Shown piece after piece: positions 1 through 64,000 of a DNA stretch of 64,000 nucleotides (within the stretch, counting starts at the first letter, position 1; each line of letters begins with the position of its first letter). The stretch is taken from the NCBI RefSeq assembly GCF_900499075.1, contig NZ_UIHC01000010.1, positions 1 to 64,000 of the forward strand, written 5' to 3'. Position numbers and translations under genes: made by a program. The notes below the pieces were generated by a model. It was not told the DNA's origin, searched no databases, and worked only from the letters and a program-made list of their open reading frames with translations. The stretch comes from Roseinatronobacter ekhonensis. Lineage in GTDB: Bacteria; Pseudomonadota; Alphaproteobacteria; Rhodobacterales; Rhodobacteraceae.

Positions 1-201
1 CTCAATCCAATTGAACGTCTTTGGGCGGTCTTGCACCATTATGTCACCCACAATCGCTACTACCGAAGTCAGAAGCAATTCGCCGACGCCATCCTTGCAT
101 TCATGCGTGAGACCATCCCGCAGGAATGGAAGAAATTCCGCGACAAGGTGTCAGATAACTTCCGCGTCATAACACACGAGAACTTTCGGGTTTTGGAGTA
201 G
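1..201 (+). CDS. IS630-family transposase, C-terminal 66 residues (cut by window edge)
   Basis: The reading frame is open from base 1 to a TAG at 199-201. It begins with LNPIERLW, the conserved C-terminal DDE-domain block of IS630/Tc1-type transposases that carries the last catalytic acidic residue (E in NPIE). The rest, rich in aromatic and basic residues, matches the usual tail of these enzymes. The start lies outside the window, so I cannot say whether the element is intact. I could not identify the terminal inverted repeat with confidence in the 85 bases that follow. Confidence 0.85.
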   Translation, partial: LNPIERLWAVLHHYVTHNRYYRSQKQFADAILAFMRETIPQEWKKFRDKVSDNFRVITHENFRVLE

Positions 202-257
202 AAGAAGTATAATAGAACGAATTGTTTATGGCGATTTCAGGTCTGGAAGTTGGCAAT

Positions 258-275
258 CGGGGGGCGCACCCCCCG
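258..275. terminator. GC hairpin between the transposase and the Hint gene
   Basis: A perfect 7-bp stem (CGGGGGG / CCCCCCG) closes a 4-base CGCA loop. It lies 12 bases past the stop of the Hint-domain gene (minus strand) and 57 bases past the transposase stop (plus strand). A run of six T follows on the plus strand, but 8 bases after the stem. It is plausible as a terminator for either neighbour; the spacing is not ideal. Confidence 0.45.
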
Positions 276-286
276 AAGCGCGTTTT

Positions 287-1021
287 TTAGTGTAGCCGTG
301 CCATGGGGACCATGTCCGATGCGCGCGCGGGAATCCGCCCAATCTTTGCAGCGAGCGACGGGTCTTGGCCGCGGGCTTGCAATTTTACCCAGCGCCGGAA
401 CTCTAGTGCCTGAGCGCGGGTCATGCGCGGGTAGCGACCGGGTCGGGCAAGCCGCGACGTGGTCCGCAGACCGTAGCACGACATAAGCGCAGAGCCGTCG
501 GTGTGGATGATTTCCTCTTGCGCAAAGGTCAGCATGTAGCTGGTCGCCTGTGCGGGAAGCGGCGCGCGAACGATCTCATTGTAGCCGTCCAGCAGCCCCG
601 CTTGTACCAGAAGGAACGGGTTCCCATAGCGCGCTTGGGCGAAGTCGCAGTCGAGCAGAACAAGCTGGCTGGGCAGAAGCGTGATGGCGCGGCGGTTTCC
701 AATGGCCCCTTTGGGCACATGCAGGGCTTGCGCAATCGAAGATTGGCGCGGGTCCGGCGTAACAGCGGTCGCGTCGATGCTTTCCAGCCTGCGCATGCCG
801 TGGTCGAAGGTCAGGACCATGTCGCCGGGTGCGAGGGTTTCAACCTTGCGCCAACCGGAATCCGTGGCCACCAAACGACCTGCCAGCAAGCCTTCGGCCA
901 AGCCGCCGAAATCGGGCAGGATGTGGTCCGTCGCGGCTGCGCTGGGCCAGACATCGCCCCGGTCTTGAATCGTGCAGTAACGTGCACTGGAACCAGTAAC
1001 CGTGTGAAGTGAGGTAAACAT
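287..1021 (-). CDS. Hint-domain protein
   Basis: A 244-residue protein. Its centre carries a Hedgehog/intein (Hint) module: GRLVATDSGWRKVETL, then PGDMVLTFDHG, and later HVPKGAIGNRR and LLPSQLVLL blocks. Such Hint proteins are abundant in Rhodobacteraceae, often as parts of secreted or self-processing proteins, but this family has no established job. The usual Cys at the splice junction is not seen; the corresponding stretch reads GLLAGRLVAT, so self-cleavage is doubtful. I chose the ATG at 1021 because GAGAGGA lies just upstream; a longer frame reaches 1156 but has no such site. A CtrA-like motif lies 54 bases upstream of the start. Confidence 0.8.
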   Translation of the reverse strand: MFTSLHTVTGSSARYCTIQDRGDVWPSAAATDHILPDFGGLAEGLLAGRLVATDSGWRKVETLAPGDMVLTFDHGMRRLESIDATAVTPDPRQSSIAQALHVPKGAIGNRRAITLLPSQLVLLDCDFAQARYGNPFLLVQAGLLDGYNEIVRAPLPAQATSYMLTFAQEEIIHTDGSALMSCYGLRTTSRLARPGRYPRMTRAQALEFRRWVKLQARGQDPSLAAKIGRIPARASDMVPMARLH

Positions 1022-1074
1022 CTGGTGTCCTCTCTTTGCGGTTGTGCCCCCCGACACGGGCGGCATATGCAGCA

Positions 1075-1092
1075 CGTTAACCAAGATTAACG
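1075..1092. promoter_or_regulatory. CtrA-like double TTAA motif upstream of the Hint gene
   Basis: The bases CGTTAAC-C-AAGATTAAC hold two TTAA half-sites six bases apart. The known CtrA box of alphaproteobacteria is TTAA-N7-TTAA(C), so the spacing here is one base short. The same 17-base string, with a single change in the middle, recurs at 56402-56418 in front of another uncharacterised gene. Confidence 0.4.
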
Positions 1093-1206
1093 GACGAAAT
1101 CGGGGACAAACTGAGGTATTTTCGGGAATTGTCGCCTTTGTTGTGCCGCAAAACACGACAGTGCCTGACTGGCTCTTGCAATTTAGGGTCGGGATTGCTT
1201 AGTCCT

Positions 1207-1223
1207 ACGCAATAATGTTGCGT
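1207..1223. promoter_or_regulatory. Perfect dyad, likely operator of the acyl-CoA ligase
   Basis: ACGCAA and TTGCGT form a perfect inverted repeat around a 5-base TAATG spacer, 54 bases before the ATG of the ligase gene. This size and position suit a TetR- or GntR-type repressor, the classes that commonly control fatty-acid ligases. A second perfect dyad, TGCATC-G-GATGCA, follows at 1235-1247. No cognate regulator is encoded nearby. Confidence 0.4.
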
Positions 1224-1276
1224 GCGCCTTGGGCTGCATCGGATGCACCGGCGCATTTCACACAGGGGAGGGGTCG

Positions 1277-2902
1277 ATGGGCTGGCTACAAGACGAAACC
1301 GGGTTGGAGAGATGCGCCGCGAACTACATGCCGCTGACGCCCTTGGCGCATTTGCGGCGTGCAGCGGACCTGTTTGCCGAGCGTGACGCCGTCCTTTATG
1401 GCACGGAGCGCCGCAGCTATGCCGAATATCACGCGCGGGTGTCGCGGCTTGCCTCGGCGCTGGCGGCGCGCGGGGTTGTGCCCGGCGATGTGGTGGCCAC
1501 GCTTTTACCCAATGTTCCAGCCCATGCAGAGGCGCATTTCGGTGTGCCCGCCTGCGGCGCCGTGTTGAACGCGATCAACACGCGGCTGGATGTAGACACG
1601 GTGCACTACACGCTTGGCCATGGTGGCGCAAAACTGCTTTTGGTTGATTCCGCGCTGCTTGATCTGGCCGAAGCAGCCTGCGCCATGTTGGAGAGCCCGC
1701 CCATTCTGGTCGAAGTGCCCGATGCGCAGGCGGGCATCACAGCAAGCGGCAAGCACCTAGCCTATGACGCGCTTTCGGCAGAGGGCGATCCGCATTTCGC
1801 GTGGATCATGCCGACCGATGAATGGGAAAGCATCGCGCTGAACTACACATCGGGCACGACAGGGCGCCCCAAAGGTGTGGTCTACCACCATAGAGGCGCG
1901 TATCTGTCCACGCTGTCGCAGCCTATTTCCTGGCAAATGACGCTGTTTCCCCGCTATCTGACCATCGTGCCAATGTTCCACTGCAACGCATGGTGCCACC
2001 CTTGGATGCTGCCCGCGATGGGCGGGGCGATGATCTGCCTGCGCGAGATCACTGCGGCGGGCGTGTATGATGCCATTGCCGATCAGGGCGCGACCCATCT
2101 GGCGGGCGCGCCAATCGTGTTGCAAACGATCATCAACGCAAAGGCGCACGAGCGCAAACGGTTCGATCATATCGTGCGGGTCTTTACCGCCGGTGCGCCC
2201 CCGCCTGCCGCAACGCTGGCGGCGATAGAACCTTTGGGCTTTGACGTGACGCAGGTTTACGGGCTGACCGAAACCTACGGCCCCGATACCGAATGCCTGT
2301 GGCATGACGGGTTCGATGACCTGACCGGCGACGACCGGGCAGAGGTCAAGGCCCGCACCGGGGTCGCCATGCCATTTATGGAGGACGTGACGGTCATGGA
2401 CCCCGACACGATGACTCCCGTGCCACGCAACGCGGCGGCCTTGGGCGAAATCATGCATCGCGGCAATGGTGTGATGAAAGGGTATTACAAGAACCCAGAG
2501 GCCACGGCGCAAGCCTTTGCGGGCGGCTGGTTCCATTCCGGTGACATCGCTTACCGGCACCCTGACGGCTATATCAAGATTGCAGATCGCGCCAAGGACA
2601 TCATCATCTCGGGCGGCGAGAACGTCTCTTCGGTAGAGGTTGAAGGCGTGCTTATGAAGCACCCCGCCGTGGCGCTGGCCGCCGTGGTGGCCAAACCCGA
2701 CGAGAAATGGGGCGAGGTGCCCTGTGCTTGCATCGAGCTGAAAGACGGGCAGGACGTGTCAGAGGCCGACCTGATCGCCTTTTGCCGTGAGCGTTTGGCA
2801 GGGTTCAAGACACCCAAGCGGGTGATTGTGCTGGACTTGCCCAAAACTTCGACCGGTAAGATCCAGAAATTCGAGCTGCGCGCACAGGTGCGTGATTTGT
2901 AA
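1277..2902 (+). CDS. AMP-forming short/medium-chain acyl-CoA ligase
   Basis: A 541-residue ANL-superfamily enzyme that would activate a carboxylic acid to its CoA thioester with ATP. It shows the P-loop-like LNYTSGTTGRPKGVV, the VYGLTETYGP block, the GWFHSGD motif and the C-terminal SGGENVSS hinge and KTSTGKIQK lysine motif. The VPMFHCNAWCHPW and AGAPPPAA stretches place it in the clade of short/medium-chain ligases that also contains DmdB, the methylmercaptopropionate-CoA ligase; the substrate cannot be told from sequence. The ATG at 1277 follows AGGGGAGGGG; a frame open from 1229 has no such site. A dyad operator candidate lies upstream. Confidence 0.9.
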   Translation: MGWLQDETGLERCAANYMPLTPLAHLRRAADLFAERDAVLYGTERRSYAEYHARVSRLASALAARGVVPGDVVATLLPNVPAHAEAHFGVPACGAVLNAINTRLDVDTVHYTLGHGGAKLLLVDSALLDLAEAACAMLESPPILVEVPDAQAGITASGKHLAYDALSAEGDPHFAWIMPTDEWESIALNYTSGTTGRPKGVVYHHRGAYLSTLSQPISWQMTLFPRYLTIVPMFHCNAWCHPWMLPAMGGAMICLREITAAGVYDAIADQGATHLAGAPIVLQTIINAKAHERKRFDHIVRVFTAGAPPPAATLAAIEPLGFDVTQVYGLTETYGPDTECLWHDGFDDLTGDDRAEVKARTGVAMPFMEDVTVMDPDTMTPVPRNAAALGEIMHRGNGVMKGYYKNPEATAQAFAGGWFHSGDIAYRHPDGYIKIADRAKDIIISGGENVSSVEVEGVLMKHPAVALAAVVAKPDEKWGEVPCACIELKDGQDVSEADLIAFCRERLAGFKTPKRVIVLDLPKTSTGKIQKFELRAQVRDL

Positions 2903-2968
2903 GCATCTGGTCATGGCGCGCGGCCTGGGATAGGGAATGGAAAACCCCGAAACCGGCCAAAGGGCGCC

Positions 2969-4003
2969 ATGACCGCGCTGGACAAGTATCGCAAACTGGA
3001 AGGGATCGGATTGTGGTCCGCGCGGGTCGAAGACCAGCGCCGCGAAGTCGTGGTCAATTTCGGCGATGCCACTTTGGTGATTTCCGACAGCCGCAGCATG
3101 CAGGTATTGTCTCATTGGTCCTTGCCAGCCGTGCGCAGGCACAATCCACGCGAACGGCCGGCGCTGTATAGCCCCGAAGGAGACGGGGCCGAGGTTCTGG
3201 AACTTGAAGATGATTGGCTGATCGACGCGTTGGAAGAGGTGCAGGCCGCGCTTGCCCCGCCCCGGCGGTGGCGCGACAGGCTGGGACCGCGCAGCTACGG
3301 CGTGTTGGGCCTGTTGACCCTTGCGGGTGTGGCGCTTGTTTTCCCGCCTGCGTTGAAACAGCACACGGCCGATGTGCTACCATGGACCACACGGCACGAG
3401 ATCGGCACGCGGCTTGCTGATGATCTGCAAAGCGGGGATACGGTTGCCTGTTCGGGTGCGCAGGGGCGCGCCGCGCTCGACGCGCTGCACCGCCAGGTGC
3501 TGGACCAACCGGTGGAATTGCGGGTGGTGCAAGGGACCGCGCGCCCGCGCGTCACAGGCTTTCCCGGCGGGGTCTATGTGATAGATGCGCGGCTTTTGGA
3601 CATGGCCGACAGCGCCGAAGCGCTGGCTGGCGCGCTGCTGCTGGCAGAGGCACGACTGCGCATTACCGATCCCGTGCGCCCGGTTCTGGATCATATCGGC
3701 ACGTTCCAGACCTTGGGGTTGCTGACATCTGGCGCTGTTCCGACCAGCGCTCTGACCGGCTACGCGGACGCGCATATCCGCGCGCCCGCACCCCTGCCCG
3801 AAGCGGCGACCCTGTTGTCGCGCTTTGCGGCGCTGGACCTTTCGTCGCGCCCGTTTGCCGACAATCCCGAACCGCTCGACCTCGATGCGGATGCGTTGCT
3901 TGCGGGCTTGCGTGCGGGCGACCCGATGGCAGGGCAGACCACAACCCGTGCGCTGCTGAGCGATGGTCAATGGGTCAGCTTGCAGAATATCTGCGCGTTC
4001 TAG
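2969..4003 (+). CDS. Membrane-anchored protein resembling a catalytically dead M48 peptidase
   Basis: A 344-residue protein with an N-terminal domain of about 95 residues, one membrane helix near residues 112-128 (SYGVLGLLTLAGVALVFPP) and a C-terminal domain. The C-terminal part follows the M48 peptidase pattern: FPGGVYVIDARLLD resembles the LPGG-x-Y-I-T strand, and LLAEARLRITDPVR (about 224-237) aligns with AHEIGHVAHRDPTR. Both zinc-binding His and the catalytic Glu of HExxH are therefore missing. By homology it belongs with Rhizobiales/Rhodobacterales M48-like proteins; by sequence it should not hydrolyse peptides. It starts 66 bases after the ligase gene, on the same strand, so the two may be cotranscribed. 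Confidence 0.75.
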   Translation: MTALDKYRKLEGIGLWSARVEDQRREVVVNFGDATLVISDSRSMQVLSHWSLPAVRRHNPRERPALYSPEGDGAEVLELEDDWLIDALEEVQAALAPPRRWRDRLGPRSYGVLGLLTLAGVALVFPPALKQHTADVLPWTTRHEIGTRLADDLQSGDTVACSGAQGRAALDALHRQVLDQPVELRVVQGTARPRVTGFPGGVYVIDARLLDMADSAEALAGALLLAEARLRITDPVRPVLDHIGTFQTLGLLTSGAVPTSALTGYADAHIRAPAPLPEAATLLSRFAALDLSSRPFADNPEPLDLDADALLAGLRAGDPMAGQTTTRALLSDGQWVSLQNICAF

Positions 4004-4058
4004 GGCTCTTCGGGCGAAAATCCGCGCGCGACTTGCCCTTTTCCAACATCTTTTTGTT

Positions 4059-4793
4059 TTAGCTGACCTCTTCAATCGCCCGGGCGATCAGGTTCAGACA
4101 GCGCGGCGATGAAAACCGGTGGTCTTCGTCCTTGACCAGTTCCAGCCGTAAGTCGGGGCAATCGGCATGCTCCATCAGGCGCAGCGGCACAGAGGTCGCG
4201 ACGGCGTCGTCCTTGGTGCCTTGCAACAACCGAACGGGAAACGGCAGGGGCAGGGGGCTGCGCAGCACAAGCTGGTCGCGCCCGTCCTCGAACAGCCGCC
4301 GGGTCAGGGTGTAGGGGGCGTCGTAGTCATTGAGCAGCGTCGTCTGGCCCTTCTCCAGGATCTCTGTGCGCTGGGCGTCGGTCAGGCCGGGCCACATGCT
4401 GTCCTCGGTAAAGTCCGGCGCGGCGGCAATCCCGACAAGTGCATGAACGCGCTGGGGCATGGCGCGCGCCAGCAGAAGCGCGATCCAGCCGCCCATGGAT
4501 GACCCAACCAGAACTTGCGGCCCCTCTGTCAGCGCACTGACCGCCGCCATCGCATCCGCCGCCCAATCGCCAATGCAGCCATCGGTGAACGCGCCAGAAC
4601 TTTCGCCATGCCCGGAATAGTCGAAGCGCAGGAAAGCGCGGCCTTGGCTGCGCGCCCAGTCCTCCAGCCAGACCGCCTTGGTGCCGGACATGTCCGACAT
4701 GAACCCGCCCAGAAACACAATTCCGGGGCCGGTGCCGTCGGTTTTGTGATAGGCCAGTTTGCGGCCCGTGTCGGTTGTCAGATAGTCAGCCAT
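4059..4793 (-). CDS. Alpha/beta hydrolase
   Basis: A 244-residue single-domain alpha/beta hydrolase. The nucleophile elbow is GSSMGGW, with Ser the expected nucleophile; DYSGHGESSG provides the usual HG-region signature and DEDHRFSS near the C-terminus carries the likely catalytic His. No signal peptide, so it is cytoplasmic. The family covers esterases and peptidases, and the substrate is unknown. Its ATG overlaps the end of the upstream MFS gene by 8 bases, so the two are translationally coupled; it may act on something the carrier moves. Confidence 0.85.
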   Translation of the reverse strand: MADYLTTDTGRKLAYHKTDGTGPGIVFLGGFMSDMSGTKAVWLEDWARSQGRAFLRFDYSGHGESSGAFTDGCIGDWAADAMAAVSALTEGPQVLVGSSMGGWIALLLARAMPQRVHALVGIAAAPDFTEDSMWPGLTDAQRTEILEKGQTTLLNDYDAPYTLTRRLFEDGRDQLVLRSPLPLPFPVRLLQGTKDDAVATSVPLRLMEHADCPDLRLELVKDEDHRFSSPRCLNLIARAIEEVS

Positions 4794-6081
4794 CGCCCAA
4801 TTCCTTCAATCCATACGCGACCCAAGCGCCGCCCAATGCCATCAGCGCGAACAGCGCCAGTGTCAGTTCCGCCCCGCCCAAGGCCGCCAAAGCGCCAAAG
4901 ACGCCGCTGGCCAGCAGAATCACGCCGATAACCGTGTTCGCAATCGCGGTATAGATCGCGCGGCGCTCGGGCGGGGCCATGTCAACGATATAGGTCGAGC
5001 GCCCCAGCCGCACGCCCTGATGCGCGACCATCAACCCGAAGAGCGCCAGCGGCATGGCCCAGACCGTGCCCGCCAGCCCGGCCACGCTGATCGCCAGCGC
5101 AAGCCCCATGGCTCCCGCGCCGATCACCCCTGTCAGCACCAACACCAGCCGCGAGGAGCGATCCGCCAGCCGCCCCCAGACATAGCTGGAAACCAGCGCC
5201 GCAACCGCCGCAGCCAGCACCAGCGCGCCCAAGCTTTGCAAGGCCGCGCTTTCCGATGCCAGCACGACGAACCATGGTGGCGCAAGTGCGGTTGCGGTCA
5301 GCAGCCCCCGTGCGATGATGAAACGGGCAAGGCCGCGATCTTCGCGCAGGTAGCGCAAGTTGGCTATAGCCGCCGCTGCGCCATTGCCGCCGCCTTCGGT
5401 TTCGCCCGGTTCTTCGCGCAGTCCGGCAAAGACCGCGCCCGCAAGAAACCATGCCAAGGCGGCAGCGATCAGCGCGCCCGCGACAATGGCAAAGCGCGCC
5501 TCTGCCAGCCAGATCAGTGCCAACGCGAAGGTGAACAAAACGCCCGCTGCCCATGTGCCCGCCAGCCCTGCAACCGTGCCGCGCTGACCTTTGGCGACGG
5601 TTTTGCCCAACACGTCTTTATAGGCGACCGACGCGGCCGAGCGCGATACCGCCAGCACCGCCAGCCCCAGCAGGATCAATATGCCTGCCGCGGCCCCTTG
5701 GGTGGTCAGCGCGGCGAGCGCAATGATCGCGGCGCCCAAGCCTTGCCCCAAAGCCGCGCCTGCCCATGCCCATTTGCGCCGTGCCATCGCCCGAATGCGC
5801 GCAGCGGTGAACAGCTGTGGCAGAAGCGCGCCCGCCTCGCGGATGGGCACCAGAAAGCCGATCATGGCCGCCGGTGCGCCCAGATAGGTCATCAGCCATG
5901 ACAGCACCAGTTTCGGGTCCACCAGCCCATCGGCGGATTTGTTCAGCCCCAAAGCCAACGCGTGACGCAGAAAGCTGCCCGGCTGCACCTTGCAGGCGGC
6001 GTCGGAGATGTCGCGGCAGACACGGCCCTCATCTTCGGAGGACAGCATGTCATAGGCGGTCTGGACGGCGGGGCGGGTCAT
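4786..6081 (-). CDS. MFS transporter
   Basis: A 431-residue integral membrane protein with about twelve hydrophobic segments. GLVDPKLVLSWLMTYLGAP starts the first helical pair, and YVWGRLADRSSRLVLV is the MFS-type loop with R/D/R charges. An N-terminal cytoplasmic stretch of about 45 residues precedes the first helix. The direction and substrate of transport cannot be inferred. It is the first gene of a two-gene unit with the alpha/beta hydrolase, and is divergent from thrS across a 116-base gap that must hold both promoters. Confidence 0.85.
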   Translation of the reverse strand: MTRPAVQTAYDMLSSEDEGRVCRDISDAACKVQPGSFLRHALALGLNKSADGLVDPKLVLSWLMTYLGAPAAMIGFLVPIREAGALLPQLFTAARIRAMARRKWAWAGAALGQGLGAAIIALAALTTQGAAAGILILLGLAVLAVSRSAASVAYKDVLGKTVAKGQRGTVAGLAGTWAAGVLFTFALALIWLAEARFAIVAGALIAAALAWFLAGAVFAGLREEPGETEGGGNGAAAAIANLRYLREDRGLARFIIARGLLTATALAPPWFVVLASESAALQSLGALVLAAAVAALVSSYVWGRLADRSSRLVLVLTGVIGAGAMGLALAISVAGLAGTVWAMPLALFGLMVAHQGVRLGRSTYIVDMAPPERRAIYTAIANTVIGVILLASGVFGALAALGGAELTLALFALMALGGAWVAYGLKELGDG

Positions 6082-6197
6082 TCATGCTCCTCTGGCTGCG
6101 TGCAACTTGACTTTCCCCGCGCCCAAGGTCAAACCCTGCGCCACATATAACCCGCAACCGGGCGTTCCGTGGGCGCCAAACAGACGAGGACCGGCTT

Positions 6198-8144
6198 ATG
6201 GCCCAGATTTCCCTGACATTTCCCGATGGCAATGCGCGTGACTATGATGCAGGCGTGACGGCCGCAGAGGTCGCAGACAGCATTTCCAAATCGCTGGGTA
6301 AAAAGGCCATTTCGGCAACGGTGAACGGCGTGCACTATGACCTGCAATGGCCGATCATGGGCGATGCCAGCATCGCCATTCACACCATGCAGGATGATGC
6401 CCAAGCGCTGGAGCTGATCCGCCACGATCTGGCGCATATCATGGCCCGCGCGGTGCAAGAGATCTGGCCGGATGTGAAAGTCACAATCGGCCCGGTGCGC
6501 GACAAGGGCTGGTTTTATGACTTTGACCGGGCGGAACCCTTCGTGCCCGAAGACCTCGCGCAGATCGAAGAGCGGATGCGCAAGATCATCAACGCACGAG
6601 AGGCTGTGCGCACCGAAGTCTGGGACCGCGCCCGCGCCATTCAGCACTACAAGGACGCGAATGAGCCGTTCAAGGTCGAACTGATCGACCGAATCCCCGA
6701 AGGCGAAGACCTGCGGATGTATTGGCATGGCGATTGGCAAGATCTGTGCCGTGGCCCCCATTTGCAGAACACCGGCCAAGTGCCGGGTGACGCATTCAAG
6801 CTGATGAGCATTGCAGGGGCCTATTGGCTGGGCGACAGCACGCGGCCCATGTTGCAGCGCATCTATGGCGTGGCGTTCAAAAACCGCAACGACCTGAAAG
6901 CGCATCTGACCATGCTGGAGGAAGCGGCCAAGCGCGACCACCGCCGCTTGGGCCGCGAGATGGACCTGTTTCATATGCAGGAAGAAGCGCCGGGGCAGAT
7001 TTTCTGGCACGCGAATGGCTGGAGCATCTACACCACGTTACAAGACTATATGCGCCGCCAGCAGCGCCGGGGCGGCTATGTCGAGGTGAATACGCCGCAG
7101 GTCGTGAACCGCAAGCTGTGGGAGGCATCCGGCCACTGGGACAATTACCAGGAAAACATGTTCATCGTCGAAGTGGACGAGGATCATGCGCGCGAGAAAA
7201 CCATCAACGCGCTGAAACCCATGAACTGCCCCTGCCATGTGCAGATTTTCAACGTGGGCCTGAAAAGCTACCGCGATCTGCCCTTGCGCATGGCCGAATT
7301 CGGGTCGTGCAACCGATATGAGCCATCGGGCGCGCTGCATGGTATCATGCGGGTGCGCGGTTTCACGCAGGATGATGCGCATATCTTCTGCACTGAGGCG
7401 CAGATCGAGGCGGAATCGAAGAAATTCATCGAGTTCTTGTCGGGCGTCTATGCCGATCTGGGCTTCACGCAATGGCGGATCAAACTGTCCACCCGGCCAG
7501 AACAGCGCATCGGGACCGAAGAAAGCTGGGATTACGCCGAGGACGCTTTGGCCAAGGCCGTGATCGCGGCGGGCCATAGCTACGAGATATTCGAGGGTGA
7601 GGGCGCGTTTTACGGCCCCAAGCTGGAATTCGTGCTGACCGATGCCATTGGCCGCGATTGGCAATGCGGCACGCTGCAAGTGGACCCGAACTTGCCCGAA
7701 CGTCTGGACGCCAGCTATATCGGGCAGGACGGCGAGAGGCATCGTCCCGTCATGCTGCACCGCGCCGTTCTGGGCAGTTTCGAGCGTTTCATCGGTATCC
7801 TGATCGAGAACTTCGCGGGCAAGCTGCCCCTGTGGTTGGCGCCGCGTCAGGTGGTTGTGGCGTCCATCGTGTCGGATGCGGATGACTACTGCCGCGAGGT
7901 GGTGGCGGCGTTGCAAGCCGCAGGGCTGCGCGCCGAGTTGGACCTGCGCAACGAGAAGATCAACTACAAGGTGCGCGAACATTCGCTTGGCAAAGTGCCG
8001 GTGATCTTGGCCGTGGGTGCGCGAGAGGTTGACGAGCGCACCGTGTCCGTGCGCCGCTTGGGCGACACCCGCACGCAGACGCAAACACTGGACGGGCTGG
8101 TGGCGGAACTTGTGGCAGAGGGCACAGCGCCGGATTTGCGGTAA
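6198..8144 (+). CDS. thrS: Threonyl-tRNA synthetase
   Basis: The 648-residue enzyme charges tRNA-Thr with threonine. The order is complete: an N-terminal TGS domain (about 1-62), the editing domain with the [11 protein letters not shown] zinc-site motif, and the class II catalytic core with [12 protein letters not shown] (zinc-binding Cys), [14 protein letters not shown] (motif 2) and [17 protein letters not shown] (motif 3). The C-terminal anticodon-binding domain ends with the typical ARE..R.V..RRLG sequence. GAGGA precedes the ATG. Length matches the family. No frameshift or missing motif is seen. Confidence 0.98.
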
Positions 8145-8174
8145 CATGCGGCAGAACCAATAAGGGGCGGCATC

Positions 8175-8354
8175 ATGTCTCTCGGATCATCCTCGGGCAG
8201 GGCTTTCGAGACAGGGATCGGGGCGGCCTTCTACGGTGTTTTGGTCCTGATCTCCGTGGTCTGGTGGGCCGCGCGCAGCTATCAAATTCGGAAGCAAGAG
8301 CGCGCGGAACAGGCCCGGGGGGCGGCGACCGAGGAGGATGGATGCAAGAGGTGA
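8175..8354 (+). CDS. 59-residue single-pass membrane protein
   Basis: A short frame starts with ATG 13 bases after AAGGGG and ends with TGA. It encodes a soluble N-terminus of about 13 residues, one hydrophobic helix (FYGVLVLISVVWWAA) and a charged tail rich in R, K and E. It begins 30 bases after thrS, on the same strand, so it can be read from the thrS transcript. I do not recognise the family. The ribosome site, composition (one helix followed by positive charges) and lack of overlap with a better gene support it, but it may be lineage-specific. Confidence 0.6.
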   Translation: MSLGSSSGRAFETGIGAAFYGVLVLISVVWWAARSYQIRKQERAEQARGAATEEDGCKR

Positions 8355-8363
8355 GCGCGCCGG

Positions 8364-9293
8364 TTACGGCAAAACCTGCAACCAGACCCAACCCGTCAGC
8401 ATGACCAGCCCCGTCCCGATCAGCGCCGAAGACGCCGCGACCCGTCTCGCGCGGCCATACATATTGGCAAACACATAGACATTGACCCCCGGCGCCATGG
8501 CCGCTGTCACTACAGCAGAGCGCAGCGCGTCGGTGGACAACCCGAACGCCTTGGCCAGCCCGAAGGTGATCGCCGGGTGGACCACCAGCGACAGGGTGAC
8601 GACAAAGCCGATCGTGCGCAGATCGCCCTCTGGCCGGTAGCGGTAGAGCACCCCGCCCAAGCTGAACAACGCCGCAGGCAGCGCCGCGCGTACCATCATG
8701 TCCAGCGCGTCATCCATCACGCGGGGCAGGGGCAGCCCCGACAGGTTTACGGCAAAGCCAAGGGCAATGGCGATCACCAGCGCGTTGTGGAACATGGCGC
8801 TGAACACCCGGCGGGCGGTATCGCGCAGCCGTCCGCCGCGATTGCGCATCAGCTCCATCGTGGTAATGCCGATGGCATAGCAGATCGGCGAATGCACCGC
8901 GATAATCGCGTAGTTGGCGGCCAGCGCATCCGCCCCGTAGGCGCGTTCCGAGATCGGCAGGCCCAGCAGCACCGTGTTTGAAAACAACGCGACAAAGCCG
9001 ATGGCCACGCAATCTTCCCAGTCGCGCTTGAAGAGCACGCGCGCACCGGCAAAGCCAAGTGCGAAACCGGCGACAGCGCCGGAATAGAAACTGACCAGCA
9101 ACCGCCAGTCGAATTCCTGCCCAAGGTCCAATCGCGAGATCGCTGTGAACAACAAGCAGGGAATGGCGAAGGTCTGGGTAAACCAGACCACGCCGTCCAC
9201 CTGGCTGTCAGAAATCAGGTTGCGCCAGCGGGCAACATAGCCAAAGCTGATGACCAGAAAGACCGGCAGGATGACATCGGCCAAGGCCTGCAT
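8364..9293 (-). CDS. AEC-family (auxin efflux carrier type) transporter
   Basis: A 309-residue protein with about ten membrane helices in two halves. The N-terminal LADVILPVFLVISFGYVARW and the middle region with PGVNVYVFANMYGR near the end are characteristic of the AEC/PIN-type family, whose bacterial members carry malonate, malate or other organic acids. The ATG lies 1 base past the MBL-hydrolase stop, so it is the last gene of the long minus-strand operon that begins with the SPOR lipoprotein. Substrate not predictable. Confidence 0.85.
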   Translation of the reverse strand: MQALADVILPVFLVISFGYVARWRNLISDSQVDGVVWFTQTFAIPCLLFTAISRLDLGQEFDWRLLVSFYSGAVAGFALGFAGARVLFKRDWEDCVAIGFVALFSNTVLLGLPISERAYGADALAANYAIIAVHSPICYAIGITTMELMRNRGGRLRDTARRVFSAMFHNALVIAIALGFAVNLSGLPLPRVMDDALDMMVRAALPAALFSLGGVLYRYRPEGDLRTIGFVVTLSLVVHPAITFGLAKAFGLSTDALRSAVVTAAMAPGVNVYVFANMYGRARRVAASSALIGTGLVMLTGWVWLQVLP

Positions 9294-9294
9294 G

Positions 9295-10095
9295 TCAAAG
9301 TGCCAAGGTCATGGTCATCCCGTCGAAAGCGGGCGTGACACGGTCGGGGGTTTCCGCCGCGACGGTCGCGTAATCAAGGTCCAGATGCATATTGGTCAGC
9401 ACGGCGCTATCAGGGCTTGCGCGTGCAATCCAGTCCAGCGTCAGCTCCAGATGGGCATGGGTCGGGTGCGGCGTGCGGCGCAGCGCGTCGATGATCCAGA
9501 CCTCTAGCCCGTCCAGCATGGGCCAGCTTTCAGCGTATATCTCGACCACGTCGGGGCAATAGGCCAGCCCGCCAACCCGAAAGCCAAGCGCGTCAATTCC
9601 GCCGTGGTTCAGCCTTATCGGGTGCAGCGTCAGCGGCCCGCCCGCGCCGTTGATGGTAAACGCCCCATCAATGGTGTTCATGCCCAGAATGGGCGGGTAG
9701 GGAGAGTCCGGCGGCTGGAAGAACGCATAGCCGAACCGCGACAACAGCGCGTCTTGCGTCGGGCCATCGGCCCAGACTTGCAGTTTCTCGCGCATGTTGA
9801 AGACGATCTGGCGCAGATCGTCCAGCCCGTGCACGTGGTCGGCATGGGCGTGTGTGTAGACCACTGCGTCCAGCCGCCCGATGCCCGCGTCCAGCAACTG
9901 GTCGCGCATATCCGGCCCGCTGTCGATCAGCACCTGTGTGGTCCCGTCCGGCCCGATCCGCTCCAGCAGAAGCGAGCAGCGACGGCGGCGGTTGCGCGGG
10001 TTCTTGGGGTCACATTCGCCCCAATGCCCGCCCAAGCGCGGAACCCCGCCAGAAGACCCGCAACCAAGGATCGTGGCGCGCAATTCATCCGCCAT
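9295..10095 (-). CDS. MBL-fold metallohydrolase (PhnP-like)
   Basis: A 266-residue metallo-beta-lactamase-fold enzyme. The metal-binding signature is THAHADHVHGLD near residue 80. It opens with ILGCGSSGGVPRLGG and carries DPKNPRNRRRRCS, both typical of the PhnP-like phosphodiesterase branch that is found beside tatD in many alphaproteobacteria. The likely reaction is hydrolysis of a phosphodiester, possibly a cyclic or nucleic acid fragment, but this is inferred. The start is fixed by an ATGA overlap with the tatD stop; a longer frame to 10410 runs inside tatD and is rejected. Confidence 0.88.
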   Translation of the reverse strand: MADELRATILGCGSSGGVPRLGGHWGECDPKNPRNRRRRCSLLLERIGPDGTTQVLIDSGPDMRDQLLDAGIGRLDAVVYTHAHADHVHGLDDLRQIVFNMREKLQVWADGPTQDALLSRFGYAFFQPPDSPYPPILGMNTIDGAFTINGAGGPLTLHPIRLNHGGIDALGFRVGGLAYCPDVVEIYAESWPMLDGLEVWIIDALRRTPHPTHAHLELTLDWIARASPDSAVLTNMHLDLDYATVAAETPDRVTPAFDGMTMTLAL

Positions 10096-10883
10096 CAGGC
10101 CACCGCCTTCCAGAACAGGCGGTCGAAATTGGCGCTGGTCCGGGCTGCGAAATCGGCCTCGGACATGCCAAACAGGTCTGCGCCCACGCGCGCGGTATGG
10201 GCGGTGTAAGCGGGCTCGTTGCGGCGGCCCCGGTGCGGTGGTGGGGCCAGATAGGGCGAGTCGGTCTCGACCAATATGCGGTCCACCGGCGCGGACGCAA
10301 AAATCGCGCGCAAGTCCTTGCTGCGCGGGAAGGCCGCGATGCCAGACATGGACAGGTAAAAGCCCAAGTCCAGCGCGGCTTGTGCCAACGCGGCACTGGA
10401 TGAAAAGCAATGCATGACGCAGGAATAGGCACCCTTGGCGTGTTCTTCGGTCAGGATGCGGGCCATATCGTCATCGGCGTCGCGCGCATGGATAATCAGC
10501 GGCAGCTTGGTCTGGCGCGCGGCCTCGATATGGGTGCGCAGGCTCTCTTGCTGCAGCCCCGCACTTTCGGCGGTGTAATGGTAGTCCAGCCCCGTCTCGC
10601 CAATGCCGACCATCTTGGGGTGAGCGGCCAGCGCGACCAGCTTGTCCACTGTCACCATCGGTTCGGCGGCCACGCTCATAGGGTGGGTGCCTGCTGCGAA
10701 AAAGACGCCCTGATGCGCCTCTGCGATTGCCTGCACTTTCGCAAGCGCCGACAATTTCGTGCAGATCGTGACCATCCGGGTCACACCTGCCGCGCGGGCA
10801 CGGTCGATCACCGCCGCGCGCTCGGCGTCGAAATCGGGGAAATCGAGGTGGCAATGGCTGTCAACGATCTGCGGCTGGGTCAT
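10095..10883 (-). CDS. TatD-family metal-dependent DNase
   Basis: A 262-residue TIM-barrel amidohydrolase-fold protein. Metal ligands are visible: VDSHCHLD (His10, His12), GIGETGLDYHY (Glu), IIHARDAD (His), VMHCFSS (His) and VETDSPY (Asp). TatD proteins are 3'-5' exonucleases or deoxyribonucleases linked to DNA repair and turnover. Both ends overlap neighbours by four bases (ATGA), with holB upstream and the MBL hydrolase downstream, so translation is coupled through the operon. Confidence 0.93.
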   Translation of the reverse strand: MTQPQIVDSHCHLDFPDFDAERAAVIDRARAAGVTRMVTICTKLSALAKVQAIAEAHQGVFFAAGTHPMSVAAEPMVTVDKLVALAAHPKMVGIGETGLDYHYTAESAGLQQESLRTHIEAARQTKLPLIIHARDADDDMARILTEEHAKGAYSCVMHCFSSSAALAQAALDLGFYLSMSGIAAFPRSKDLRAIFASAPVDRILVETDSPYLAPPPHRGRRNEPAYTAHTARVGADLFGMSEADFAARTSANFDRLFWKAVA

Positions 10884-11974
10884 GCGCTTTGTCCCAAAAT
10901 TGGGCGAAGGCCCTCTTCGGTTTTCAGGACCATATCAAGCACCAGCGCGGCAGGGTCAAGGTTGACTGCGCGCCCGTGGCGAGCACGACCGGCCAACGTA
11001 GGGGCAAGCTCTGCCAGCGCTTGGGCGGCGTGTTGATGCGGCGCGATGCGTGCAAACAGCGCCGCCTCTCCCGCCACGGCCTCTGGCCCCGGACCCATGA
11101 CGCCCGCGCGCGACGCGCGTGCCATGAACAGGTCGAACAGGCGCAGGAACAGGGCGAAGCGGGTTTCATTGCCCTTGCCCGCCATGGATTCGGCCAAGCG
11201 CAAGGCGCGCGCGCGGTCCATGCGGGGCAGGGTGGCGAACAGGGCTACGATATCGGCGTAAATCTCTGCGCCGCCGCCCATCGCCAGTTCCACCGCTTGC
11301 CCGACAGACCCGCCAGAGAGTTCCGCCAACGTGGCCGCGTCCCCTTCGACCCCGGCTTGGGTCAGCGCAGCCGCGAAATCATCCGCGCCCAAGGCGCTCA
11401 ACCGCAAATCACGGCAGCGCGAACGGATTGTGGGCAACAATCGCGACGGTTGATGTGCGACCAGCAGCAGCGTGGCATTTGCGGGCGGCTCTTCCAGTGC
11501 CTTCAATAGCGCATTGGCGGCGTTGGCATTCATCTCGTCGGCGGCATCGACAATGACCACGCGATGCCCGCCATCGGCGGCGGACAGGCCGAAAAACCCG
11601 TGTAGGCGGCGCATGACATCGACCGTGATGTCCCGCCGCAGGTTGCCCTTGTCGTCCAAACCCCGCCGGACAACCAACAGCCCGCCATCCGCGCCCGCGC
11701 GCAGGCGGCGCACGGTGGGGTGGTCTTCGGACACGTCCAGCGTGTCTGGTGGGCCGAACATACCGCCATGCTCACCCGCCAGCAAAAATCGCGCGACCTT
11801 CCATGCGAGCGTGGCTTTGCCCACGCCCATGGGGCCGGTCAGCAACCACGCATGGTGCATCCGCCCGGACCCGAAGGCTTGCAGAAAGCTGGCTTCAGCA
11901 GCCTGCTGTCCAAACAGAACAGGCGTGGCACACGGATGCGGCGCGCCCTCGCGTTGGTCGGGAAAATCGCTCAT
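10880..11974 (-). CDS. holB: DNA polymerase III delta' subunit
   Basis: A 364-residue AAA+ clamp-loader subunit. It has a P-loop of the form GPMGVGKATLAW, the IVDAADEMNANAANALLKALEEPP Walker B and sensor region, and the RSRCRDLRL arginine-rich SRC motif. Delta' is the rigid subunit of the loader that places the beta clamp on DNA. It overlaps tmk by four bases at its start and the tatD-type gene by four at its end. The tmk-holB-tatD order is a common bacterial arrangement and supports the call. Confidence 0.94.
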   Translation of the reverse strand: MSDFPDQREGAPHPCATPVLFGQQAAEASFLQAFGSGRMHHAWLLTGPMGVGKATLAWKVARFLLAGEHGGMFGPPDTLDVSEDHPTVRRLRAGADGGLLVVRRGLDDKGNLRRDITVDVMRRLHGFFGLSAADGGHRVVIVDAADEMNANAANALLKALEEPPANATLLLVAHQPSRLLPTIRSRCRDLRLSALGADDFAAALTQAGVEGDAATLAELSGGSVGQAVELAMGGGAEIYADIVALFATLPRMDRARALRLAESMAGKGNETRFALFLRLFDLFMARASRAGVMGPGPEAVAGEAALFARIAPHQHAAQALAELAPTLAGRARHGRAVNLDPAALVLDMVLKTEEGLRPILGQSA

Positions 11975-12597
11975 GGCAGACGCGCCGCGACCCGCGTGGC
12001 CACGTCCTGCGCAATCGCATCGGGCGGGCGTGCGCCGTCGATTATTTGCACACGGTCGGGGTATTCCTGCGCAAGTGCCAAAAATCCCGCGCGCAAGGCT
12101 TCCTGAAAGCCAAGGCCCAATTCCTCGAAACGGTCTTCGCCGGATTGTCGCGCCAACCCGCGTGACAGCGCCGCGCGCGCATCCATGTCGATGACGAATG
12201 TCAGGTCCGGTTCCAACCCGATGACCAGATCATGCAGCCGGTCCACCAGCGGGCGCAGGCTGGCCCGCGCCACACCCTGATAGACGCGCGTTGAATCCGC
12301 GAAACGGTCGCTTACCACCACCGCACCGCGGTCCAGTGCGGGTTGTATGGTGCGCTCCAGATGATCGCGCCGGGCGGCGTTGAACAGAAGGATTTCGGTT
12401 TCCGGTGACCATCGGGCGGGATCGCCCTCGACCAGCAGGCGGCGGATCGCCTCGGCCCCCGGCGCGCCGCCGGGTTCGCGTGTGGCCACCACATCATAAC
12501 CCGCGCCGCGCAACGCCTCTGACAATAGCCGCGCCTGAGTGGATTTGCCGCTGCCGTCAATCCCCTCAACGCTGATGAACAGACCGCGCGCGCTCAT
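11971..12597 (-). CDS. tmk: Thymidylate kinase
   Basis: A 208-residue enzyme that phosphorylates dTMP to dTDP. It shows the P-loop VEGIDGSGKSTQARLL at the N-terminus, the TREPGG motif and the DRFADSTRVYQG thymidine-binding motif, with the LID-type RSRG-like arginines in GLARQSGEDRFEE. Length and motif order are those of the bacterial family. It follows the carboxypeptidase gene by two bases and overlaps holB by four. Confidence 0.96.
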   Translation of the reverse strand: MSARGLFISVEGIDGSGKSTQARLLSEALRGAGYDVVATREPGGAPGAEAIRRLLVEGDPARWSPETEILLFNAARRDHLERTIQPALDRGAVVVSDRFADSTRVYQGVARASLRPLVDRLHDLVIGLEPDLTFVIDMDARAALSRGLARQSGEDRFEELGLGFQEALRAGFLALAQEYPDRVQIIDGARPPDAIAQDVATRVAARLP

Positions 12598-12599
12598 GC

Positions 12600-13787
12600 T
12601 CAGTTCAGTGCCGTTTCGGTCTCGTCCTCGACTTCACCGCGCGCCAATGCGATCAACCGCAGCGCGGCCGCTTGCGCGCGCACCATGAAACCACCCTCAG
12701 CGACATCCGCGCCGGCGACCAGATCAAAGCTGATCGCGTCCATTTCAGGCAGTTCCACAACCAGTTTGCCCAGCACGTCGCCTTGGGCAATCGGGGCGGG
12801 CAACGGGGCGTCATATTCAACGCGGGCATCCAGAGTGCTTGCACCGATGGCGGGCACCAGTGCTTGTGCATCTTCCGCGACGACCAGCGGTATGCTGGCC
12901 GCCTCTCCCAGCCAGACGGGGGCTTGCGCCAGAACGCTTCCGGCTTCGGCAACGGTCACTTCGGCAAATTGACGAAACGCCCAGTTGACGATCGATTCCG
13001 CCTCTTGCACCCGCGCGGCAGGGCTGTCGAGCCCGCCATAGGCAAACACGATCCGCCGGTTGCCTTGCCGTGCAGACCCGGTCAGCGAATAACCCGCAGC
13101 CGATGTGAACCCGGTTTTCAGCCCGTCCAACCCGATGCCCGCATCCAGCAGCGGCACGCGGTTATCTTGCTCGATCCCGTTCCATGTGAAGCTACGTTCC
13201 GCAAAATAGTGATAAAATTCCGGGTGTTCGCGCAGCATATAGGATGCCAGCGTGACCAGATCACGCTTGGACATCAGGTGGTTCGCGTCGGGCCAGCCGG
13301 ACGCATTGGTAATCGTGGTATTGTCCATGCCCAGTTCGCGGGCGCGCTGCGTCGCAAGGCGGGCATAGGCATCTTCCGTGCCTGCAAGCCCTTCGGCCAC
13401 CACCACGGCGGCATCATTGCCCGACAGGATGGCGATCCCACGGATCAGCTCTTCCGCCGTGGGCCGGTCGCGCATTTCCAGAAACATGCGCGAGCCGCCC
13501 ATCTGATACGCGCGTTGCGACACCGAAAACGGAGTGTCCAATGCCACGCGACCTTCTTTGATCGCCTCGAACAGCATCTCCAGCGTCATCAGCTTGGACA
13601 TAGAAGCGGGGGGCAATGGCTCGTCGGCATTCTTGCTCAACAATACGGTGCCGGTCCCCAGATCGACCACATAGGCGGATGTGGCGCGGGTCGAAAATCC
13701 GCCCGGCCCATCCTGCGCATGCGCGGACGCGCCGAACGCGAGGAATATAGCGGCAATCAGGGCGCTCTTGGCGAAGGGACGGATCAT
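12600..13787 (-). CDS. D-alanyl-D-alanine carboxypeptidase (PBP5/6-type)
   Basis: A 395-residue exported penicillin-binding protein that trims the terminal D-Ala of peptidoglycan stem peptides. A signal peptide of about 24 residues ends at SAHA. Catalytic motifs are all present: SMSK (Ser62, Lys65), SGN (122-124) and KTG (224-226). After the S11 peptidase domain a beta-rich PBP5 C-terminal domain follows (about 265-370) and then a helical tail that may sit on the membrane. AAAGGAG is positioned before the ATG at 13787. The upstream gene of the operon is a SPOR-domain lipoprotein, which fits a septal peptidoglycan role. Confidence 0.94.
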   Translation of the reverse strand: MIRPFAKSALIAAIFLAFGASAHAQDGPGGFSTRATSAYVVDLGTGTVLLSKNADEPLPPASMSKLMTLEMLFEAIKEGRVALDTPFSVSQRAYQMGGSRMFLEMRDRPTAEELIRGIAILSGNDAAVVVAEGLAGTEDAYARLATQRARELGMDNTTITNASGWPDANHLMSKRDLVTLASYMLREHPEFYHYFAERSFTWNGIEQDNRVPLLDAGIGLDGLKTGFTSAAGYSLTGSARQGNRRIVFAYGGLDSPAARVQEAESIVNWAFRQFAEVTVAEAGSVLAQAPVWLGEAASIPLVVAEDAQALVPAIGASTLDARVEYDAPLPAPIAQGDVLGKLVVELPEMDAISFDLVAGADVAEGGFMVRAQAAALRLIALARGEVEDETETALN

Positions 13788-13797
13788 GAAGGCTCCT

Positions 13798-14808
13798 TTA
13801 TCGGCGGACGGCATAGGCATCGGCAAAGCCAAGTTTCTTGACCTGAGCAAGCATCTCGCGGCGTTCGGCGGTGCTTGCGGCCGGTCCGACAACAACCCGC
13901 CAGAATGCGTTGCCTTGCGTGCTGCCGGGTTTGACACTGGCCGACAATCCGGCGTTTCGCATGGTGCTTGCAGCCCCGGTCGCGTTGGATTCAACGCTGA
14001 AAATACCGATCTGAATGAACGCACGATCAAGCTGGCTGGTCGCAGGGGCGGGGGCCGTATTGCCCGCAAGCGGTGTGGGCATGGGCGGCGGCGCGCCGGG
14101 TGCAGCCGGTATCGCGGGCGTTTGCGGTGTCATCGCGTCCAGCGGGGCGGTGGTGATCTCGTCTTCGGCGGGCGTGTCGCGCCCGAACAGCCGGGCAAAG
14201 AAACCGCGTTTGGGCGGTTCTTCGTCCTCTGGCACCGCGATCAGGGTGTCTGCCGGTGCTGACCCTTCCGGCGCGTCGGCATCTGTCTGCGGTGCAGACT
14301 GCGGAGCCGGTTCCGGGGCTGTTTGCGGCGCGGGTGCCGCGACCTCGGCAACTTCGGCTTCGGGTGCTGGCTCTGGCTCTGGCGCGGCCTGCACCTCTTC
14401 GGTGCGCAGGGCCACGACTTCAAGCGCGGTGGGCGCGCCTGCCAGCATACCAACGGCGCTCGCCGCCTCGGCAGAGACCTGGAATACCGGGCCGGGGTTC
14501 ATCCGCTCGCGCTTGAACAGCGCGCCGATGGTTTCGCGCCCCGATTCCGTGTTACGAATGATGACGCGTTCGGGCGCATCGACATCGGGATGCGCGACCC
14601 AGACCCCGCCCAGCGACGGGCGACCATCCCACAATCCGTTGTCGCGTTCGGAAAACACGCCGGGTGCTTCGACATCCCGTTCAACGGCCGCACCTGACGG
14701 CTGCGCGTTGGTGCCGGGAGAGGACTGGATGCCCCCTGCTCCCTGCATGCAGGCCGACAGGCCAAGGCAAAGGACAACTGAAAAACCTGCTACTCTGATA
14801 CCTGACAT
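13798..14808 (-). CDS. SPOR-domain lipoprotein
   Basis: A 336-residue protein. The N-terminus is a lipoprotein signal (VVLCLGLSAC, cleavage before Cys), so it should be lipid-anchored in the periplasm. A conserved domain follows (about 45-125), then a long Pro/Ala/Glu-rich linker, and a C-terminal SPOR domain beginning FIQIGIFSVESNATGAASTMRNAG and ending LGFADAYAVRR. SPOR domains bind denuded septal glycan, which suggests a division-site role. The ATG at 14808 has AAGAGGC just upstream. It heads the seven-gene minus-strand unit with dacA-type, tmk, holB, tatD, MBL and AEC genes. Confidence 0.88.
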   Translation of the reverse strand: MSGIRVAGFSVVLCLGLSACMQGAGGIQSSPGTNAQPSGAAVERDVEAPGVFSERDNGLWDGRPSLGGVWVAHPDVDAPERVIIRNTESGRETIGALFKRERMNPGPVFQVSAEAASAVGMLAGAPTALEVVALRTEEVQAAPEPEPAPEAEVAEVAAPAPQTAPEPAPQSAPQTDADAPEGSAPADTLIAVPEDEEPPKRGFFARLFGRDTPAEDEITTAPLDAMTPQTPAIPAAPGAPPPMPTPLAGNTAPAPATSQLDRAFIQIGIFSVESNATGAASTMRNAGLSASVKPGSTQGNAFWRVVVGPAASTAERREMLAQVKKLGFADAYAVRR

Positions 14809-14982
14809 TCTGCCTCTTTCTTGCATCGGGCGGCCACTCTGACGGTGGCTTGGGGCTGCAATTCCGCGCTTGGGCGTTTTATACGCCAATTTGCTGCCAA
14901 GAACAGCCCTGCAAGGCGGCATAAACCGTCTTGTGATTCATTTGCGCAATAGACCGCCCGACCCAAGAAGTCTGGCGAGGGG

Positions 14983-16656
14983 TCATGACTGGGATGCCCC
15001 CGAGCGGTCGCGCCAACGATTGACCATCGGGTAGCGGCGGTCTAGCCAGAACGCACGCAGGCTCAGACGTGGGCCGGGGGCGGATTGAAACCGCTTCCAT
15101 TCCGCGATCTGTATCAGATGGGCGATCTGCTCGACCGTCTCGCGGGCAAAGCCGCGCGCCACCAGATCGGCGACAGAGAGGTCATTGTCCACCAACCCTT
15201 CTAGGATCGGGTCCAGCACATCATAGGGCGGCAGACTGTCATCGTCGCGCTGGTCGGCGCGCAACTCCGCCGACGGGGGCTTGTCGATGATTGCGGGCAC
15301 GATGACCTCGCCCTCGGGTGCTTTCATCCACGGCGCGTGATTGGCGTTGCGCCAGCGGCAGATATCGAACACCCGCGTTTTATACAGGTCTTTGATGGGG
15401 TTATAGCCGCCGTTCATGTCGCCATAAATCGTGGCATACCCCACCGCGACCTCAGACTTGTTGCCGGTGGTCAGCAGCATCGCGCCGGTCTTGTTGGAAA
15501 TCGCCATCAGGATGGTGCCGCGCAGGCGCGATTGCAGGTTTTCTTCGGTCACATCCTCTGCCAGCCCCGCAAAAAGCGGCGCAAGCGCCTCTGTCATGGC
15601 GCGGCGCGGGCCTGCAATGCTGACCTCGTCCAGCTTGCAACCCAAGCGGCGGGCCTGATCGGCGGCATCCGACAAACTGGCAGCCGAGGTGTATTCCGAA
15701 GGCAGCATCACGCATTGCACGTTTTCGGGGCCAAGCGTGTCGGCGGCGATGGTGGCGACAAGCGCAGAATCGATCCCGCCCGACAAGCCCAAAACCACCT
15801 TGGAAAACCCTGATTTGCGCAGGTAATCGCCCAAGCCCGTGCACATCGTGCGGTAATCCTGCGCCAGATCGTCGGGCAGGGGCGCGCGCGGTCCAGTCTC
15901 TGCCTGCCAGCCGCTGGCCGTTCTGTTGAAATCGACGGTGACAACCGCCTCTTCATGCGCGGGCAGTTGCACTGCAAGCTTGCCACCAGAGTTCAGCACG
16001 AAACTGGCGCCGTCGAAGACCTGATCGTCCTGCCCGCCGACAAGGTTCAGATAAACCAGCGGCAGCCCCGTCTCAATCACCCGCGCGACCATATGGGACA
16101 TGCGGGTGTCGTAGCGGCCCCGCGCATAGGGCGACCCGTTGGGGACCAGCAGCATCTCTGCCCCGGATTCGGCTTGCGCTTCGGCCACGTCCTCGTGCCA
16201 AGCATCCTCGCAGATCGGGGTGCCAATGCGCAGATCGCCCGCCTTGAACGGGCCGGATATGTCGCCAGAGGTGAAAATGCGGTGCTCGTCGAACACCTGT
16301 TCATTGGGCAGATGGTGCTTGCGGATGACCGCGCGCAGGCTGCCCCCGCCCAGCACAACCCAGCAGTTGTAAAGCGCGTCCGCTTCGGCCATCGGCAGGC
16401 CGATCCCCATCAACGGCCCGTCAGTGCAGTCGCGCGCCAACCCATCCAGCGCGGCGCGCAGATCGGCCAGAAACGCCGGGCGTTGCACCAAGTCCTGCGT
16501 CTGGTAGCCCGACAGGAACATTTCCGGCAGGGCAACCATATCCGCGCCCTCGGCTTTGGCCTGTTCCCACGCGGCACGGGCCTTGGCGGCATTGCCCGCC
16601 AGATCGCCCAAGGACGGGTTGAGTTGCGCAAGGGTCAAACGGAAATGGTCGGGCAT
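14983..16656 (-). CDS. nadE: NAD+ synthase, glutamine-hydrolysing
   Basis: A 557-residue two-domain enzyme making NAD+ from deamido-NAD+, ATP and glutamine. The N-terminal nitrilase-like glutaminase shows ALPEMFLSGY (Glu45), the Lys of VIRKHHLPN and the Cys of GTPICEDAW. The C-terminal synthetase has the ATP pyrophosphatase loop GLSGGIDSALV (about 290) and the TGNKSEVAVGYATIYGD block. The 174-base gap between its end and the SPOR gene holds nothing I can name. Confidence 0.95.
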   Translation of the reverse strand: MPDHFRLTLAQLNPSLGDLAGNAAKARAAWEQAKAEGADMVALPEMFLSGYQTQDLVQRPAFLADLRAALDGLARDCTDGPLMGIGLPMAEADALYNCWVVLGGGSLRAVIRKHHLPNEQVFDEHRIFTSGDISGPFKAGDLRIGTPICEDAWHEDVAEAQAESGAEMLLVPNGSPYARGRYDTRMSHMVARVIETGLPLVYLNLVGGQDDQVFDGASFVLNSGGKLAVQLPAHEEAVVTVDFNRTASGWQAETGPRAPLPDDLAQDYRTMCTGLGDYLRKSGFSKVVLGLSGGIDSALVATIAADTLGPENVQCVMLPSEYTSAASLSDAADQARRLGCKLDEVSIAGPRRAMTEALAPLFAGLAEDVTEENLQSRLRGTILMAISNKTGAMLLTTGNKSEVAVGYATIYGDMNGGYNPIKDLYKTRVFDICRWRNANHAPWMKAPEGEVIVPAIIDKPPSAELRADQRDDDSLPPYDVLDPILEGLVDNDLSVADLVARGFARETVEQIAHLIQIAEWKRFQSAPGPRLSLRAFWLDRRYPMVNRWRDRSGASQS

Positions 16657-16785
16657 GATCGGCGGCCTGTGCTGGCATCTTTCGCTTCACATATCATGTT
16701 GGTTTGGCAAGGAAAGACCCAGTAGCCTGTGACCCATGCGTCAATTATGGCGGCAAACCCTGTGCGGGACGGCCACAAAGCTATG

Positions 16786-17259
16786 CTACTCACCTCCAGC
16801 GGCGGCATACAGATCCTGCATCTCTGCAACGGTCAAAGATCCGGCTGCCGCATCCAGCCCGCGCTGGTCCAGCACCGTCTGGTTCAGGTGGCGGCGGTCT
16901 ATGTCGGCGGCGGCGCTTTCCAGATCACCTGCGGCCATATGCGCCAGAAAGCTCGTTGTCATGTTGAGCGCCGTTTCGGCTACCTGAAGGTCTGTCCGCC
17001 GCTCGAGGTTGCCCAAAACAAAGGCTTGTTGCGCGTCGGTCAGGGACAAAAAGGAATAACCCAGACTTTGCAGATCAACCGATGGGATCGACGCGTTTAT
17101 TCTGTTGCCCAAGGTGGCGGTGCCCCTGCCGACCGTCAGAGCGGCACTTAACCCGACCCCGAGCGCAGCCGCGCTCAACACCACCCAATCGACAGTGACG
17201 GCGCCGGTTTCGTCCGTCCATAGGCCCATTAGCAGGGTGTCGGCCGTCGAATCCCGCAT
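16786..17259 (-). CDS. Flp-pilin-like protein with an unusual C-terminal extension
   Basis: A 157-residue protein. Residues 13-40 (LWTDETGAVTVDWVVLSAAALGVGLSAAL) match the N-terminal part of small Flp/Fap pilins from Rhodobacterales: a charged GAVTVDW prepilin-type stretch followed by a hydrophobic helix. Flp pilins are normally about 60 residues, so roughly 100 residues here are extra, mainly helical, without cysteines. No tad/cpa pilus genes lie in the window. The ATG at 17259 follows GAGGACGAC; a longer frame to 17352 is rejected. Possibly a minor pilin or an exported protein that borrows a pilin leader. Confidence 0.65.
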   Translation of the reverse strand: MRDSTADTLLMGLWTDETGAVTVDWVVLSAAALGVGLSAALTVGRGTATLGNRINASIPSVDLQSLGYSFLSLTDAQQAFVLGNLERRTDLQVAETALNMTTSFLAHMAAGDLESAAADIDRRHLNQTVLDQRGLDAAAGSLTVAEMQDLYAAAGGE

Positions 17260-17449
17260 ATGTCGTCCTCGAGCACAGAAATAGGAACCGGTAAGGTTGC
17301 ACTTGAACGGGGCGTGGATATGGCGTTTTCGTGACAAAACTTTGCCGGGCACAGGGGTTCATCGCCCCGCCATGTCCGGTCCTTCCCCCTTGCGCGCCTG
17401 CCACCCCCCGACTAGGCTTGCCCCAAAATCCTAGGGGGAATTTCGCGTC

Positions 17450-18868
17450 ATGGCTTCCAGCACTGCCCTTGCGCGCGCGTTTGCTGCCGCGCTCGTCTTG
17501 TCCGCACCCGTCTTTGCGCCTGCCAATGCGCAGACGGACGGCGTTCTGACCCGCCAATATGAGGATGGCGGCATATACGAGGGCGAGTTCCGCGACGGCC
17601 TGCAACACGGCCAAGGCACATACCGGCTGCCCAACGGGTTCGAATATACCGGCGAATGGGTCGATGGGCAGATCAGCGGACAGGGCGTGGCGCGCTATCC
17701 GTCCGGCGCGGTCTATGAGGGCCAGTTCGCTGCCGGTCGGCCCGAAGGACAGGGCATGATGACCTTCGCGGACGGCTCCACCTATCAGGGCGACTGGGTC
17801 GAAGGCGCTATCACGGGGCAGGGCCGCCGTGTCTTTGCCAATGGCGCGGTCTACGAGGGTGCCTTTGTCAACGGCCAGCCCGAAGGCGAGGGCACGCTGA
17901 CGCGCGAGGACGGCTATGCCTATACCGGCACATGGGTTGCCGGTGCGCGCGAAGGGCAGGGGCGCATCGCCTATCCCGACGGCGCGGTTTATGAGGGCCA
18001 GATGCAGGCCGATCTGCGCCACGGCACCGGAACGCTGACCCGCCCCGACGGTGTGCGCTACGAGGGTGACTGGCAGGAAGGCGAATTGCACGGACAGGGC
18101 GTGCTGACGCAGGCCAATGGCGATGTCTATACCGGTGGCTTCCAGAACGGCATGCGGCAGGGCGAAGCGCGGGTGGAACAGGCCGACGGGCTGGTGTTCG
18201 AAGGGCAGTTCGTCAATGACCAACGCGACGGCCAAGGGCGTTTGACCGGCGAGGATGGCTACCTCTACGAGGGCACTTGGGTCGCGGGGCAAATCGCGGG
18301 CGACGGGCGGTTGGTGCAGCCTGACGGGTCCGAATATGTCGGCCAGTTCCGCGCGGGCCTGCCCGACGGGCAAGGCCGCATCACCTATGCCGATGGCGCG
18401 ACCTATGAGGGCGCTTGGCTGGACGGGCAGTTCCACGGGCAGGGCCGCGCGACCTTTGCCGACGGGTCCACCTATGAGGGCGAACATGTGCAGGGGCTCG
18501 CCGAAGGGCAGGGCGTCATGACCTTTGCCGATGGCCGCGTCTATACCGGCGCGTTCAAGGGCGGCGAGCTGCACGGGCAGGGCGAGATGACCTATCCCGA
18601 CGGCTCTGTCTATACCGGCGAATTCGTCGAAGGGCTGCGCGACGGGCAAGGCCGCATCGTGCTGGCGGACGGGTTCGTGTATGAAGGCGACTGGCAGGCG
18701 GGTGACATCACCGGCAGCGGGGTTGCGACCTATGCGACGGGCGATGTCTATGAAGGCGAGTTCGTGAACGGCCAGCGCGACGGCACTGGGGTGCTGCGCT
18801 ACGCGACCGGCGAAGTGCTGACGGGCGACTGGCAAGACGGCGTGATGACGGTGCGGGATGGGGAATGA
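17450..18868 (+). CDS. Exported MORN-repeat protein
   Basis: A 472-residue protein. A signal peptide (about 1-27, ending PANA) is followed by ten residues and then 18 complete 23-residue MORN repeats (37-450) plus a final degenerate copy (451-472). The repeat pattern is [F/Y]-x-D/N-G-x-x-Y-x-G-x-[F/W]-x-x-G-x-x-x-G-x-G. MORN sheets bind lipids or act as scaffolds; the bacterial exported ones have no fixed role. AGGGGGAA stands before the ATG. A strong terminator follows. It is divergent from the pilin-like gene across 190 bases. Confidence 0.88.
   Translation: MASSTALARAFAAALVLSAPVFAPANAQTDGVLTRQYEDGGIYEGEFRDGLQHGQGTYRLPNGFEYTGEWVDGQISGQGVARYPSGAVYEGQFAAGRPEGQGMMTFADGSTYQGDWVEGAITGQGRRVFANGAVYEGAFVNGQPEGEGTLTREDGYAYTGTWVAGAREGQGRIAYPDGAVYEGQMQADLRHGTGTLTRPDGVRYEGDWQEGELHGQGVLTQANGDVYTGGFQNGMRQGEARVEQADGLVFEGQFVNDQRDGQGRLTGEDGYLYEGTWVAGQIAGDGRLVQPDGSEYVGQFRAGLPDGQGRITYADGATYEGAWLDGQFHGQGRATFADGSTYEGEHVQGLAEGQGVMTFADGRVYTGAFKGGELHGQGEMTYPDGSVYTGEFVEGLRDGQGRIVLADGFVYEGDWQAGDITGSGVATYATGDVYEGEFVNGQRDGTGVLRYATGEVLTGDWQDGVMTVRDGE
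17558..18799 (+). repeat. 18 tandem 69-bp units encoding MORN repeats
   Basis: The coding repeat keeps exact 69-base periodicity with no insertions over 18 units. The most conserved positions code the DG-x-x-Y-x-G core. Units differ enough in codon choice that the array looks old rather than recently amplified. Confidence 0.85.
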
Positions 18869-18871
18869 GGT

Positions 18872-18906
18872 CAGCGGATGGCCGCAAGACCCTCATCCGC
18901 TGTTTT
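18872..18906 (+). terminator. Rho-independent terminator of the MORN gene
   Basis: CAGCGGATG and CATCCGCTG make a perfect 9-bp stem around a 13-base loop, followed at once by TTTT. It begins three bases after the MORN stop codon. Beyond it base composition drops sharply. Confidence 0.85.
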
Positions 18907-19080
18907 GTTATGATGCGAACGTGTTTCCATCAAGCGGGCAGAATATCATATTCTAAGGCAGCGATGGCTGACACAGCGTTAGTTTACTGCCATATATCTT
19001 TGGCGCAGAGCAACATGCACATTGGCTGCCTTTTGAGCTTGAACACCGATTTTCGTCTATTAGATCAATATAAACCCAAA

Positions 19081-20061
19081 TCATATGAACAGAATCTCCC
19101 GCTTGTTGAGATCATCTAGAATTGTCCACATTGGCTGAGGCCATACAACGCCCTCTTTTTTAAGTTCATCTACACGATTTCGAAAATGTGGGACGCTAAT
19201 GAGAGTGGAATCATGAAATTCAGCATAGAAGTTTGACATCGCGCTAATCGTATTTTCCATCATTTCACCCGGTTTCCGAATCTGAGCGCGGTTCAAATAC
19301 GTGACAATCGCGCTGCTTACAGTAAAGAAGCAAAACCCAATGATCATAATATTTATAAGAACGCTACCAAGCATTTCTGGGAACAAGTCAATATAGTTTG
19401 ATGCAGCAAGTACAAGAGCAATGCCAATCCCACTTCCACTAAGTGCAATCAGACTGTTAGTAAACCATGTTCCAAACACTGATTTTTGGTAGTTTTGGAA
19501 AATACTTTTCTTGGTGAAAAAATTAGGAGACAATACATAGTTAATATATTTTACGATCTCCGCTTCGGTTAAGCAAGCGAGCAAGATGCGATCAACATAT
19601 GCACTACGAAACTCGCTTTCGAGATACTCCCGAATACCACATTCGAGATCATCGATCCGAACGTTCATCCGTCCATTTTCGCTCGCCTCTTTTAGAAGGC
19701 TTTGCGGGTTCAACTCGCATGTCATTCTAAAATACTTGATAGCTTCGTTGTCTGAAAATTCTGCAAGACTTTCTGAGGTGTGATATGCGCCGAATGAGTC
19801 AGTGATATTTGATGCAATGATGTGAGCTTTTTCAAGAAAATCAGATGCGTTGTCGTCGGATGGATGCAGGCCTTGATCTTCGGATAGCTTTGCTGCTAAT
19901 TTAAGCATAGCTCTGGTAAAAAGGATCTTCTGTGAGTTTTCTTCGATAGTTCGGAGCGCCCATCGCGCATTTTTGGGCACGCGCAAGCTGTTACTAAGAA
20001 AAACTTCGATCAATTCACGGTAGCTGCGGTTTCTCGGTTTATCAAAGCCCGAATCGTGCAT
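19081..20061 (-). CDS. AT-rich two-helix membrane protein of unknown function
   Basis: A 326-residue protein I do not recognise. Residues 1-200 are soluble and helix-rich; two membrane helices follow at about 203-221 and 229-256, then a soluble tail of 70 residues. Base composition is unlike the rest of the window: hand counts of two 60-base lines (19381 and 19501) give 42 and 25 percent G+C against 67 percent in a line of the adjacent P450 gene. Codons ending in A/T dominate. This points to recent transfer. The ATG at 20061 has GAGG eight bases upstream; the frame is open to 20229 but the extra part runs through a tandem repeat and is rejected. The neighbours give no hint of function. Confidence 0.7.
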   Translation of the reverse strand: MHDSGFDKPRNRSYRELIEVFLSNSLRVPKNARWALRTIEENSQKILFTRAMLKLAAKLSEDQGLHPSDDNASDFLEKAHIIASNITDSFGAYHTSESLAEFSDNEAIKYFRMTCELNPQSLLKEASENGRMNVRIDDLECGIREYLESEFRSAYVDRILLACLTEAEIVKYINYVLSPNFFTKKSIFQNYQKSVFGTWFTNSLIALSGSGIGIALVLAASNYIDLFPEMLGSVLINIMIIGFCFFTVSSAIVTYLNRAQIRKPGEMMENTISAMSNFYAEFHDSTLISVPHFRNRVDELKKEGVVWPQPMWTILDDLNKREILFI

Positions 20062-20128
20062 GTTGGCCTCTATATTTTCGACTGAGATCTTATAAACGGG
20101 TTGCAAAAATTTCAAGATAAAGGCGCTT

Positions 20129-20166
20129 CGGGCTCTTCGCGTCTTAGCGGGCTCTTCGCGTCTTAG
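20129..20166. repeat. Two perfect tandem copies of a 19-bp sequence
   Basis: CGGGCTCTTCGCGTCTTAG occurs twice with no gap, 68 bases upstream of the AT-rich gene and 35 bases past the P450 stop. It marks one edge of the low-GC stretch. No copy is seen at the other edge (around 18870-19080). Confidence 0.9.
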
Positions 20167-20200
20167 TATGAAAACAAACCAAGAAGCAGATGCCACCACT

Positions 20201-21403
20201 TCACCCCACCAGCCCCTCCAACCGCGCATAGCCCCGGAACCGTATCCGCCCGCCCGGGACCCGTGCGCCCTCTAGTCGATACCGGGGATACCGCGCCAGA
20301 AAGCGGCTGACGGCCACTTTCCCTTCCAGCCGGGCCAAGGTCAGCCCGACGCAGACATGCGGGCCGCCTGCAAAAGCCAGATGCCGGTTCGGTTTGCGGG
20401 TTATGTCGAACGTCTCAGGCGCGTCGAACACCGCCGGGTCGCGGTTCGCGGCCCCTATGCACAGGTGCAGCACCGTGCCCGCTGGCACTGCGACCCCGCC
20501 GATCTCGACATCCTCCACCGCCTGCCGGTTGCCGAACTGATTGGGCGAGAGATACCGCAGGCATTCCTCTATCGTGGGCGCGATCAACTCCGGCGCGTCT
20601 AGCAACCGCGCCCGCGCGTCGGGAAAATCATCCAGCAGCGCAAGCGTGTTGCCGATCAGGTTGGTCGTCGTTTCATGTCCCGCGTTCAGGATGAAGATGC
20701 AATTCTGCAATAGCTCTGTTTCCGACAGGGTTTCCCCCTCGCGGGTGCCCATGATGAGCCGCGTCAGCACATCCACCTCCGGGTCGCCGGGGGCCGTGCG
20801 CCGCCGCGCGACCAGCCCTTCCAGATAGGCGGTAAACTCAGTCACAGCGGTGTTCCCGCGCGCCAGCACCTCTGGCCCCGGTGCCGGTTCCAGCGCGCCG
20901 AGGATCGCCAGCGACCAGTCGCGCAAGGGGCCGCGTTCGTCATGCGGCACGTCCAGCAGGTTGCCGATAATCTCTACCGGAATCGCCGAGGCAAACTCTT
21001 CGATCAGGTCCACGCGCGGTCCCATGCGGTCCAGTAGCGCATCGACCGTGGCCACCAGCCCCGGCTCCATCCGTGCAATCGCGCGCGGGGTCAGGGCAGA
21101 GGCCATGATCTTGCGCACCCGCGTGTGCAAGGGCGGATCGTTGAACACCAGCGAGTTGGTGTGATGCGTGTAGAGGGCCGCGTCCCGCCCGAAAACCGGC
21201 GCGAACATTGCCTGCTTGTCCGACGAAAACCGCGCAGTGTCGCGATACACCATGTCCAGATCGGCATGGCGCGACAGCAGCACGGACCCATCGGGCAGCC
21301 GCAGAACCGGTGTGTCGCGCAGCAAGGTCGCATAGGTCGGGAAAGGGTCTTCCAAAAAGCCCGCCGGCGGGGCGGCAAGGTCGAAGAGCGCGGTCGCTGG
21401 CAT
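20201..21403 (-). CDS. Cytochrome P450
   Basis: A 400-residue soluble bacterial P450. The haem-binding motif is FAGGPHVCVG with the thiolate Cys at 351. The I helix carries AGHETTTN (proton-relay Thr) and the K helix E-x-x-R reads EECLR. Its size and lack of a membrane anchor indicate a class I enzyme needing a ferredoxin and a reductase, neither of which is encoded nearby. Substrate unknown. It is divergent from lptF over 131 bases. Confidence 0.93.
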   Translation of the reverse strand: MPATALFDLAAPPAGFLEDPFPTYATLLRDTPVLRLPDGSVLLSRHADLDMVYRDTARFSSDKQAMFAPVFGRDAALYTHHTNSLVFNDPPLHTRVRKIMASALTPRAIARMEPGLVATVDALLDRMGPRVDLIEEFASAIPVEIIGNLLDVPHDERGPLRDWSLAILGALEPAPGPEVLARGNTAVTEFTAYLEGLVARRRTAPGDPEVDVLTRLIMGTREGETLSETELLQNCIFILNAGHETTTNLIGNTLALLDDFPDARARLLDAPELIAPTIEECLRYLSPNQFGNRQAVEDVEIGGVAVPAGTVLHLCIGAANRDPAVFDAPETFDITRKPNRHLAFAGGPHVCVGLTLARLEGKVAVSRFLARYPRYRLEGARVPGGRIRFRGYARLEGLVG

Positions 21404-21534
21404 GGTTAATCCTCCTGCCCGCCAGATTGAGCGACATTTTCGCCCCCGACAAGCCCGTGCGCCCGCTTCGGCGTGGCAATCGACTGCCTTTGCCGTTAAG
21501 GTCCGGAAAGTACTTCCGAAGGACGCCCCCTCGC

Positions 21535-22635
21535 GTGAGCCGCATTGACCGATACCTGCTGGGACAGCTTTTGTCCGTATTCGCGTTTTTCACGCTGGTG
21601 CTGGTGGCGGTGTATTGGGTCAACCGCGCGGCACGCCTGTTCGACGCTGTTGTCGGCGGGGGGCAAAGCTTCTGGGTGTTTCTGGAGCTTTCCGCGCTGA
21701 CCCTGCCGAACGTGTTTCGCGTGGTGCTGCCGCTGTCTGCCTTTGCCGCCGCCGTCTATGTCGCCATCCGCATGACGCGTGACAACGAACTTGTTGTGTT
21801 GCAAGGCACCGGCCTGTCCTTTGCCCGGCTATTGCGCCCTGTCGCCCTGTTCGGGCTGGTCGTGGCGCTGATGCTGGGCGTGTTGATGCACGTCCTCAGC
21901 CCGATGTCACGCGCGCAACTTGCAGAACGTCAGGTGGCGATTGCGGGCAATATCAGCGCAAGGCTTCTGCGTGCGGGCGAATTCCTGCAACCGACCGACC
22001 GGATCGTGGTGTTCATCCGCGAAATTGCAGAAGATGGCACGCTGCTTGATGTGTTCCTGTCGGACGGGCGCGACCCCGCCCGTACGGTCGAATACAATGC
22101 GTCCCAAGCGCTTCTTGTCACGGGGGCCGACAGCGCGGTTCTGGTCATGCTGGATGGTGTGGCGCTGGCCTACACCAAAGCCGAGGACAGGCTGACAACC
22201 ATCAGCTTCGATGAACTGACCTACGATATCGGCGCGCTCATCGCGCCAGATACCCGCCGTGTTGATGTTGTGGAATTGCCGACATCGGCGCTGCTTGCTG
22301 TCGATGACCGGACGCGCGCGGCGATGGGTTTGACACTGGCTGAGGTGCGGTTCGAATTGGCCTCTCGCGTGGCGCAGCCGCTACTGGCGGTCATTACCGC
22401 GCTTGTCGGGTTTGCCGCGTTGTTTTTAGGGCAATTCAGCCGGTTGGGCGCATGGCGTCAGGTCTTGGCGGGCATCATTGTGCTTGCGCTGATCCAGCTT
22501 CTGGCCAATGCCTCGGCGGGCGTGGCGCTGCGCAGCGCCGATGCCGCGTTTCTGGCATTTGCGCCGGTGGTTGCAGGCTTGGCCGTGGTGGCGGCCATGC
22601 TGTACTGGGCCGCGCGCCGGAAGGGTCGAGCATGA
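21535..22635 (+). CDS. lptF: LPS export ABC transporter permease LptF
   Basis: A 366-residue YjgP/YjgQ-family permease. It begins RIDRYLLGQLLSVFAFFTLVLVAVYWVNRAARL, the typical first helix with the conserved N-terminal RY motif, has three N-terminal helices, a periplasmic beta-jellyroll region (about 110-260) and three C-terminal helices. With LptG and LptB2 it extracts LPS from the inner membrane. The start is a GTG at 21535; AAGGA lies 12 bases before it and no ATG fits. It overlaps lptG by four bases. Confidence 0.94.
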   Translation: MSRIDRYLLGQLLSVFAFFTLVLVAVYWVNRAARLFDAVVGGGQSFWVFLELSALTLPNVFRVVLPLSAFAAAVYVAIRMTRDNELVVLQGTGLSFARLLRPVALFGLVVALMLGVLMHVLSPMSRAQLAERQVAIAGNISARLLRAGEFLQPTDRIVVFIREIAEDGTLLDVFLSDGRDPARTVEYNASQALLVTGADSAVLVMLDGVALAYTKAEDRLTTISFDELTYDIGALIAPDTRRVDVVELPTSALLAVDDRTRAAMGLTLAEVRFELASRVAQPLLAVITALVGFAALFLGQFSRLGAWRQVLAGIIVLALIQLLANASAGVALRSADAAFLAFAPVVAGLAVVAAMLYWAARRKGRA

Positions 22636-23726
22636 TCCTGGAGCGCTATTTCCTGAAGCGTCTGCTCGTGACCGCTGCAATGGTGTCCGGGGTGTTCCTT
22701 GGGATGATATTGCTGCTGGATATGGTCGAGCAGCTAAGACGATTGGCGGGGCTTGACGCGGGCTTTGGTGCGGCGCTGCGATTGTCGCTGCTGAATGCGC
22801 CAGAGGCGTTCTATGAGATCGCACCGTTGGTCATGATGCTGGCGGCGCTCTGGCTAGGTCTTGGCTGGTCGCGCAGTTCCGAATTCGTGGTGATCCGGGC
22901 GGCGGGGCGGTCGGTGCCCCGCTTGCTTGCGCTGCCGGCCCTGGCGTTGTTGCTTGCGGCTGTCGGGTTCGTCGCGGTTATGAACCCGCTGGTTGCCAGT
23001 TCTGCGCGCGAATATCAGCGCAGCCTGTCCGCGCTACAAGGCGGCACTGGCGCGGTGGTGGCCTTTTCCGGCGATGAATTGTGGTTGCGGCAAGCTGATA
23101 CGCTCGGCCAGACCGTGATCCATGCCCCGCGGGCCGAGGCAACAGGCACCGTCTTATTCGATGCCAGCTTTTTCGTGTTCCACCCCGAGCGCGGTCTGTC
23201 GGTTCGCCTGCGTGCGGCGCGCGCCGATCTGCGCCCCGGCGCATGGCAGTTAAGCGGCGTCAAGCGTTGGCAGATGTCGCACCTGAATCCAGAGGCGCAG
23301 GCCCGCACGCTGGACACGCTGGCCGTTCCCACCGACCTTACGCCGGAAAAAATTCGCGACAGCTTTGCGCAGGCCCGCACTATTCCGCTGTTCCAGCTTC
23401 CCGAATTCATTGCCGCGCTGGAGCGTGCGGGATTTTCGGCGCTCGAACACAGAATGCGATTGCAGATGGAACTGGCCTTGCCAGTGCTTCTGACAGGCAT
23501 GATGTTGTTGGCTTTGGCGCTCAGCATACATCATGCACGATCGGGGGGCGTGGGAATTCGGTCGCTCGTCACGATTCTCTCTGGATTTACCCTGTTCTTT
23601 TTGCGTAACTTTGCGCAGGTCTTGGGGGAGACCGGGCAGATTCCCGTGGTGCTTGCTGCGTGGGGGCTGCCAGTTGCGACGATGCTACTTGCCATGGGCG
23701 TTATGCTGAATCTGGAGGAAAGCTAA
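22632..23726 (+). CDS. lptG: LPS export ABC transporter permease LptG
   Basis: A 364-residue partner of LptF with the same six-helix plus periplasmic jellyroll layout; it opens ILERYFLKRLLVTAAMVSGVFLGM and has the YEIAPLVMMLAALWLGLGWSRSSEFVVIRAAG coupling-helix region that contacts LptB. Start by ATGA overlap with lptF; its stop shares one base with the lptD start. The three genes therefore form one translationally coupled unit. lptB, lptA and lptC are not in the window. Confidence 0.94.
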   Translation: MILERYFLKRLLVTAAMVSGVFLGMILLLDMVEQLRRLAGLDAGFGAALRLSLLNAPEAFYEIAPLVMMLAALWLGLGWSRSSEFVVIRAAGRSVPRLLALPALALLLAAVGFVAVMNPLVASSAREYQRSLSALQGGTGAVVAFSGDELWLRQADTLGQTVIHAPRAEATGTVLFDASFFVFHPERGLSVRLRAARADLRPGAWQLSGVKRWQMSHLNPEAQARTLDTLAVPTDLTPEKIRDSFAQARTIPLFQLPEFIAALERAGFSALEHRMRLQMELALPVLLTGMMLLALALSIHHARSGGVGIRSLVTILSGFTLFFLRNFAQVLGETGQIPVVLAAWGLPVATMLLAMGVMLNLEES

Positions 23727-25915
23727 TGCGGCCCGCGCCGCCAAAGCCACGCCGGACGAGTCTGGGCTTCGGTCTGGGGCGCATTTTGGCGTGTGTTTGT
23801 GCTGTCCTAGTGTCCGCAGCCCTGCCGGTGGTTACCGCGTCGCCCGCGTCTGCACAGCAAGACGCCGGATTTGCAACGCTTCTGGCAGACCGTCTGTATC
23901 TGGATGGCCCGAACCGGTTGATCGCTGAAGGAAATGTCGAGGCGTTTTTCGGCGAGTCGCGTGTAACCGCCGAGCGCATTGTTTATGACCGTGCCAGCGG
24001 GGGCATGCAGATCACCGGGCCGCTGGTCTTGTCCGAAGGGTCAGGCACCGTTTTATTGGCAGACAGCGCGGAACTGCGCGAGGGGCTGCGGCTTGGCCTG
24101 ATACGGTCGGCGCGTGTCGTGTTGGAACAGCAGTTGCAGATTGCCGCCACAACGGTCGAGCGCCGCTCCGAGCGGTTCACAGAGATGAACAATGTCGTCG
24201 CATCCGCCTGCGAAATCTGCCCCGAGCGCAACACACCCTTGTGGGAGGTGCGCGCCGACCGCGTGGTGCACGATACCGTCGAACGCCAGCTTTATTTCGA
24301 AGGTGCGCGCTTTCGCATGTTCGGTCTGCCCGTGGCCTATATCCCACGTCTGCGCGTGCCCGACCCCAGCCTTGAGCGCGCGACAGGGTTTCTCAGCCCG
24401 CGCTTTTCGCTGGATAGCGACCACGGGCTTGGCCTGCGCGCACCCTATTTCATCGCGTTATCGGCCGATAAGGATCTGACGCTGACGCCGTTTCTGGGCA
24501 CCAAAGGAACCTATGCCCTGGAAGCCCGCTACCGGCAGGCCTTTTCCAACGGGATGCTGGAACTTGGCGGCCTGATCGCGCGCGACTCGATCCGCAGTGG
24601 CGAATTGCGCGGGATGCTATACGCTGTCGGTGATTTCGACCTGCCGCGCGGCTACAGCCTTAGCTTCAACCTGATCCAGCCCTCTGACCGCAGCTTGCTA
24701 GAGGATTACGACCGCGACCAGTCGCGGCTTGTCAGCGATATTACCCTGGAACGCGTGCGCCGTGACGAGCGTATCCGCGTGCAGGCACTGCAATTCCGGT
24801 CTTTGCGATTGGGGGACGTGAATGCCACGCTGCCCAATTCTGTGGGGCAGGGGCTGTATGACCGACGGTTCGACATGCCCGTAATTGGTGGTGTCGGGCG
24901 TCTGCGGCTGGAAGCCGAAGGCTACAGCCGCCGCCAGCCGCTTGGTCCCGACCCCAAACGCGTTGCCCGTTTGTCAGGGGATCTGCGTTGGCGCCGCGAC
25001 ACGGTTCTGCCCGGTGGCGTGCTGGGGGCTGTTGGCCTGAACCTTGGGATGGACCATGTCCGCGTGGCGCCCGCGCTCAGCGGGTTCGCGCCAGCAACGA
25101 CCCGCTTGCGTCCGTCGGTCATGGCCGAATTGCGCTGGCCGCTGGTTCGGGCCAGTGCAGGCGGCGCTCGCCATGTGATAGAGCCGGTTGCGCAGGTTAT
25201 CTGGAGCAATGACAAGTTGTATGGCCTGCCCAACGCCACAAGCCGTATGCCGGAACTGGACGAGGGCAACCTGTTCAGCTTTGACCGCTTTGCGGGCGGC
25301 GATGCCCGCGAAGCCGGTTTGCGCGCCAATCTGGGGCTGAGTTGGACGCGGTACGACCCGGACGGGTGGTCCAGCACGATCACCTTGGGGCGGATTATCC
25401 GCGACCGTGATCTGGGACAATTCTCTGCGGCGTCCCCGCTTGCGGGCAAGCAATCGGACTGGTTGCTCGCGGCCAGCGTAGACACGGCTGCGGGGCTGAC
25501 CCTGTCCAGCCGGTCGCTCTTTACGGATAACTTTGACCTGACGCGCAGTGCGATCGAACTGGACTGGACGACCGACGCGTTCAGCATTTCGACCAGCTAT
25601 ATGCACATAGAGGCAGATCCGTTTGAAAATCGGCCCGCAACCGCGTCGGAATGGACCTTCGACGGGAGCCGTGCGCTGGACGAAAACTGGACCGCCCGCG
25701 TGGGGTGGCGCTATGACATTGCGCAAAAACGCGCTGCGCGGACCTCTCTTGGGCTAGACTATGAAAATGAATGCCTGCGCATGGCCATGCAGGTGGAACG
25801 GAAGTATTCGGCCACAACGAATTCGACCGCGACCCGGTTTGGCCTGAATGTGGATATTCTGGGCATTGGCGGGAACCCTTCGGTCGCACGAAAAAGGTGC
25901 TCTGATGGGCTTTGA
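23726..25915 (+). CDS. lptD: LPS assembly protein LptD
   Basis: A 729-residue outer-membrane protein that inserts LPS into the outer leaflet together with LptE. A signal peptide (about 1-44, ending PASA) precedes an OstA/LptA-type beta-jellyroll (about 50-165), then the LptD barrel. Two cysteines in ACEICPE near residue 160 and two near the C-terminus (ENECLRM, RKRCSDGL) mirror the cross-domain disulfides of the E. coli protein. GGAGGAAAG precedes the ATG. The next gene is surA, its likely folding chaperone. Confidence 0.94.
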   Translation: MRPAPPKPRRTSLGFGLGRILACVCAVLVSAALPVVTASPASAQQDAGFATLLADRLYLDGPNRLIAEGNVEAFFGESRVTAERIVYDRASGGMQITGPLVLSEGSGTVLLADSAELREGLRLGLIRSARVVLEQQLQIAATTVERRSERFTEMNNVVASACEICPERNTPLWEVRADRVVHDTVERQLYFEGARFRMFGLPVAYIPRLRVPDPSLERATGFLSPRFSLDSDHGLGLRAPYFIALSADKDLTLTPFLGTKGTYALEARYRQAFSNGMLELGGLIARDSIRSGELRGMLYAVGDFDLPRGYSLSFNLIQPSDRSLLEDYDRDQSRLVSDITLERVRRDERIRVQALQFRSLRLGDVNATLPNSVGQGLYDRRFDMPVIGGVGRLRLEAEGYSRRQPLGPDPKRVARLSGDLRWRRDTVLPGGVLGAVGLNLGMDHVRVAPALSGFAPATTRLRPSVMAELRWPLVRASAGGARHVIEPVAQVIWSNDKLYGLPNATSRMPELDEGNLFSFDRFAGGDAREAGLRANLGLSWTRYDPDGWSSTITLGRIIRDRDLGQFSAASPLAGKQSDWLLAASVDTAAGLTLSSRSLFTDNFDLTRSAIELDWTTDAFSISTSYMHIEADPFENRPATASEWTFDGSRALDENWTARVGWRYDIAQKRAARTSLGLDYENECLRMAMQVERKYSATTNSTATRFGLNVDILGIGGNPSVARKRCSDGL

Positions 25916-26028
25916 GAAGCGGGTTGCGGGGCATGACATGGCGCGCCGTGTGGTGTATGCCCGAATGGAACCGCCCAGCACTCACAGCGCGTTGCGACGC
26001 GCCACGCAGCAGAACGGACCAAATGCAG

Positions 26029-27264
26029 ATGCGTAATACCATGTCTTTCCGCGCCAGTTTTCTCGGTCTGGCCCTTGTCACGCTGGCTGCGTTGCACATC
26101 GCAGCAGGACCGGCGCTGGCTCAAAGCCCGTTTTCTCCGGTGCGCAAGGTGGGAGATCGCGTGATCACCGCATATGATGTGGATCAGCGCATTACCTTTC
26201 TGGAGCTTCTGAACGCAGGCGCGGCCGACCCGCGGGAAGAGGCACTTGCGCGCCTGACCGAAGAGGCCGTCCAGCGCGACTATGCGCAACGGCAGGGTGT
26301 CCGCATCACCTCGGATGAATTGTCCGAAGGCATGGCCGAATTCGCCAGCCGTGCCAATCTGGAGACAGAGGCGTTCCTGGCCGAGCTTGCCGATGGCGGG
26401 GTGTCGCAGGAAGCCTTCATGTCCTTTGTCGAAGCCGGTTTGATGTGGCGCAAGATTGTCGGCCCGCAATTGGGTGGCACAATTTCCGTCACCACTACGG
26501 ATATTCAACGCGCCCGCGATGTCGCCGCAATCCGCGGCACGAAGCGGGTGCTGATCTCCGAAATCTTTCTGCCCGCAGATCCACAATATGCAGAGCCGGT
26601 GGCCCAGATCATGGGCTTGATCGAAGATGCCAGCGGTGCAGAAGAATTCTCAGCCTTGGCCCGCGAATATTCGCTGGCTGGCAGCCGGGACGCAGGAGGG
26701 CGGCTGGATTGGGTCGCACTTGAACAACTGCCCGGTCCGATTAGCGGTCCGATGTCTAACGCAGTACCCGGTCAGATTGTCGGACCGATTGAGCTTAGCG
26801 GGGCCATCGCCTATTTCCAGTTGCGCGCCGAGGATAGCACGCGCGATATTCCCGCAAGTCAGGTCAAACTGACCTACAAGCGTCTGCTTTTGCCGGGTGG
26901 CCGCAACCCCGATACGCTGGCCCGGTTGGCAGAAATTCGTGCCCGCGTGCAACATTGCAATGCGCTGGACCCGTTCGCGGCTGGCCTGCCTGACGGGTAT
27001 ATCACCGACAATGACGCGTTGATGCAGAGCATTCCGCAAAGCGACGCGGTCGAACTGGCACGGCTTGACCGGTTCGAGATTTCGGCCAACACGGTCGAAA
27101 ACGGCAATCTTGTGGTTTTGATGCTCTGTGCGCGCGAGTTGGAATTGGAACAGCGCCCCAGCAATAGCCAGATCGAAAACAGCCTGTTCAACGCCCGACT
27201 GGGCGCGCGTGCGCAGTTGAAACTGGACGAGCTGATCGCCGATACCGTGATTGTCGATTACTGA
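26029..27264 (+). CDS. surA: Periplasmic peptidyl-prolyl isomerase SurA
   Basis: A 411-residue exported chaperone/PPIase for outer-membrane proteins. A signal peptide ends at PALA (about residue 31). A SurA N-terminal helical domain with the DYAQRQGVRITSDEL block follows, then one parvulin domain (KRVLISEIFLPAD to AIAYFQLRAED). The start is uncertain: in-frame ATGs at 26023, 26029 and 26041 are all possible and only a weak GGA is upstream. It lies 113 bases after lptD. In many alphaproteobacteria pdxA and rsmA follow surA; here they do not. Confidence 0.9.
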   Translation: MRNTMSFRASFLGLALVTLAALHIAAGPALAQSPFSPVRKVGDRVITAYDVDQRITFLELLNAGAADPREEALARLTEEAVQRDYAQRQGVRITSDELSEGMAEFASRANLETEAFLAELADGGVSQEAFMSFVEAGLMWRKIVGPQLGGTISVTTTDIQRARDVAAIRGTKRVLISEIFLPADPQYAEPVAQIMGLIEDASGAEEFSALAREYSLAGSRDAGGRLDWVALEQLPGPISGPMSNAVPGQIVGPIELSGAIAYFQLRAEDSTRDIPASQVKLTYKRLLLPGGRNPDTLARLAEIRARVQHCNALDPFAAGLPDGYITDNDALMQSIPQSDAVELARLDRFEISANTVENGNLVVLMLCARELELEQRPSNSQIENSLFNARLGARAQLKLDELIADTVIVDY

Positions 27265-27281
27265 GGTTCTCTGCGGGCGAG

Positions 27282-27300
27282 CCGACGGTTTACCCGTCGG
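27282..27300. terminator. Hairpin between surA and ftsY
   Basis: CCGACGG and CCGTCGG form a 7-bp stem with a 5-base loop that contains the ftsY stop codon. It lies 18 bases after surA between convergent genes. There is no T run, so this is only a candidate. Confidence 0.35.
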
Positions 27301-28321
27301 TGCCCGACAGGTCGCCGCCGATCAGGGCCTGAGCAAACTCTTCAGGGTCAAAGGCTTGCAGATCGTCAATCTGCTCGCCCACGCCGATGGCATGAATCGG
27401 CAGGCCGAAGCGGTCGGCCAAAGCCACCAGAACGCCGCCGCGCGCCGTGCCGTCCAGTTTGGTCATGACCAAGCCTGACACGTCAGCCAGCTTGCGGAAA
27501 ATCTCGACCTGGTTGAGTGCGTTCTGCCCCGTCGTCGCATCCAGAACCAGAAGCGTGTTATGCGGCGCGTCGGGGTCCAGCTTGCGCAGCACCCGCAGGA
27601 TTTTCGCCAGTTCTTCCATCAGGTCGGTGCGGTTCTGCAAACGCCCGGCGGTGTCGATCATCAACAGATCGACCCCCTCCGTGCGCGCCTGCACCAATGC
27701 GTCATGTGCAAGGCTTGCGGGGTCCGACCCCTCTGGCGCGGTCAGTACCGGAACACCGGCGCGCTGCCCCCAGACCTGCAACTGTTCCACGGCGGCGGCC
27801 CGGAACGTATCGCCCGCCGCGATCATCACCGATTTTCCGGCGGCACGGAACTGGCTGGCCAGTTTGCCAATCGTGGTGGTCTTGCCCGCACCGTTCACAC
27901 CCACGACCAGCACCACCTGCGGGCGGGCGGCGTAAAGCGGCAGGGGCTTTGCCACAGGTTCCATGATGCGGGCAACCTCGCTGGCCAGTGCCGATTTGAT
28001 CTCGGGCACCGACATCTTGCGTCCAAACCGCCCCTCGGCCAGATTTGCGGTCACGCGGCCTGCGGTGTCCACCCCCATGTCGGCGGCGATCAGCAGATCT
28101 TCCAACTGCTCCAGCATGTCATCGTCGAGCACCCGGCGCGGCGCACTCCCGCCGATCACCCGGCCCAACAGGCCCGGTTCCGGTTTGGCGGGCGCAGTGT
28201 TGTCGGATGCGTTTTCGGGCGCGTCCTCGTCGGCGGCCTCGTCGACCAGCGCGTCCAGCCCTTCCTCCAGCCTCGAGGAAGACTTGAACATCCGATCTTT
28301 CAGCTTCTTGAAAAACGACAT
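27290..28321 (-). CDS. ftsY: Signal recognition particle receptor FtsY
   Basis: A 343-residue SRP GTPase that docks ribosome-SRP complexes at the membrane. A short acidic A domain (about 15-50) precedes the N domain and the G domain. G motifs: VNGAGKTTTIGKLA (G1), DTFRAAAVEQL (G2), IDTAGRLQ (G3), TKLDGTARGG (G4). AAGG precedes the ATG. It converges on surA with a 25-base gap. Confidence 0.97.
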   Translation of the reverse strand: MSFFKKLKDRMFKSSSRLEEGLDALVDEAADEDAPENASDNTAPAKPEPGLLGRVIGGSAPRRVLDDDMLEQLEDLLIAADMGVDTAGRVTANLAEGRFGRKMSVPEIKSALASEVARIMEPVAKPLPLYAARPQVVLVVGVNGAGKTTTIGKLASQFRAAGKSVMIAAGDTFRAAAVEQLQVWGQRAGVPVLTAPEGSDPASLAHDALVQARTEGVDLLMIDTAGRLQNRTDLMEELAKILRVLRKLDPDAPHNTLLVLDATTGQNALNQVEIFRKLADVSGLVMTKLDGTARGGVLVALADRFGLPIHAIGVGEQIDDLQAFDPEEFAQALIGGDLSGTDG

Positions 28322-28470
28322 GCGATCCGGCCTTAGTTGTTCAGCACAGGGCTAGCGCATTGTGCGGCAAAGGGAAAGACGCGCCTTGCACCATCAAAAC
28401 TGCAATCAGCCGCATGGCGCTTTTGGCGTGTCGTGCTATCTTTGTATCAAAGCCATGTGGTTGTCCTAAA

Positions 28471-29505
28471 ATGAAACACCCTGTTCTTCCTTTCGCTCTT
28501 GCCAGCCTGCCTCCGGTGGCGCTGTTGGCGTTCGGCGCGGTCTATGGCGGGCTATGGCTGTGGGCGGCGGCGCTTTATACATCCTTCTTCGCCTTCGGGT
28601 TGGATGAAGCTTTGGCAATGGCCAATCGCGAGGGTGCCGACGAGTCCACGGAACGCGCCGCCAACCGTCTGTCGGTGGCGCTGGCGCTGTCCCATCTGGC
28701 GCTCGTCCCGCTTGGCGTTGCGGCAGTGGCGGGGGCTACGGGGCTGACCACGTTGGACCAGGTTCTGGCGTTTTTCGGCTTTGGTCTGTTCTTCGGGCAG
28801 ATCAGCAATTCCAACGCGCATGAGCTGATCCACCGCAGCACCGCGACGTTGTTCGGGCTGGGCAAATGGGTCTATATCTCTATGCTGTATGGCCATCACA
28901 CCACGGCGCACCGCCTGTTGCACCACGCCCATGTAGCCACGCCCAAAGACCCGAATTTCCCGCCCAAGGGGCGCAGCTTTTATGCCTATTTCACGCGCGG
29001 CTGGATCGGCAGTTTCACACGCGGTTTCGCGGTCGAGCGTGCGCGCGCCGCGCGCACCGGGCGGCGCAACCCGTATGTCGAATATGTGGGCGGGGCAGTG
29101 GCCCTCTTGCTTGCGATGTGGCTGGCCTTTGGCGGGGCGGGGGTGCTGGCGTATCTCGGCCTGTGCTTTTACGCGCAATCGCAGCTGGCGATGGTGGATT
29201 ATTTGCAACATTACGGGCTGGCGCGGCGCAAGCTGCCCGATGGAAGCTACGCGCCCCAGACCATGCTCCATAGCTGGAACAGCCCGCATTGGTTTTCCTC
29301 GCATATGATGGTCAACGCATCGCGCCATTCCGATCACCATGCCAATCCGGGCCGTGTCTATCCCGCGTTGCGGCTGGACGCAGATATGCCGGTTCTGCCC
29401 TATTCGCTGCCTGCCATGGGGATCATTGCGCTTGTGCCGCCGCTGTGGTTCAAAATCATGGACAGGCGGGTGGATAAGGCCGTCGCACGAATGGAGGTTG
29501 CATGA
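28471..29505 (+). CDS. AlkB-family membrane hydroxylase, divergent member
   Basis: A 344-residue integral membrane di-iron protein. Hydrophobic segments flank histidine clusters HELIH, YGHHTTAHRLLHHAH, DYLQHYGL and SRHSDHH. AlkB alkane 1-monooxygenases have HELxHK, EHxxGHH, NYxEHYGL and LQRHSDHH; clusters one, three and four fit, while the second has a different His spacing and lacks the Glu. It is thus a paralogue of the canonical gene at 51757 with perhaps a different substrate. No clear SD precedes the ATG at 28471. The next gene overlaps it by four bases. Confidence 0.85.
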   Translation: MKHPVLPFALASLPPVALLAFGAVYGGLWLWAAALYTSFFAFGLDEALAMANREGADESTERAANRLSVALALSHLALVPLGVAAVAGATGLTTLDQVLAFFGFGLFFGQISNSNAHELIHRSTATLFGLGKWVYISMLYGHHTTAHRLLHHAHVATPKDPNFPPKGRSFYAYFTRGWIGSFTRGFAVERARAARTGRRNPYVEYVGGAVALLLAMWLAFGGAGVLAYLGLCFYAQSQLAMVDYLQHYGLARRKLPDGSYAPQTMLHSWNSPHWFSSHMMVNASRHSDHHANPGRVYPALRLDADMPVLPYSLPAMGIIALVPPLWFKIMDRRVDKAVARMEVA

Positions 29506-29894
29506 TCCGTATCATTCTGGCGCTGGTGCTGCTGGCACTGCCCGCGCATGCGCAAACACCGATGACCGCTGCCGAGTTCGAGGCGTATGTGACCGGCCGA
29601 ACCCTGACGTTCGGGTTTGACGGGCAGTCCTACGGGATAGAGGAATTCCGCGAGGGAAGGCGCACGACATGGGCGTTCATGCAAGAGGAATGCCGCGAAG
29701 GGCGCTGGTTTCCGCGCGATGAACAGATCTGCTTTGTCTATGATGACTTTCCGAATGAAGAACATTGCTGGATCTTCTGGCAAGACGAGGCTGGCCTGAA
29801 CGCGCGCTTCATGGGCGAGGGTGGCACCGAACTTTACGAGGTGCAGCAAAGCCCGCGTCCGCTGATCTGTCCGGGGCCACAGGTCGGGGTTTGA
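29502..29894 (+). CDS. Small secreted protein with four cysteines
   Basis: A 130-residue protein whose signal peptide (about 1-17, ending AHA) is followed by a 110-residue domain holding four cysteines (EECREG, QICFVY, EHCWIF, LICPGP), probably two disulfides, and many aromatic residues. I do not recognise a named domain. The ATGA overlap with the AlkB-like gene couples translation, but a periplasmic product and a membrane hydroxylase with cytoplasmic iron have no obvious shared task. Confidence 0.75.
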   Translation: MIRIILALVLLALPAHAQTPMTAAEFEAYVTGRTLTFGFDGQSYGIEEFREGRRTTWAFMQEECREGRWFPRDEQICFVYDDFPNEEHCWIFWQDEAGLNARFMGEGGTELYEVQQSPRPLICPGPQVGV

Positions 29895-29935
29895 TACGTT
29901 GTGGCGGGCATTCGCCTGGCCCCGTGCTGTGACGA

Positions 29936-30787
29936 TCAGCCAAACGCCAAGGCGCTGCACCATAGCAAGCGCACAAGTCCGCTTTGCCCCGCAACCCCGG
30001 TTTTCGCATATATCTGCTTGGCATAGCTGCGTCCGGTTTCCCGGGTCAGGCCTAGGGCCGCGCTGGCCTCGGTCAGCGCCGAACCTTGGCCCAGGGCGCG
30101 CGCCAGCCGCGCTTCTGACAAGGTCAGGCCCAAGGCGCTTGCGATCCGCTCTGGCGCAGGCAAGTCGCGTTTGGCCCTTAGCAGCATGTCGCCATCCGGC
30201 AGTCCATAAGCCGTGATGCCGCCGAGGGCCTGCATAGCACCGGGTGCGACGGCTGTCGGTATGGCATGTCCAGCCTCTGCTAACAGGCGCGTGGCCGTCG
30301 CATCGGGCCCATCCGGCCCGATCTGTCCCAGCCCCGCCCGCCAGAGCAGCGCTTGCGCGCCGTTCAGTGCCTGCGCCATCGCCGCGCGCTCTTGTCCCAA
30401 TACAACGGCTTGCGCGATATGCGGCATCAACGCAGACAGGCGCGCGCTGTCGGCGGCGCGAAAGCTGCCGCGCGGCTTGTGCAGCCACAAAGCGGCCCAA
30501 GGTTTTTGTGCAACGACCACACGCGCGTCGCCCTCGGTGAAATCGGGGTCAAACGGCCCCGCACGGTCCACAAGTTCCTCTGCGCTATAGACACGGTTCG
30601 GACGCAGCGCGCCAAAACAGGTGGGACAGGGCAGGGTGTCGCCGAAAACTGCGCGCTCTGTGTACAGCGTGGCGCGCGCTGCCTGCATCTGGTCGCGCAA
30701 TTGCAGCAGCACACGGTCCCATGCGGCTGTATCGCGCGCCGTTTCGCCAAGCGCCAGAAGGATGTCACTGTCATCACGCGCGATCAT
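29936..30787 (-). CDS. LuxR-type helix-turn-helix regulator
   Basis: A 283-residue protein with an N-terminal sensor-like region and a C-terminal LuxR-type HTH of about 60 residues: [18 protein letters not shown], then [25 protein letters not shown], which is the usual scaffold of the GerE/LuxR helix pair. No receiver motif and no autoinducer-binding signature are evident. I use ATG at 30787; a TTG at 30823 is possible. It is divergent from cysD, with an inverted repeat in the shared 84-base gap, so it could control itself or sulfate activation. Confidence 0.75.
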
Positions 30788-30794
30788 TCTGGCA

Positions 30795-30819
30795 CCATAC
30801 CCCCATTTGGGGGGTGTGG
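30795..30819. promoter_or_regulatory. Inverted repeat between the LuxR-type gene and cysD
   Basis: CCATACCCCC at 30795-30804 pairs with GGGGGTGTGG at 30810-30819 across a 5-base centre with a single T/G mismatch. It starts eight bases upstream of the regulator ATG. It could be an operator for autoregulation, or an RNA hairpin in the leader. Confidence 0.35.
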
Positions 30820-30871
30820 GCAATTCCGTTCGCGATTACACCCCCGTCCAAGCGCAACCTGCGGAGCGGAT

Positions 30872-31777
30872 ATGACACAGAGCACCCTGACCCACCTGCA
30901 ACGGCTAGAGGCCGAGGCGATCCACATCATGCGCGAGGTGGTCGCCCAAGCCGACAACCCCGTCATGTTGTACAGCGTCGGCAAAGACAGCGCCTGCATG
31001 CTGCATGTCGCGAAAAAGGCGTTCTACCCCTCACCGCCGCCGTTCCCGCTGTTGCATGTCGACACCACATGGAAATTCAAGGCCATGTATGCGATGCGCG
31101 AAGCCGCCGCGCGCAAGGCCGGGATGCAACTGATCGTGCACCAGAACCCCGATGCGCTGCGCCAAGGGATCAACCCGTTCGACCATGGTGGCCTGCATAC
31201 CGATATGTGGAAAACCGAAGGGCTGAAACAGGCGCTGGACCTGCACGGCTTTGACGCCGCGTTCGGCGGCGCGCGCCGCGACGAAGAGAAAAGCCGCGCC
31301 AAGGAGCGGATTTTCAGCTTTCGGACCGCATCGCACCGCTGGGACCCCAAGAACCAGCGGCCGGAGCTGTGGCGCACCTATAATGCGCACAAGGCCAAGG
31401 GCGAATCCATGCGCGTTTTCCCGCTGTCCAACTGGACCGAACTGGATATCTGGCAGTATATCCATTTGGAAAACATTGACATTGTGCCGCTATACTACGC
31501 CGCGAAGCGCCCCACGGTCGAACGTGACGGCATGCTGTTGATGGTCGATGACGACCGCTTCCCACTTTGCGACGGCGAAGAGCCTGTTATGCGCTCCGTC
31601 CGTTTCCGCACGCTGGGCTGCTATCCGCTGACCGGCGCGGTCGAGTCAGAGGCAACCACCTTGCCGCAGATCATTCAGGAAATGCTGCTGACCACCACGT
31701 CGGAACGTCAGGGCCGCGCCATCGACCACGATCAGGCCGCGTCGATGGAGAAGAAGAAGCAGGAAGGGTATTTCTGA
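30872..31777 (+). CDS. cysD: Sulfate adenylyltransferase subunit 2
   Basis: A 301-residue ATP sulfurylase catalytic subunit that makes adenosine 5'-phosphosulfate. The PP-loop reads [34 protein letters not shown] and the C-terminal [12 protein letters not shown] and [10 protein letters not shown] are family signatures. GGAG precedes the ATG. Its stop shares one base with the cysNC start, so the two subunits are translationally coupled. Confidence 0.97.
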
Positions 31778-33675
31778 TGTCAGATATCTACAAAACCGAT
31801 GCGCTGATTGCGGAAGATATTGATAAATATCTGGAAATTCATCAGCACAAGACCATGCTGCGCTTTATCACCTGTGGGTCGGTGGATGACGGGAAATCCA
31901 CGCTGATCGGGCGGCTGCTGTATGACAGCAAGATGATTTTCGAGGACCAGTTGGCCACGCTTGAATCCGACAGCAAGCGCGTGGGCACGCAAGGCGAGGG
32001 GATTGATTTCGCGCTGCTGGTCGACGGTCTGGCGGCAGAACGCGAGCAGGGCATTACCATCGACGTGGCCTACCGCTTTTTTGCCACCGACAAACGCAAA
32101 TTCATCGTGGCCGACACGCCGGGGCATGAGCAATATACCCGCAACATGGTAACAGGCGCGTCCACCGCCGACCTTGCCGTCATCCTGATTGACGCGCGCA
32201 AGGGCGTGCTGACACAGACGCGGCGGCACAGCTACCTCGCGCATCTGATCGGCATTCGCAACATCGTGCTTGCCGTGAACAAGATGGACCTGATCGGCTA
32301 TGACCGCGCCAAATATGACGCCATTGTCGCCGACTACCGTGCATTTGCCGAAAGCATCGGCATTTCCGAGTTCACCGCGATCCCGATTTCGGGGCTTGCG
32401 GGCGATAACATCACCACGCGCAGTGACAACACGCCGTGGCATGATGGCCCTGTGCTGCTGGAGCATCTGGAAACGGTCGAGCTGAACCAGAGCGTTGAGC
32501 AGGACAAGCCATTCCGCATGGCGGTGCAATGGGTGAACCGCCCGAACCTGGATTTCCGCGGGTTTTCCGGCACGATCGCCACAGGCTCGGTGGCCGTGGG
32601 TGACAGCGTGCGCGTGCTGCCTTCGGGCAAGACCTCTACCATCTCTCGGATCGTGACGATGGATGGCGACCTTGCCCAAGCTGTTGCCGGACAGGCGATC
32701 ACGCTGTGTCTGGCCGATGAAATCGACTGTTCGCGCGGCCAGCTTATCACCGCCGCCAAAAGCCCGGTCGAAGTGGCCGACCAGTTCGAGGCGACAGTGA
32801 TCTGGATGGATGAGGTCGACCTGACCCCCGGTCGCACCTATTGGATGAAGCTGGGGCCGCAGACCGTCAGCGCCACGATTTCGCAGCCCAAGTATCAGGT
32901 CAACGTCAACACGATGGAGCAACTGGCGGCCAAAACGCTGGACCTGAACGCCATCGGCGTCGCAAATGTGACGGTGGACCGTGACATTCCGTTCGCACCC
33001 TACACCGACAGCCGCGATCTGGGTGGGTTCATCCTGATCGACAAGATGACCAACCGCACCGTTGGCGCGGGATTGATCCATTTCTCGCTGCGGCGTGCAC
33101 AGAACATTCACCGGCAGGCCACCGATATCAGCCGCGAACATCATGCCAGCCTGAAGAACCAGGCACCTATGGTGCTCTGGATGACGGGCCTGTCAGGGTC
33201 GGGCAAATCGACCATCGCCAACCTTGTGGAAAAGAAACTGGCGCGGATGAATCGCCACACGTTCTTGTTGGATGGTGACAATGTGCGTCACGGTCTGAAC
33301 AAGGATCTGGGCTTTACCGATACCGACCGAGTGGAAAACATCCGCCGCGTGGGCGAGGTGGCGCGCCTGATGACCGATGCCGGGCTGATCGTGATCACGG
33401 CCTTCATCTCTCCGTTCCGGTCCGAACGCGAGATGGTGCGCGGCGTGATGCAGCCGGGCGAGTTCATCGAGGTCTTTATCGACACACCGTTGGAAGAGGC
33501 CGAAAAGCGCGATGTGAAAGGGCTGTATGCCAAGGCCCGCGCGGGGGAGTTGAAGAACTTTACCGGTATCGATTCGCCGTATGAGCCGCCAGAGGCACCG
33601 CAAATCCGCATCGACACCACCCAGATGAGCGCGGATGCGGCGGCAGACCTGATCATCGCCAAGTTGCTTCCCTAG
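31777..33675 (+). CDS. cysN: Bifunctional ATP sulfurylase GTPase subunit / APS kinase (CysN-CysC fusion)
   Basis: A 632-residue fusion. Residues 1-440 are the EF-Tu-like GTPase that drives ATP sulfurylase: GSVDDGKST (34-42), [11 protein letters not shown] (G3), NKMDLIGYD (G4). From about residue 460 it is APS kinase: GLSGSGKST (about 472-480), [10 protein letters not shown] and the [10 protein letters not shown] block. It thus carries both activation steps from sulfate to PAPS. This fusion is known as NodQ/CysNC in other proteobacteria. A terminator follows. Confidence 0.96.
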
Positions 33676-33700
33676 TCTGGTTGTCGCGCATGTGAACTGG

Positions 33701-33725
33701 CCCGCCCTTGTTGGGGCGGGTCTTT
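33701..33725 (+). terminator. Rho-independent terminator of cysD-cysNC
   Basis: CCCGCCC and GGGCGGG form a 7-bp stem with a TTGTTG loop and are followed by TCTTT. It lies 26 bases after the cysNC stop. Confidence 0.8.
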
Positions 33726-33768
33726 GCGCATAGCGAGGGGGCAGTCGCGTAGCACAAAGGGGACCATT

Positions 33769-34458
33769 GTGACGTGGTTTGTGACCGGTGCCTCTTCGGG
33801 CTTGGGGCTGGAGATGGTGCGCCTGCTGGTTGCGCGGGGGGCCGTTGTGCGCGCCACGGGGCGCCGCGCGCCCGACCAATTGCCTGCCGATTTCCCGGAT
33901 TGCCCGTATCTGCCCTGTGACCTGTCGGACCCGCGCGCCGTGGCCGAGCTGGCCGACTGGGCCACAGGGCAGGGGCGCGTGCAGGCGGCTGTGCTGAACG
34001 CGGGCGCGGGCTATTTTCGGCCGCTCGCCCGGGAAACGCCCGAAGACATCGCCCGTGTGCTGGCTATTAACCTTGAAGCGAATATCACCCTTGCGCATCG
34101 TTTGCGGCCTGCGCTTGCGGGCGGGCGTTTGGGCCTTGTCGGTTCTGTCGCGCAAAAGGGGGCGGCGGGAATGCCGGTCTATGCCGCCAGCAAGGCCGCG
34201 CTGGACGGGTTTGGCCGTGCGCTGGCCGAAGAATGGCGCGGCGCGGTGACGGTGCGTGTGTTGCACCCCGGCCCTGTGGCGACGGGCATGGCCACGCGCG
34301 CGGGCCGCACCCCCGATTTCGCGGACCGGCTGTTCCTGCCGCCGCGTCGCACCGCTGCCGCCCTGTTGCATGCACTGGAAGCGCGGCGCGGCGCAGACCG
34401 GCAAACCGTGTCCTTTCTGCGGGTTGGCCTGCACCGTCTGGGCGGGAGGACGGTATGA
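33769..34458 (+). CDS. Short-chain dehydrogenase/reductase (first of two)
   Basis: A 229-residue Rossmann-fold SDR. It has the cofactor motif TGASSGLGLEM, the LNAGAG variant of the NNAG motif, and the catalytic YAASK. The start appears to be GTG at 33769, preceded by AAAGGGG; no ATG fits. Cofactor preference is not certain. It overlaps the next SDR gene by four bases. Confidence 0.83.
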   Translation: MTWFVTGASSGLGLEMVRLLVARGAVVRATGRRAPDQLPADFPDCPYLPCDLSDPRAVAELADWATGQGRVQAAVLNAGAGYFRPLARETPEDIARVLAINLEANITLAHRLRPALAGGRLGLVGSVAQKGAAGMPVYAASKAALDGFGRALAEEWRGAVTVRVLHPGPVATGMATRAGRTPDFADRLFLPPRRTAAALLHALEARRGADRQTVSFLRVGLHRLGGRTV

Positions 34459-35168
34459 AGGTTCTGATAACAGGCGGTGCCAGCGGGCTGGGCGCGGCGT
34501 TTGCGTCAACCTGCGCCGCGCGCGGCAATACAGTCCATGTGATCGACATTGCACCAACCGCGCAGGGTTTTGCGCATGACATGGGCAGCGCGGACCCCGC
34601 CGCGTGGGACGCACTAGTCCAATGGCTGGCGGCGAATGGTCCGTTCGATCTGGTCATCCTCTCGGCAGGCATCAGCGCCACCGGCCGGTTCGAGGCGATC
34701 CCGCTGTCCGACCATCATGCGGTGACATCGGTCAACCTGACCGGTCCGGTGCGGCTTGTGCATATGCTGGACACGGGCGACCACCTGAACGCCGGGGCGC
34801 GACTTGTCTTTGTCGCGTCGCTTTCGTGCTTTACTGGCTATCCCGGTGCCGCCAGTTATGCTGCCAGCAAGGATGGTCTGGCAGGCTTTGCACGCTCTTT
34901 GCGCGGACCAATGCGCAAGCGTGGCGTAAAGGTTCAATTGGCCTGCCCCGGCCCGATGGATACACCCCATGCAAGCCGCTACGCGCCCGAGGGCTCCAGT
35001 GCAAAAGGCCGCCTTGCCCCGGATCGCGCGGCGCAGGCAATTCTGAACGCGCGCCGCTTTACGATCATTCCCGGCGCAGGGCCGAAGCTCGCGGCGTTTC
35101 TGGGCCGCCTTGCCCCGCAAATCATGACCCGGCTCATGGGCCGGGTCTTGTTCTCCAAGCTGAAATAG
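34455..35168 (+). CDS. Short-chain dehydrogenase/reductase (second of two)
   Basis: A 237-residue SDR with TGGASGLGAAF at the N-terminus, LSAGIS in place of NNAG and catalytic YAASK. GGGAGGA and the ATGA overlap with the first SDR fix the start. The C-terminal IIPGAGPKLAAFLGRLAPQIMTRLMGR resembles the membrane-associating tail of some lipid-linked SDRs. The pair probably arose by duplication or works as a heteromeric unit; substrate unknown. It ends four bases from the convergent folD. Confidence 0.83.
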   Translation: MKVLITGGASGLGAAFASTCAARGNTVHVIDIAPTAQGFAHDMGSADPAAWDALVQWLAANGPFDLVILSAGISATGRFEAIPLSDHHAVTSVNLTGPVRLVHMLDTGDHLNAGARLVFVASLSCFTGYPGAASYAASKDGLAGFARSLRGPMRKRGVKVQLACPGPMDTPHASRYAPEGSSAKGRLAPDRAAQAILNARRFTIIPGAGPKLAAFLGRLAPQIMTRLMGRVLFSKLK

Positions 35169-35171
35169 CGA

Positions 35172-36074
35172 TCAGGCGGTCAGCCCCTCTGGCTCTGCCA
35201 GCCCGTTGGCGCGGCAGCATGCGGTCACGGTATTGGCCAGCAAGCAGGCAATCGTCATCGGACCGACACCGCCGGGCACAGGCGTTATTGCACCCGCCAC
35301 GGCAGCGCAGCCGTCAAACGCCACATCGCCGACCAGCCGGGTCTTGCCCGCGCCCTTTTCTGGCGCGTCAATCCGGTTGATGCCCACGTCAATCACCGTC
35401 GCGCCGGGTTTCACCCAATCGCCGGGGATCATTTCGGGCCGGCCCACGGCAGCAACCAGAATATCGGCGCGGCGGCACACCTCGGGCAGATCCTTGGTGC
35501 GCGAATGTGCGATCGTGACCGTGCAGCTTTCGCCCAGCAACAATTGTGCCATCGGTTTGCCGACAATGTTCGAGCGGCCCACCACGACCGCGTTCATCCC
35601 CGACAGGCTGCCGTGATGGTCGCGCAGCATCATCAGGCACCCCAGCGGCGTGCAGGGCACCATGCTTTTCTGGCCTGTTCCCAACAAACCAACATTGGAA
35701 ATGTGAAAGCCGTCCACATCCTTGGCCGGGTCGATACTGTTGATGACAAGGTCCGAATCCAGATGAGCAGGCAGCGGTAACTGCACCAAAATGCCGTGAA
35801 CTTCGGGGTCGGCGTTCAACTTTGCGACCAGTGCAAGCAGGTCCGCCTCGGGTGTGTCTGCATCCAGCTTATGTTCGAAAGATGCCATTCCGCACTCGAC
35901 CGTCTGCTTCCCTTTCGAGCGCACATAGACTTGGCTTGCCGGGTCTTCGCCGACAAGCACAACGGCCAAACCGGGAACGATCCCGTGCTCCTCGCGCAGC
36001 CGCGTCACATGATCTGCGACCTTGTCGCGCACGCGCGCCGCAAAGGCTTTTCCGTCAATCAGGGTGGCAGACAT
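35172..36074 (-). CDS. folD: Methylenetetrahydrofolate dehydrogenase/cyclohydrolase (copy 1)
   Basis: A 300-residue bifunctional enzyme interconverting 5,10-methylene-, methenyl- and 10-formyl-THF. Signatures: YVRSKGK (catalytic Lys), [27 protein letters not shown] (NADP site), [10 protein letters not shown]. It follows the second folD by 17 bases, which hold GGAGAGGGACG. All motifs are intact in both copies, so this is a tandem pair, not gene plus remnant. A C-terminal Cys pair (ACCRAN) is peculiar to this copy. Confidence 0.95.
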
Positions 36075-36091
36075 CGTCCCTCTCCTTGCAC

Positions 36092-36967
36092 TTAGCTGGC
36101 GGCGTAGCTTGCCGCATAATGATCCCGCTGCATCCGCGCAGCCAGAACCGCGTTCTTCAACAAGGTGGCCACCGTTACAGGCCCCACGCCGCCCGGAACG
36201 GGTGTGATCCACCCCGTGACCTCGGCGCAACTGTCGAAATCGGCGTCACCCACGGTGCGGCCTTCGACCCGGTTTATCCCGATATCAATCAGCGCAGCGC
36301 CTGGTTTCAGCATCTCTCCGGTCACAAGACCGGGGCGGCCCACGGCGACAAACACAGCGTCGGCGCGGCGCGAATGTACCGCCACCTGCCGAGTCATGTG
36401 GTGGCAGACCGTGACCGTCGCCCCCAGCCCCATCATCAAAAAGGCGATGGGCTTGCCGACAATTTCCGAATGCCCGATCACGACCACGTCCAGCCCTTCG
36501 ACCTGCAAGGGCAGGGTCTTCAGCATCTCGACCGCCGCAACAGCGGTGCACGGGCCAAGTGCCAGATCGTTATAGACAATATTCCCGATAGAGGCCGGGT
36601 GCATCCCTTCCACATCCTTGAACGGGTGCACCGCCTTTTGCAGTGCCTTGACCGGAATATGTGCGGGCAGCGGGCGCTGGATGATAATGCCGTGCACTCT
36701 GGGGTCACTGTTCAACCCGGTCAGCACGCCGGTCAGTTGTTCCAGCGAAATCTCGGCCGGATAGGTGCGCTGCTCGAATTCCACGCCAGTAGATTCTGCC
36801 TGCTTTTGCTGGTTGCGGACATACAGAGCCGAAGCTTCGCCATCGCCCACGGTGATCGACACCAGCTTGGGTGCCCAGCCGGTCCGGTCCAGTTCGGCCA
36901 CATCGCGCGCGACCTCGTCACGCATCGTTTGTGCGATGGATTTTCCGTCAATCAGCGTGGCGGTCAT
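36092..36967 (-). CDS. folD: FolD-like methylenetetrahydrofolate dehydrogenase/cyclohydrolase (copy 2)
   Basis: A 291-residue FolD homologue, clearly distinct from copy 1: [11 protein letters not shown] has the catalytic-Lys region altered around the same Lys, QRPLPAHIP replaces QLPLPAHLD, and [18 protein letters not shown] replaces VVVGRSN. The Gly-rich [10 protein letters not shown] is kept. The Arg-to-His change in the V-G-R-S cofactor loop may shift the preference between NAD and NADP. It overlaps the chorismate-mutase-like gene by four bases. Confidence 0.93.
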
Positions 36968-37275
36968 GCCGTGCCCTTTCGTGTCGCACCCAAGACCCGC
37001 TCTTCACGGGCGATGGACCAGTCAATCAATTCGGACCAGAGCGCGCGCGCCAGCGCGGGGTCCAGCCCTTGGGTCGTGGCTTCTGCTGCAACCCTGTCCA
37101 GAACGTCGCGCACCCGTGCATCAATTCGTGCTGGCAGCCCTTCGCCCGGTTTCAACTCTATCGCGCGGTCGATATGCGCGGCGCGCTGGGTGAGCAGCGT
37201 CACAAGCTCGCGGTCAATCTGGTCAATCTGGGCACGTAGTTGCGCCATGTCAGTGCAGGATTTTGGATCGGGCAT
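36964..37275 (-). CDS. Chorismate-mutase-like protein (AroQ fold)
   Basis: A 103-residue helical protein with the AroQ-class pattern: LRAQIDQIDRELVTLLTQRAAHI at the N-terminal helix (Arg11-like and the D-R/E-L-V-x-L-L-x-x-R motif) and a second half with the long C-terminal helix. The usual K of the loop before helix 2 is not obvious. It may be a real mutase for aromatic amino acids or a related dimerisation protein. It sits between fhs and folD, which is seen in other Rhodobacterales but has no agreed explanation. Confidence 0.8.
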   Translation of the reverse strand: MPDPKSCTDMAQLRAQIDQIDRELVTLLTQRAAHIDRAIELKPGEGLPARIDARVRDVLDRVAAEATTQGLDPALARALWSELIDWSIAREERVLGATRKGTA

Positions 37276-37370
37276 CGCAGAGGGCCTCTATGAACGGATC
37301 ATGTCCTTGTGTCCTAGACCGGCCATGCTGCAACTGCAAACGCGTTCAAACGGGATGGAGGGCGGGGCGA

Positions 37371-37394
37371 CGCCGGGCCGCACCCGGCCCGGCG
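37371..37394. terminator. Very stable hairpin downstream of fhs
   Basis: CGCCGGGCCG and CGGCCCGGCG form a perfect 10-bp stem with a CACC loop. It is 20 bases past the fhs stop, within the 139 bases before the chorismate-mutase-like start. No T run follows on the minus strand, so it may reduce rather than end read-through, or stabilise the fhs mRNA 3' end. Confidence 0.5.
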
Positions 37395-37414
37395 AGCGGC
37401 GTCCTGTCATCCCC

Positions 37415-39091
37415 TTAGAACAGCCCTTCGATCAGTCCTTCCTCGTTGAAGCGGATGTTTTCTGCCGCCGGTTTGCGCGGCAGGCCGGGCATGGTCATGA
37501 TCTCTCCGCAGATGGCCACGATAAAGCCCGCCCCGGCGGACAGACGCACCTCGCGCACCGGCACCGAATGGCCCGTGGGCGCGCCGCGCCGTGTCGGATC
37601 GGTGGTGAAGGAATACTGCGTCTTGGCCATGCAGATGGGTAGGTTGCCATAGCCCGCAGCTTCCCATTCCTTCAGTTGCGCACGGATCTTGTCGTCGGCG
37701 AGCACATCGTCCGCACGGTAAATGCGCCGCGCGATGGTCTGCATCTTCTCGAACAGCGGCATCTCATCCGGGTAGAGCGGGGCGAATTGCGACTGCTCGG
37801 CATCAGCCAGTTCCGCCACGCGGGTGGCCAGTTCCGTGACGCCCTTGGAGCCTTCGGCCCAGTGGCGGCACAGGATGGCCTCTGCACCCTGTTCGGCGAC
37901 ATAGGCTTTCACCGCCGCGACCTCGGCCTCGGTATCGCTGTGGAAATGGTTGATGGCGACGACCACAGGCACGCCAAAACCTTTCACATTCTCGATATGC
38001 CGCCCCAGATTTGGGCAGCCTTTCTGCACTGCACTTACATTTTCCGAACCAAGATCCGCTTTAGCCACGCCCCCGTTCATCTTCATCGCGCGTACTGTCG
38101 CGACAATGACCGCGACAGACGGCGAAAGCCCTGCCTTGCGGCATTTGATGTCGAAAAACTTCTCTGCGCCCAGATCCGCGCCAAAGCCCGCTTCGGTCAC
38201 GACGTAATCCGCCAGCCCCAGCGCGGTTTGCGTGGCGACGACAGAATTGCAGCCATGCGCGATATTGGCGAAGGGTCCGCCATGCACGAAGGCAGGGTTG
38301 TTCTCCAGCGTTTGCACAAGGTTGGGCTGCATCGCGTCTTTCAACAGCACGGTCATCGCGCCCTCGGCCCCGATGTCGCGGCAGGTGATCGCTTTCTTCT
38401 CGCGGGTATAGGCCACGACAATGTCGCCCAGACGGTTTTGCAGGTCGTCCAGATCGGCGGCAAGGCACAGGATCGCCATAACCTCGGAGGCCACGGTAAT
38501 GTCAAAGCCGGTCTGGCGCGGAAAGCCGTTGGACACGCCGCCCAAGCTGACGACCGTGTCGCGCAGCGCGCGGTCATTCATGTCCATCACGCGGCGCCAG
38601 ACGATGCGGCGCTCGTCGATCTCCAGCGCGTTACCCCAATAGATATGGTTGTCGATCATCGCCGATAGCAGGTTATGCGCCGATGTGATCGCGTGGAAAT
38701 CGCCCGTGAAATGCAGGTTCATGTCTTCCATCGGGACCACTTGCGCCATGCCGCCGCCCGCGGCCCCGCCCTTCATCCCGAAATTCGGGCCAAGCGAGGC
38801 TTCGCGGATGCAGATCGCCGCGCGTTTGCCGATCGCGTTCAGCCCGTCGCCCAAACCCACCGTGGTTGTGGTCTTGCCCTCGCCGGCAGGGGTGGGGTTG
38901 ATCGCGGTCACAAGGATCAGCTTGCCGCGTTTGCGGGCACGGGCATCAGCGACGAAATCCTGGCTGACCTTGGCCTTGTCATGCCCGAAGGGCAGCAGGT
39001 GTTCGGTCGGAATATCCAGTTTCGCACCAATCTCCTGAATCGGCCTTTTCTGTGCCTCGCGGGCGATTTCGATATCTGTCTTGAAGCCCAT
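37415..39091 (-). CDS. fhs: Formate-tetrahydrofolate ligase
   Basis: A 558-residue ATP-dependent 10-formyl-THF synthetase. The nucleotide-binding P-loop reads [28 protein letters not shown], the [13 protein letters not shown] block and [13 protein letters not shown] are family signatures. It can run both ways, so with FolD it can oxidise C1 units to formate with ATP gain, or assimilate formate. GGGAGGGG precedes the ATG. It heads the minus-strand C1 cluster. Confidence 0.97.
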
Positions 39092-39221
39092 GTGCCCCTC
39101 CCTGCGGTATGGTGTCGCGTTCCCCATCGCTATATCCGGCGCGCAGGGGGCGAACAGGGGCGATTGCGACAGTTTTGCCGTCAGTTCCGCCGCGCCGCGT
39201 TTTCGGTATGCGGTCGGCCAC

Positions 39222-39256
39222 AAAAAAACGCGAGGGTGTTTGCACACCCCCGCGTT
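39222..39256 (-). terminator. Rho-independent terminator of asd
   Basis: On the minus strand AACGCGGGGGTGT pairs with ACACCCTCGCGTT (one mismatch in 13) around a GCAA loop and is followed by a run of seven T. It lies 18 bases after the asd stop. Confidence 0.9.
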
Positions 39257-39273
39257 TCGGTCTTGTCACGGTA

Positions 39274-40296
39274 TCAGCCCTTTTTCAGGCAACGCTGTCC
39301 CAGAACTTCGGCAATCTGCACCGCGTTCAGCGCGGCACCCTTGCGCAGGTTGTCGCTGACACACCAGATGTTCAGCCCGTTCTCGATCGTGCTGTCCGGC
39401 CGGATGCGGCTGATATAGGTGGCATATTCGCCCACGCTGTCGACGGGGGTGATATAGCCGCCATCCTCGCGCTTATCGACGACCAGAATGCCCGGCGCCT
39501 CGCGCAGGATGTCGCGGGCCTCGTCCTCGTCCAGAAAATCCTCGAACTCGATATTGATCGCTTCGGAGTGGCCCACAAACACCGGCACGCGCACGCAGGT
39601 CGCGGTCAGCCTGATCTTGGGGTCCATGATTTTCTTGGTTTCCGCGACCATTTTCCACTCTTCCTTGGTGGAGCCGTCATCCATGAACACGTCGATATGC
39701 GGGATCACGTTGAATGCGATCTGCTTGGGGTAGACGCTGGGCGCTACTTCCTGACCGGGCACGAACATGCCCTTGGTCTGGTTCCACAGCTCGTCCATCG
39801 CCTCTTTCCCGCTGCCCGACACGGACTGGTAGGTGCTGACCACCACACGCTTGATGCGCGCACGGTCATGCAGCGGCTTCAGCGCGACGACCATCTGCGC
39901 GGTCGAGCAGTTGGGATTCGCGATGATGTTCTTCTTGGTGTAACCATCGACTGCTTCGGCATTCACTTCCGGCACCACCAGCGGCACATCGGGGTCGTAG
40001 CGATAGAGCGACGAGTTGTCGATCACCACGCAGCCCGCTTTGGCGGCGATGGGCGCGAATTTCTTGGTCGCATCAGACCCGATTGCGAATAGCGCCATGT
40101 CCCAGCCGGTGAAATCGAACTGCTCCAGATCCTGGCATTTCAGGGTTCTCTCGCCAAAGCTGACCTCTGTGCCCTGGCTACGACGGGATGCCAGAACGGC
40201 GATCTCCTCAACCGGGAACTCGCGCTCTGCGAGGATGTTCAGCATTTCGTGGCCCACATTGCCCGTGGCACCAACGACGACGATCTTGTAGCCCAT
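39274..40296 (-). CDS. asd: Aspartate-semialdehyde dehydrogenase
   Basis: A 340-residue NADPH enzyme that reduces aspartyl phosphate on the way to Lys, Met, Thr and diaminopimelate. It has the dinucleotide motif VVVGATGNVGHEML, the catalytic Cys130 in NPNCSTAQM and the SVSGSGKEAMDEL substrate loop, plus R and H in RVPVFVGHSE. GGAGA stands before the ATG. It is divergent from aroA across 136 bases and ends in a clear terminator. Confidence 0.97.
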   Translation of the reverse strand: MGYKIVVVGATGNVGHEMLNILAEREFPVEEIAVLASRRSQGTEVSFGERTLKCQDLEQFDFTGWDMALFAIGSDATKKFAPIAAKAGCVVIDNSSLYRYDPDVPLVVPEVNAEAVDGYTKKNIIANPNCSTAQMVVALKPLHDRARIKRVVVSTYQSVSGSGKEAMDELWNQTKGMFVPGQEVAPSVYPKQIAFNVIPHIDVFMDDGSTKEEWKMVAETKKIMDPKIRLTATCVRVPVFVGHSEAINIEFEDFLDEDEARDILREAPGILVVDKREDGGYITPVDSVGEYATYISRIRPDSTIENGLNIWCVSDNLRKGAALNAVQIAEVLGQRCLKKG

Positions 40297-40432
40297 GTCT
40301 GTCTCCTATGACTTGGTCGCGCGGCACATAGCGCATTCGCGCGCCAAGGTATAGGGGGCGGCTTGGGGTTATGGACGGGGCAGGCGGGTTGCGGTATCAG
40401 CCCTGCGACGCCCTGTTTCGAAAGGTTGCCCC

Positions 40433-41776
40433 ATGTCCGGCCACGGCCCCGCGATCCCGATGACTGCCCGTAAATCCGGCCCTTTGCAGGGGGTGGCAGA
40501 GGTGCCGGGCGATAAATCCATTTCGCACCGCGCGCTCATTCTTGGGGCGCTGTCGGTGGGGGAAACCCGCATCACCGGCCTGTTGGAAGGGCAGGACGTG
40601 CTGGATACTGCCGCTGCCATGCGGGCGTTTGGCGCAGAGGTCACGCAACACGGGCCCGGCGAATGGTCGGTCCATGGCGTGGGCGTGGGCGGCTTTGCCG
40701 AACCTGACCGCGTCATTGACTGCGGCAATTCCGGCACCGGCGTTCGGTTGATCATGGGGGCGATGGCCACAACCGATCTGACTGCGACATTTACAGGCGA
40801 TGCCAGCCTTGTGAAACGCCCGATGGGCCGCGTGACCGACCCGCTGGCGCTGTTCGGTGCGCAGGCGGTCGGGCGCGAGGGCGGGCGGTTGCCGATGACA
40901 GTCGTTGGCGCGGCGGACCCTGTGCCCGTGCGATACCGTGTGCCCATGCCCTCGGCGCAGGTGAAATCGGCGGTGTTGCTGGCCGGGTTGAACGCACCGG
41001 GGCAGACAGTTGTGATCGAGGGCGAACCCACCCGCGACCATACCGAACGGATGCTGCGCGGCTTTGGCGCGGAACTGACGGTCGAGGATACGGAAGAGGG
41101 GCGCGTCATCACCCTGACAGGCCAGCCCGAACTGACCGGGCAGGACGTGGCCGTGCCGCGCGATCCCAGCTCTGCCGCCTTTCCGGTATGCGCCGCGCTG
41201 ATGGTGCAAGAATCGAACATTTTGGTGCCCGGTGTCAGCCAAAATCCCACGCGGAATGGCATTTTTCTGACATTGCAGGACATGGGCGCCGATCTGGTCA
41301 TGGAAAACCTGCGTGAGGAAGGGGGCGAGCCTGTCGCCGATCTGCGCGTGCGCTTTGGCCCGCTGAAGGGCATTGACGTGCCGCCCGAACGCGCTGCCAG
41401 CATGATCGACGAATACCCGATCCTTGCCGCATTGGCCGCAACTGCCGAAGGGGTGACGGTCATGACCGGCATCAAGGAATTGCGCGTCAAGGAATCCGAC
41501 CGTATCGACGCCATGGCGCGGGGTCTTGAAGCCTGCGGTGTGCGGGTGGAGGAAACCGAGGACAGCCTGACCGTGCACGGCATGGCAGCGGTTCCGGGCG
41601 GCGCGACGGTGGCCAGCCATCTGGACCACCGCATCGCCATGGCGTTCCTGTGTCTGGGGATGGTCAGTGCCAAGCCGATCACGGTCGATGACGCGAGCCC
41701 CGTCGCCACGTCCTTTCCGGTGTTCGAGCCGTTGATGACCGGCCTTGGCGCACAGATCACGCGCGCGAATTCGTAA
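40433..41776 (+). CDS. aroA: 3-phosphoshikimate 1-carboxyvinyltransferase (EPSP synthase)
   Basis: A 447-residue shikimate-pathway enzyme. Substrate-binding signatures: DKSISHRAL (Lys28), GNSGTGVRL (98-106), [20 protein letters not shown] and LRVKESDRI. The overall form is that of the class II group, but at the glyphosate-critical loop it has Gly101 where the tolerant CP4 enzyme has Ala. I therefore expect no special tolerance from this residue. GAAAGG precedes the ATG. A hairpin 31 bases downstream serves it and pckA. Confidence 0.97.
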
Positions 41777-41801
41777 CGCGCGCCGTTAGCGCACGCCCAT
41801 C

Positions 41802-41833
41802 AAAAAACCCGGCCCGCTTTTTGCGTGCCGGGT
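41802..41833. terminator. Bidirectional terminator between aroA and pckA
   Basis: ACCCGGC and GCCGGGT form a 7-bp stem around a 13-base loop (41807-41833). On the minus strand it is followed by six T, fitting pckA; on the plus strand the downstream bases are only moderately T-rich. Confidence 0.75.
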
Positions 41834-41855
41834 GTCGTTATTCTGGATCGTGCAG

Positions 41856-43454
41856 TCAGCCGATTGCGGCCTGCTTCACCGTGTCGTCGATATAGGGCAC
41901 GTATTGCGCGAAATTCTCGGCAAACATCTCGACCAGCTTCTGGGCCTGTGCGTCATAAGCCTCTGAGCTTTCCCAAGTGCGGCGCGGGTCCAGCAACACA
42001 TCGGCCACGCCCGGCACCGAAATGGGCACCAAGAAGCCGAAATTCGGATCGCGGCGGAACTCTGCGTCTTTCAATGATCCGTCCAGTGCCGCGGTTAGCA
42101 GCGCACGGGTAGCGCGGATCGGCATACGAGAGCCGGTGCCATAGGCGCCGCCAGTCCAGCCGGTATTGACCAGCCAGCATTCCGCACCGAATTCGGCGAT
42201 CTTGTCTTGCAGCAGCTTGCCATAAACTTCGGGACGGCGCGGCATGAACGGCGCGCCAAAGCAGGTAGAGAAGGTCGGCTGCGGTTCGGTCACGCCCTGC
42301 TCTGTGCCCGCCACTTTCGATGTGAAGCCCGACAGGAAATGATACATAGCCTGCGCCGGGGTCAGCCGCGCGATCGGGGGCAGCACGCCGAATGCATCGC
42401 AGGTCAGCATGATGACGTTTTTCGGCACGCCACCCAGCGAGGTTTCCGACGCGTTCGAAATCGCATCCAGCGGGTAGGCGACGCGGGTGTTCGCGGTCAG
42501 GCTGTCATCCTCGAAATCCAGCTCCAGCGTGTCGGGGTCATGGACCATGTTTTCCACGACAGACCCGAAGCGGTGGGTCGTGGCATAAATTTCCGGCTCT
42601 GCTTCGGCATTCAGGTTGATGGTCTTGGCGTAGCAGCCACCTTCGAAGTTGAAGATGCCGGTATCGGACCAGCCATGCTCGTCATCGCCAATCAGAATGC
42701 GCGAGGGGTCGGCCGAGAGCGTGGTCTTGCCCGTGCCCGACAGGCCGAAAAACACCGCCGCGTCATCCGGGTTGTCGATGGCGTGGTTGGCCGAGCAATG
42801 CATTGGCATGATGCCTTTTTCGGGCAGCAGGTTGTTCAGCAGGGTGAACACCGATTTCTTGTTCTCGCCCGCATAGGCGGTGTTCGCGATCAGGATCAGC
42901 TTGCGCTCGAAATCCAGCGCGATTACGGTGTCCGACCGGCAGCCGTGGCGCGCGGGGTCAGCCTTGAAGCTGGGGCAGTTGATGATGGTAAATTCGGGGG
43001 CGAATGTCGCCAGTTCTTCGGCCCCTGGCCGACGCAGCAGGTGGCGGATGAAAAGGCCATGCCACGCCAGTTCGGTCACGACGCGCACATCCAGACGGTG
43101 CGCAGGGTCGGCGCCGCCATACAGGTCCTGCACGAACAGGTCGCGGCCTTTGACATGCGCCAGCATGTCTTCATACAGACGCTCGAACGCGTCGGGCGCC
43201 ATGGGCGCATTGTTGTCCCACCAGATACTGTCTTCGACGCTGGCACGCCGCACGACGAATTTGTCCTTGGGCGAACGTCCCGTATGTGCGCCGGTCGTGG
43301 CAAGAAACGCGCCCCCAAGCCCCAGTTGCCCTTCGCCACGCGCGATGGCCTCGTTCATCAGCGCCGGTTCAAGCAGGTTGTAATAGGCCCGTGCCGCGCC
43401 GGTGATACCTTGATCTTCCAAGCGTTGGGTCGGGTTAACACGGGGGTTTGACAT
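41856..43454 (-). CDS. pckA: ATP-dependent phosphoenolpyruvate carboxykinase
   Basis: A 532-residue gluconeogenic enzyme: oxaloacetate plus ATP to PEP. The kinase P-loop is [24 protein letters not shown] and the metal-site HCSANHA and DDEHGWSD blocks are present. I start it at 43454 where GGAGCAGG lies upstream; an ATG at 43469 is a possible alternative. The 342-base region before it holds paired direct repeats. Its partner enzyme pyruvate carboxylase is encoded at 57800. Confidence 0.97.
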
Positions 43455-43796
43455 GAGGGCCTGCTCCATCTGGCGTGCGACATAGTGCTTACTGGCGCGC
43501 AATGCGTCGGTTTCAGTGGGTCGCAAGTGCCGCGACTGTCCACGTATTGGCTTTAACACCACGAATACGGCAAATCATAGGCGAGATTGTTGCCGTTAGC
43601 GCAACCAACACCAAGTTAGCGCAATATCAAGGATTGGGGCGCATCATTCTGTTGCAGTTCGGCACGACCTGCTGGGCGAATCATGCTGTATCTGGCTGCA
43701 AGCACTATTTTTGTTGCACAAAAAAGGAATTTGGGCATAGTTGTGGCAAAAATAAGGCGAACTCGCCAGACCAGAGCAGTATAAAAGGACAGGCAA
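43455..43796. promoter_or_regulatory. Intergenic region with pckA and chvI promoters
   Basis: This 342-base gap between divergent pckA and chvI has no gene that I credit. It contains GTTAGCGCAA twice in direct orientation (43595-43604 and 43615-43624), exactly 20 bases apart. On the minus strand a TATGAT -10-like hexamer at 43574-43579 follows the nearer repeat, with a TTGCGC -35-like hexamer inside the repeat at a long 19-base spacing. The chvI side is AT-rich (43700-43795); no clear -35/-10 pair is visible there, though TATAAAAGGA precedes the start and provides the SD. Confidence 0.5.
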
Positions 43797-44495
43797 ATGT
43801 CGAAAATCGCATTGGTCGATGATGACCGTAATATTTTGACCTCAGTGTCAATCTGCCTCGAATCCGAAGGGTTTGAGGTTGAAACCTATAATGACGGTCA
43901 GGCGGCACTGGATGCCTTCAACCGCAAGCTGCCCGACATGGCGGTGCTGGACATGAAAATGCCGCGCATGGACGGGATGGAGCTGTTGCAGCGCCTGCGC
44001 CAAAAAACCCAGATGCCGGTCATTTTCCTGACCTCGAAAGATGACGAGATTGACGAGGTTCTGGGCCTGCGCATGGGCGCGGACGACTATGTCAAAAAAC
44101 CGTTTTCGCAACGCCTGCTTGTCGAGCGCATCCGTGCTTTGTTGCGCCGCAAACAGGCCAATGAAGGCGTGATCGAAGCCGGCGAGGAAGCCAAGATCCT
44201 TGTCCGTGGCAATCTGGAAATGGACCCGCTGCGCCATCAAGTGAAATGGAAGGGAGAGGATGTCACCCTTACGGTCACCGAATTCCTGCTGCTGCAGGCG
44301 CTCGCTGCCCGTCCCGGCGTGGTCAAGTCGCGGGACCAGTTGATGGACGTGGCTTATGACGATCAAGTCTATGTCGATGACCGCACCATCGACAGCCACA
44401 TCAAGCGTCTGCGCAAAAAGATGCGGTCGGTCGATACAGAGTTTTCGTCGATCGAAACGCTATACGGTATCGGTTACAAGTATAACGAAGCGTGA
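43797..44495 (+). CDS. chvI: Response regulator ChvI
   Basis: A 232-residue OmpR-type regulator. The receiver domain has the acidic DDD triad at 8-10, phosphoacceptor Asp52 in [16 protein letters not shown] and DDYVKKPF. A winged-helix DNA-binding domain follows (about 130-230), with [10 protein letters not shown] and [14 protein letters not shown]. In alphaproteobacteria ChvI responds to acid and envelope stress through ChvG and is usually essential or nearly so. AAGGACAGG precedes the ATG. Confidence 0.95.
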
Positions 44496-44534
44496 CGCAG
44501 CGAATGCGGCGCGCGTCATCGGGCAGGTGACATC

Positions 44535-46193
44535 GTGAAAATGGAAGTTGTAACAGCAGCGAATGATGTTGTTCTGGGCGACGACTGGGTCGGCCCCGGC
44601 GACGCCGTTGAATCCGAAGTGCGCGCAACCCGCGCGCGGCGCGGGGTTTTCAGCATTTCAAGTTCGCCGCTGGCGCGCAAGATCACGTTGTTCAACCTGC
44701 TGGCCCTGATCATTCTTGTCGCGGGCATTTTGTTCACCAACCCGTTCCGGGACTCGCTTCTGCGCCAGCAGGAAGAGATGTTGGGCACCAGTGTTCGGAT
44801 TGTCGCTGACATTGTCGGCGCTGCAGGCGGTGTTGAACAGGCGGCGAGCGTTGTGGCGGATCGGCTTGCGCTGGACGCGCGGTTCGAATTGCTTTTCTTC
44901 AATGCCGACGGTCGGCTTCAGGCGCGCACCCGCGGCACGGAACCCGCCCCGCCATCTGATGTGCCCGACCGGTCAACCGCGATCAGTGATACGCTTGGTG
45001 CGATCTGGAACGGCATGTCCTTCCTGACGCGTGCGTCCAGCATAGAGCAGGAACCGGCAACGCTCGACGAACTGCTCGAAGACCTTGTTGCGCGCAATCT
45101 GTCTGGTGTGGAAGCTGCCCACACCCACCGCGCAGACGATGTGATGTGGATCACGGCGAGTGCGCCTGTGACGATTGGCGGGCAGGTGCAGGGGGCAGTG
45201 GTAATGTGGCGCGATGCCGCCGACACCGCGCGCCTGATGCGCTACGACCGCGAACAGGTTTTGCAATTTTTCCTCATCGCGCTTGTCGTTTCTATCGGCC
45301 TCAGCTTCGTACTGGCCTCGACCATCGCCAACCCGCTTGCCGATCTTGCGGTTGCGGCCGAGCTTGGGAAAAGCCGCGACTCGCGCAAGTCCCGCCCTGG
45401 GCGTGTCCGCATTCCTGACCTTAGCGGTCGCCCGGACGAGATCGGTGATTTGTCGCGCGCCATGCGTGGCATGGTCAGCGCCCTGTATGACAGGGTGGAG
45501 GCGAATGAACAATTCGCCGCGGATGTTGCGCATGAGATCAAGAATCCGCTGGCGAGCCTGCGTTCTGCAGTGGGCAGCTTGCGCATGGCCAAACGCGAGG
45601 ATCAGGTTCAACGCCTGCTGGATGTGGTCGAACACGATGTGCGGCGTCTGGACCGGCTCGTGTCGGACACGTCCAACGCGTCGCGGCTGGATGCCGAACT
45701 GGTCAAGGAAGAGGAAGAGGAGTTCGACCTCACCCTTTTGCTGGATAATCTATGCGAGCATCTGTCGTCCGAAGCGGACGAAAAGGGCGTGGAATTCGTA
45801 AAGCTCTTGCCAGATGAGCCGGTTATATTGACCGGGCTGGAATCGCGACTGGCGCAGGTTTTCGTGAACCTTATCACCAATGCCATTTCGTTTTGCGAAG
45901 ATGGCGACGCGGTGCGCGTCTGGGCGCGCAAACGCGCCGACCGCGTGCTGATTGTGGTGGAAGATACCGGGCCGGGCATCCCCGACAACGCTTTGAAACG
46001 GGTTTTCAAACGGTTTTATTCGGAACGCCCAGTGCAGCAATTCGGAAACCACTCGGGCCTTGGTCTGGCGATCTCGAAGCAGATTGTCGAAGCGCATCAG
46101 GGCGTGATCTGGGCCGAGAATATTCGCCTGCCCGACGCCGATCCGGACAGCCCACCATTGGGTGCGCGGTTTGTCGTGGGTCTGCCGCTTTAA
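44535..46193 (+). CDS. chvG: Sensor histidine kinase ChvG
   Basis: A 552-residue membrane kinase. A cytoplasmic N-terminus of about 48 residues, helix at about 50-68, periplasmic domain of about 170 residues, second helix near 242-262, HAMP linker, HisKA with His333 in FAADVAHEIKNPLASL and a HATPase with NLITNAISF, DTGPGIP and HSGLGLAISKQI. GTG at 44535 or ATG at 44541 could start it; AGGTGA lies upstream of both. In related bacteria ExoR binds the periplasmic domain and holds the kinase off; no exoR is here. Confidence 0.94.
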   Translation: MKMEVVTAANDVVLGDDWVGPGDAVESEVRATRARRGVFSISSSPLARKITLFNLLALIILVAGILFTNPFRDSLLRQQEEMLGTSVRIVADIVGAAGGVEQAASVVADRLALDARFELLFFNADGRLQARTRGTEPAPPSDVPDRSTAISDTLGAIWNGMSFLTRASSIEQEPATLDELLEDLVARNLSGVEAAHTHRADDVMWITASAPVTIGGQVQGAVVMWRDAADTARLMRYDREQVLQFFLIALVVSIGLSFVLASTIANPLADLAVAAELGKSRDSRKSRPGRVRIPDLSGRPDEIGDLSRAMRGMVSALYDRVEANEQFAADVAHEIKNPLASLRSAVGSLRMAKREDQVQRLLDVVEHDVRRLDRLVSDTSNASRLDAELVKEEEEEFDLTLLLDNLCEHLSSEADEKGVEFVKLLPDEPVILTGLESRLAQVFVNLITNAISFCEDGDAVRVWARKRADRVLIVVEDTGPGIPDNALKRVFKRFYSERPVQQFGNHSGLGLAISKQIVEAHQGVIWAENIRLPDADPDSPPLGARFVVGLPL

Positions 46194-46204
46194 CCGTGGC
46201 GCAG

Positions 46205-46648
46205 ATGGCGGTCCATGCCAGCACGGTTGCCTTCGAACAAGAAGGTGCTGCCTATGCAGTGGTTCTCGCGGGCGCGTCTGGGCGCGGGAAATCCACCCTT
46301 GCGCTGGAGCTGATGGCAACGGGAGCGCGGCTTGTCAGTGACGACCAGACCTTGATGCATGTCGAAAATGGCACACTGGTCGCGACCGCCCCTGAAGCGA
46401 TCAAAGGGCTGATAGAATGGCGTGGCATCGGTTTAGTGGCCGCCGAGTGTCTGGCGCGCGCGCATGTCGCCGTCTGGGTAGATCTGGATCAGGAGGCCAG
46501 TGTCAGACTGCCCGAACCAAGCTGGAAAACCGTGTTGGGTATACGGCTGCCCTGTCTTCACATCCCCGCCACCGCCTCTGCCGCAGCGGGATTGCGGCAA
46601 TATATGGTGGCGCAGGCATGGCAGACCCACGGAGCATTCGCGAGATGA
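46205..46648 (+). CDS. hprK: HPr kinase/phosphorylase, short alphaproteobacterial form
   Basis: A 147-residue protein consisting only of the C-terminal kinase domain of HprK. P-loop GASGRGKST is at 23-31, followed by LVSDDQTLMH and IEWRGIGLV, the equivalent of the HprK signature. The N-terminal half of the Firmicutes enzyme is absent, as is normal in alphaproteobacteria. It would phosphorylate Ser46 of the HPr encoded 1.8 kb downstream. The start is ATG 46205 or GTG 46196; neither has a good SD. It overlaps rapZ by four bases. Confidence 0.9.
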   Translation: MAVHASTVAFEQEGAAYAVVLAGASGRGKSTLALELMATGARLVSDDQTLMHVENGTLVATAPEAIKGLIEWRGIGLVAAECLARAHVAVWVDLDQEASVRLPEPSWKTVLGIRLPCLHIPATASAAAGLRQYMVAQAWQTHGAFAR

Positions 46649-47550
46649 CGGGACAAAGCAGCGAAATGGCCGCGACAGCACGGTTGGTGTTGGTCACGGG
46701 CCCATCCGGGTCGGGCCGCAGCACCGCGCTCAAGGCATTGGAAGACCTGGGTTTCGAGGCTATCGACAACATGCCTTCGTCATTGGTGCCGCGGCTGGTG
46801 CGTGCAACGCTGGAGCGCCCGCTGGCACTGGGCCTCGATATCCGCAACCGCGATTTTTCGGTTGATGCGCTTCTGAGCCTGGTCGAGATGCTTGCGGCGC
46901 TGCCCGATGCCAGCTTCGATCTGTTGTATCTCGATTGCTCGGAAGATGCGCTTGTCAGGCGGTTTTCGGAGACTCGCCGCCGCCATCCGATGCGCCCCGA
47001 TTTACCGCCGGCCGAGGGCGTGGCGCTTGAAACCCGCTTGTTGGCCGCTGTGCGCAGCCGCGCCGATATGCTGATCGACACAAGCGCGCTAAGCCCGCAT
47101 GATTTGCGCGCCGAGATGGTTCAGCGATTTGCGCCCGAGGGGCGCGCGACCATGGGGGTGCAAGTCGAGTCCTTTTCCTACAAGCGCGGCATTCCGCGCG
47201 GCGCGGATATGGTGTTCGACTGCCGGTTTCTGAACAACCCGCATTGGCAGCCGGAGCTGCGGCGCTTTGATGGGCGCGATCCAAAAGTGGCTGAATTCAT
47301 CATGCAAGACACCCGTTTCGAGCCCTATTTCACCAAGCTGCACGCCCTGGTTGAAAGCATACTGCCGGAATTCGCGGCGCAGGATAAGCCGTTGGTTCTG
47401 GTGGCGTTGGGGTGCACCGGCGGGCAACACAGATCGGTCGCCATGGCTGAAAAACTGGCGAATAGGCTTGCACGGGGGCCATGGCGCGTGTCTAAACGGC
47501 ACAGAGAACTTGAACGCAAGGCTGGGATGGACCACCCGGCGAATGGATAG
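46645..47550 (+). CDS. rapZ: RNase adapter/nucleotide-binding protein RapZ
   Basis: A 301-residue P-loop protein of the RapZ (YvcJ) family. N-terminal VTGPSGSGRSTALKALEDLGFEAIDN has a Walker A-like loop in which Arg stands where Lys is usual; the C-terminal half has VQVESFSYKRGIPRGADMVFDCRFLNNPHW and GCTGGQHRSVAMAE. In E. coli RapZ controls glmS through small RNAs; in alphaproteobacteria its role is less settled. It lies between hprK and the EIIA gene. ATG at 46618 is a less likely alternative start. Confidence 0.93.
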   Translation: MTGQSSEMAATARLVLVTGPSGSGRSTALKALEDLGFEAIDNMPSSLVPRLVRATLERPLALGLDIRNRDFSVDALLSLVEMLAALPDASFDLLYLDCSEDALVRRFSETRRRHPMRPDLPPAEGVALETRLLAAVRSRADMLIDTSALSPHDLRAEMVQRFAPEGRATMGVQVESFSYKRGIPRGADMVFDCRFLNNPHWQPELRRFDGRDPKVAEFIMQDTRFEPYFTKLHALVESILPEFAAQDKPLVLVALGCTGGQHRSVAMAEKLANRLARGPWRVSKRHRELERKAGMDHPANG

Positions 47551-47559
47551 GGTAGGGGC

Positions 47560-47952
47560 GTGATCGGGGTCGTGATCGTCGCACATGGTGGATTGGCGCG
47601 GGAATATCTGGCCGCGATCGAGCATGTGATCGGCAAACAATCCGGCATGGTGGCGATTTCGATCGAGTATGACCATGACCGCACTGCCAAACAGGCCGAG
47701 ATCACCGCCGCTGCCGAGCGCGTTGATAGCGGTTCGGGTGTGGTTGTGGTCACGGATATGTTCGGCGGGTCGCCGTCCAACCTGTCGCTTCCAGCCTGCG
47801 CCACCGCGAACCGCCGCATTCTGTATGGGGCGAACCTGCCGATGCTGATAAAGCTGGCGAAATCGCGCGATCTGACGTTGTCAGAAGCCACGGCAGCGGC
47901 GTTGGAATCGGGCCGGAAATACATAAACTCTATCGAACTGGGCAGTCGATAA
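47560..47952 (+). CDS. PTS EIIA component, mannose-family type
   Basis: A 130-residue EIIA of the mannose superfamily fold. The phosphorylated His is His9 in VIVAHGGLA. VVVVTDMFGGSPSNLS is the family signature. GTG at 47560 starts it with GGGGTAGGGGC just before. No sugar-specific EIIB/EIIC is present, so it should serve regulation, receiving phosphate from HPr. It follows rapZ by 9 bases and precedes HPr by 19. Confidence 0.93.
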   Translation: MIGVVIVAHGGLAREYLAAIEHVIGKQSGMVAISIEYDHDRTAKQAEITAAAERVDSGSGVVVVTDMFGGSPSNLSLPACATANRRILYGANLPMLIKLAKSRDLTLSEATAAALESGRKYINSIELGSR

Positions 47953-47971
47953 GGTCGGGAATATACGCCGC

Positions 47972-48241
47972 ATGATTGAACAAGAACTTGAAATCGTGAA
48001 CGAAAAGGGGCTGCATGCGCGGGCTTCGGCCAAGTTTGTGGAAGTGGCCGAGCGCTTTGACGCAGAGATAGAGGTCATGAAGGACGGAATGAGCGTGCCC
48101 GGCGATTCCATAATGGGCTTGTTGATGTTGGCCGCGTCGCGCGGCACGTCCATCGTGGTGCGTGTATCAGGACCGCAGGAAACTGACGCGGCAGACGCGC
48201 TGCGCGCGCTGGTCGCAGATAAGTTCGGCGAGGGCATGTAG
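47972..48241 (+). CDS. ptsH: Phosphocarrier protein HPr
   Basis: An 89-residue HPr. The EI-phosphorylated residue is His15 in EKGLHARAS and the HprK site is Ser46 in SVPGDSIMGLLML. Both are intact, consistent with a working HprK upstream. It closes the pckA-chvI-chvG-hprK-rapZ-EIIA block. Its stop lies one base from the convergent CoA-transferase stop, so there is no room for a private terminator. Confidence 0.96.
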   Translation: MIEQELEIVNEKGLHARASAKFVEVAERFDAEIEVMKDGMSVPGDSIMGLLMLAASRGTSIVVRVSGPQETDAADALRALVADKFGEGM

Positions 48242-48242
48242 C

Positions 48243-49352
48243 CTAGTCGTTTTCGCCAAGCATCGGCGCCGGGCGCGGCGCGGGCGCGCCTGCAAACTGG
48301 AATGGCGAACGAACGCCTTTCAGGGCGCCCATCCCAAGTTCCAACCCGCGCGCTTGCACTTGCGGGTCGTCGAACACCTCTGCCATGTCGTTGATCGGGC
48401 CGGCAGGCACGCCCTGAGCCTCGCAGGCGGTCAGTAAGGCGGATTTGGTCCAAGCGGCGGTTTCGGCACAAATTATGTCCGACAGCGCATCGCGCCGGGC
48501 CACGCGCTCGGCATTGGTTGCAAATTCTGGCGCTTCGGCCAGATCGGCGCGGTTCAGAAGCGCACAAAGCCGCTTGTATTGCCCGTCATTGCCGGTGGCG
48601 ATTATGATATGGCCATCGGCGCAGGGGACCACCTGATAGGGGGCCAGATTCGGGTGAAAATTGCCCAAACGGCCCGGCGCTGTGCCGGTGGCCAGATAGT
48701 TCATGGCCTGATTTGCCATCACGGACACAGCACAATCCATCAGCGCCATGTCGATATGCTGCCCGCGCCCGGTCTGCGTGCGGGCGTGCACTGCTGCCAG
48801 AATTGCCGTGCTGGCATAGATGCCGGTGATAATGTCGGTCACGGCCACACCGACCTTGTAGGGCGGGCCATCATCGGGGCCGGTGACGGACATCAGGCCC
48901 GACATGCCCTGAATAATGTAATCATAACCCGCGCGGTGGGCGTATGGCCCGGTTTGTCCGAACCCCGTGATGGAGCAATAGATCAGACCCGGATTGAGCG
49001 CCGATAGGCTGGCATAATCCAGCCCGTATTTGGCCAGACCGCCGACCTTGAAATTCTCGATCACGATATCGGCTTCCGCGACCAGCGCGCGCACCTTGGC
49101 GCGGCCGTCTTCGGTGCGGAAATCTGCGGTCACAGAGGCTTTGCCGCGGTTCGTCGCGTGAAAATACGCAGCATCACGCGTGCCATCCGCGCGGTCGACA
49201 AAAGGTGGCCCCCAGCGGCGGGTGTCGTCCCCTTCGGGTGCTTCAACCTTTATGACCTCTGCACCCAGATCGGCCAGCGTCTGCCCCGCCCATGGACCGG
49301 CGAGGATGCGCGCAAGTTCGATCACGCGCAGCCCGTGCAGTGGCCCCGGCAT
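48243..49352 (-). CDS. CaiB/BaiF family III CoA transferase
   Basis: A 369-residue class III CoA transferase. It opens GLRVIELARILAGPWAGQTLADLGAEVIKVE, carries NRGKASV and the catalytic Asp in DMALMDCAV. The acyl donor and acceptor cannot be told. It is last in a minus-strand run with the DciA-like and DsbA-like genes, 4 bases after the latter. Confidence 0.92.
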   Translation of the reverse strand: MPGPLHGLRVIELARILAGPWAGQTLADLGAEVIKVEAPEGDDTRRWGPPFVDRADGTRDAAYFHATNRGKASVTADFRTEDGRAKVRALVAEADIVIENFKVGGLAKYGLDYASLSALNPGLIYCSITGFGQTGPYAHRAGYDYIIQGMSGLMSVTGPDDGPPYKVGVAVTDIITGIYASTAILAAVHARTQTGRGQHIDMALMDCAVSVMANQAMNYLATGTAPGRLGNFHPNLAPYQVVPCADGHIIIATGNDGQYKRLCALLNRADLAEAPEFATNAERVARRDALSDIICAETAAWTKSALLTACEAQGVPAGPINDMAEVFDDPQVQARGLELGMGALKGVRSPFQFAGAPAPRPAPMLGEND

Positions 49353-49356
49353 ACGC

Positions 49357-50013
49357 TTATTCGCCCAGCTTTTCGGTCAGCACATTGGCAAATTCATCAT
49401 AGGACATGTTGTGATATTGCTGCCCGTTAATCACGAAGGTGGGGGTGGCGCGAATATTGTCGGCCTCGGCATTGGCCTGATAAAACTCGGTCAGTTCCAG
49501 TGCTTTATCGGCATCTTCCAGACACGTGTTCAGTTCCGCGTCATTCATACCCGCCTGACGGCCAAGACGGCGTAGATTGTTGGCAACCTGCGCGGGATCA
49601 TTCGCGCCTGCCCACTCGCGCTGTTGTTCATACAGCAGCTCTGCGATGCCGTGATACCGCTCGCCGCCACCGCAGCGGGCGACCATGCCTGCCCAGAGCC
49701 CGTAGCGGTCGAAATACACTTCGCGCTTGATATACTGAATGCGCCCGGTGTCGATGAAATCGGCTTTCAACTGTTCATACGGGCCTTGGTTGAAATTGGC
49801 ACAATGCGGGCAGGTGAAGGACGAATACTCCACCACGGTGACTGGCGCGTCGGGGTTGCCGATCGGGAAATCCAGCTCATGCGCCTGCACCGGGCTTGCG
49901 GTTTGCGCGTTGGTGCTGTCAGCGGCGGCAGGGGTGGTTTGGCTGGAATACCACCAGCCGCCTGCGCCAAGGGCAGCGGCCACGGCAATCGCGGGCAGGA
50001 CGAATTTGTTCAT
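49357..50013 (-). CDS. DsbA-family thioredoxin-fold protein
   Basis: A 218-residue periplasmic protein with an N-terminal signal anchor (about 5-25). The active site is CPHC (Cys68, Cys71) in SSFTCPHCANF and the cis-Pro loop is TPTFVI. It belongs to the DsbA/BdbD-like thiol oxidoreductase family. A possible partner of disulfide formation in envelope proteins; reductase versus oxidase role is undecided. Its ATG shares a base with the stop of the upstream gene. Confidence 0.9.
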   Translation of the reverse strand: MNKFVLPAIAVAAALGAGGWWYSSQTTPAAADSTNAQTASPVQAHELDFPIGNPDAPVTVVEYSSFTCPHCANFNQGPYEQLKADFIDTGRIQYIKREVYFDRYGLWAGMVARCGGGERYHGIAELLYEQQREWAGANDPAQVANNLRRLGRQAGMNDAELNTCLEDADKALELTEFYQANAEADNIRATPTFVINGQQYHNMSYDEFANVLTEKLGE

Positions 50014-50549
50014 TAGGTCTTTCCTTGTGTTCGCTCGTGTTTGCTTAGGACATTCGTGGCCAGACGTTCAAGCGCCGCGCGCAAGCCGTCGTCGGCCACG
50101 TCGCCGGTGACGTCGCGGGCCTTGGTCACGACCTGCGGGTCGGGGGCTTTGGGTGACGCTTTGGGCGCGTGGGTAAAGCTTGCTTGCCCCTCTGCAAAGC
50201 CTGTTGGCGCGGTTTGGGTGATCGTGATGCGTGAAATCGCGTTGTAGCCGTAGCAGGCATTCACCTTCTCGCGCAGGCGGGGAAGCTGCATTTGCACCAT
50301 GGGCGCGGCTGGACCCGTGGTCAGCAGCGTCAGTGTCGCGCCAAACCCGCCCTTGGTATACCCGATCTTGACGGGCCGCGCGCAGGCGGCAATCTCTGCC
50401 CCCGCGATTTCGGCCCAATGCGTCAGCAGGCGCGACACGGCAAAGCCGCGCGCTTCGCCCACCTTGCGGATTTGCGGCCCCAACAAGCTGGACGCGGCCT
50501 GAAACCCGCGCATGCGGCGGTCGGATTTTTTTGGCGGGGCGGGTGGCAT
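50013..50549 (-). CDS. DUF721 (DciA-like) protein
   Basis: A 178-residue protein with the DUF721 pattern: WAEIAGAEIAACARPVKIGY and later LRVSTPAA-like LTLLTTGPAAPMVQMQLPRLREKVNACYGYNAISRI. DUF721 proteins include DciA, the ancestral loader of the DnaB helicase. The C-terminal 60 residues are variable. It is first in the dsbA-caiB run and divergent from mutY over 90 bases. Confidence 0.88.
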   Translation of the reverse strand: MPPAPPKKSDRRMRGFQAASSLLGPQIRKVGEARGFAVSRLLTHWAEIAGAEIAACARPVKIGYTKGGFGATLTLLTTGPAAPMVQMQLPRLREKVNACYGYNAISRITITQTAPTGFAEGQASFTHAPKASPKAPDPQVVTKARDVTGDVADDGLRAALERLATNVLSKHERTQGKT

Positions 50550-50639
50550 TGCGTTTGTCTCCTGTCAGGCGCAGTTTATCCTTATGAACGCGCGTGGCCA
50601 GAGGGGGCGCGCCGCTTTTTTGGGGATGGCCTGTCAAAC

Positions 50640-51683
50640 ATGCGTGACGCAGAGCACAGCACCACCATGGCCGCGGATTTGCTGCATTGGTATGATCGCC
50701 ATGCCCGAGCGCTGCCATGGCGCGTGCCGCCGGACGGGGGCAGGGCCGACCCTTACCGCGTCTGGCTGTCCGAGGTGATGCTGCAACAGACCACCGTCGC
50801 CGCTGTCAAAGACTATTTCCACCGCTTCACCGCACGCTGGCCAACCGTTCAGGATCTGGCTGCGGCAGAGGATGGCGATGTCATGGCCGAATGGGCGGGG
50901 CTTGGGTATTACGCCCGCGCCCGAAACCTGCTGAAATGCGCGCGGGCCGTTGCCGCGCGCGGTGCCTTTCCCGACACGCGCGCGGGGTTACAAGAGCTGC
51001 CGGGGATTGGCCCCTACACCTCTGCCGCGATTGCCGCGATTGCGTTCGATCGCACAGAGACCGTGGTTGATGGCAATGTCGAGCGCGTCATGGCGCGTAT
51101 GTTCGACGAGCATACGCCCTTGCCCGCCGCAAAGCCCGTGCTGACGGATTACGCCGCGCGGCTGACGCCTGACCAGCGCCCCGGCGATTATGCGCAGGCG
51201 GTGATGGATCTGGGCGCGACCATCTGCACCCCGCGCAATCCCGCCTGTGGTATCTGCCCATGGCGCGGGCCTTGCGCCGCGCGGGCCAATGGCACGGCGG
51301 CGGATCTGCCGCGCAAGACGCCGAAAGCGGCAAAACCTGTGCGCTTCGGCATCGCCTATATAGGCCGGCGCGCAGATGGCGCGTGGCTGTTGGAGCGTCG
51401 TCCGCCCGAGGGATTGCTGGGCGGAACCTTGGGCTGGCCGGGGACTGACTGGGCCACGACCGACCCCGTGGATGCTCCGCCCATCCCGGCCGATTGGCGT
51501 GCGCTGGACGCAGAGGTGCGCCACACCTTCACGCATTTTCACCTGCGTCTGTCGCTGCGCGTGGCACGGCTGCCGATGGATACGCCGGGCCAGTTCCTGC
51601 CCGACGCACAGTTCCGCCCCGCCGATCTGCCGACGCTGATGCGCAAGGCCCACGCCTTGGCCGCGCCAGAGCTTGGCGCGTGA
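50640..51683 (+). CDS. mutY: A/G-specific adenine glycosylase
   Basis: A 347-residue base-excision enzyme removing A mispaired with 8-oxoG. Catalytic domain: VMLQQTTVAAV, helix-hairpin-helix LPGIGPYTSAA and the Asp of ETVVDGNVERV. The 4Fe-4S ligands are CTPRNPACGICPWRGPC, spacing C-x6-C-x2-C-x5-C. A NUDIX-like C-terminal domain recognises 8-oxoG. Start at 50640; an internal ATG at 50667 is possible. Confidence 0.95.
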   Translation: MRDAEHSTTMAADLLHWYDRHARALPWRVPPDGGRADPYRVWLSEVMLQQTTVAAVKDYFHRFTARWPTVQDLAAAEDGDVMAEWAGLGYYARARNLLKCARAVAARGAFPDTRAGLQELPGIGPYTSAAIAAIAFDRTETVVDGNVERVMARMFDEHTPLPAAKPVLTDYAARLTPDQRPGDYAQAVMDLGATICTPRNPACGICPWRGPCAARANGTAADLPRKTPKAAKPVRFGIAYIGRRADGAWLLERRPPEGLLGGTLGWPGTDWATTDPVDAPPIPADWRALDAEVRHTFTHFHLRLSLRVARLPMDTPGQFLPDAQFRPADLPTLMRKAHALAAPELGA

Positions 51684-51756
51684 TGTCGCAGGCGCGGGGG
51701 GCTGTCAGCGTGCTAGGATTGCGCTATTTTCGTCAGGTAAGCCAAAAGGTTCTCGC

Positions 51757-52896
51757 GTGACACCAGACCAATTCCGTCGCTTTTCCGCCGCCATGCCCTT
51801 CTGGGCGAGCATGGGTTTCGTGCCCTTGGTCGTGCTGGGCGCAGCCTATGGCGGATGGTGGCTGATCCTGATGCCACTTTACGGCTGGGGCGTGTTCACA
51901 GCGATGGATTTCATCACCGGGCTGAATACGGACAACCCCGATACCGAGACCCCGCTGAAAGACCTGTTCTGGTATCGCGCGATCACGCTGGTCTGGTTTC
52001 CGGTGCAATTCTCGGTCATCTTCGGCACGCTGTGGTGGATTGCCGCCACCGACCATCTGCACTGGTTCGAAGACCTGTCGCTGATGTTCGGCGTTGGCGT
52101 CATGTCCGGGGTGATCGGCATCGTCTACAGCCACGAATTGATGCACCAAAAGACCAAGCTGGAACGCTGGCTGGGCGATCTGCTGCTTGCATCCGTGCTT
52201 TATAGTCATTTCCGGTCGGAACATTTGCAGGTCCATCACCGCTACGTGGCCACCCCGCGCGACCCTGTGACCGCGCGTATGGGCGAGGGGTTCCAAGCCT
52301 ATTTCTGGCGGGTGCTGCGCGATTGCCCCGGTTCGGCCCTGCGCGCCGAAGCGGCGATGCTCAACCGCAAGGGGCTATCGGCATGGCACCGTTCGAACCC
52401 GTTCTGGCGCTATGGCGCGTTGCAGGGCGGAATGCTGTTGCTGGCGGCGCTGATTGGCGGCTGGTGGGGGCTTGTGCTGTTCGCATGGCAGGCCTTGATC
52501 GCGATCTGGCAGTTGGAGTTGACCAACTACATAGAGCATTATGGCCTGACCCGCCGCTATCTGGGAGAGGGCAAGTACGAACCCGTCCGCCCGCATCACA
52601 GCTGGAACGCGGCGCACAAGGCGTCGAACTGGCTGATGATCAACCTGCAACGCCATTCCGACCATCATTTCAAACCCGACCGGCGGTTTCCGTTGCTCCA
52701 GACCTATTCGCACGACGAGGCCCCGCAACTGCCTTATGGCTACCCCGCGTTGACCACGTTGGCGATGGTCCCGCCCCTGTGGCGGCGCTTCATGAACCCC
52801 AAGGTGCGCGCGTGGCGTCGGCAGTTTTACCCCGACATCGAGGATTGGGCGCCCTACGACCGCCATGCGACACCTTGGCCCAAAGGCGCGGCTTGA
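51757..52896 (+). CDS. alkB: Alkane 1-monooxygenase, canonical AlkB type
   Basis: A 379-residue membrane di-iron hydroxylase that oxidises medium-chain alkanes at the terminal carbon. Helices flank HELMHQK, EHLQVHH, NYIEHYGL and LQRHSDHH, which match the four canonical AlkB motifs well. The start is GTG at 51757 with AAAGG upstream. No rubredoxin gene is adjacent, so the electron donor must be elsewhere. It follows mutY by 73 bases and precedes the DCC-type gene by 30. Confidence 0.92.
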   Translation: MTPDQFRRFSAAMPFWASMGFVPLVVLGAAYGGWWLILMPLYGWGVFTAMDFITGLNTDNPDTETPLKDLFWYRAITLVWFPVQFSVIFGTLWWIAATDHLHWFEDLSLMFGVGVMSGVIGIVYSHELMHQKTKLERWLGDLLLASVLYSHFRSEHLQVHHRYVATPRDPVTARMGEGFQAYFWRVLRDCPGSALRAEAAMLNRKGLSAWHRSNPFWRYGALQGGMLLLAALIGGWWGLVLFAWQALIAIWQLELTNYIEHYGLTRRYLGEGKYEPVRPHHSWNAAHKASNWLMINLQRHSDHHFKPDRRFPLLQTYSHDEAPQLPYGYPALTTLAMVPPLWRRFMNPKVRAWRRQFYPDIEDWAPYDRHATPWPKGAA

Positions 52897-52926
52897 GAGG
52901 GCGGGGCAGGGTACTAACTAACGTGT

Positions 52927-53289
52927 ATGACAGAGATACTGTATAACGGACGCTGCCCTATCTGCTCAGCAGAGATCGCACATTATCGCGCGCGGGCGGC
53001 TGCATCTGGTGCCGATCTGTCGTTTACCGACCTGAACACCGCGCCGCTGGATGATTGGGGCATCAGCGCCGATCAGGCCACGCGCCGTCTGCATGCGCGC
53101 CACAAGGGGCAAATCCTGTCGGGCTTTCAGGCGTTCCTGCTCATCTGGCAAGCACTTCCGCGCTGGCGGTGGCTCGCGAAGCTGGTGGCACTGCCGGGGC
53201 TACGCCATGCGGTCGGGCTGGTTTATGACAAGCTGGCCGCGCCGTTGCTCTACCGGCTGCATCTGCGGCGAGAGGCTAAGAGGGCGTAA
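52927..53289 (+). CDS. DCC1-like thiol-disulfide oxidoreductase family protein
   Basis: A 120-residue protein of the DUF393/DCC family. The family marker D/N-G-x-C-P-x-C appears as YNGRCPICSAEI, with Cys10 and Cys13 as a redox-like pair. The fold is thioredoxin-like. No signal peptide. Function unproven. It lies 30 bases after alkB and may share its transcript. Confidence 0.88.
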   Translation: MTEILYNGRCPICSAEIAHYRARAAASGADLSFTDLNTAPLDDWGISADQATRRLHARHKGQILSGFQAFLLIWQALPRWRWLAKLVALPGLRHAVGLVYDKLAAPLLYRLHLRREAKRA

Positions 53290-53291
53290 TT

Positions 53292-53324
53292 TTGCGCGGA
53301 ACAAGGGCGTAGCCCGCCGCGCAA
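53292..53324. terminator. Hairpin in the uvrD/DCC intergenic region
   Basis: TTGCGCGG and CCGCGCAA form a perfect 8-bp outer stem, and GGGC/GCCC a 4-bp inner stem with a GTA loop. It starts three bases after the DCC gene stop. No T run follows on either strand. The rest of this 184-base gap (53325-53473) holds nothing I recognise. Confidence 0.5.
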
Positions 53325-53473
53325 CCGGCTGGCCGTTCCGCGGCCTGCCGATTTGGCCACCAAACCTCTCCGTGCACCCGTTTCTCGGATTTGGCTCGCA
53401 TAAAGTTCTATCACTCAGGCGTCAGATCGGCAGTCCCCGGCCAGCCGATTGTGCCCGGATCGTAGACCGCTCC

Positions 53474-55849
53474 TCAAAACGGCACATCCCCTGCCGCCGC
53501 ATCTGCATCTTGCACGAAGGCCGCCATGACATGGCGCGGCGACGATTTCTCGAACTCCACGAACAACTTATCGCCATCGACCGAGGCCACGCGCCCATAG
53601 CCGAATTTCTGGTGAAAGACGCGAGCGCCTTCCTCGAAATCCGGGACCACTGTGCCATGGACCAGCTTGGGTTGGCTGCGTTCGGCGCTTTGCAATCGTC
53701 GCCAGCCGGGGGAGTTATACACATCCGCCTTGGATGCGCGCTCTTCGACCGCGCTGCCAAACCCGGTGCTGCCAACACCCGCACCGATCCCGCCATATAT
53801 CCCCGGCGGCGTCAGCACATCGACATGGTCACCTGGCAATTCATCGACAAAGCGCGAGGGTAATTGCGACTGCCATTGCCCATACACCCGCCGGTTCGCG
53901 GCGAAACTGATGGTGCACAGCTGCTCTGCGCGGGTGATGCCGACATAGGCAAGACGGCGTTCTTCCTCCAAGCCCTTCTGGCCGGATTCGTCCATGGAGC
54001 GTTGCGACGGAAACAGCCCTTCTTCCCAGCCCGGCAGGAAGACGGCAGGAAACTCCAGCCCCTTGGCCGCGTGCAGCGTCATGATGCTGACCTTGTCCTC
54101 GGCCCCGTCGCTTTCATTGTCCATGACCAACGACACGTGTTCGAGGAAGCCTTGCAGGTTTTCGAACCCGTCCAGCGCCTTTATCAGTTCCTTCAGGTTG
54201 TCCAGCCGCCCCGGCGCTTCTGGGGTTTTGTCGTTCAGCCACATCTCTGTATAGCCGGATTCCTCCAGGATTTGCTCTGCCAGTTCGATATGGTTGCCAG
54301 AGGGTGCGTCGTCCGTGACCGTCTCGATCAGCGCATCGTCGTCGGGCACAGCCCCAAGGCCCAGAACAGCGCGGTGCCACCGTTCAACACCTTCCAGAAA
54401 CGCGCGCAGCTGCCCCGCGCCGCGGCCCTTTATTTCGTCGGCCTCTATCGCCCGCGCGGCGCCTTGCGCCAGTGACACTTCGGCGTTGCGGGCGTAGCGC
54501 CGGATGGTTTGTTGCGCTTTGTCGCCCAAGCCGCGCTTGGGGGTGTTGACCACCCGCTCGAACGCCAGATCGTCGGCGGGGCTGACGGCCAGCCGGAAAT
54601 AGGCCATCGCGTCACGAATTTCCATCCGCTCATAAAAGCGCGGCCCGCCAATGACGCGGTAGGGCAGGCCGATGGTCAGGAAGCGGTCCTCGAACGCGCG
54701 CATCTGGTGGCTGGCGCGCACAAGGATCGCCATCTGTTCCAAGTTGAACGGCGCCAGCCCGCGCGTGCCGCGTTGCAGATCCTCGATCTGCTCGCCCACC
54801 CAGCGGGCCTCTTCCTCGCCGTCCCAATGGCCGATCAGGCGCAGTTTCTCGCCCGATTGCGCTTCGGTCCAAAGCGTCTTGCCCAGACGGTCCTGATTGC
54901 CGGAAATCACTTGGCCTGCCGCCGCCAGAATATGCGGGGTGGAGCGGTAATTCTGTTCCAGCCGCACCACTTTGGCACCGGGAAAATCCCGTTCAAACCG
55001 CAGGATATTGCCCACCTCGGCCCCGCGCCAGCCGTAGATGGACTGGTCGTCATCGCCCACGCAGCAGATGTTCTTGTGCCCGGCCGCCAATAGCCGCAGC
55101 CACAGGTATTGGGCGACGTTGGTGTCCTGATACTCGTCCACCAGAATGTATTTGAAGCGCTTTTGATAACTTTCGAGCACATCCGGGTGTGCCTGAAAGA
55201 TGGTCACGCAATGCAGCAGCAGATCGCCGAAATCGCAGGCGTTCAGGGTTTTCAACCGCGCTTGATAGGCCGCGTAGAACTCGGTTCCGCGATTGTCGAA
55301 GGCGCTAGCCTCTGACGAGGGCACTTGTTCCGGCGTCCATGCGCGGTTTTTCCACTGGTCGATAATATTGGCCAGCAGGCGCGGGGGCCAGCGTTTCTCA
55401 TCTATATTCGCGGCGGACAGGATTTGTTTTATTAGCCGTAGCTGGTCGTCCATATCCAGAATCGTGAAGCTGGATTTCAGGCCGACCAACTCGGCATGAC
55501 GGCGCAGCAGTTTGGCGCTGATGGAATGGAAGGTGCCCATCCACGCCATCCCCTCGACCGCGTCGCCAAGGTAGCCGCCAACGCGCAATTTCATCTCGCG
55601 CGCGGCCTTGTTGGTGAAGGTCACAGCTAGGATTTGCGATGGAAAGGCGCGGCCCGTGTTCAGCAGATGCGCGATGCGCGCGGTCAGCGCCTTGGTCTTG
55701 CCGGTGCCCGCGCCCGCCAGCATGAGGACCGGACCGTCGAGCGTTTCCACCGCTTCGCGCTGCGCCGGGTTCAGCCCGTCCAGATAGGGGGCAGGGCGCG
55801 CGGCCATGGCGCGGGCAGATAAAGGCAGGTCGGTGTTGAAATCGGACAT
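53474..55849 (-). CDS. uvrD: UvrD/PcrA-type DNA helicase
   Basis: A 791-residue superfamily 1A helicase. Motif I AGAGTGKTKALTARI, motif Ia TFTNKAAREMKLR, motif II VDEYQDTN, motif III GDDDQSIYGWRGA, motif IV EQNYRS, motif V TLHAAKGLEF and motif VI YVGITRAEQ are all present. It acts in nucleotide-excision and mismatch repair. The start at 55849 has no good SD; the frame is open to 55897. The last domain (about 690-791) is the Tudor-like C-terminus of PcrA. Confidence 0.95.
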   Translation of the reverse strand: MSDFNTDLPLSARAMAARPAPYLDGLNPAQREAVETLDGPVLMLAGAGTGKTKALTARIAHLLNTGRAFPSQILAVTFTNKAAREMKLRVGGYLGDAVEGMAWMGTFHSISAKLLRRHAELVGLKSSFTILDMDDQLRLIKQILSAANIDEKRWPPRLLANIIDQWKNRAWTPEQVPSSEASAFDNRGTEFYAAYQARLKTLNACDFGDLLLHCVTIFQAHPDVLESYQKRFKYILVDEYQDTNVAQYLWLRLLAAGHKNICCVGDDDQSIYGWRGAEVGNILRFERDFPGAKVVRLEQNYRSTPHILAAAGQVISGNQDRLGKTLWTEAQSGEKLRLIGHWDGEEEARWVGEQIEDLQRGTRGLAPFNLEQMAILVRASHQMRAFEDRFLTIGLPYRVIGGPRFYERMEIRDAMAYFRLAVSPADDLAFERVVNTPKRGLGDKAQQTIRRYARNAEVSLAQGAARAIEADEIKGRGAGQLRAFLEGVERWHRAVLGLGAVPDDDALIETVTDDAPSGNHIELAEQILEESGYTEMWLNDKTPEAPGRLDNLKELIKALDGFENLQGFLEHVSLVMDNESDGAEDKVSIMTLHAAKGLEFPAVFLPGWEEGLFPSQRSMDESGQKGLEEERRLAYVGITRAEQLCTISFAANRRVYGQWQSQLPSRFVDELPGDHVDVLTPPGIYGGIGAGVGSTGFGSAVEERASKADVYNSPGWRRLQSAERSQPKLVHGTVVPDFEEGARVFHQKFGYGRVASVDGDKLFVEFEKSSPRHVMAAFVQDADAAAGDVPF

Positions 55850-55922
55850 AGGGAAAACTCTAGCGCGGTCGTGCGCGAAATTAAACCCAATGTTCAAGCA
55901 TTGTTCCAGATATTTCGCGATG

Positions 55923-56390
55923 TCAGAACAGTGGTGTTTCGTCGCCCGTGCTTAGGTCGCGCAGGTCACACAACACCGCACTGTTGCCCGTGACGGGGAT
56001 ATCATCGGTGCGCAGATCCCGTGGGGTGCCGCGCAGGCCCGATGTTGCCGCCCACCGCTGGATCACGTCCTGCGCGCAGCGGATATAGGTGACCCCAGAA
56101 GCCTGCGTGACCGGACGCATTTCGTATTCGAACCGCCCGACATAGCCGTCGCGGTCGATCATCACGACTGCTGGTATTTTGCCAGTCAGATGGGCTGCAA
56201 AAAGCGCCTGATGCACGCTGTCGCGCGCCGAAGACTTGCCGTCGAGCGCGACCTCGATCACGTGGCGGTCGGTTTCGCAATCGACGCGAATGTGACGCTT
56301 CATCTCGTAAGTATCGAAATACTGGCGTGTTTCGGCTTGGCTGCCGCCAAGAAAGGCGCAGAGCAGCGCGGCAAGTTCAACTTCGCCCAT
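55923..56390 (-). CDS. Uncharacterised 155-residue protein
   Basis: No recognised domain. It starts GEVELAALLCAFLG and contains ARDSVHQALFAAHLTGKIPAVVMIDRDGYVGRFEYEM, a strand-helix-strand pattern, with an acidic C-terminus. No signal peptide or membrane helix. It is well behaved in codon use and is probably a conserved roseobacter protein. The promoter region (56402-56429) carries three TTAA half-sites, one pair being a perfect CtrA-type box, so a cell-cycle or motility link is possible. Confidence 0.75.
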   Translation of the reverse strand: MGEVELAALLCAFLGGSQAETRQYFDTYEMKRHIRVDCETDRHVIEVALDGKSSARDSVHQALFAAHLTGKIPAVVMIDRDGYVGRFEYEMRPVTQASGVTYIRCAQDVIQRWAATSGLRGTPRDLRTDDIPVTGNSAVLCDLRDLSTGDETPLF

Positions 56391-56401
56391 TGGGTTGCTT
56401 T

Positions 56402-56429
56402 CGTTAACGAAGATTAACAAAAGGTTAAC
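56402..56429. promoter_or_regulatory. CtrA-like box in front of the 155-residue protein
   Basis: TTAA-N7-TTAAC is perfect at 56414-56429 (spacer CAAAAGG). Just upstream, CGTTAACGAAGATTAAC at 56402-56418 repeats the motif found at 1075-1091 with one base changed. The distance to the minus-strand start at 56390 is 12-39 bases. Confidence 0.5.
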
Positions 56430-56549
56430 GTGGGCGAGCGGACGGATCAAGGGAAGATGGTTGCGGGCGCTCGGAAGCCCGAGGTTGTCCTGCGCGGCGC
56501 TGCAACGGTCCCGGTTTACAATCTTGCCCCGCCCGCGTTTTATGCGCCC

Positions 56550-57713
56550 ATGGACCCAAGCCTGAAATACCCTGCATTGTCTGACCTGAAAGCCGCGTGC
56601 AAAGCCCGCGTGCCATGGTTCGTATGGGAATATCTTGACAGCGCGACTGGCAGCGAATCCGTCAAGCCGCGCAACCGCGCTGCGTTGGAGCAGGTGTTGT
56701 TCCGCCCTGCGATCCTGCGCGGGCCGATCACGCCGGACCTTACCACGCGCTTTCTGGGGCAGGACTACGCCTTGCCCGTCGGTGTGGCACCGGTGGGCAT
56801 GTCGGGGCTGATTTGGCCGGGGGCCGAAGCCGCCTTGGCGGGTATGGCGCAAGCCCGTCGCATTCCCTACACGCTCAGTACGGTGGCCACGCAAACGCCC
56901 GAAACCATCGGGCCGATTGCGGGCGATATGGGCTGGTTCCAGCTTTACCCGCCCAAAGACCCCGACATCCGCAAGGACATTTTGACACGCGCCAGAAACG
57001 CCGGGTTCCGAGTGCTGGTTCTGACGGTTGATCTGCCGGGGCCGTCAAGGCGCGAGCGCCAATTGCGCGCGCAACTCGCGATCCCGCCCAGGCTGACGCC
57101 GTCTATGCTGTGGCAGGTGGCGCAGCGCCCAAGATGGGCGCTTGGCACGCTGATGGTGGGCACGCCAAGGCTGCGGCTGATGGAGGAATATCTGAAGCTT
57201 GACGGCAACGCGCCATCGACCGCGCATCCGGGCTATTTGCTGCGCGCGGCCCCCGATTGGGACTATCTGCATGCGGTGCGCGACCTGTGGGATGGGCCGC
57301 TTGTCATCAAAGGTGTGCTCGACCCCGCCGATGGCCCGCGCCTGCGCGATGCAGGGGCCGATGCGCTCTGGGTGTCGAACCATGGTGGGCGGCAGTTCGA
57401 TGGTGGTCCCGCCGCGCTCGACGCCCTACGCGACATGCGCGCGGCTGTCGGGCCGGATATGCCGCTGGTTTATGACGGCGGGGTAGAATCGGGGCTGGAC
57501 GTGCTGCGTGCGCTGGCCTGTGGGGCGGATTTTACTATGCTCGGGCGTGGTTGGCATTATGCGCTGGGCGCCTTGGGTGCGACGGGCGCAGGCCACTTGG
57601 CGGATATCCTGCGCGACGACCTTATTGCCAATATGGTGCAGTTGGGCGCAACACGCGCCGAACACGTCGCAGAACAGCTTGCGCCACGTCAAGACAGGCG
57701 CGACGAAATGTAA
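56550..57713 (+). CDS. FMN-dependent alpha-hydroxy-acid dehydrogenase
   Basis: A 387-residue TIM-barrel flavoprotein of the lactate dehydrogenase/glycolate oxidase type, oxidising an L-2-hydroxy acid, possibly lactate. GVAPVGMSGL, LTVDLPGPSRRE, the IKG segment and SNHGGRQFDGGPAALDAL (base His and substrate Arg) are visible. I start it at 56550 because the text before (back to 56430) lacks family similarity, though an upstream start cannot be excluded; the SD is weak. It lies 160 bases from the CtrA-like box in the opposite direction. Confidence 0.88.
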   Translation: MDPSLKYPALSDLKAACKARVPWFVWEYLDSATGSESVKPRNRAALEQVLFRPAILRGPITPDLTTRFLGQDYALPVGVAPVGMSGLIWPGAEAALAGMAQARRIPYTLSTVATQTPETIGPIAGDMGWFQLYPPKDPDIRKDILTRARNAGFRVLVLTVDLPGPSRRERQLRAQLAIPPRLTPSMLWQVAQRPRWALGTLMVGTPRLRLMEEYLKLDGNAPSTAHPGYLLRAAPDWDYLHAVRDLWDGPLVIKGVLDPADGPRLRDAGADALWVSNHGGRQFDGGPAALDALRDMRAAVGPDMPLVYDGGVESGLDVLRALACGADFTMLGRGWHYALGALGATGAGHLADILRDDLIANMVQLGATRAEHVAEQLAPRQDRRDEM

Positions 57714-57799
57714 CGCACCCTCACAGGCGCTTTACCTGCGCGCAATAATCTGTCTAAAACGTGCAATAAAATTAGCCATCCCTTCCGGAAAGGACCGAA

Positions 57800-60700
57800 A
57801 TGGCCGACTTCAAGAAAATCCTCGTCGCGAACCGTGGCGAAATCGCCATCCGCATCATGCGTGCCGCCAATGAACTGGGCAAGCGCACGGTCGCGGTCTA
57901 CGCGGAAGAAGACAAGCTGGGCTTGCACCGCTTCAAGGCGGATGAGGCTTACCGGATCGGTGAGGGGATGGGGCCGGTTGCCGCCTATCTGTCGATTGAC
58001 GAGATCATTCGCGTGGCCAAGGCCAGCGGCGCGGATGCCGTGCATCCGGGCTATGGCCTTTTGTCGGAAAACCCCGACCTTGTGGATGCTTGCGTTGCCA
58101 ACGGCATCACCTTTATCGGGCCGAAAGCCGAAACCATGCGCGCCTTGGGTGACAAGGCCAGCGCGCGCCATGTCGCCATAAAGGCCGGCGTGCCGGTCAT
58201 TCCCGCCACCGAAGTGCTGGATGATGACATGGATAAGGTGCGCCGCATGGCGCAAGAGGTCGGCTTTCCGTTGATGCTGAAAGCCAGCCATGGCGGCGGC
58301 GGGCGCGGGATGCGCCCAATCCTGTCGGATGACGAGGTTGAGGCCAAGGTCCGCGAAGGCCGCCGCGAAGCCGAGGCCGCCTTTGGCAATGGCGAGGGCT
58401 ATCTGGAAAAGATGATCCAGCGCGCCCGCCATGTGGAAGTGCAGCTTTTGGGCGACACGCATGGCAACCTGTATCACCTGTTTGAACGCGATTGCACCGT
58501 GCAGCGCCGCAACCAGAAGGTGGTCGAGCGCGCGCCCGCGCCGTATCTGACCGAGGCGCAGCGCGCCGAAGTCTGCGAGCTGGGCCTGAAAATCGGCCGT
58601 GCCGTGGGTTACCAGAACGCGGGCACTGTCGAATTTCTGATGGATATGGACGATGAGAAATTCTATTTCATCGAGGTCAATCCCCGCGTTCAGGTCGAAC
58701 ACACTGTCACCGAGGAAGTGACCGGCATCGACATCGTCAAAGCGCAGATCCGTATTGCCGAAGGGGCGCAACTGTCGGATGCGACCGGCACGCCCAGCCA
58801 GGGCGATGTGACGCTGTCGGGCCACGCGCTGCAATGCCGCATCACGACCGAAGACCCGCTAAACAACTTTATCCCCGATTATGGCCGCTTGACGGCCTAT
58901 CGCTCTGCCACCGGCATGGGCATTCGTCTGGATGGCGGCACGGCCTATGCGGGCGGTGTGATCACACGGTATTACGACTCGCTTCTGGTGAAGATCACGG
59001 CTTGGGCGCCAACGCCCAAGGAATCCATCGCCCGGATGGACCGGGCCTTGCGCGAATTTCGTATTCGCGGGGTCAGCACCAACATCGCCTTTGTCGAAAA
59101 CCTGCTGAAACACCCGACCTTTCTGGATGACACCTATACGACCAAGTTCATCGACACGACGGATGAGCTGTTCAGCTTCCGCAAACGCCGCGACCGCGCA
59201 ACCAAGATCCTGACCTATGTTGCCGATATAACCGTCAACGGGCACCCGGAAACCGCGGGGCGCGCACTGCCACCTGCCGGGCTGAAAGACCCTATCGCGC
59301 CCAAGGTCACGTCCGAAGTGCCGCCGCGCGGCACCCGCCAAATACTGGAGGAAGAGGGCCCCCAAGCCGTGGCCGACTGGATGGCGGCGCAGACAAAGCT
59401 GCTGCTGACCGACACCACCATGCGCGACGGGCACCAGTCGCTTCTGGCAACGCGCATGCGCTCTATCGACATGATCCGCGTGGCCCCGGCCTATGCGCAC
59501 ATGATGCCCGGCCTGTTCAGCATGGAATGCTGGGGTGGCGCGACCTTTGACGTCGCCTATCGGTTCTTGCAGGAATGCCCGTGGCAACGCCTGCGCGACC
59601 TGCGCGCGGCCATGCCGAACGTGATGACGCAGATGCTGCTGCGCGCGTCGAACGGCGTGGGTTACACGAATTACCCCGACAACGTGGTGCAGGCTTTCGT
59701 TAAGCAAGCAGCGACCAGCGGGGTCGATGTGTTCCGCGTGTTCGACAGCCTGAACTGGGTTGAAAACATGCGCGTTGCCATGGATGCCGTGATCGAGGCG
59801 GACAAGGTCTGCGAGGGAACCGTGTGCTACACCGGCGACATTCTGAACCCCGACCGCGCCAAATACGACCTGAAATACTACGTCACAATGGGCAAGGAAT
59901 TGCGCGACGCGGGCGCGCATGTGCTGGGTCTGAAGGACATGGCGGGGCTGTTGAAGCCCGCGTCGGCCCGCATCCTGATCAAGGCGCTGAAGGAAGAGGT
60001 GGGCTTGCCCATCCATTTCCACACGCATGACACCGGCGGCATTGCCGGTGCGACCATCCTTGCCGCCGCCGAAGCGGGTGTCGATGCCGCCGATGCCGCG
60101 ATGGATGCGTTTTCCGGCAATACCAGCCAGCCGACACTCGGGTCCATCGTCGAAGCCCTGCGCTTTACCGAGCGTGACACGGGTCTGGATATGGGCGCGA
60201 TCCGCCAGATTTCGGACTATTGGGAACAGGTCCGCTTGCATTATGCCGCGTTTGAGAGCGCGCAACAGGCACCATCCTCCGAAGTTTACCTGCACGAAAT
60301 GCCGGGCGGCCAGTTCACCAACCTCAAAGCGCAGGCGCGCAGCCTTGGGCTGGAAGAGCGCTGGCCAGAGGTTGCCCAGACCTATGCCGACGTGAACAAG
60401 ATGTTCGGCGATATCGTAAAGGTCACACCATCCTCGAAAGTGGTGGGTGACATGGCGCTGATGATGGTCAGTCAAGGGCTGAAACGCGACGATGTCGAAA
60501 GCCCGTCCAAGGATGTCAGCTTCCCGGATTCCGTTGTGGACATGATGAAGGGCAATCTGGGCCAACCCCCCGGCGGTTGGCCAGAGGCGCTGCAACGCAA
60601 GGTGCTGAAGGACGACACGCCCATCAACGACCGCCCCGGCAAGCATCTGGACCCGGTCGATCTGGAAGCGGTGCGCGCCAAGCTGATCGATGATCTCGAT

Positions 60701-61246
60701 GGGTTCAAGATCGATGATGAAGACCTGAACGGCTACCTGATGTATCCCAAGGTGTTCTTGGATTACATGGGGCGCCACCGCGTCTATGGCCCCGTGCGCA
60801 CGCTACCCACGCGGACCTTTTTCTACGGGATGGAACCGGGCGAGGAGATTTCGGCGGAAATCGACCCCGGCAAAACGCTGGAAATCCGGCTTATCACCGT
60901 CGGCGAAACCGGCGATGATGGCGAGGTAAAAGTGTTCTTCGAACTGAACGGCCAGCCCCGCGCCGTGCGCGTTGCTAACCGCGAGGTTGCGGCGAAAACG
61001 GCGCAACGTCTCAAGGCCGATCCGTCGAACCCGGCGCATGTCGGCGCACCAATGCCGGGAGCCGTGGCCAGCGTGGCCGCCAAGGCGGGCGCGAAGGTCA
61101 AGGCCGGTGATTTGCTGCTGACCATTGAGGCCATGAAAATGGAAAGCGGCTTGCATGCCGACCGCGATGCGGTGGTCAAGGCTGTCCATGTCCAACCCGG
61201 CGCGCAGATTGAGGCCAAAGACCTGTTGGTCGAATTCGAAGAGTAA
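57800..61246 (+). CDS. pyc: Pyruvate carboxylase
   Basis: A 1148-residue anaplerotic enzyme: pyruvate, bicarbonate and ATP to oxaloacetate. Biotin carboxylase (about 1-450) shows GGGGRGMRP and EVNPRVQVEHTVTEE; carboxyltransferase (about 530-810) shows TTMRDGHQSLLATRMR and HTHDTGGIAGAT with metal-binding His; biotin carrier at the C-terminus with Lys1113 in EAMKMES. AAAGGA precedes the ATG. No defect is seen. A strong terminator follows. Upstream (57720-57770) GCGCAATAA occurs, resembling the pckA repeat core. Confidence 0.98.
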   Translation: MADFKKILVANRGEIAIRIMRAANELGKRTVAVYAEEDKLGLHRFKADEAYRIGEGMGPVAAYLSIDEIIRVAKASGADAVHPGYGLLSENPDLVDACVANGITFIGPKAETMRALGDKASARHVAIKAGVPVIPATEVLDDDMDKVRRMAQEVGFPLMLKASHGGGGRGMRPILSDDEVEAKVREGRREAEAAFGNGEGYLEKMIQRARHVEVQLLGDTHGNLYHLFERDCTVQRRNQKVVERAPAPYLTEAQRAEVCELGLKIGRAVGYQNAGTVEFLMDMDDEKFYFIEVNPRVQVEHTVTEEVTGIDIVKAQIRIAEGAQLSDATGTPSQGDVTLSGHALQCRITTEDPLNNFIPDYGRLTAYRSATGMGIRLDGGTAYAGGVITRYYDSLLVKITAWAPTPKESIARMDRALREFRIRGVSTNIAFVENLLKHPTFLDDTYTTKFIDTTDELFSFRKRRDRATKILTYVADITVNGHPETAGRALPPAGLKDPIAPKVTSEVPPRGTRQILEEEGPQAVADWMAAQTKLLLTDTTMRDGHQSLLATRMRSIDMIRVAPAYAHMMPGLFSMECWGGATFDVAYRFLQECPWQRLRDLRAAMPNVMTQMLLRASNGVGYTNYPDNVVQAFVKQAATSGVDVFRVFDSLNWVENMRVAMDAVIEADKVCEGTVCYTGDILNPDRAKYDLKYYVTMGKELRDAGAHVLGLKDMAGLLKPASARILIKALKEEVGLPIHFHTHDTGGIAGATILAAAEAGVDAADAAMDAFSGNTSQPTLGSIVEALRFTERDTGLDMGAIRQISDYWEQVRLHYAAFESAQQAPSSEVYLHEMPGGQFTNLKAQARSLGLEERWPEVAQTYADVNKMFGDIVKVTPSSKVVGDMALMMVSQGLKRDDVESPSKDVSFPDSVVDMMKGNLGQPPGGWPEALQRKVLKDDTPINDRPGKHLDPVDLEAVRAKLIDDLDGFKIDDEDLNGYLMYPKVFLDYMGRHRVYGPVRTLPTRTFFYGMEPGEEISAEIDPGKTLEIRLITVGETGDDGEVKVFFELNGQPRAVRVANREVAAKTAQRLKADPSNPAHVGAPMPGAVASVAAKAGAKVKAGDLLLTIEAMKMESGLHADRDAVVKAVHVQPGAQIEAKDLLVEFEE

Positions 61247-61270
61247 TCTTCGGATCACCAGACCCCCAAA

Positions 61271-61306
61271 ATCCCCGCGCAGCCAACACGCTGCGCGGGG
61301 ATTTTT
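61271..61306 (+). terminator. Strong rho-independent terminator of pyc
   Basis: ATCCCCGCGCAGC and GCTGCGCGGGGAT form a perfect 13-bp stem around a 6-base CAACAC loop and are followed by further T (TTTTT in total at 61302-61306). It lies 25 bases after the pyc stop. Confidence 0.95.
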
Positions 61307-61448
61307 GATGCGCTTGCGCCCCTGTCGCCATGCGGATTTGTGGCTTTGGTGCCAGACGGCGCAATGCGGGGTTGCCTTGCAAGGGGAATCGGGCAACCCT
61401 CGTAATTGTCCGTTTTCGATCCTTCACGCCAAACCGATAGGTCCGCAT

Positions 61449-62885
61449 TTGCGCAACGTCTCTTTCCTACGCCGCCGTGCCGCCCAAGTTCTGGCGCTTG
61501 CCGCCGCGCTTCATGTCACGGTCGAGGCCACGCCCGTCGAGGCCCAGAACCTGACCGTTGAAACCGGGTTCGAGCGCTTGTCATCCCCGCAAACCCTGAT
61601 CGAAGGGTTGAACCGGATCTATGTCGGCTATCAGTTCACGGACAACCTGAGCGTCGGGCAGAGCTTTTACTCCGCCGTGCAGGGAGATGCAGGCGGCGCG
61701 TTCTTCTGGGGCTTTGAAGGGGTGGCGCGCCTGCCCTTGTCGAAAGGGTTCTCGCTCTCTGCCTCCGGTTTTGTCGGCGGCGGCGGCGGCGCGGCACAGG
61801 TGGTTGGCGACGGCTTGATGCTGCGCGCGGGTCTGGCACTGGATTATCAGGTGTCGGACGCTTGGGCGGTGCAGTTGACCGGCGCATGGGTGGATATCGA
61901 CGGCGCGCCAATAAGCGGCCCAACCTTCGGCATCGGTTTGCGCCGCCAGATCGGGACAGCGACACCCGGCAGTTGGCGGGCGCAACTGGATGCGGCAGGC
62001 GGGGTCGTGACGGCCTATACCAGCCCGTCTTCCGTGCGTAATCGCGCGGGCGGGGCGCAGGGCCGCATTGCTTTGGTGGGGGCGCGTGCGCTGTTCGGTC
62101 TTGGGGCGAACACACAGCTTAGTCTTGGTGCCGCAGGTGCCGCGAGCGGCGCGCAGGGTTACATGCAGGTGACGACCGGGCTGCGCCGCAACTTTACCCT
62201 TGGCCCGGCGTCGCTTTTTGTCGAAGGCGGTGTCGGCTTCGGCGGTGGTGGCGAGGTGGACACCGGTGCCGGTCCGCTTGTGGAAGCGATGGCTGGCCTG
62301 CGGCTGCCCGTCACGCGCAAGCTGGATGCCGAGTTGTCGTTTGGCGCGATCGTTGCGCCCACCGGCAGCTTTCGTGCTGCGGGTGTCTCGCTTGGGATTT
62401 TGCGTAATTTCGACCGCACGCGCGGGCAGGGTGCACCCCAACGTTGGGCCTATAGCGGCGGTATCTCGGTCCATCAAACCGGCGGGAATTACTTTCTCAA
62501 CGCCAATCCCGCCAGTTTCATCGTCATGCAGGAAAGCTCTTTCGACTATTTCCTGGGTCAGAACCTGTATGTCTCTGGCAATGGTCAGACCGCATTGTAT
62601 GGCGGTGTGGCCGGGTATGCAATTGGGATGCTGGGCCTTGGCTACCAGATTGACCTCGGCGAGCGTTGGGCCGTTTCGCTTGAAGGGCATATCGGTGCCG
62701 CCGGCGGCGGCGGTGTGAACGTGGCCGGCGGTATCTTGGGTGGGCTGCGCGCCGAACTCGATTACCGTGTGGGTGATAACTGGGCCGTGTCACTGGGCTT
62801 GGGCCGCCTGTCGGCGCTGCGCGGCAATGGCATGTCCAGCAATGTGGCCACACTGGGCCTGAAAATCCCGTTCACGACCCGCTAA
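61449..62885 (+). CDS. Predicted outer-membrane protein
   Basis: A 478-residue glycine- and alanine-rich protein. An N-terminal segment has three Arg followed by AAQVLALAAALHVTVEATPVEA, a likely signal peptide, then alternating hydrophobic strands, ending with F (KIPFTTR has aromatic and basic residues). Many strands carry the Y-x-V-G-x-N or G-W-x-V-S-L pattern of barrels. I cannot assign a family. The frame is open from before the pyc terminator; the only upstream ATG (61308) directly follows it. I chose TTG at 61449, which gives a normal signal peptide; this is an inference. Confidence 0.65.
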   Translation: MRNVSFLRRRAAQVLALAAALHVTVEATPVEAQNLTVETGFERLSSPQTLIEGLNRIYVGYQFTDNLSVGQSFYSAVQGDAGGAFFWGFEGVARLPLSKGFSLSASGFVGGGGGAAQVVGDGLMLRAGLALDYQVSDAWAVQLTGAWVDIDGAPISGPTFGIGLRRQIGTATPGSWRAQLDAAGGVVTAYTSPSSVRNRAGGAQGRIALVGARALFGLGANTQLSLGAAGAASGAQGYMQVTTGLRRNFTLGPASLFVEGGVGFGGGGEVDTGAGPLVEAMAGLRLPVTRKLDAELSFGAIVAPTGSFRAAGVSLGILRNFDRTRGQGAPQRWAYSGGISVHQTGGNYFLNANPASFIVMQESSFDYFLGQNLYVSGNGQTALYGGVAGYAIGMLGLGYQIDLGERWAVSLEGHIGAAGGGGVNVAGGILGGLRAELDYRVGDNWAVSLGLGRLSALRGNGMSSNVATLGLKIPFTTR

Positions 62886-62894
62886 ATGCCAATA

Positions 62895-62917
62895 CGGGCG
62901 TGGCCGGACCACGCCCG
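62895..62917. terminator. Bidirectional hairpin between the outer-membrane protein and DUF533 genes
   Basis: CGGGCGTGG and CCACGCCCG make a perfect 9-bp stem with a CCGGA loop. It lies 10 bases after one stop and 8 bases before the stop of the convergent gene. No strong T run. Confidence 0.65.
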
Positions 62918-62924
62918 CATCTGT

Positions 62925-63677
62925 TCAGCGCGTTTCCGCGACGGCGTTTTCCAGTTCCTGCGCCAGTCCGGCGTCTATCCCCAATGCGCGGGCCAGAGTG
63001 TCCAGATAGGTCCGTTCCTCTGGCGTATCCGGGTCCATCGCGAGTAGCGAGGCGGCGTAAAGTTCTGCCGCCACCTCGGGGCTTGTGGCGTATTTGGCCA
63101 CGCGCGCCATATCAACCGGCGCGGCCAATTCGTCGATCACAAAGGCCTTGGCGTCGGAATCCAACCCCAATTGGTCAAGATGCCCAAAGATACGTTGATG
63201 TTCATGCCCATCAATATGCCCATCCGCCTTGGCACCTTGGATCATGGCGGTCAAAACGCCTTCGGCCAGATTGCTTTCGCCACCCTGCGCTTGTGCGGGC
63301 GCAAAGGCGCTATCCGCAGGGGGCAGTTGCACCTGTTGCGGCGCGGACGAGATCTGGCCCGCCTGATGCCGCTTGTAAGCGGTATAGGCCAGCCCCGCGA
63401 CCGCCGCCAGACCGCCCACTTTCAGTGCGGTGCCAGCCCCTTTGCCCAGCATCTTGCGGGTTTTCTTGTTGCCGATCAGCAGGCCCAGAACGCCGCCAGC
63501 CAAGGCGCCTGTAGCCAGTTGCCCGGCATACATACCGCCCTGCGCCGGTGTGCCAGACTGCCCTTGTTGCGCGGCGTTTTGCCCGCCGCCCAAGCCCAAC
63601 TGGTTGCCAAGCTGGCCTAGATCGCCGCTTTGGGCCGCGCCCATCACTTGGTCAAGAAGTCGTTTCGCGTCGAACAT
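62925..63677 (-). CDS. DUF533/TerB-like protein
   Basis: A 250-residue protein. A glycine/glutamine-rich N-terminus (about 10-60), a membrane or glycine-zipper segment (LATGALAGGVLGLLIGNKK and VGGLAAVAGLAYTAYKRH), a linker, and a C-terminal TerB-like helical domain with AMIQGAKADGHIDGHEHQRIF and LAAPVDMARVAKYATSPEVAAELYAASLLAMDPD. This matches the YebE/DUF533 family. The D-G-x-I-D and PE/D-ER-YL patterns are those of metal-binding TerB folds. Function unknown; envelope location likely. Confidence 0.88.
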   Translation of the reverse strand: MFDAKRLLDQVMGAAQSGDLGQLGNQLGLGGGQNAAQQGQSGTPAQGGMYAGQLATGALAGGVLGLLIGNKKTRKMLGKGAGTALKVGGLAAVAGLAYTAYKRHQAGQISSAPQQVQLPPADSAFAPAQAQGGESNLAEGVLTAMIQGAKADGHIDGHEHQRIFGHLDQLGLDSDAKAFVIDELAAPVDMARVAKYATSPEVAAELYAASLLAMDPDTPEERTYLDTLARALGIDAGLAQELENAVAETR

Positions 63678-63747
63678 CGGCAGGCCCTTTTTCTGAATGA
63701 CCCCTCTTAAATGGGAAGGCCGCGCAGCGGTTCAAGCCAAATACGCA

Positions 63748-64000
63748 CTATAAAGCAGCCGCCGCGCGCGCCGCTTGGTCATATGCCCCCGACAGGGTGC
63801 GCAGCAGCGCCGCGACACGGCTTATATCGGCGGGATCGTGGCCCAGTTGGCGCGCGGCGCGCACAACAAGCGCCTCGCGGATTTCGCCGTAGCGTTTGCA
63901 GAGTGCAGCACCTTCCTCGGTGATGCCGATGGTCTTTTCCTTGCCCTTGCGCCCGACCTTCACCAACCCGTGCCCGTGCAGTTTCTTGATGGCGTAATTG
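63748..64000 (-). CDS. MarR-family regulator, C-terminal part (cut by window edge)
   Basis: The frame is open to the window end. It shows a winged-helix segment NYAIKKLHGHGLVKVGRKGKEKTIGITEEGAAL (recognition helix end, wing and first strand) and a C-terminal dimerisation helix ending in Ala. This is the MarR layout. The N-terminal half and start are outside the window. Confidence 0.75.
   Translation of the reverse strand, partial: NYAIKKLHGHGLVKVGRKGKEKTIGITEEGAALCKRYGEIREALVVRAARQLGHDPADISRVAALLRTLSGAYDQAARAAAAL

Follow-up and report, generated by a model that had tools for sequence, protein, structure and literature searches.

In the window (the whole 64,000-nucleotide stretch analysed), a short AT-rich island fills the gap between two convergent conserved genes, for a MORN-repeat protein and a cytochrome P450 (Table 1). 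The island is 1326 bp long, with a GC content of 42.9% compared with 62.6% around it. Against a baseline of non-overlapping 1326-bp windows across the 64 kb, this corresponds to z = -9.6 (0.429 versus a mean of 0.626, sd 0.020, minimum 0.548), and the dinucleotide distance of the island, 0.146, exceeded the maximum of all other windows (0.119). Third-position GC was 0.43 in the island gene, and 0.78 and 0.80 in the neighbour genes. The ends of the island were set by alignment to sister genomes: position 18869 is the base after the MORN stop codon, and six bases separate 20194 from the end of the P450 gene. The AT-rich stretch reported in a preliminary description of this DNA was thus borne out and given sharper limits. 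The next-lowest GC stretch of the window lies at 43405-44730 (54.8%).

The island was found to hold one gene, of 326 aa, and no second, as the preliminary description had claimed. The open frame reaches 20229, with its stop at 19081-19083. The ATG at 20061 was favoured as the start because a Shine-Dalgarno-like AGAGG lies upstream and because two relatives, when aligned, start at the same position. A sigma-70-like promoter match occurs further upstream, of a kind expected 2.1 times by chance in the region. The gene is single-copy in its genome. An 84-aa frame on the opposite strand (18865-19119, plus) was taken as chance, and no RNA family reached gathering score in 18500-20600.

Neither edge feature of the island is remarkable, though both are present. 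A terminator on the MORN side had been called strong; a hairpin followed by a T run does exist there, but its strength is moderate, as the stem at 18867-18906 with its T run (-15.4 kcal/mol) was equalled by 11 of 200 shuffles, and a simple terminator scan did not list it. A second candidate terminator, at 20202-20183, was rejected as weak, with 47 of 200 shuffles folding as well. On the P450 side, the 19-bp tandem repeat of the earlier account was recovered as an exact two-copy array. Sister genome G036 has a related single copy of the unit, matching at 13 of 14 bases, in the same place, and the P450-side edge of the window's gap survives only as this trace inside the repeat. The repeat was also considered as an insertion signature and rejected: its own genome gave three matches at up to three mismatches, compared with two for a reversed control, and since two of the three are the array itself, the unit is not a genome-wide repeat.

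Table 1. Features of the island and its flanks in window coordinates, followed by cargoes at the equivalent site in congeners and full-length relatives of the island protein
Feature	Location	Strand	Basis or remark
MORN-repeat protein gene, conserved flank	17450..18868	+	17 repeats; Pfam PF02493, synteny
Terminator-like hairpin and T run	18867..18909	+	after MORN gene
AT-rich island	18869..20194	.	whole MORN-P450 gap
Orphan gene, 326 aa	19081..20061	-	membrane-anchored protein of unnamed, sparsely distributed family
C-terminal soluble domain, residues 258-326	19084..19290	-	most conserved part; alignments, model
Signature G-x2-W-P-x6-L-D-D-x3-R, residues 304-321	19099..19152	-	invariant in 7/7 sequences
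Adjacent pair of membrane helices, residues about 200-222 and 223-257	19291..19464	-	hydropathy
Shine-Dalgarno-like AGAGG	20067..20071	-	five bases before ATG; read from sequence
Sigma-70-like promoter match TTGAAA-17-TAAGAT	20087..20115	-	9 of 12
19-bp tandem duplication, exact, two copies	20129..20166	+	P450-side edge of island
Cytochrome P450 gene, conserved flank	20201..21403	-	Pfam PF00067, synteny
Gap cargo, G036			VOC protein and YjbR-like frame
Gap cargo, G015			124-aa protein
Gap cargo, G019	L037 6223-7834		359-aa and 216-aa genes
Gap cargo, G028			306-aa protein
PARIS-like fusion, G032	L043 300-1868		AT-rich; convergent with P450 at its 3' end
Relative L064			Sulfitobacter dubius, 334 aa
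Relative L065			MAG labelled Paracoccus haematequi, 334 aa
Relative L066			Rubellimicrobium MAG, 330 aa

The island protein and its relatives

The protein combines a helical N-terminal part of about 195 residues, a pair of membrane helices and a small conserved C-terminal domain. The preliminary description had placed the two helices at the C-terminus. Hydropathy supports the pair, but the helices are internal, and about 69 conserved residues follow them. Basic residues outside both helices and an acidic short loop between them suggest that both protein ends are cytoplasmic, with the hairpin in the inner membrane. No invariant set of catalytic-type residues was found in the N-terminal part when it was aligned with relatives, a mild argument against its being a nuclease or NTPase. 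The model of the whole protein, based on a shallow alignment of four rows, was weak (mean pLDDT 61), with the C-terminal part at about 85; modelled alone, the C-terminal domain gave a pLDDT of 79 and a predicted helix-strand-helix-helix-strand order.

HMM and structure searches, which the preliminary description had proposed as a check, assigned the 326-residue protein to no housekeeping or other family. It had no PADLOC (PADLOC-DB 2.0.0), NCBIfam or PHROG assignment and no Pfam match above cut-off. The Pfam row for DUF4271 (PF14093; residues 216-303 of a 382-aa frame) was rejected at 20.1 bits compared with a cut-off of 29.7, as were ATP-synthase delta and ribosomal L29 rows among PDB sequences, which were below cut-off or at E > 0.05. 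Foldseek gave no match at E ≤ 0.001 with either the weak whole-protein model or the C-terminal domain, and the best VIA Z scores, 4.7 and 3.9 respectively, brought no informative PDB match, though the protein may still have a known fold. Phage and plasmid records held no match to the window protein, and no relative was found in viral contigs or in one early scan of genome contigs; tblastn against plasmids with the Sulfitobacter protein gave one weak match (E 0.05, Komagataeibacter). No paper on the family or the site was recognised in the literature searches, for which a family name was lacking.

Relatives were nevertheless found in other genomes. Three are full-length, at 24-27% identity (Table 1), and an equivalent helix pair was seen by hydropathy in all three and in the fragment of a fourth, G259, in which a frame change breaks the gene upstream of an intact C-terminal stretch. 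Two relatives are more distant: a 358-aa protein in G952 retains the N- and C-terminal parts but shows no clear hairpin, and in G658 the C-terminal domain stands alone, at 81 aa. With the window genome included, the counts were 5/394, 2/385, 2/398 and 3/390 in draws that overlap. The first of these is a raw count that includes a match in G166 (E 0.005, a 77-aa frame with four stops) dropped as chance, which leaves three of 393 other genomes as carriers of a relative in the family draw. Four genomes have an open full-length copy despite such low identity, and selection has therefore maintained the protein through a long divergence.

Every copy of the family lies in a different genomic place, and the listed neighbours included no conserved target gene. 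L065 and L066 likewise sit on AT-rich inserts of one gene between unrelated neighbours (47% versus 65% GC, and 46% versus 68%), whereas the Sulfitobacter copy is not of odd composition (53.6% versus 56.5%). The G259 copy (L053 8619-10970) starts about 150 bp after tRNA-Ser(cga), near a truncated serine-recombinase-like frame and an IS3-like gene, both named by reading the sequence, and is likely part of an old integrated element. In G658, a single gene separates the 81-aa domain from a resolvase-like gene, similarly recognised, and the contig also bears a VapE-like gene. The surrounding stretch (L063 2184-8273) looks like a satellite or mobile element; it also encodes a small protein whose membrane helix is C-terminal, and the domain gene is convergent there.

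Gene turnover between the MORN and P450 genes

A protein match to the island gene was found in none of 36 congeners and in none of 63 other relatives of the same draw. DNA of three sister genomes (G036, G028 and G019) was then aligned to the whole window. Blocks of at least 150 bp missing from all three were 1-792, 8145-8359, 16703-17375, 18869-20194 and 61311-61531, and among these only the island was AT-rich (GC 0.43 versus 0.59-0.64). Its extreme composition, the absence of its gene from all 36 congeners and its own absence from the aligned sisters together support well the conclusion that the gene is foreign and was horizontally acquired. The foreign single-gene insert of the preliminary description is upheld by these data.

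Other differences from the sisters were seen elsewhere in the window. The missing block at 16703-17375 overlaps a gene between NadE and MORN (16786-17352, minus strand) for a 188-aa protein with a TM-like segment and without a Pfam match. This protein evolves very fast: it had no DNA match in the three sisters and was not found in G019, and its relatives in G036 and G028 are 41-48% identical at the protein level. For positions 1-8364, the fetched parts of G036 and G019 gave no matching DNA, while G028 covers most of this region from 793; the edge near 8.36 kb could mark a rearrangement breakpoint, or simply the point where the fetched DNA stops.

The gene order NadE-MORN-gap-P450-LptF/G/D is kept in G036 and G019. 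G028 has the same order with the P450 gene lost, about 60 bp of its 3' end remaining beside the cargo; the deletion (at L039/L019 in G028) corresponds to window positions 20257-21461. The contig of G015 ends within MORN and covers the site from there to LptD. Within this clade the gap cargo was unrelated in 5/5 genomes, the window included, and no cargo DNA was common to any two gaps. The comparison of the syntenic interval in sisters suggested by the preliminary description thus gave absence of the gene and other cargo each time. With four congeners of the same synteny carrying four unrelated cargoes, the identification of the gap as a gene-turnover hotspot is strongly supported. In addition, G036 and G028 have both gap edges in common (80 bp at 89% and 53 bp at 85%) with differing cargo between them, indicating that the cargo was exchanged between the edges.

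Among the stretches fetched from more distant congeners, none had a MORN relative close to P450. Of 12 such P450 loci, seven had a long frame convergent with P450 after 26-349 bases; these were classed as of MoCo-binding type, one of the seven having been tested and confirmed by Pfam. Among the other five, one was too short, one was unclear, two differed, and one (G032) had an AT-rich gene for a 522-aa protein. The G032 site was seen from the P450 side only, as the contig ends on the other side.

The available text of Oliveira et al. 2017 (PMC5635113) describes hotspots between core genes for many of which exchange of accessory cargo through the flanking genes is proposed. The gap studied here resembles these in having the same flanks, different accessory cargo in sisters and no recognisable mobile element. 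It differs in being very small (0.7-1.7 kb), in lying between convergent genes, and in having been compared across species of a genus rather than strains. No integrase frame, tRNA, or att-like or flanking repeat was found to mark the island, and our best guess is therefore that cargo has probably been swapped by homologous recombination in the flanking genes.

A possible role in phage defence

Cargo at the same site in other congeners includes defence-type genes. The G019 pair was identified by Pfam as GmrSD_N/DUF262 (PF03235, 1.8e-33) and RiboL-PSP-HEPN (PF18735, 1.2e-14). In PADLOC, its first gene matched NsnA (1.8e-72) and PD-T4-2_A (6.3e-46), and its second had no match. As far as the consulted text of a review goes, PD-T4-2 is listed with both DUF262 and the PF18735 HEPN (PMC10952713), and an excerpt of PMC9519451 reports increased T4 plaquing once PD-T4-2 had been deleted from the strain in which it naturally occurs. 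This PD-T4-2-like pair occupies the same gap as the island and is unrelated in sequence to the window protein. The G032 protein joins AAA_21 (28.6 bits) to DUF4435 (35.3 bits) on a single chain and matched AriAB in PADLOC (9.5e-58). Both scores are above the PARIS thresholds of 27 and 27 given in the part of PMC9122126 available, where a single-gene fusion form is also noted. This ATPase and DUF4435 (Toprim-type) protein is likewise unrelated to the window protein.

Two of the five other cargoes (G019 and G032) therefore resemble known defence; the other three were not recognisable as defence genes with Pfam or PADLOC, a weak 'Cyclase' row for the 306-aa protein of G028 (E 0.04) not being trusted. 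Ten conserved neighbour proteins of the window had no PADLOC match. At least two defence cargoes in five would arise by chance with a probability of roughly 0.1-2% if 1-5% of accessory genes are assumed to be recognisable defence genes, an estimate made after the fact, with an assumed rate and a small sample. Defence genes are named as examples of short-lived adaptive hotspot cargo in the text available from PMC5635113.

These two cargoes, the patchy distribution of the family, the relatives near mobile elements and the effector-like layout point to a defence role, for which we consider the chances about even. The phage-defence guess of the preliminary description has gained indirect support from the DUF262 and HEPN pair and the PARIS-like fusion in congeners, but is held back by the lack of a PADLOC match for the protein itself and by the three cargoes not recognisable as defence. 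Our best explanation, tentatively favoured at somewhat under an even chance, is that the island gene encodes a single-gene, membrane-anchored anti-phage effector of the abortive-infection type. The island would be one occupant of the hotspot between the two convergent conserved genes, and the product an inner-membrane protein with a helical cytoplasmic N-terminus, a two-helix hairpin and a small cytoplasmic C-terminal domain. The cytoplasmic part would sense infection, the protein would then assemble or rearrange, and the hairpin would damage or depolarise the membrane, halting the infected cell before phages are released. Membrane damage or depolarisation by the hairpin is less probable than the defence role as such, and may not be the core function, given the relative (G952) without a clear hairpin.

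Two-helix membrane effectors occur in abortive-infection systems, for example those of CBASS and type III CRISPR; in these, as is predicted for the window protein, two membrane helices are joined to cytoplasmic domains. For the window protein, neither a recognised sensor domain nor a partner signalling gene came to light, the island having no second gene and the weak fold model giving no informative match, and there was no sequence match to these effectors. A further, somewhat doubtful proposal is that it represents a new single-gene anti-phage family, combining a hairpin, a helical sensor and the signature domain, which on a satellite-like element also travels by itself, in a compact single-slot MORN-P450 defence hotspot. 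What is established is a real foreign single-gene island of an unnamed family at a small turnover hotspot. It is a good candidate for a phage assay, with defence not proven. Should the defence role prove true, the gene represents a single-gene anti-phage family not recognised before, and an interval of about 1 kb flanked by two ordinary genes can serve as a single-slot defence locus in an alphaproteobacterial genus, in which comparing that interval between species can reveal candidates. Otherwise, there is still clear cargo turnover without a mobile element, and a conserved C-terminal domain without known function.

Other readings would account for parts of these data. The gene could encode an acquired accessory membrane protein unrelated to phage defence, such as a stress factor or regulator tethered to the membrane, which would bind DNA or a partner through its C-terminal domain. 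The VOC/YjbR proteins and a secreted-looking protein held by the same gap elsewhere are consistent with this, as are a predicted C-terminal topology reminiscent of a minimal winged helix and the retention of N- and C-terminal parts in G952. We judge it rather unlikely, however, as no DNA-binding family was matched, winged-helix proteins were absent among the Foldseek and VIA rows for the C-terminal domain (predicted H-b-H-H-b), the relatives lie beside no conserved target gene, and two of the other five cargoes are of defence type. A selfish or almost neutral passenger gene, toxin-like or from a mobile element, that moves through the hotspot with no lasting gain for its host would fit the rare and patchy occurrence of the family, the broken G259 relative and the stand-alone domain on a satellite-like element. 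The open full-length copies in four genomes imply long selection, and defence genes too are typically rare and prone to loss, which makes this reading unlikely. Lastly, the lack of a named family could suggest an ordinary lineage-specific core gene of odd composition, or decaying non-coding AT-rich DNA. This is extremely improbable given the absence from all congeners, the distant full-length relatives with the same architecture, and the different cargo at the same place in sisters. A gene of normal composition at this position in related genera, or a clear housekeeping match, either of which would have spoken against the preliminary description, was looked for and did not occur; the gap instead held a different cargo in each sister.
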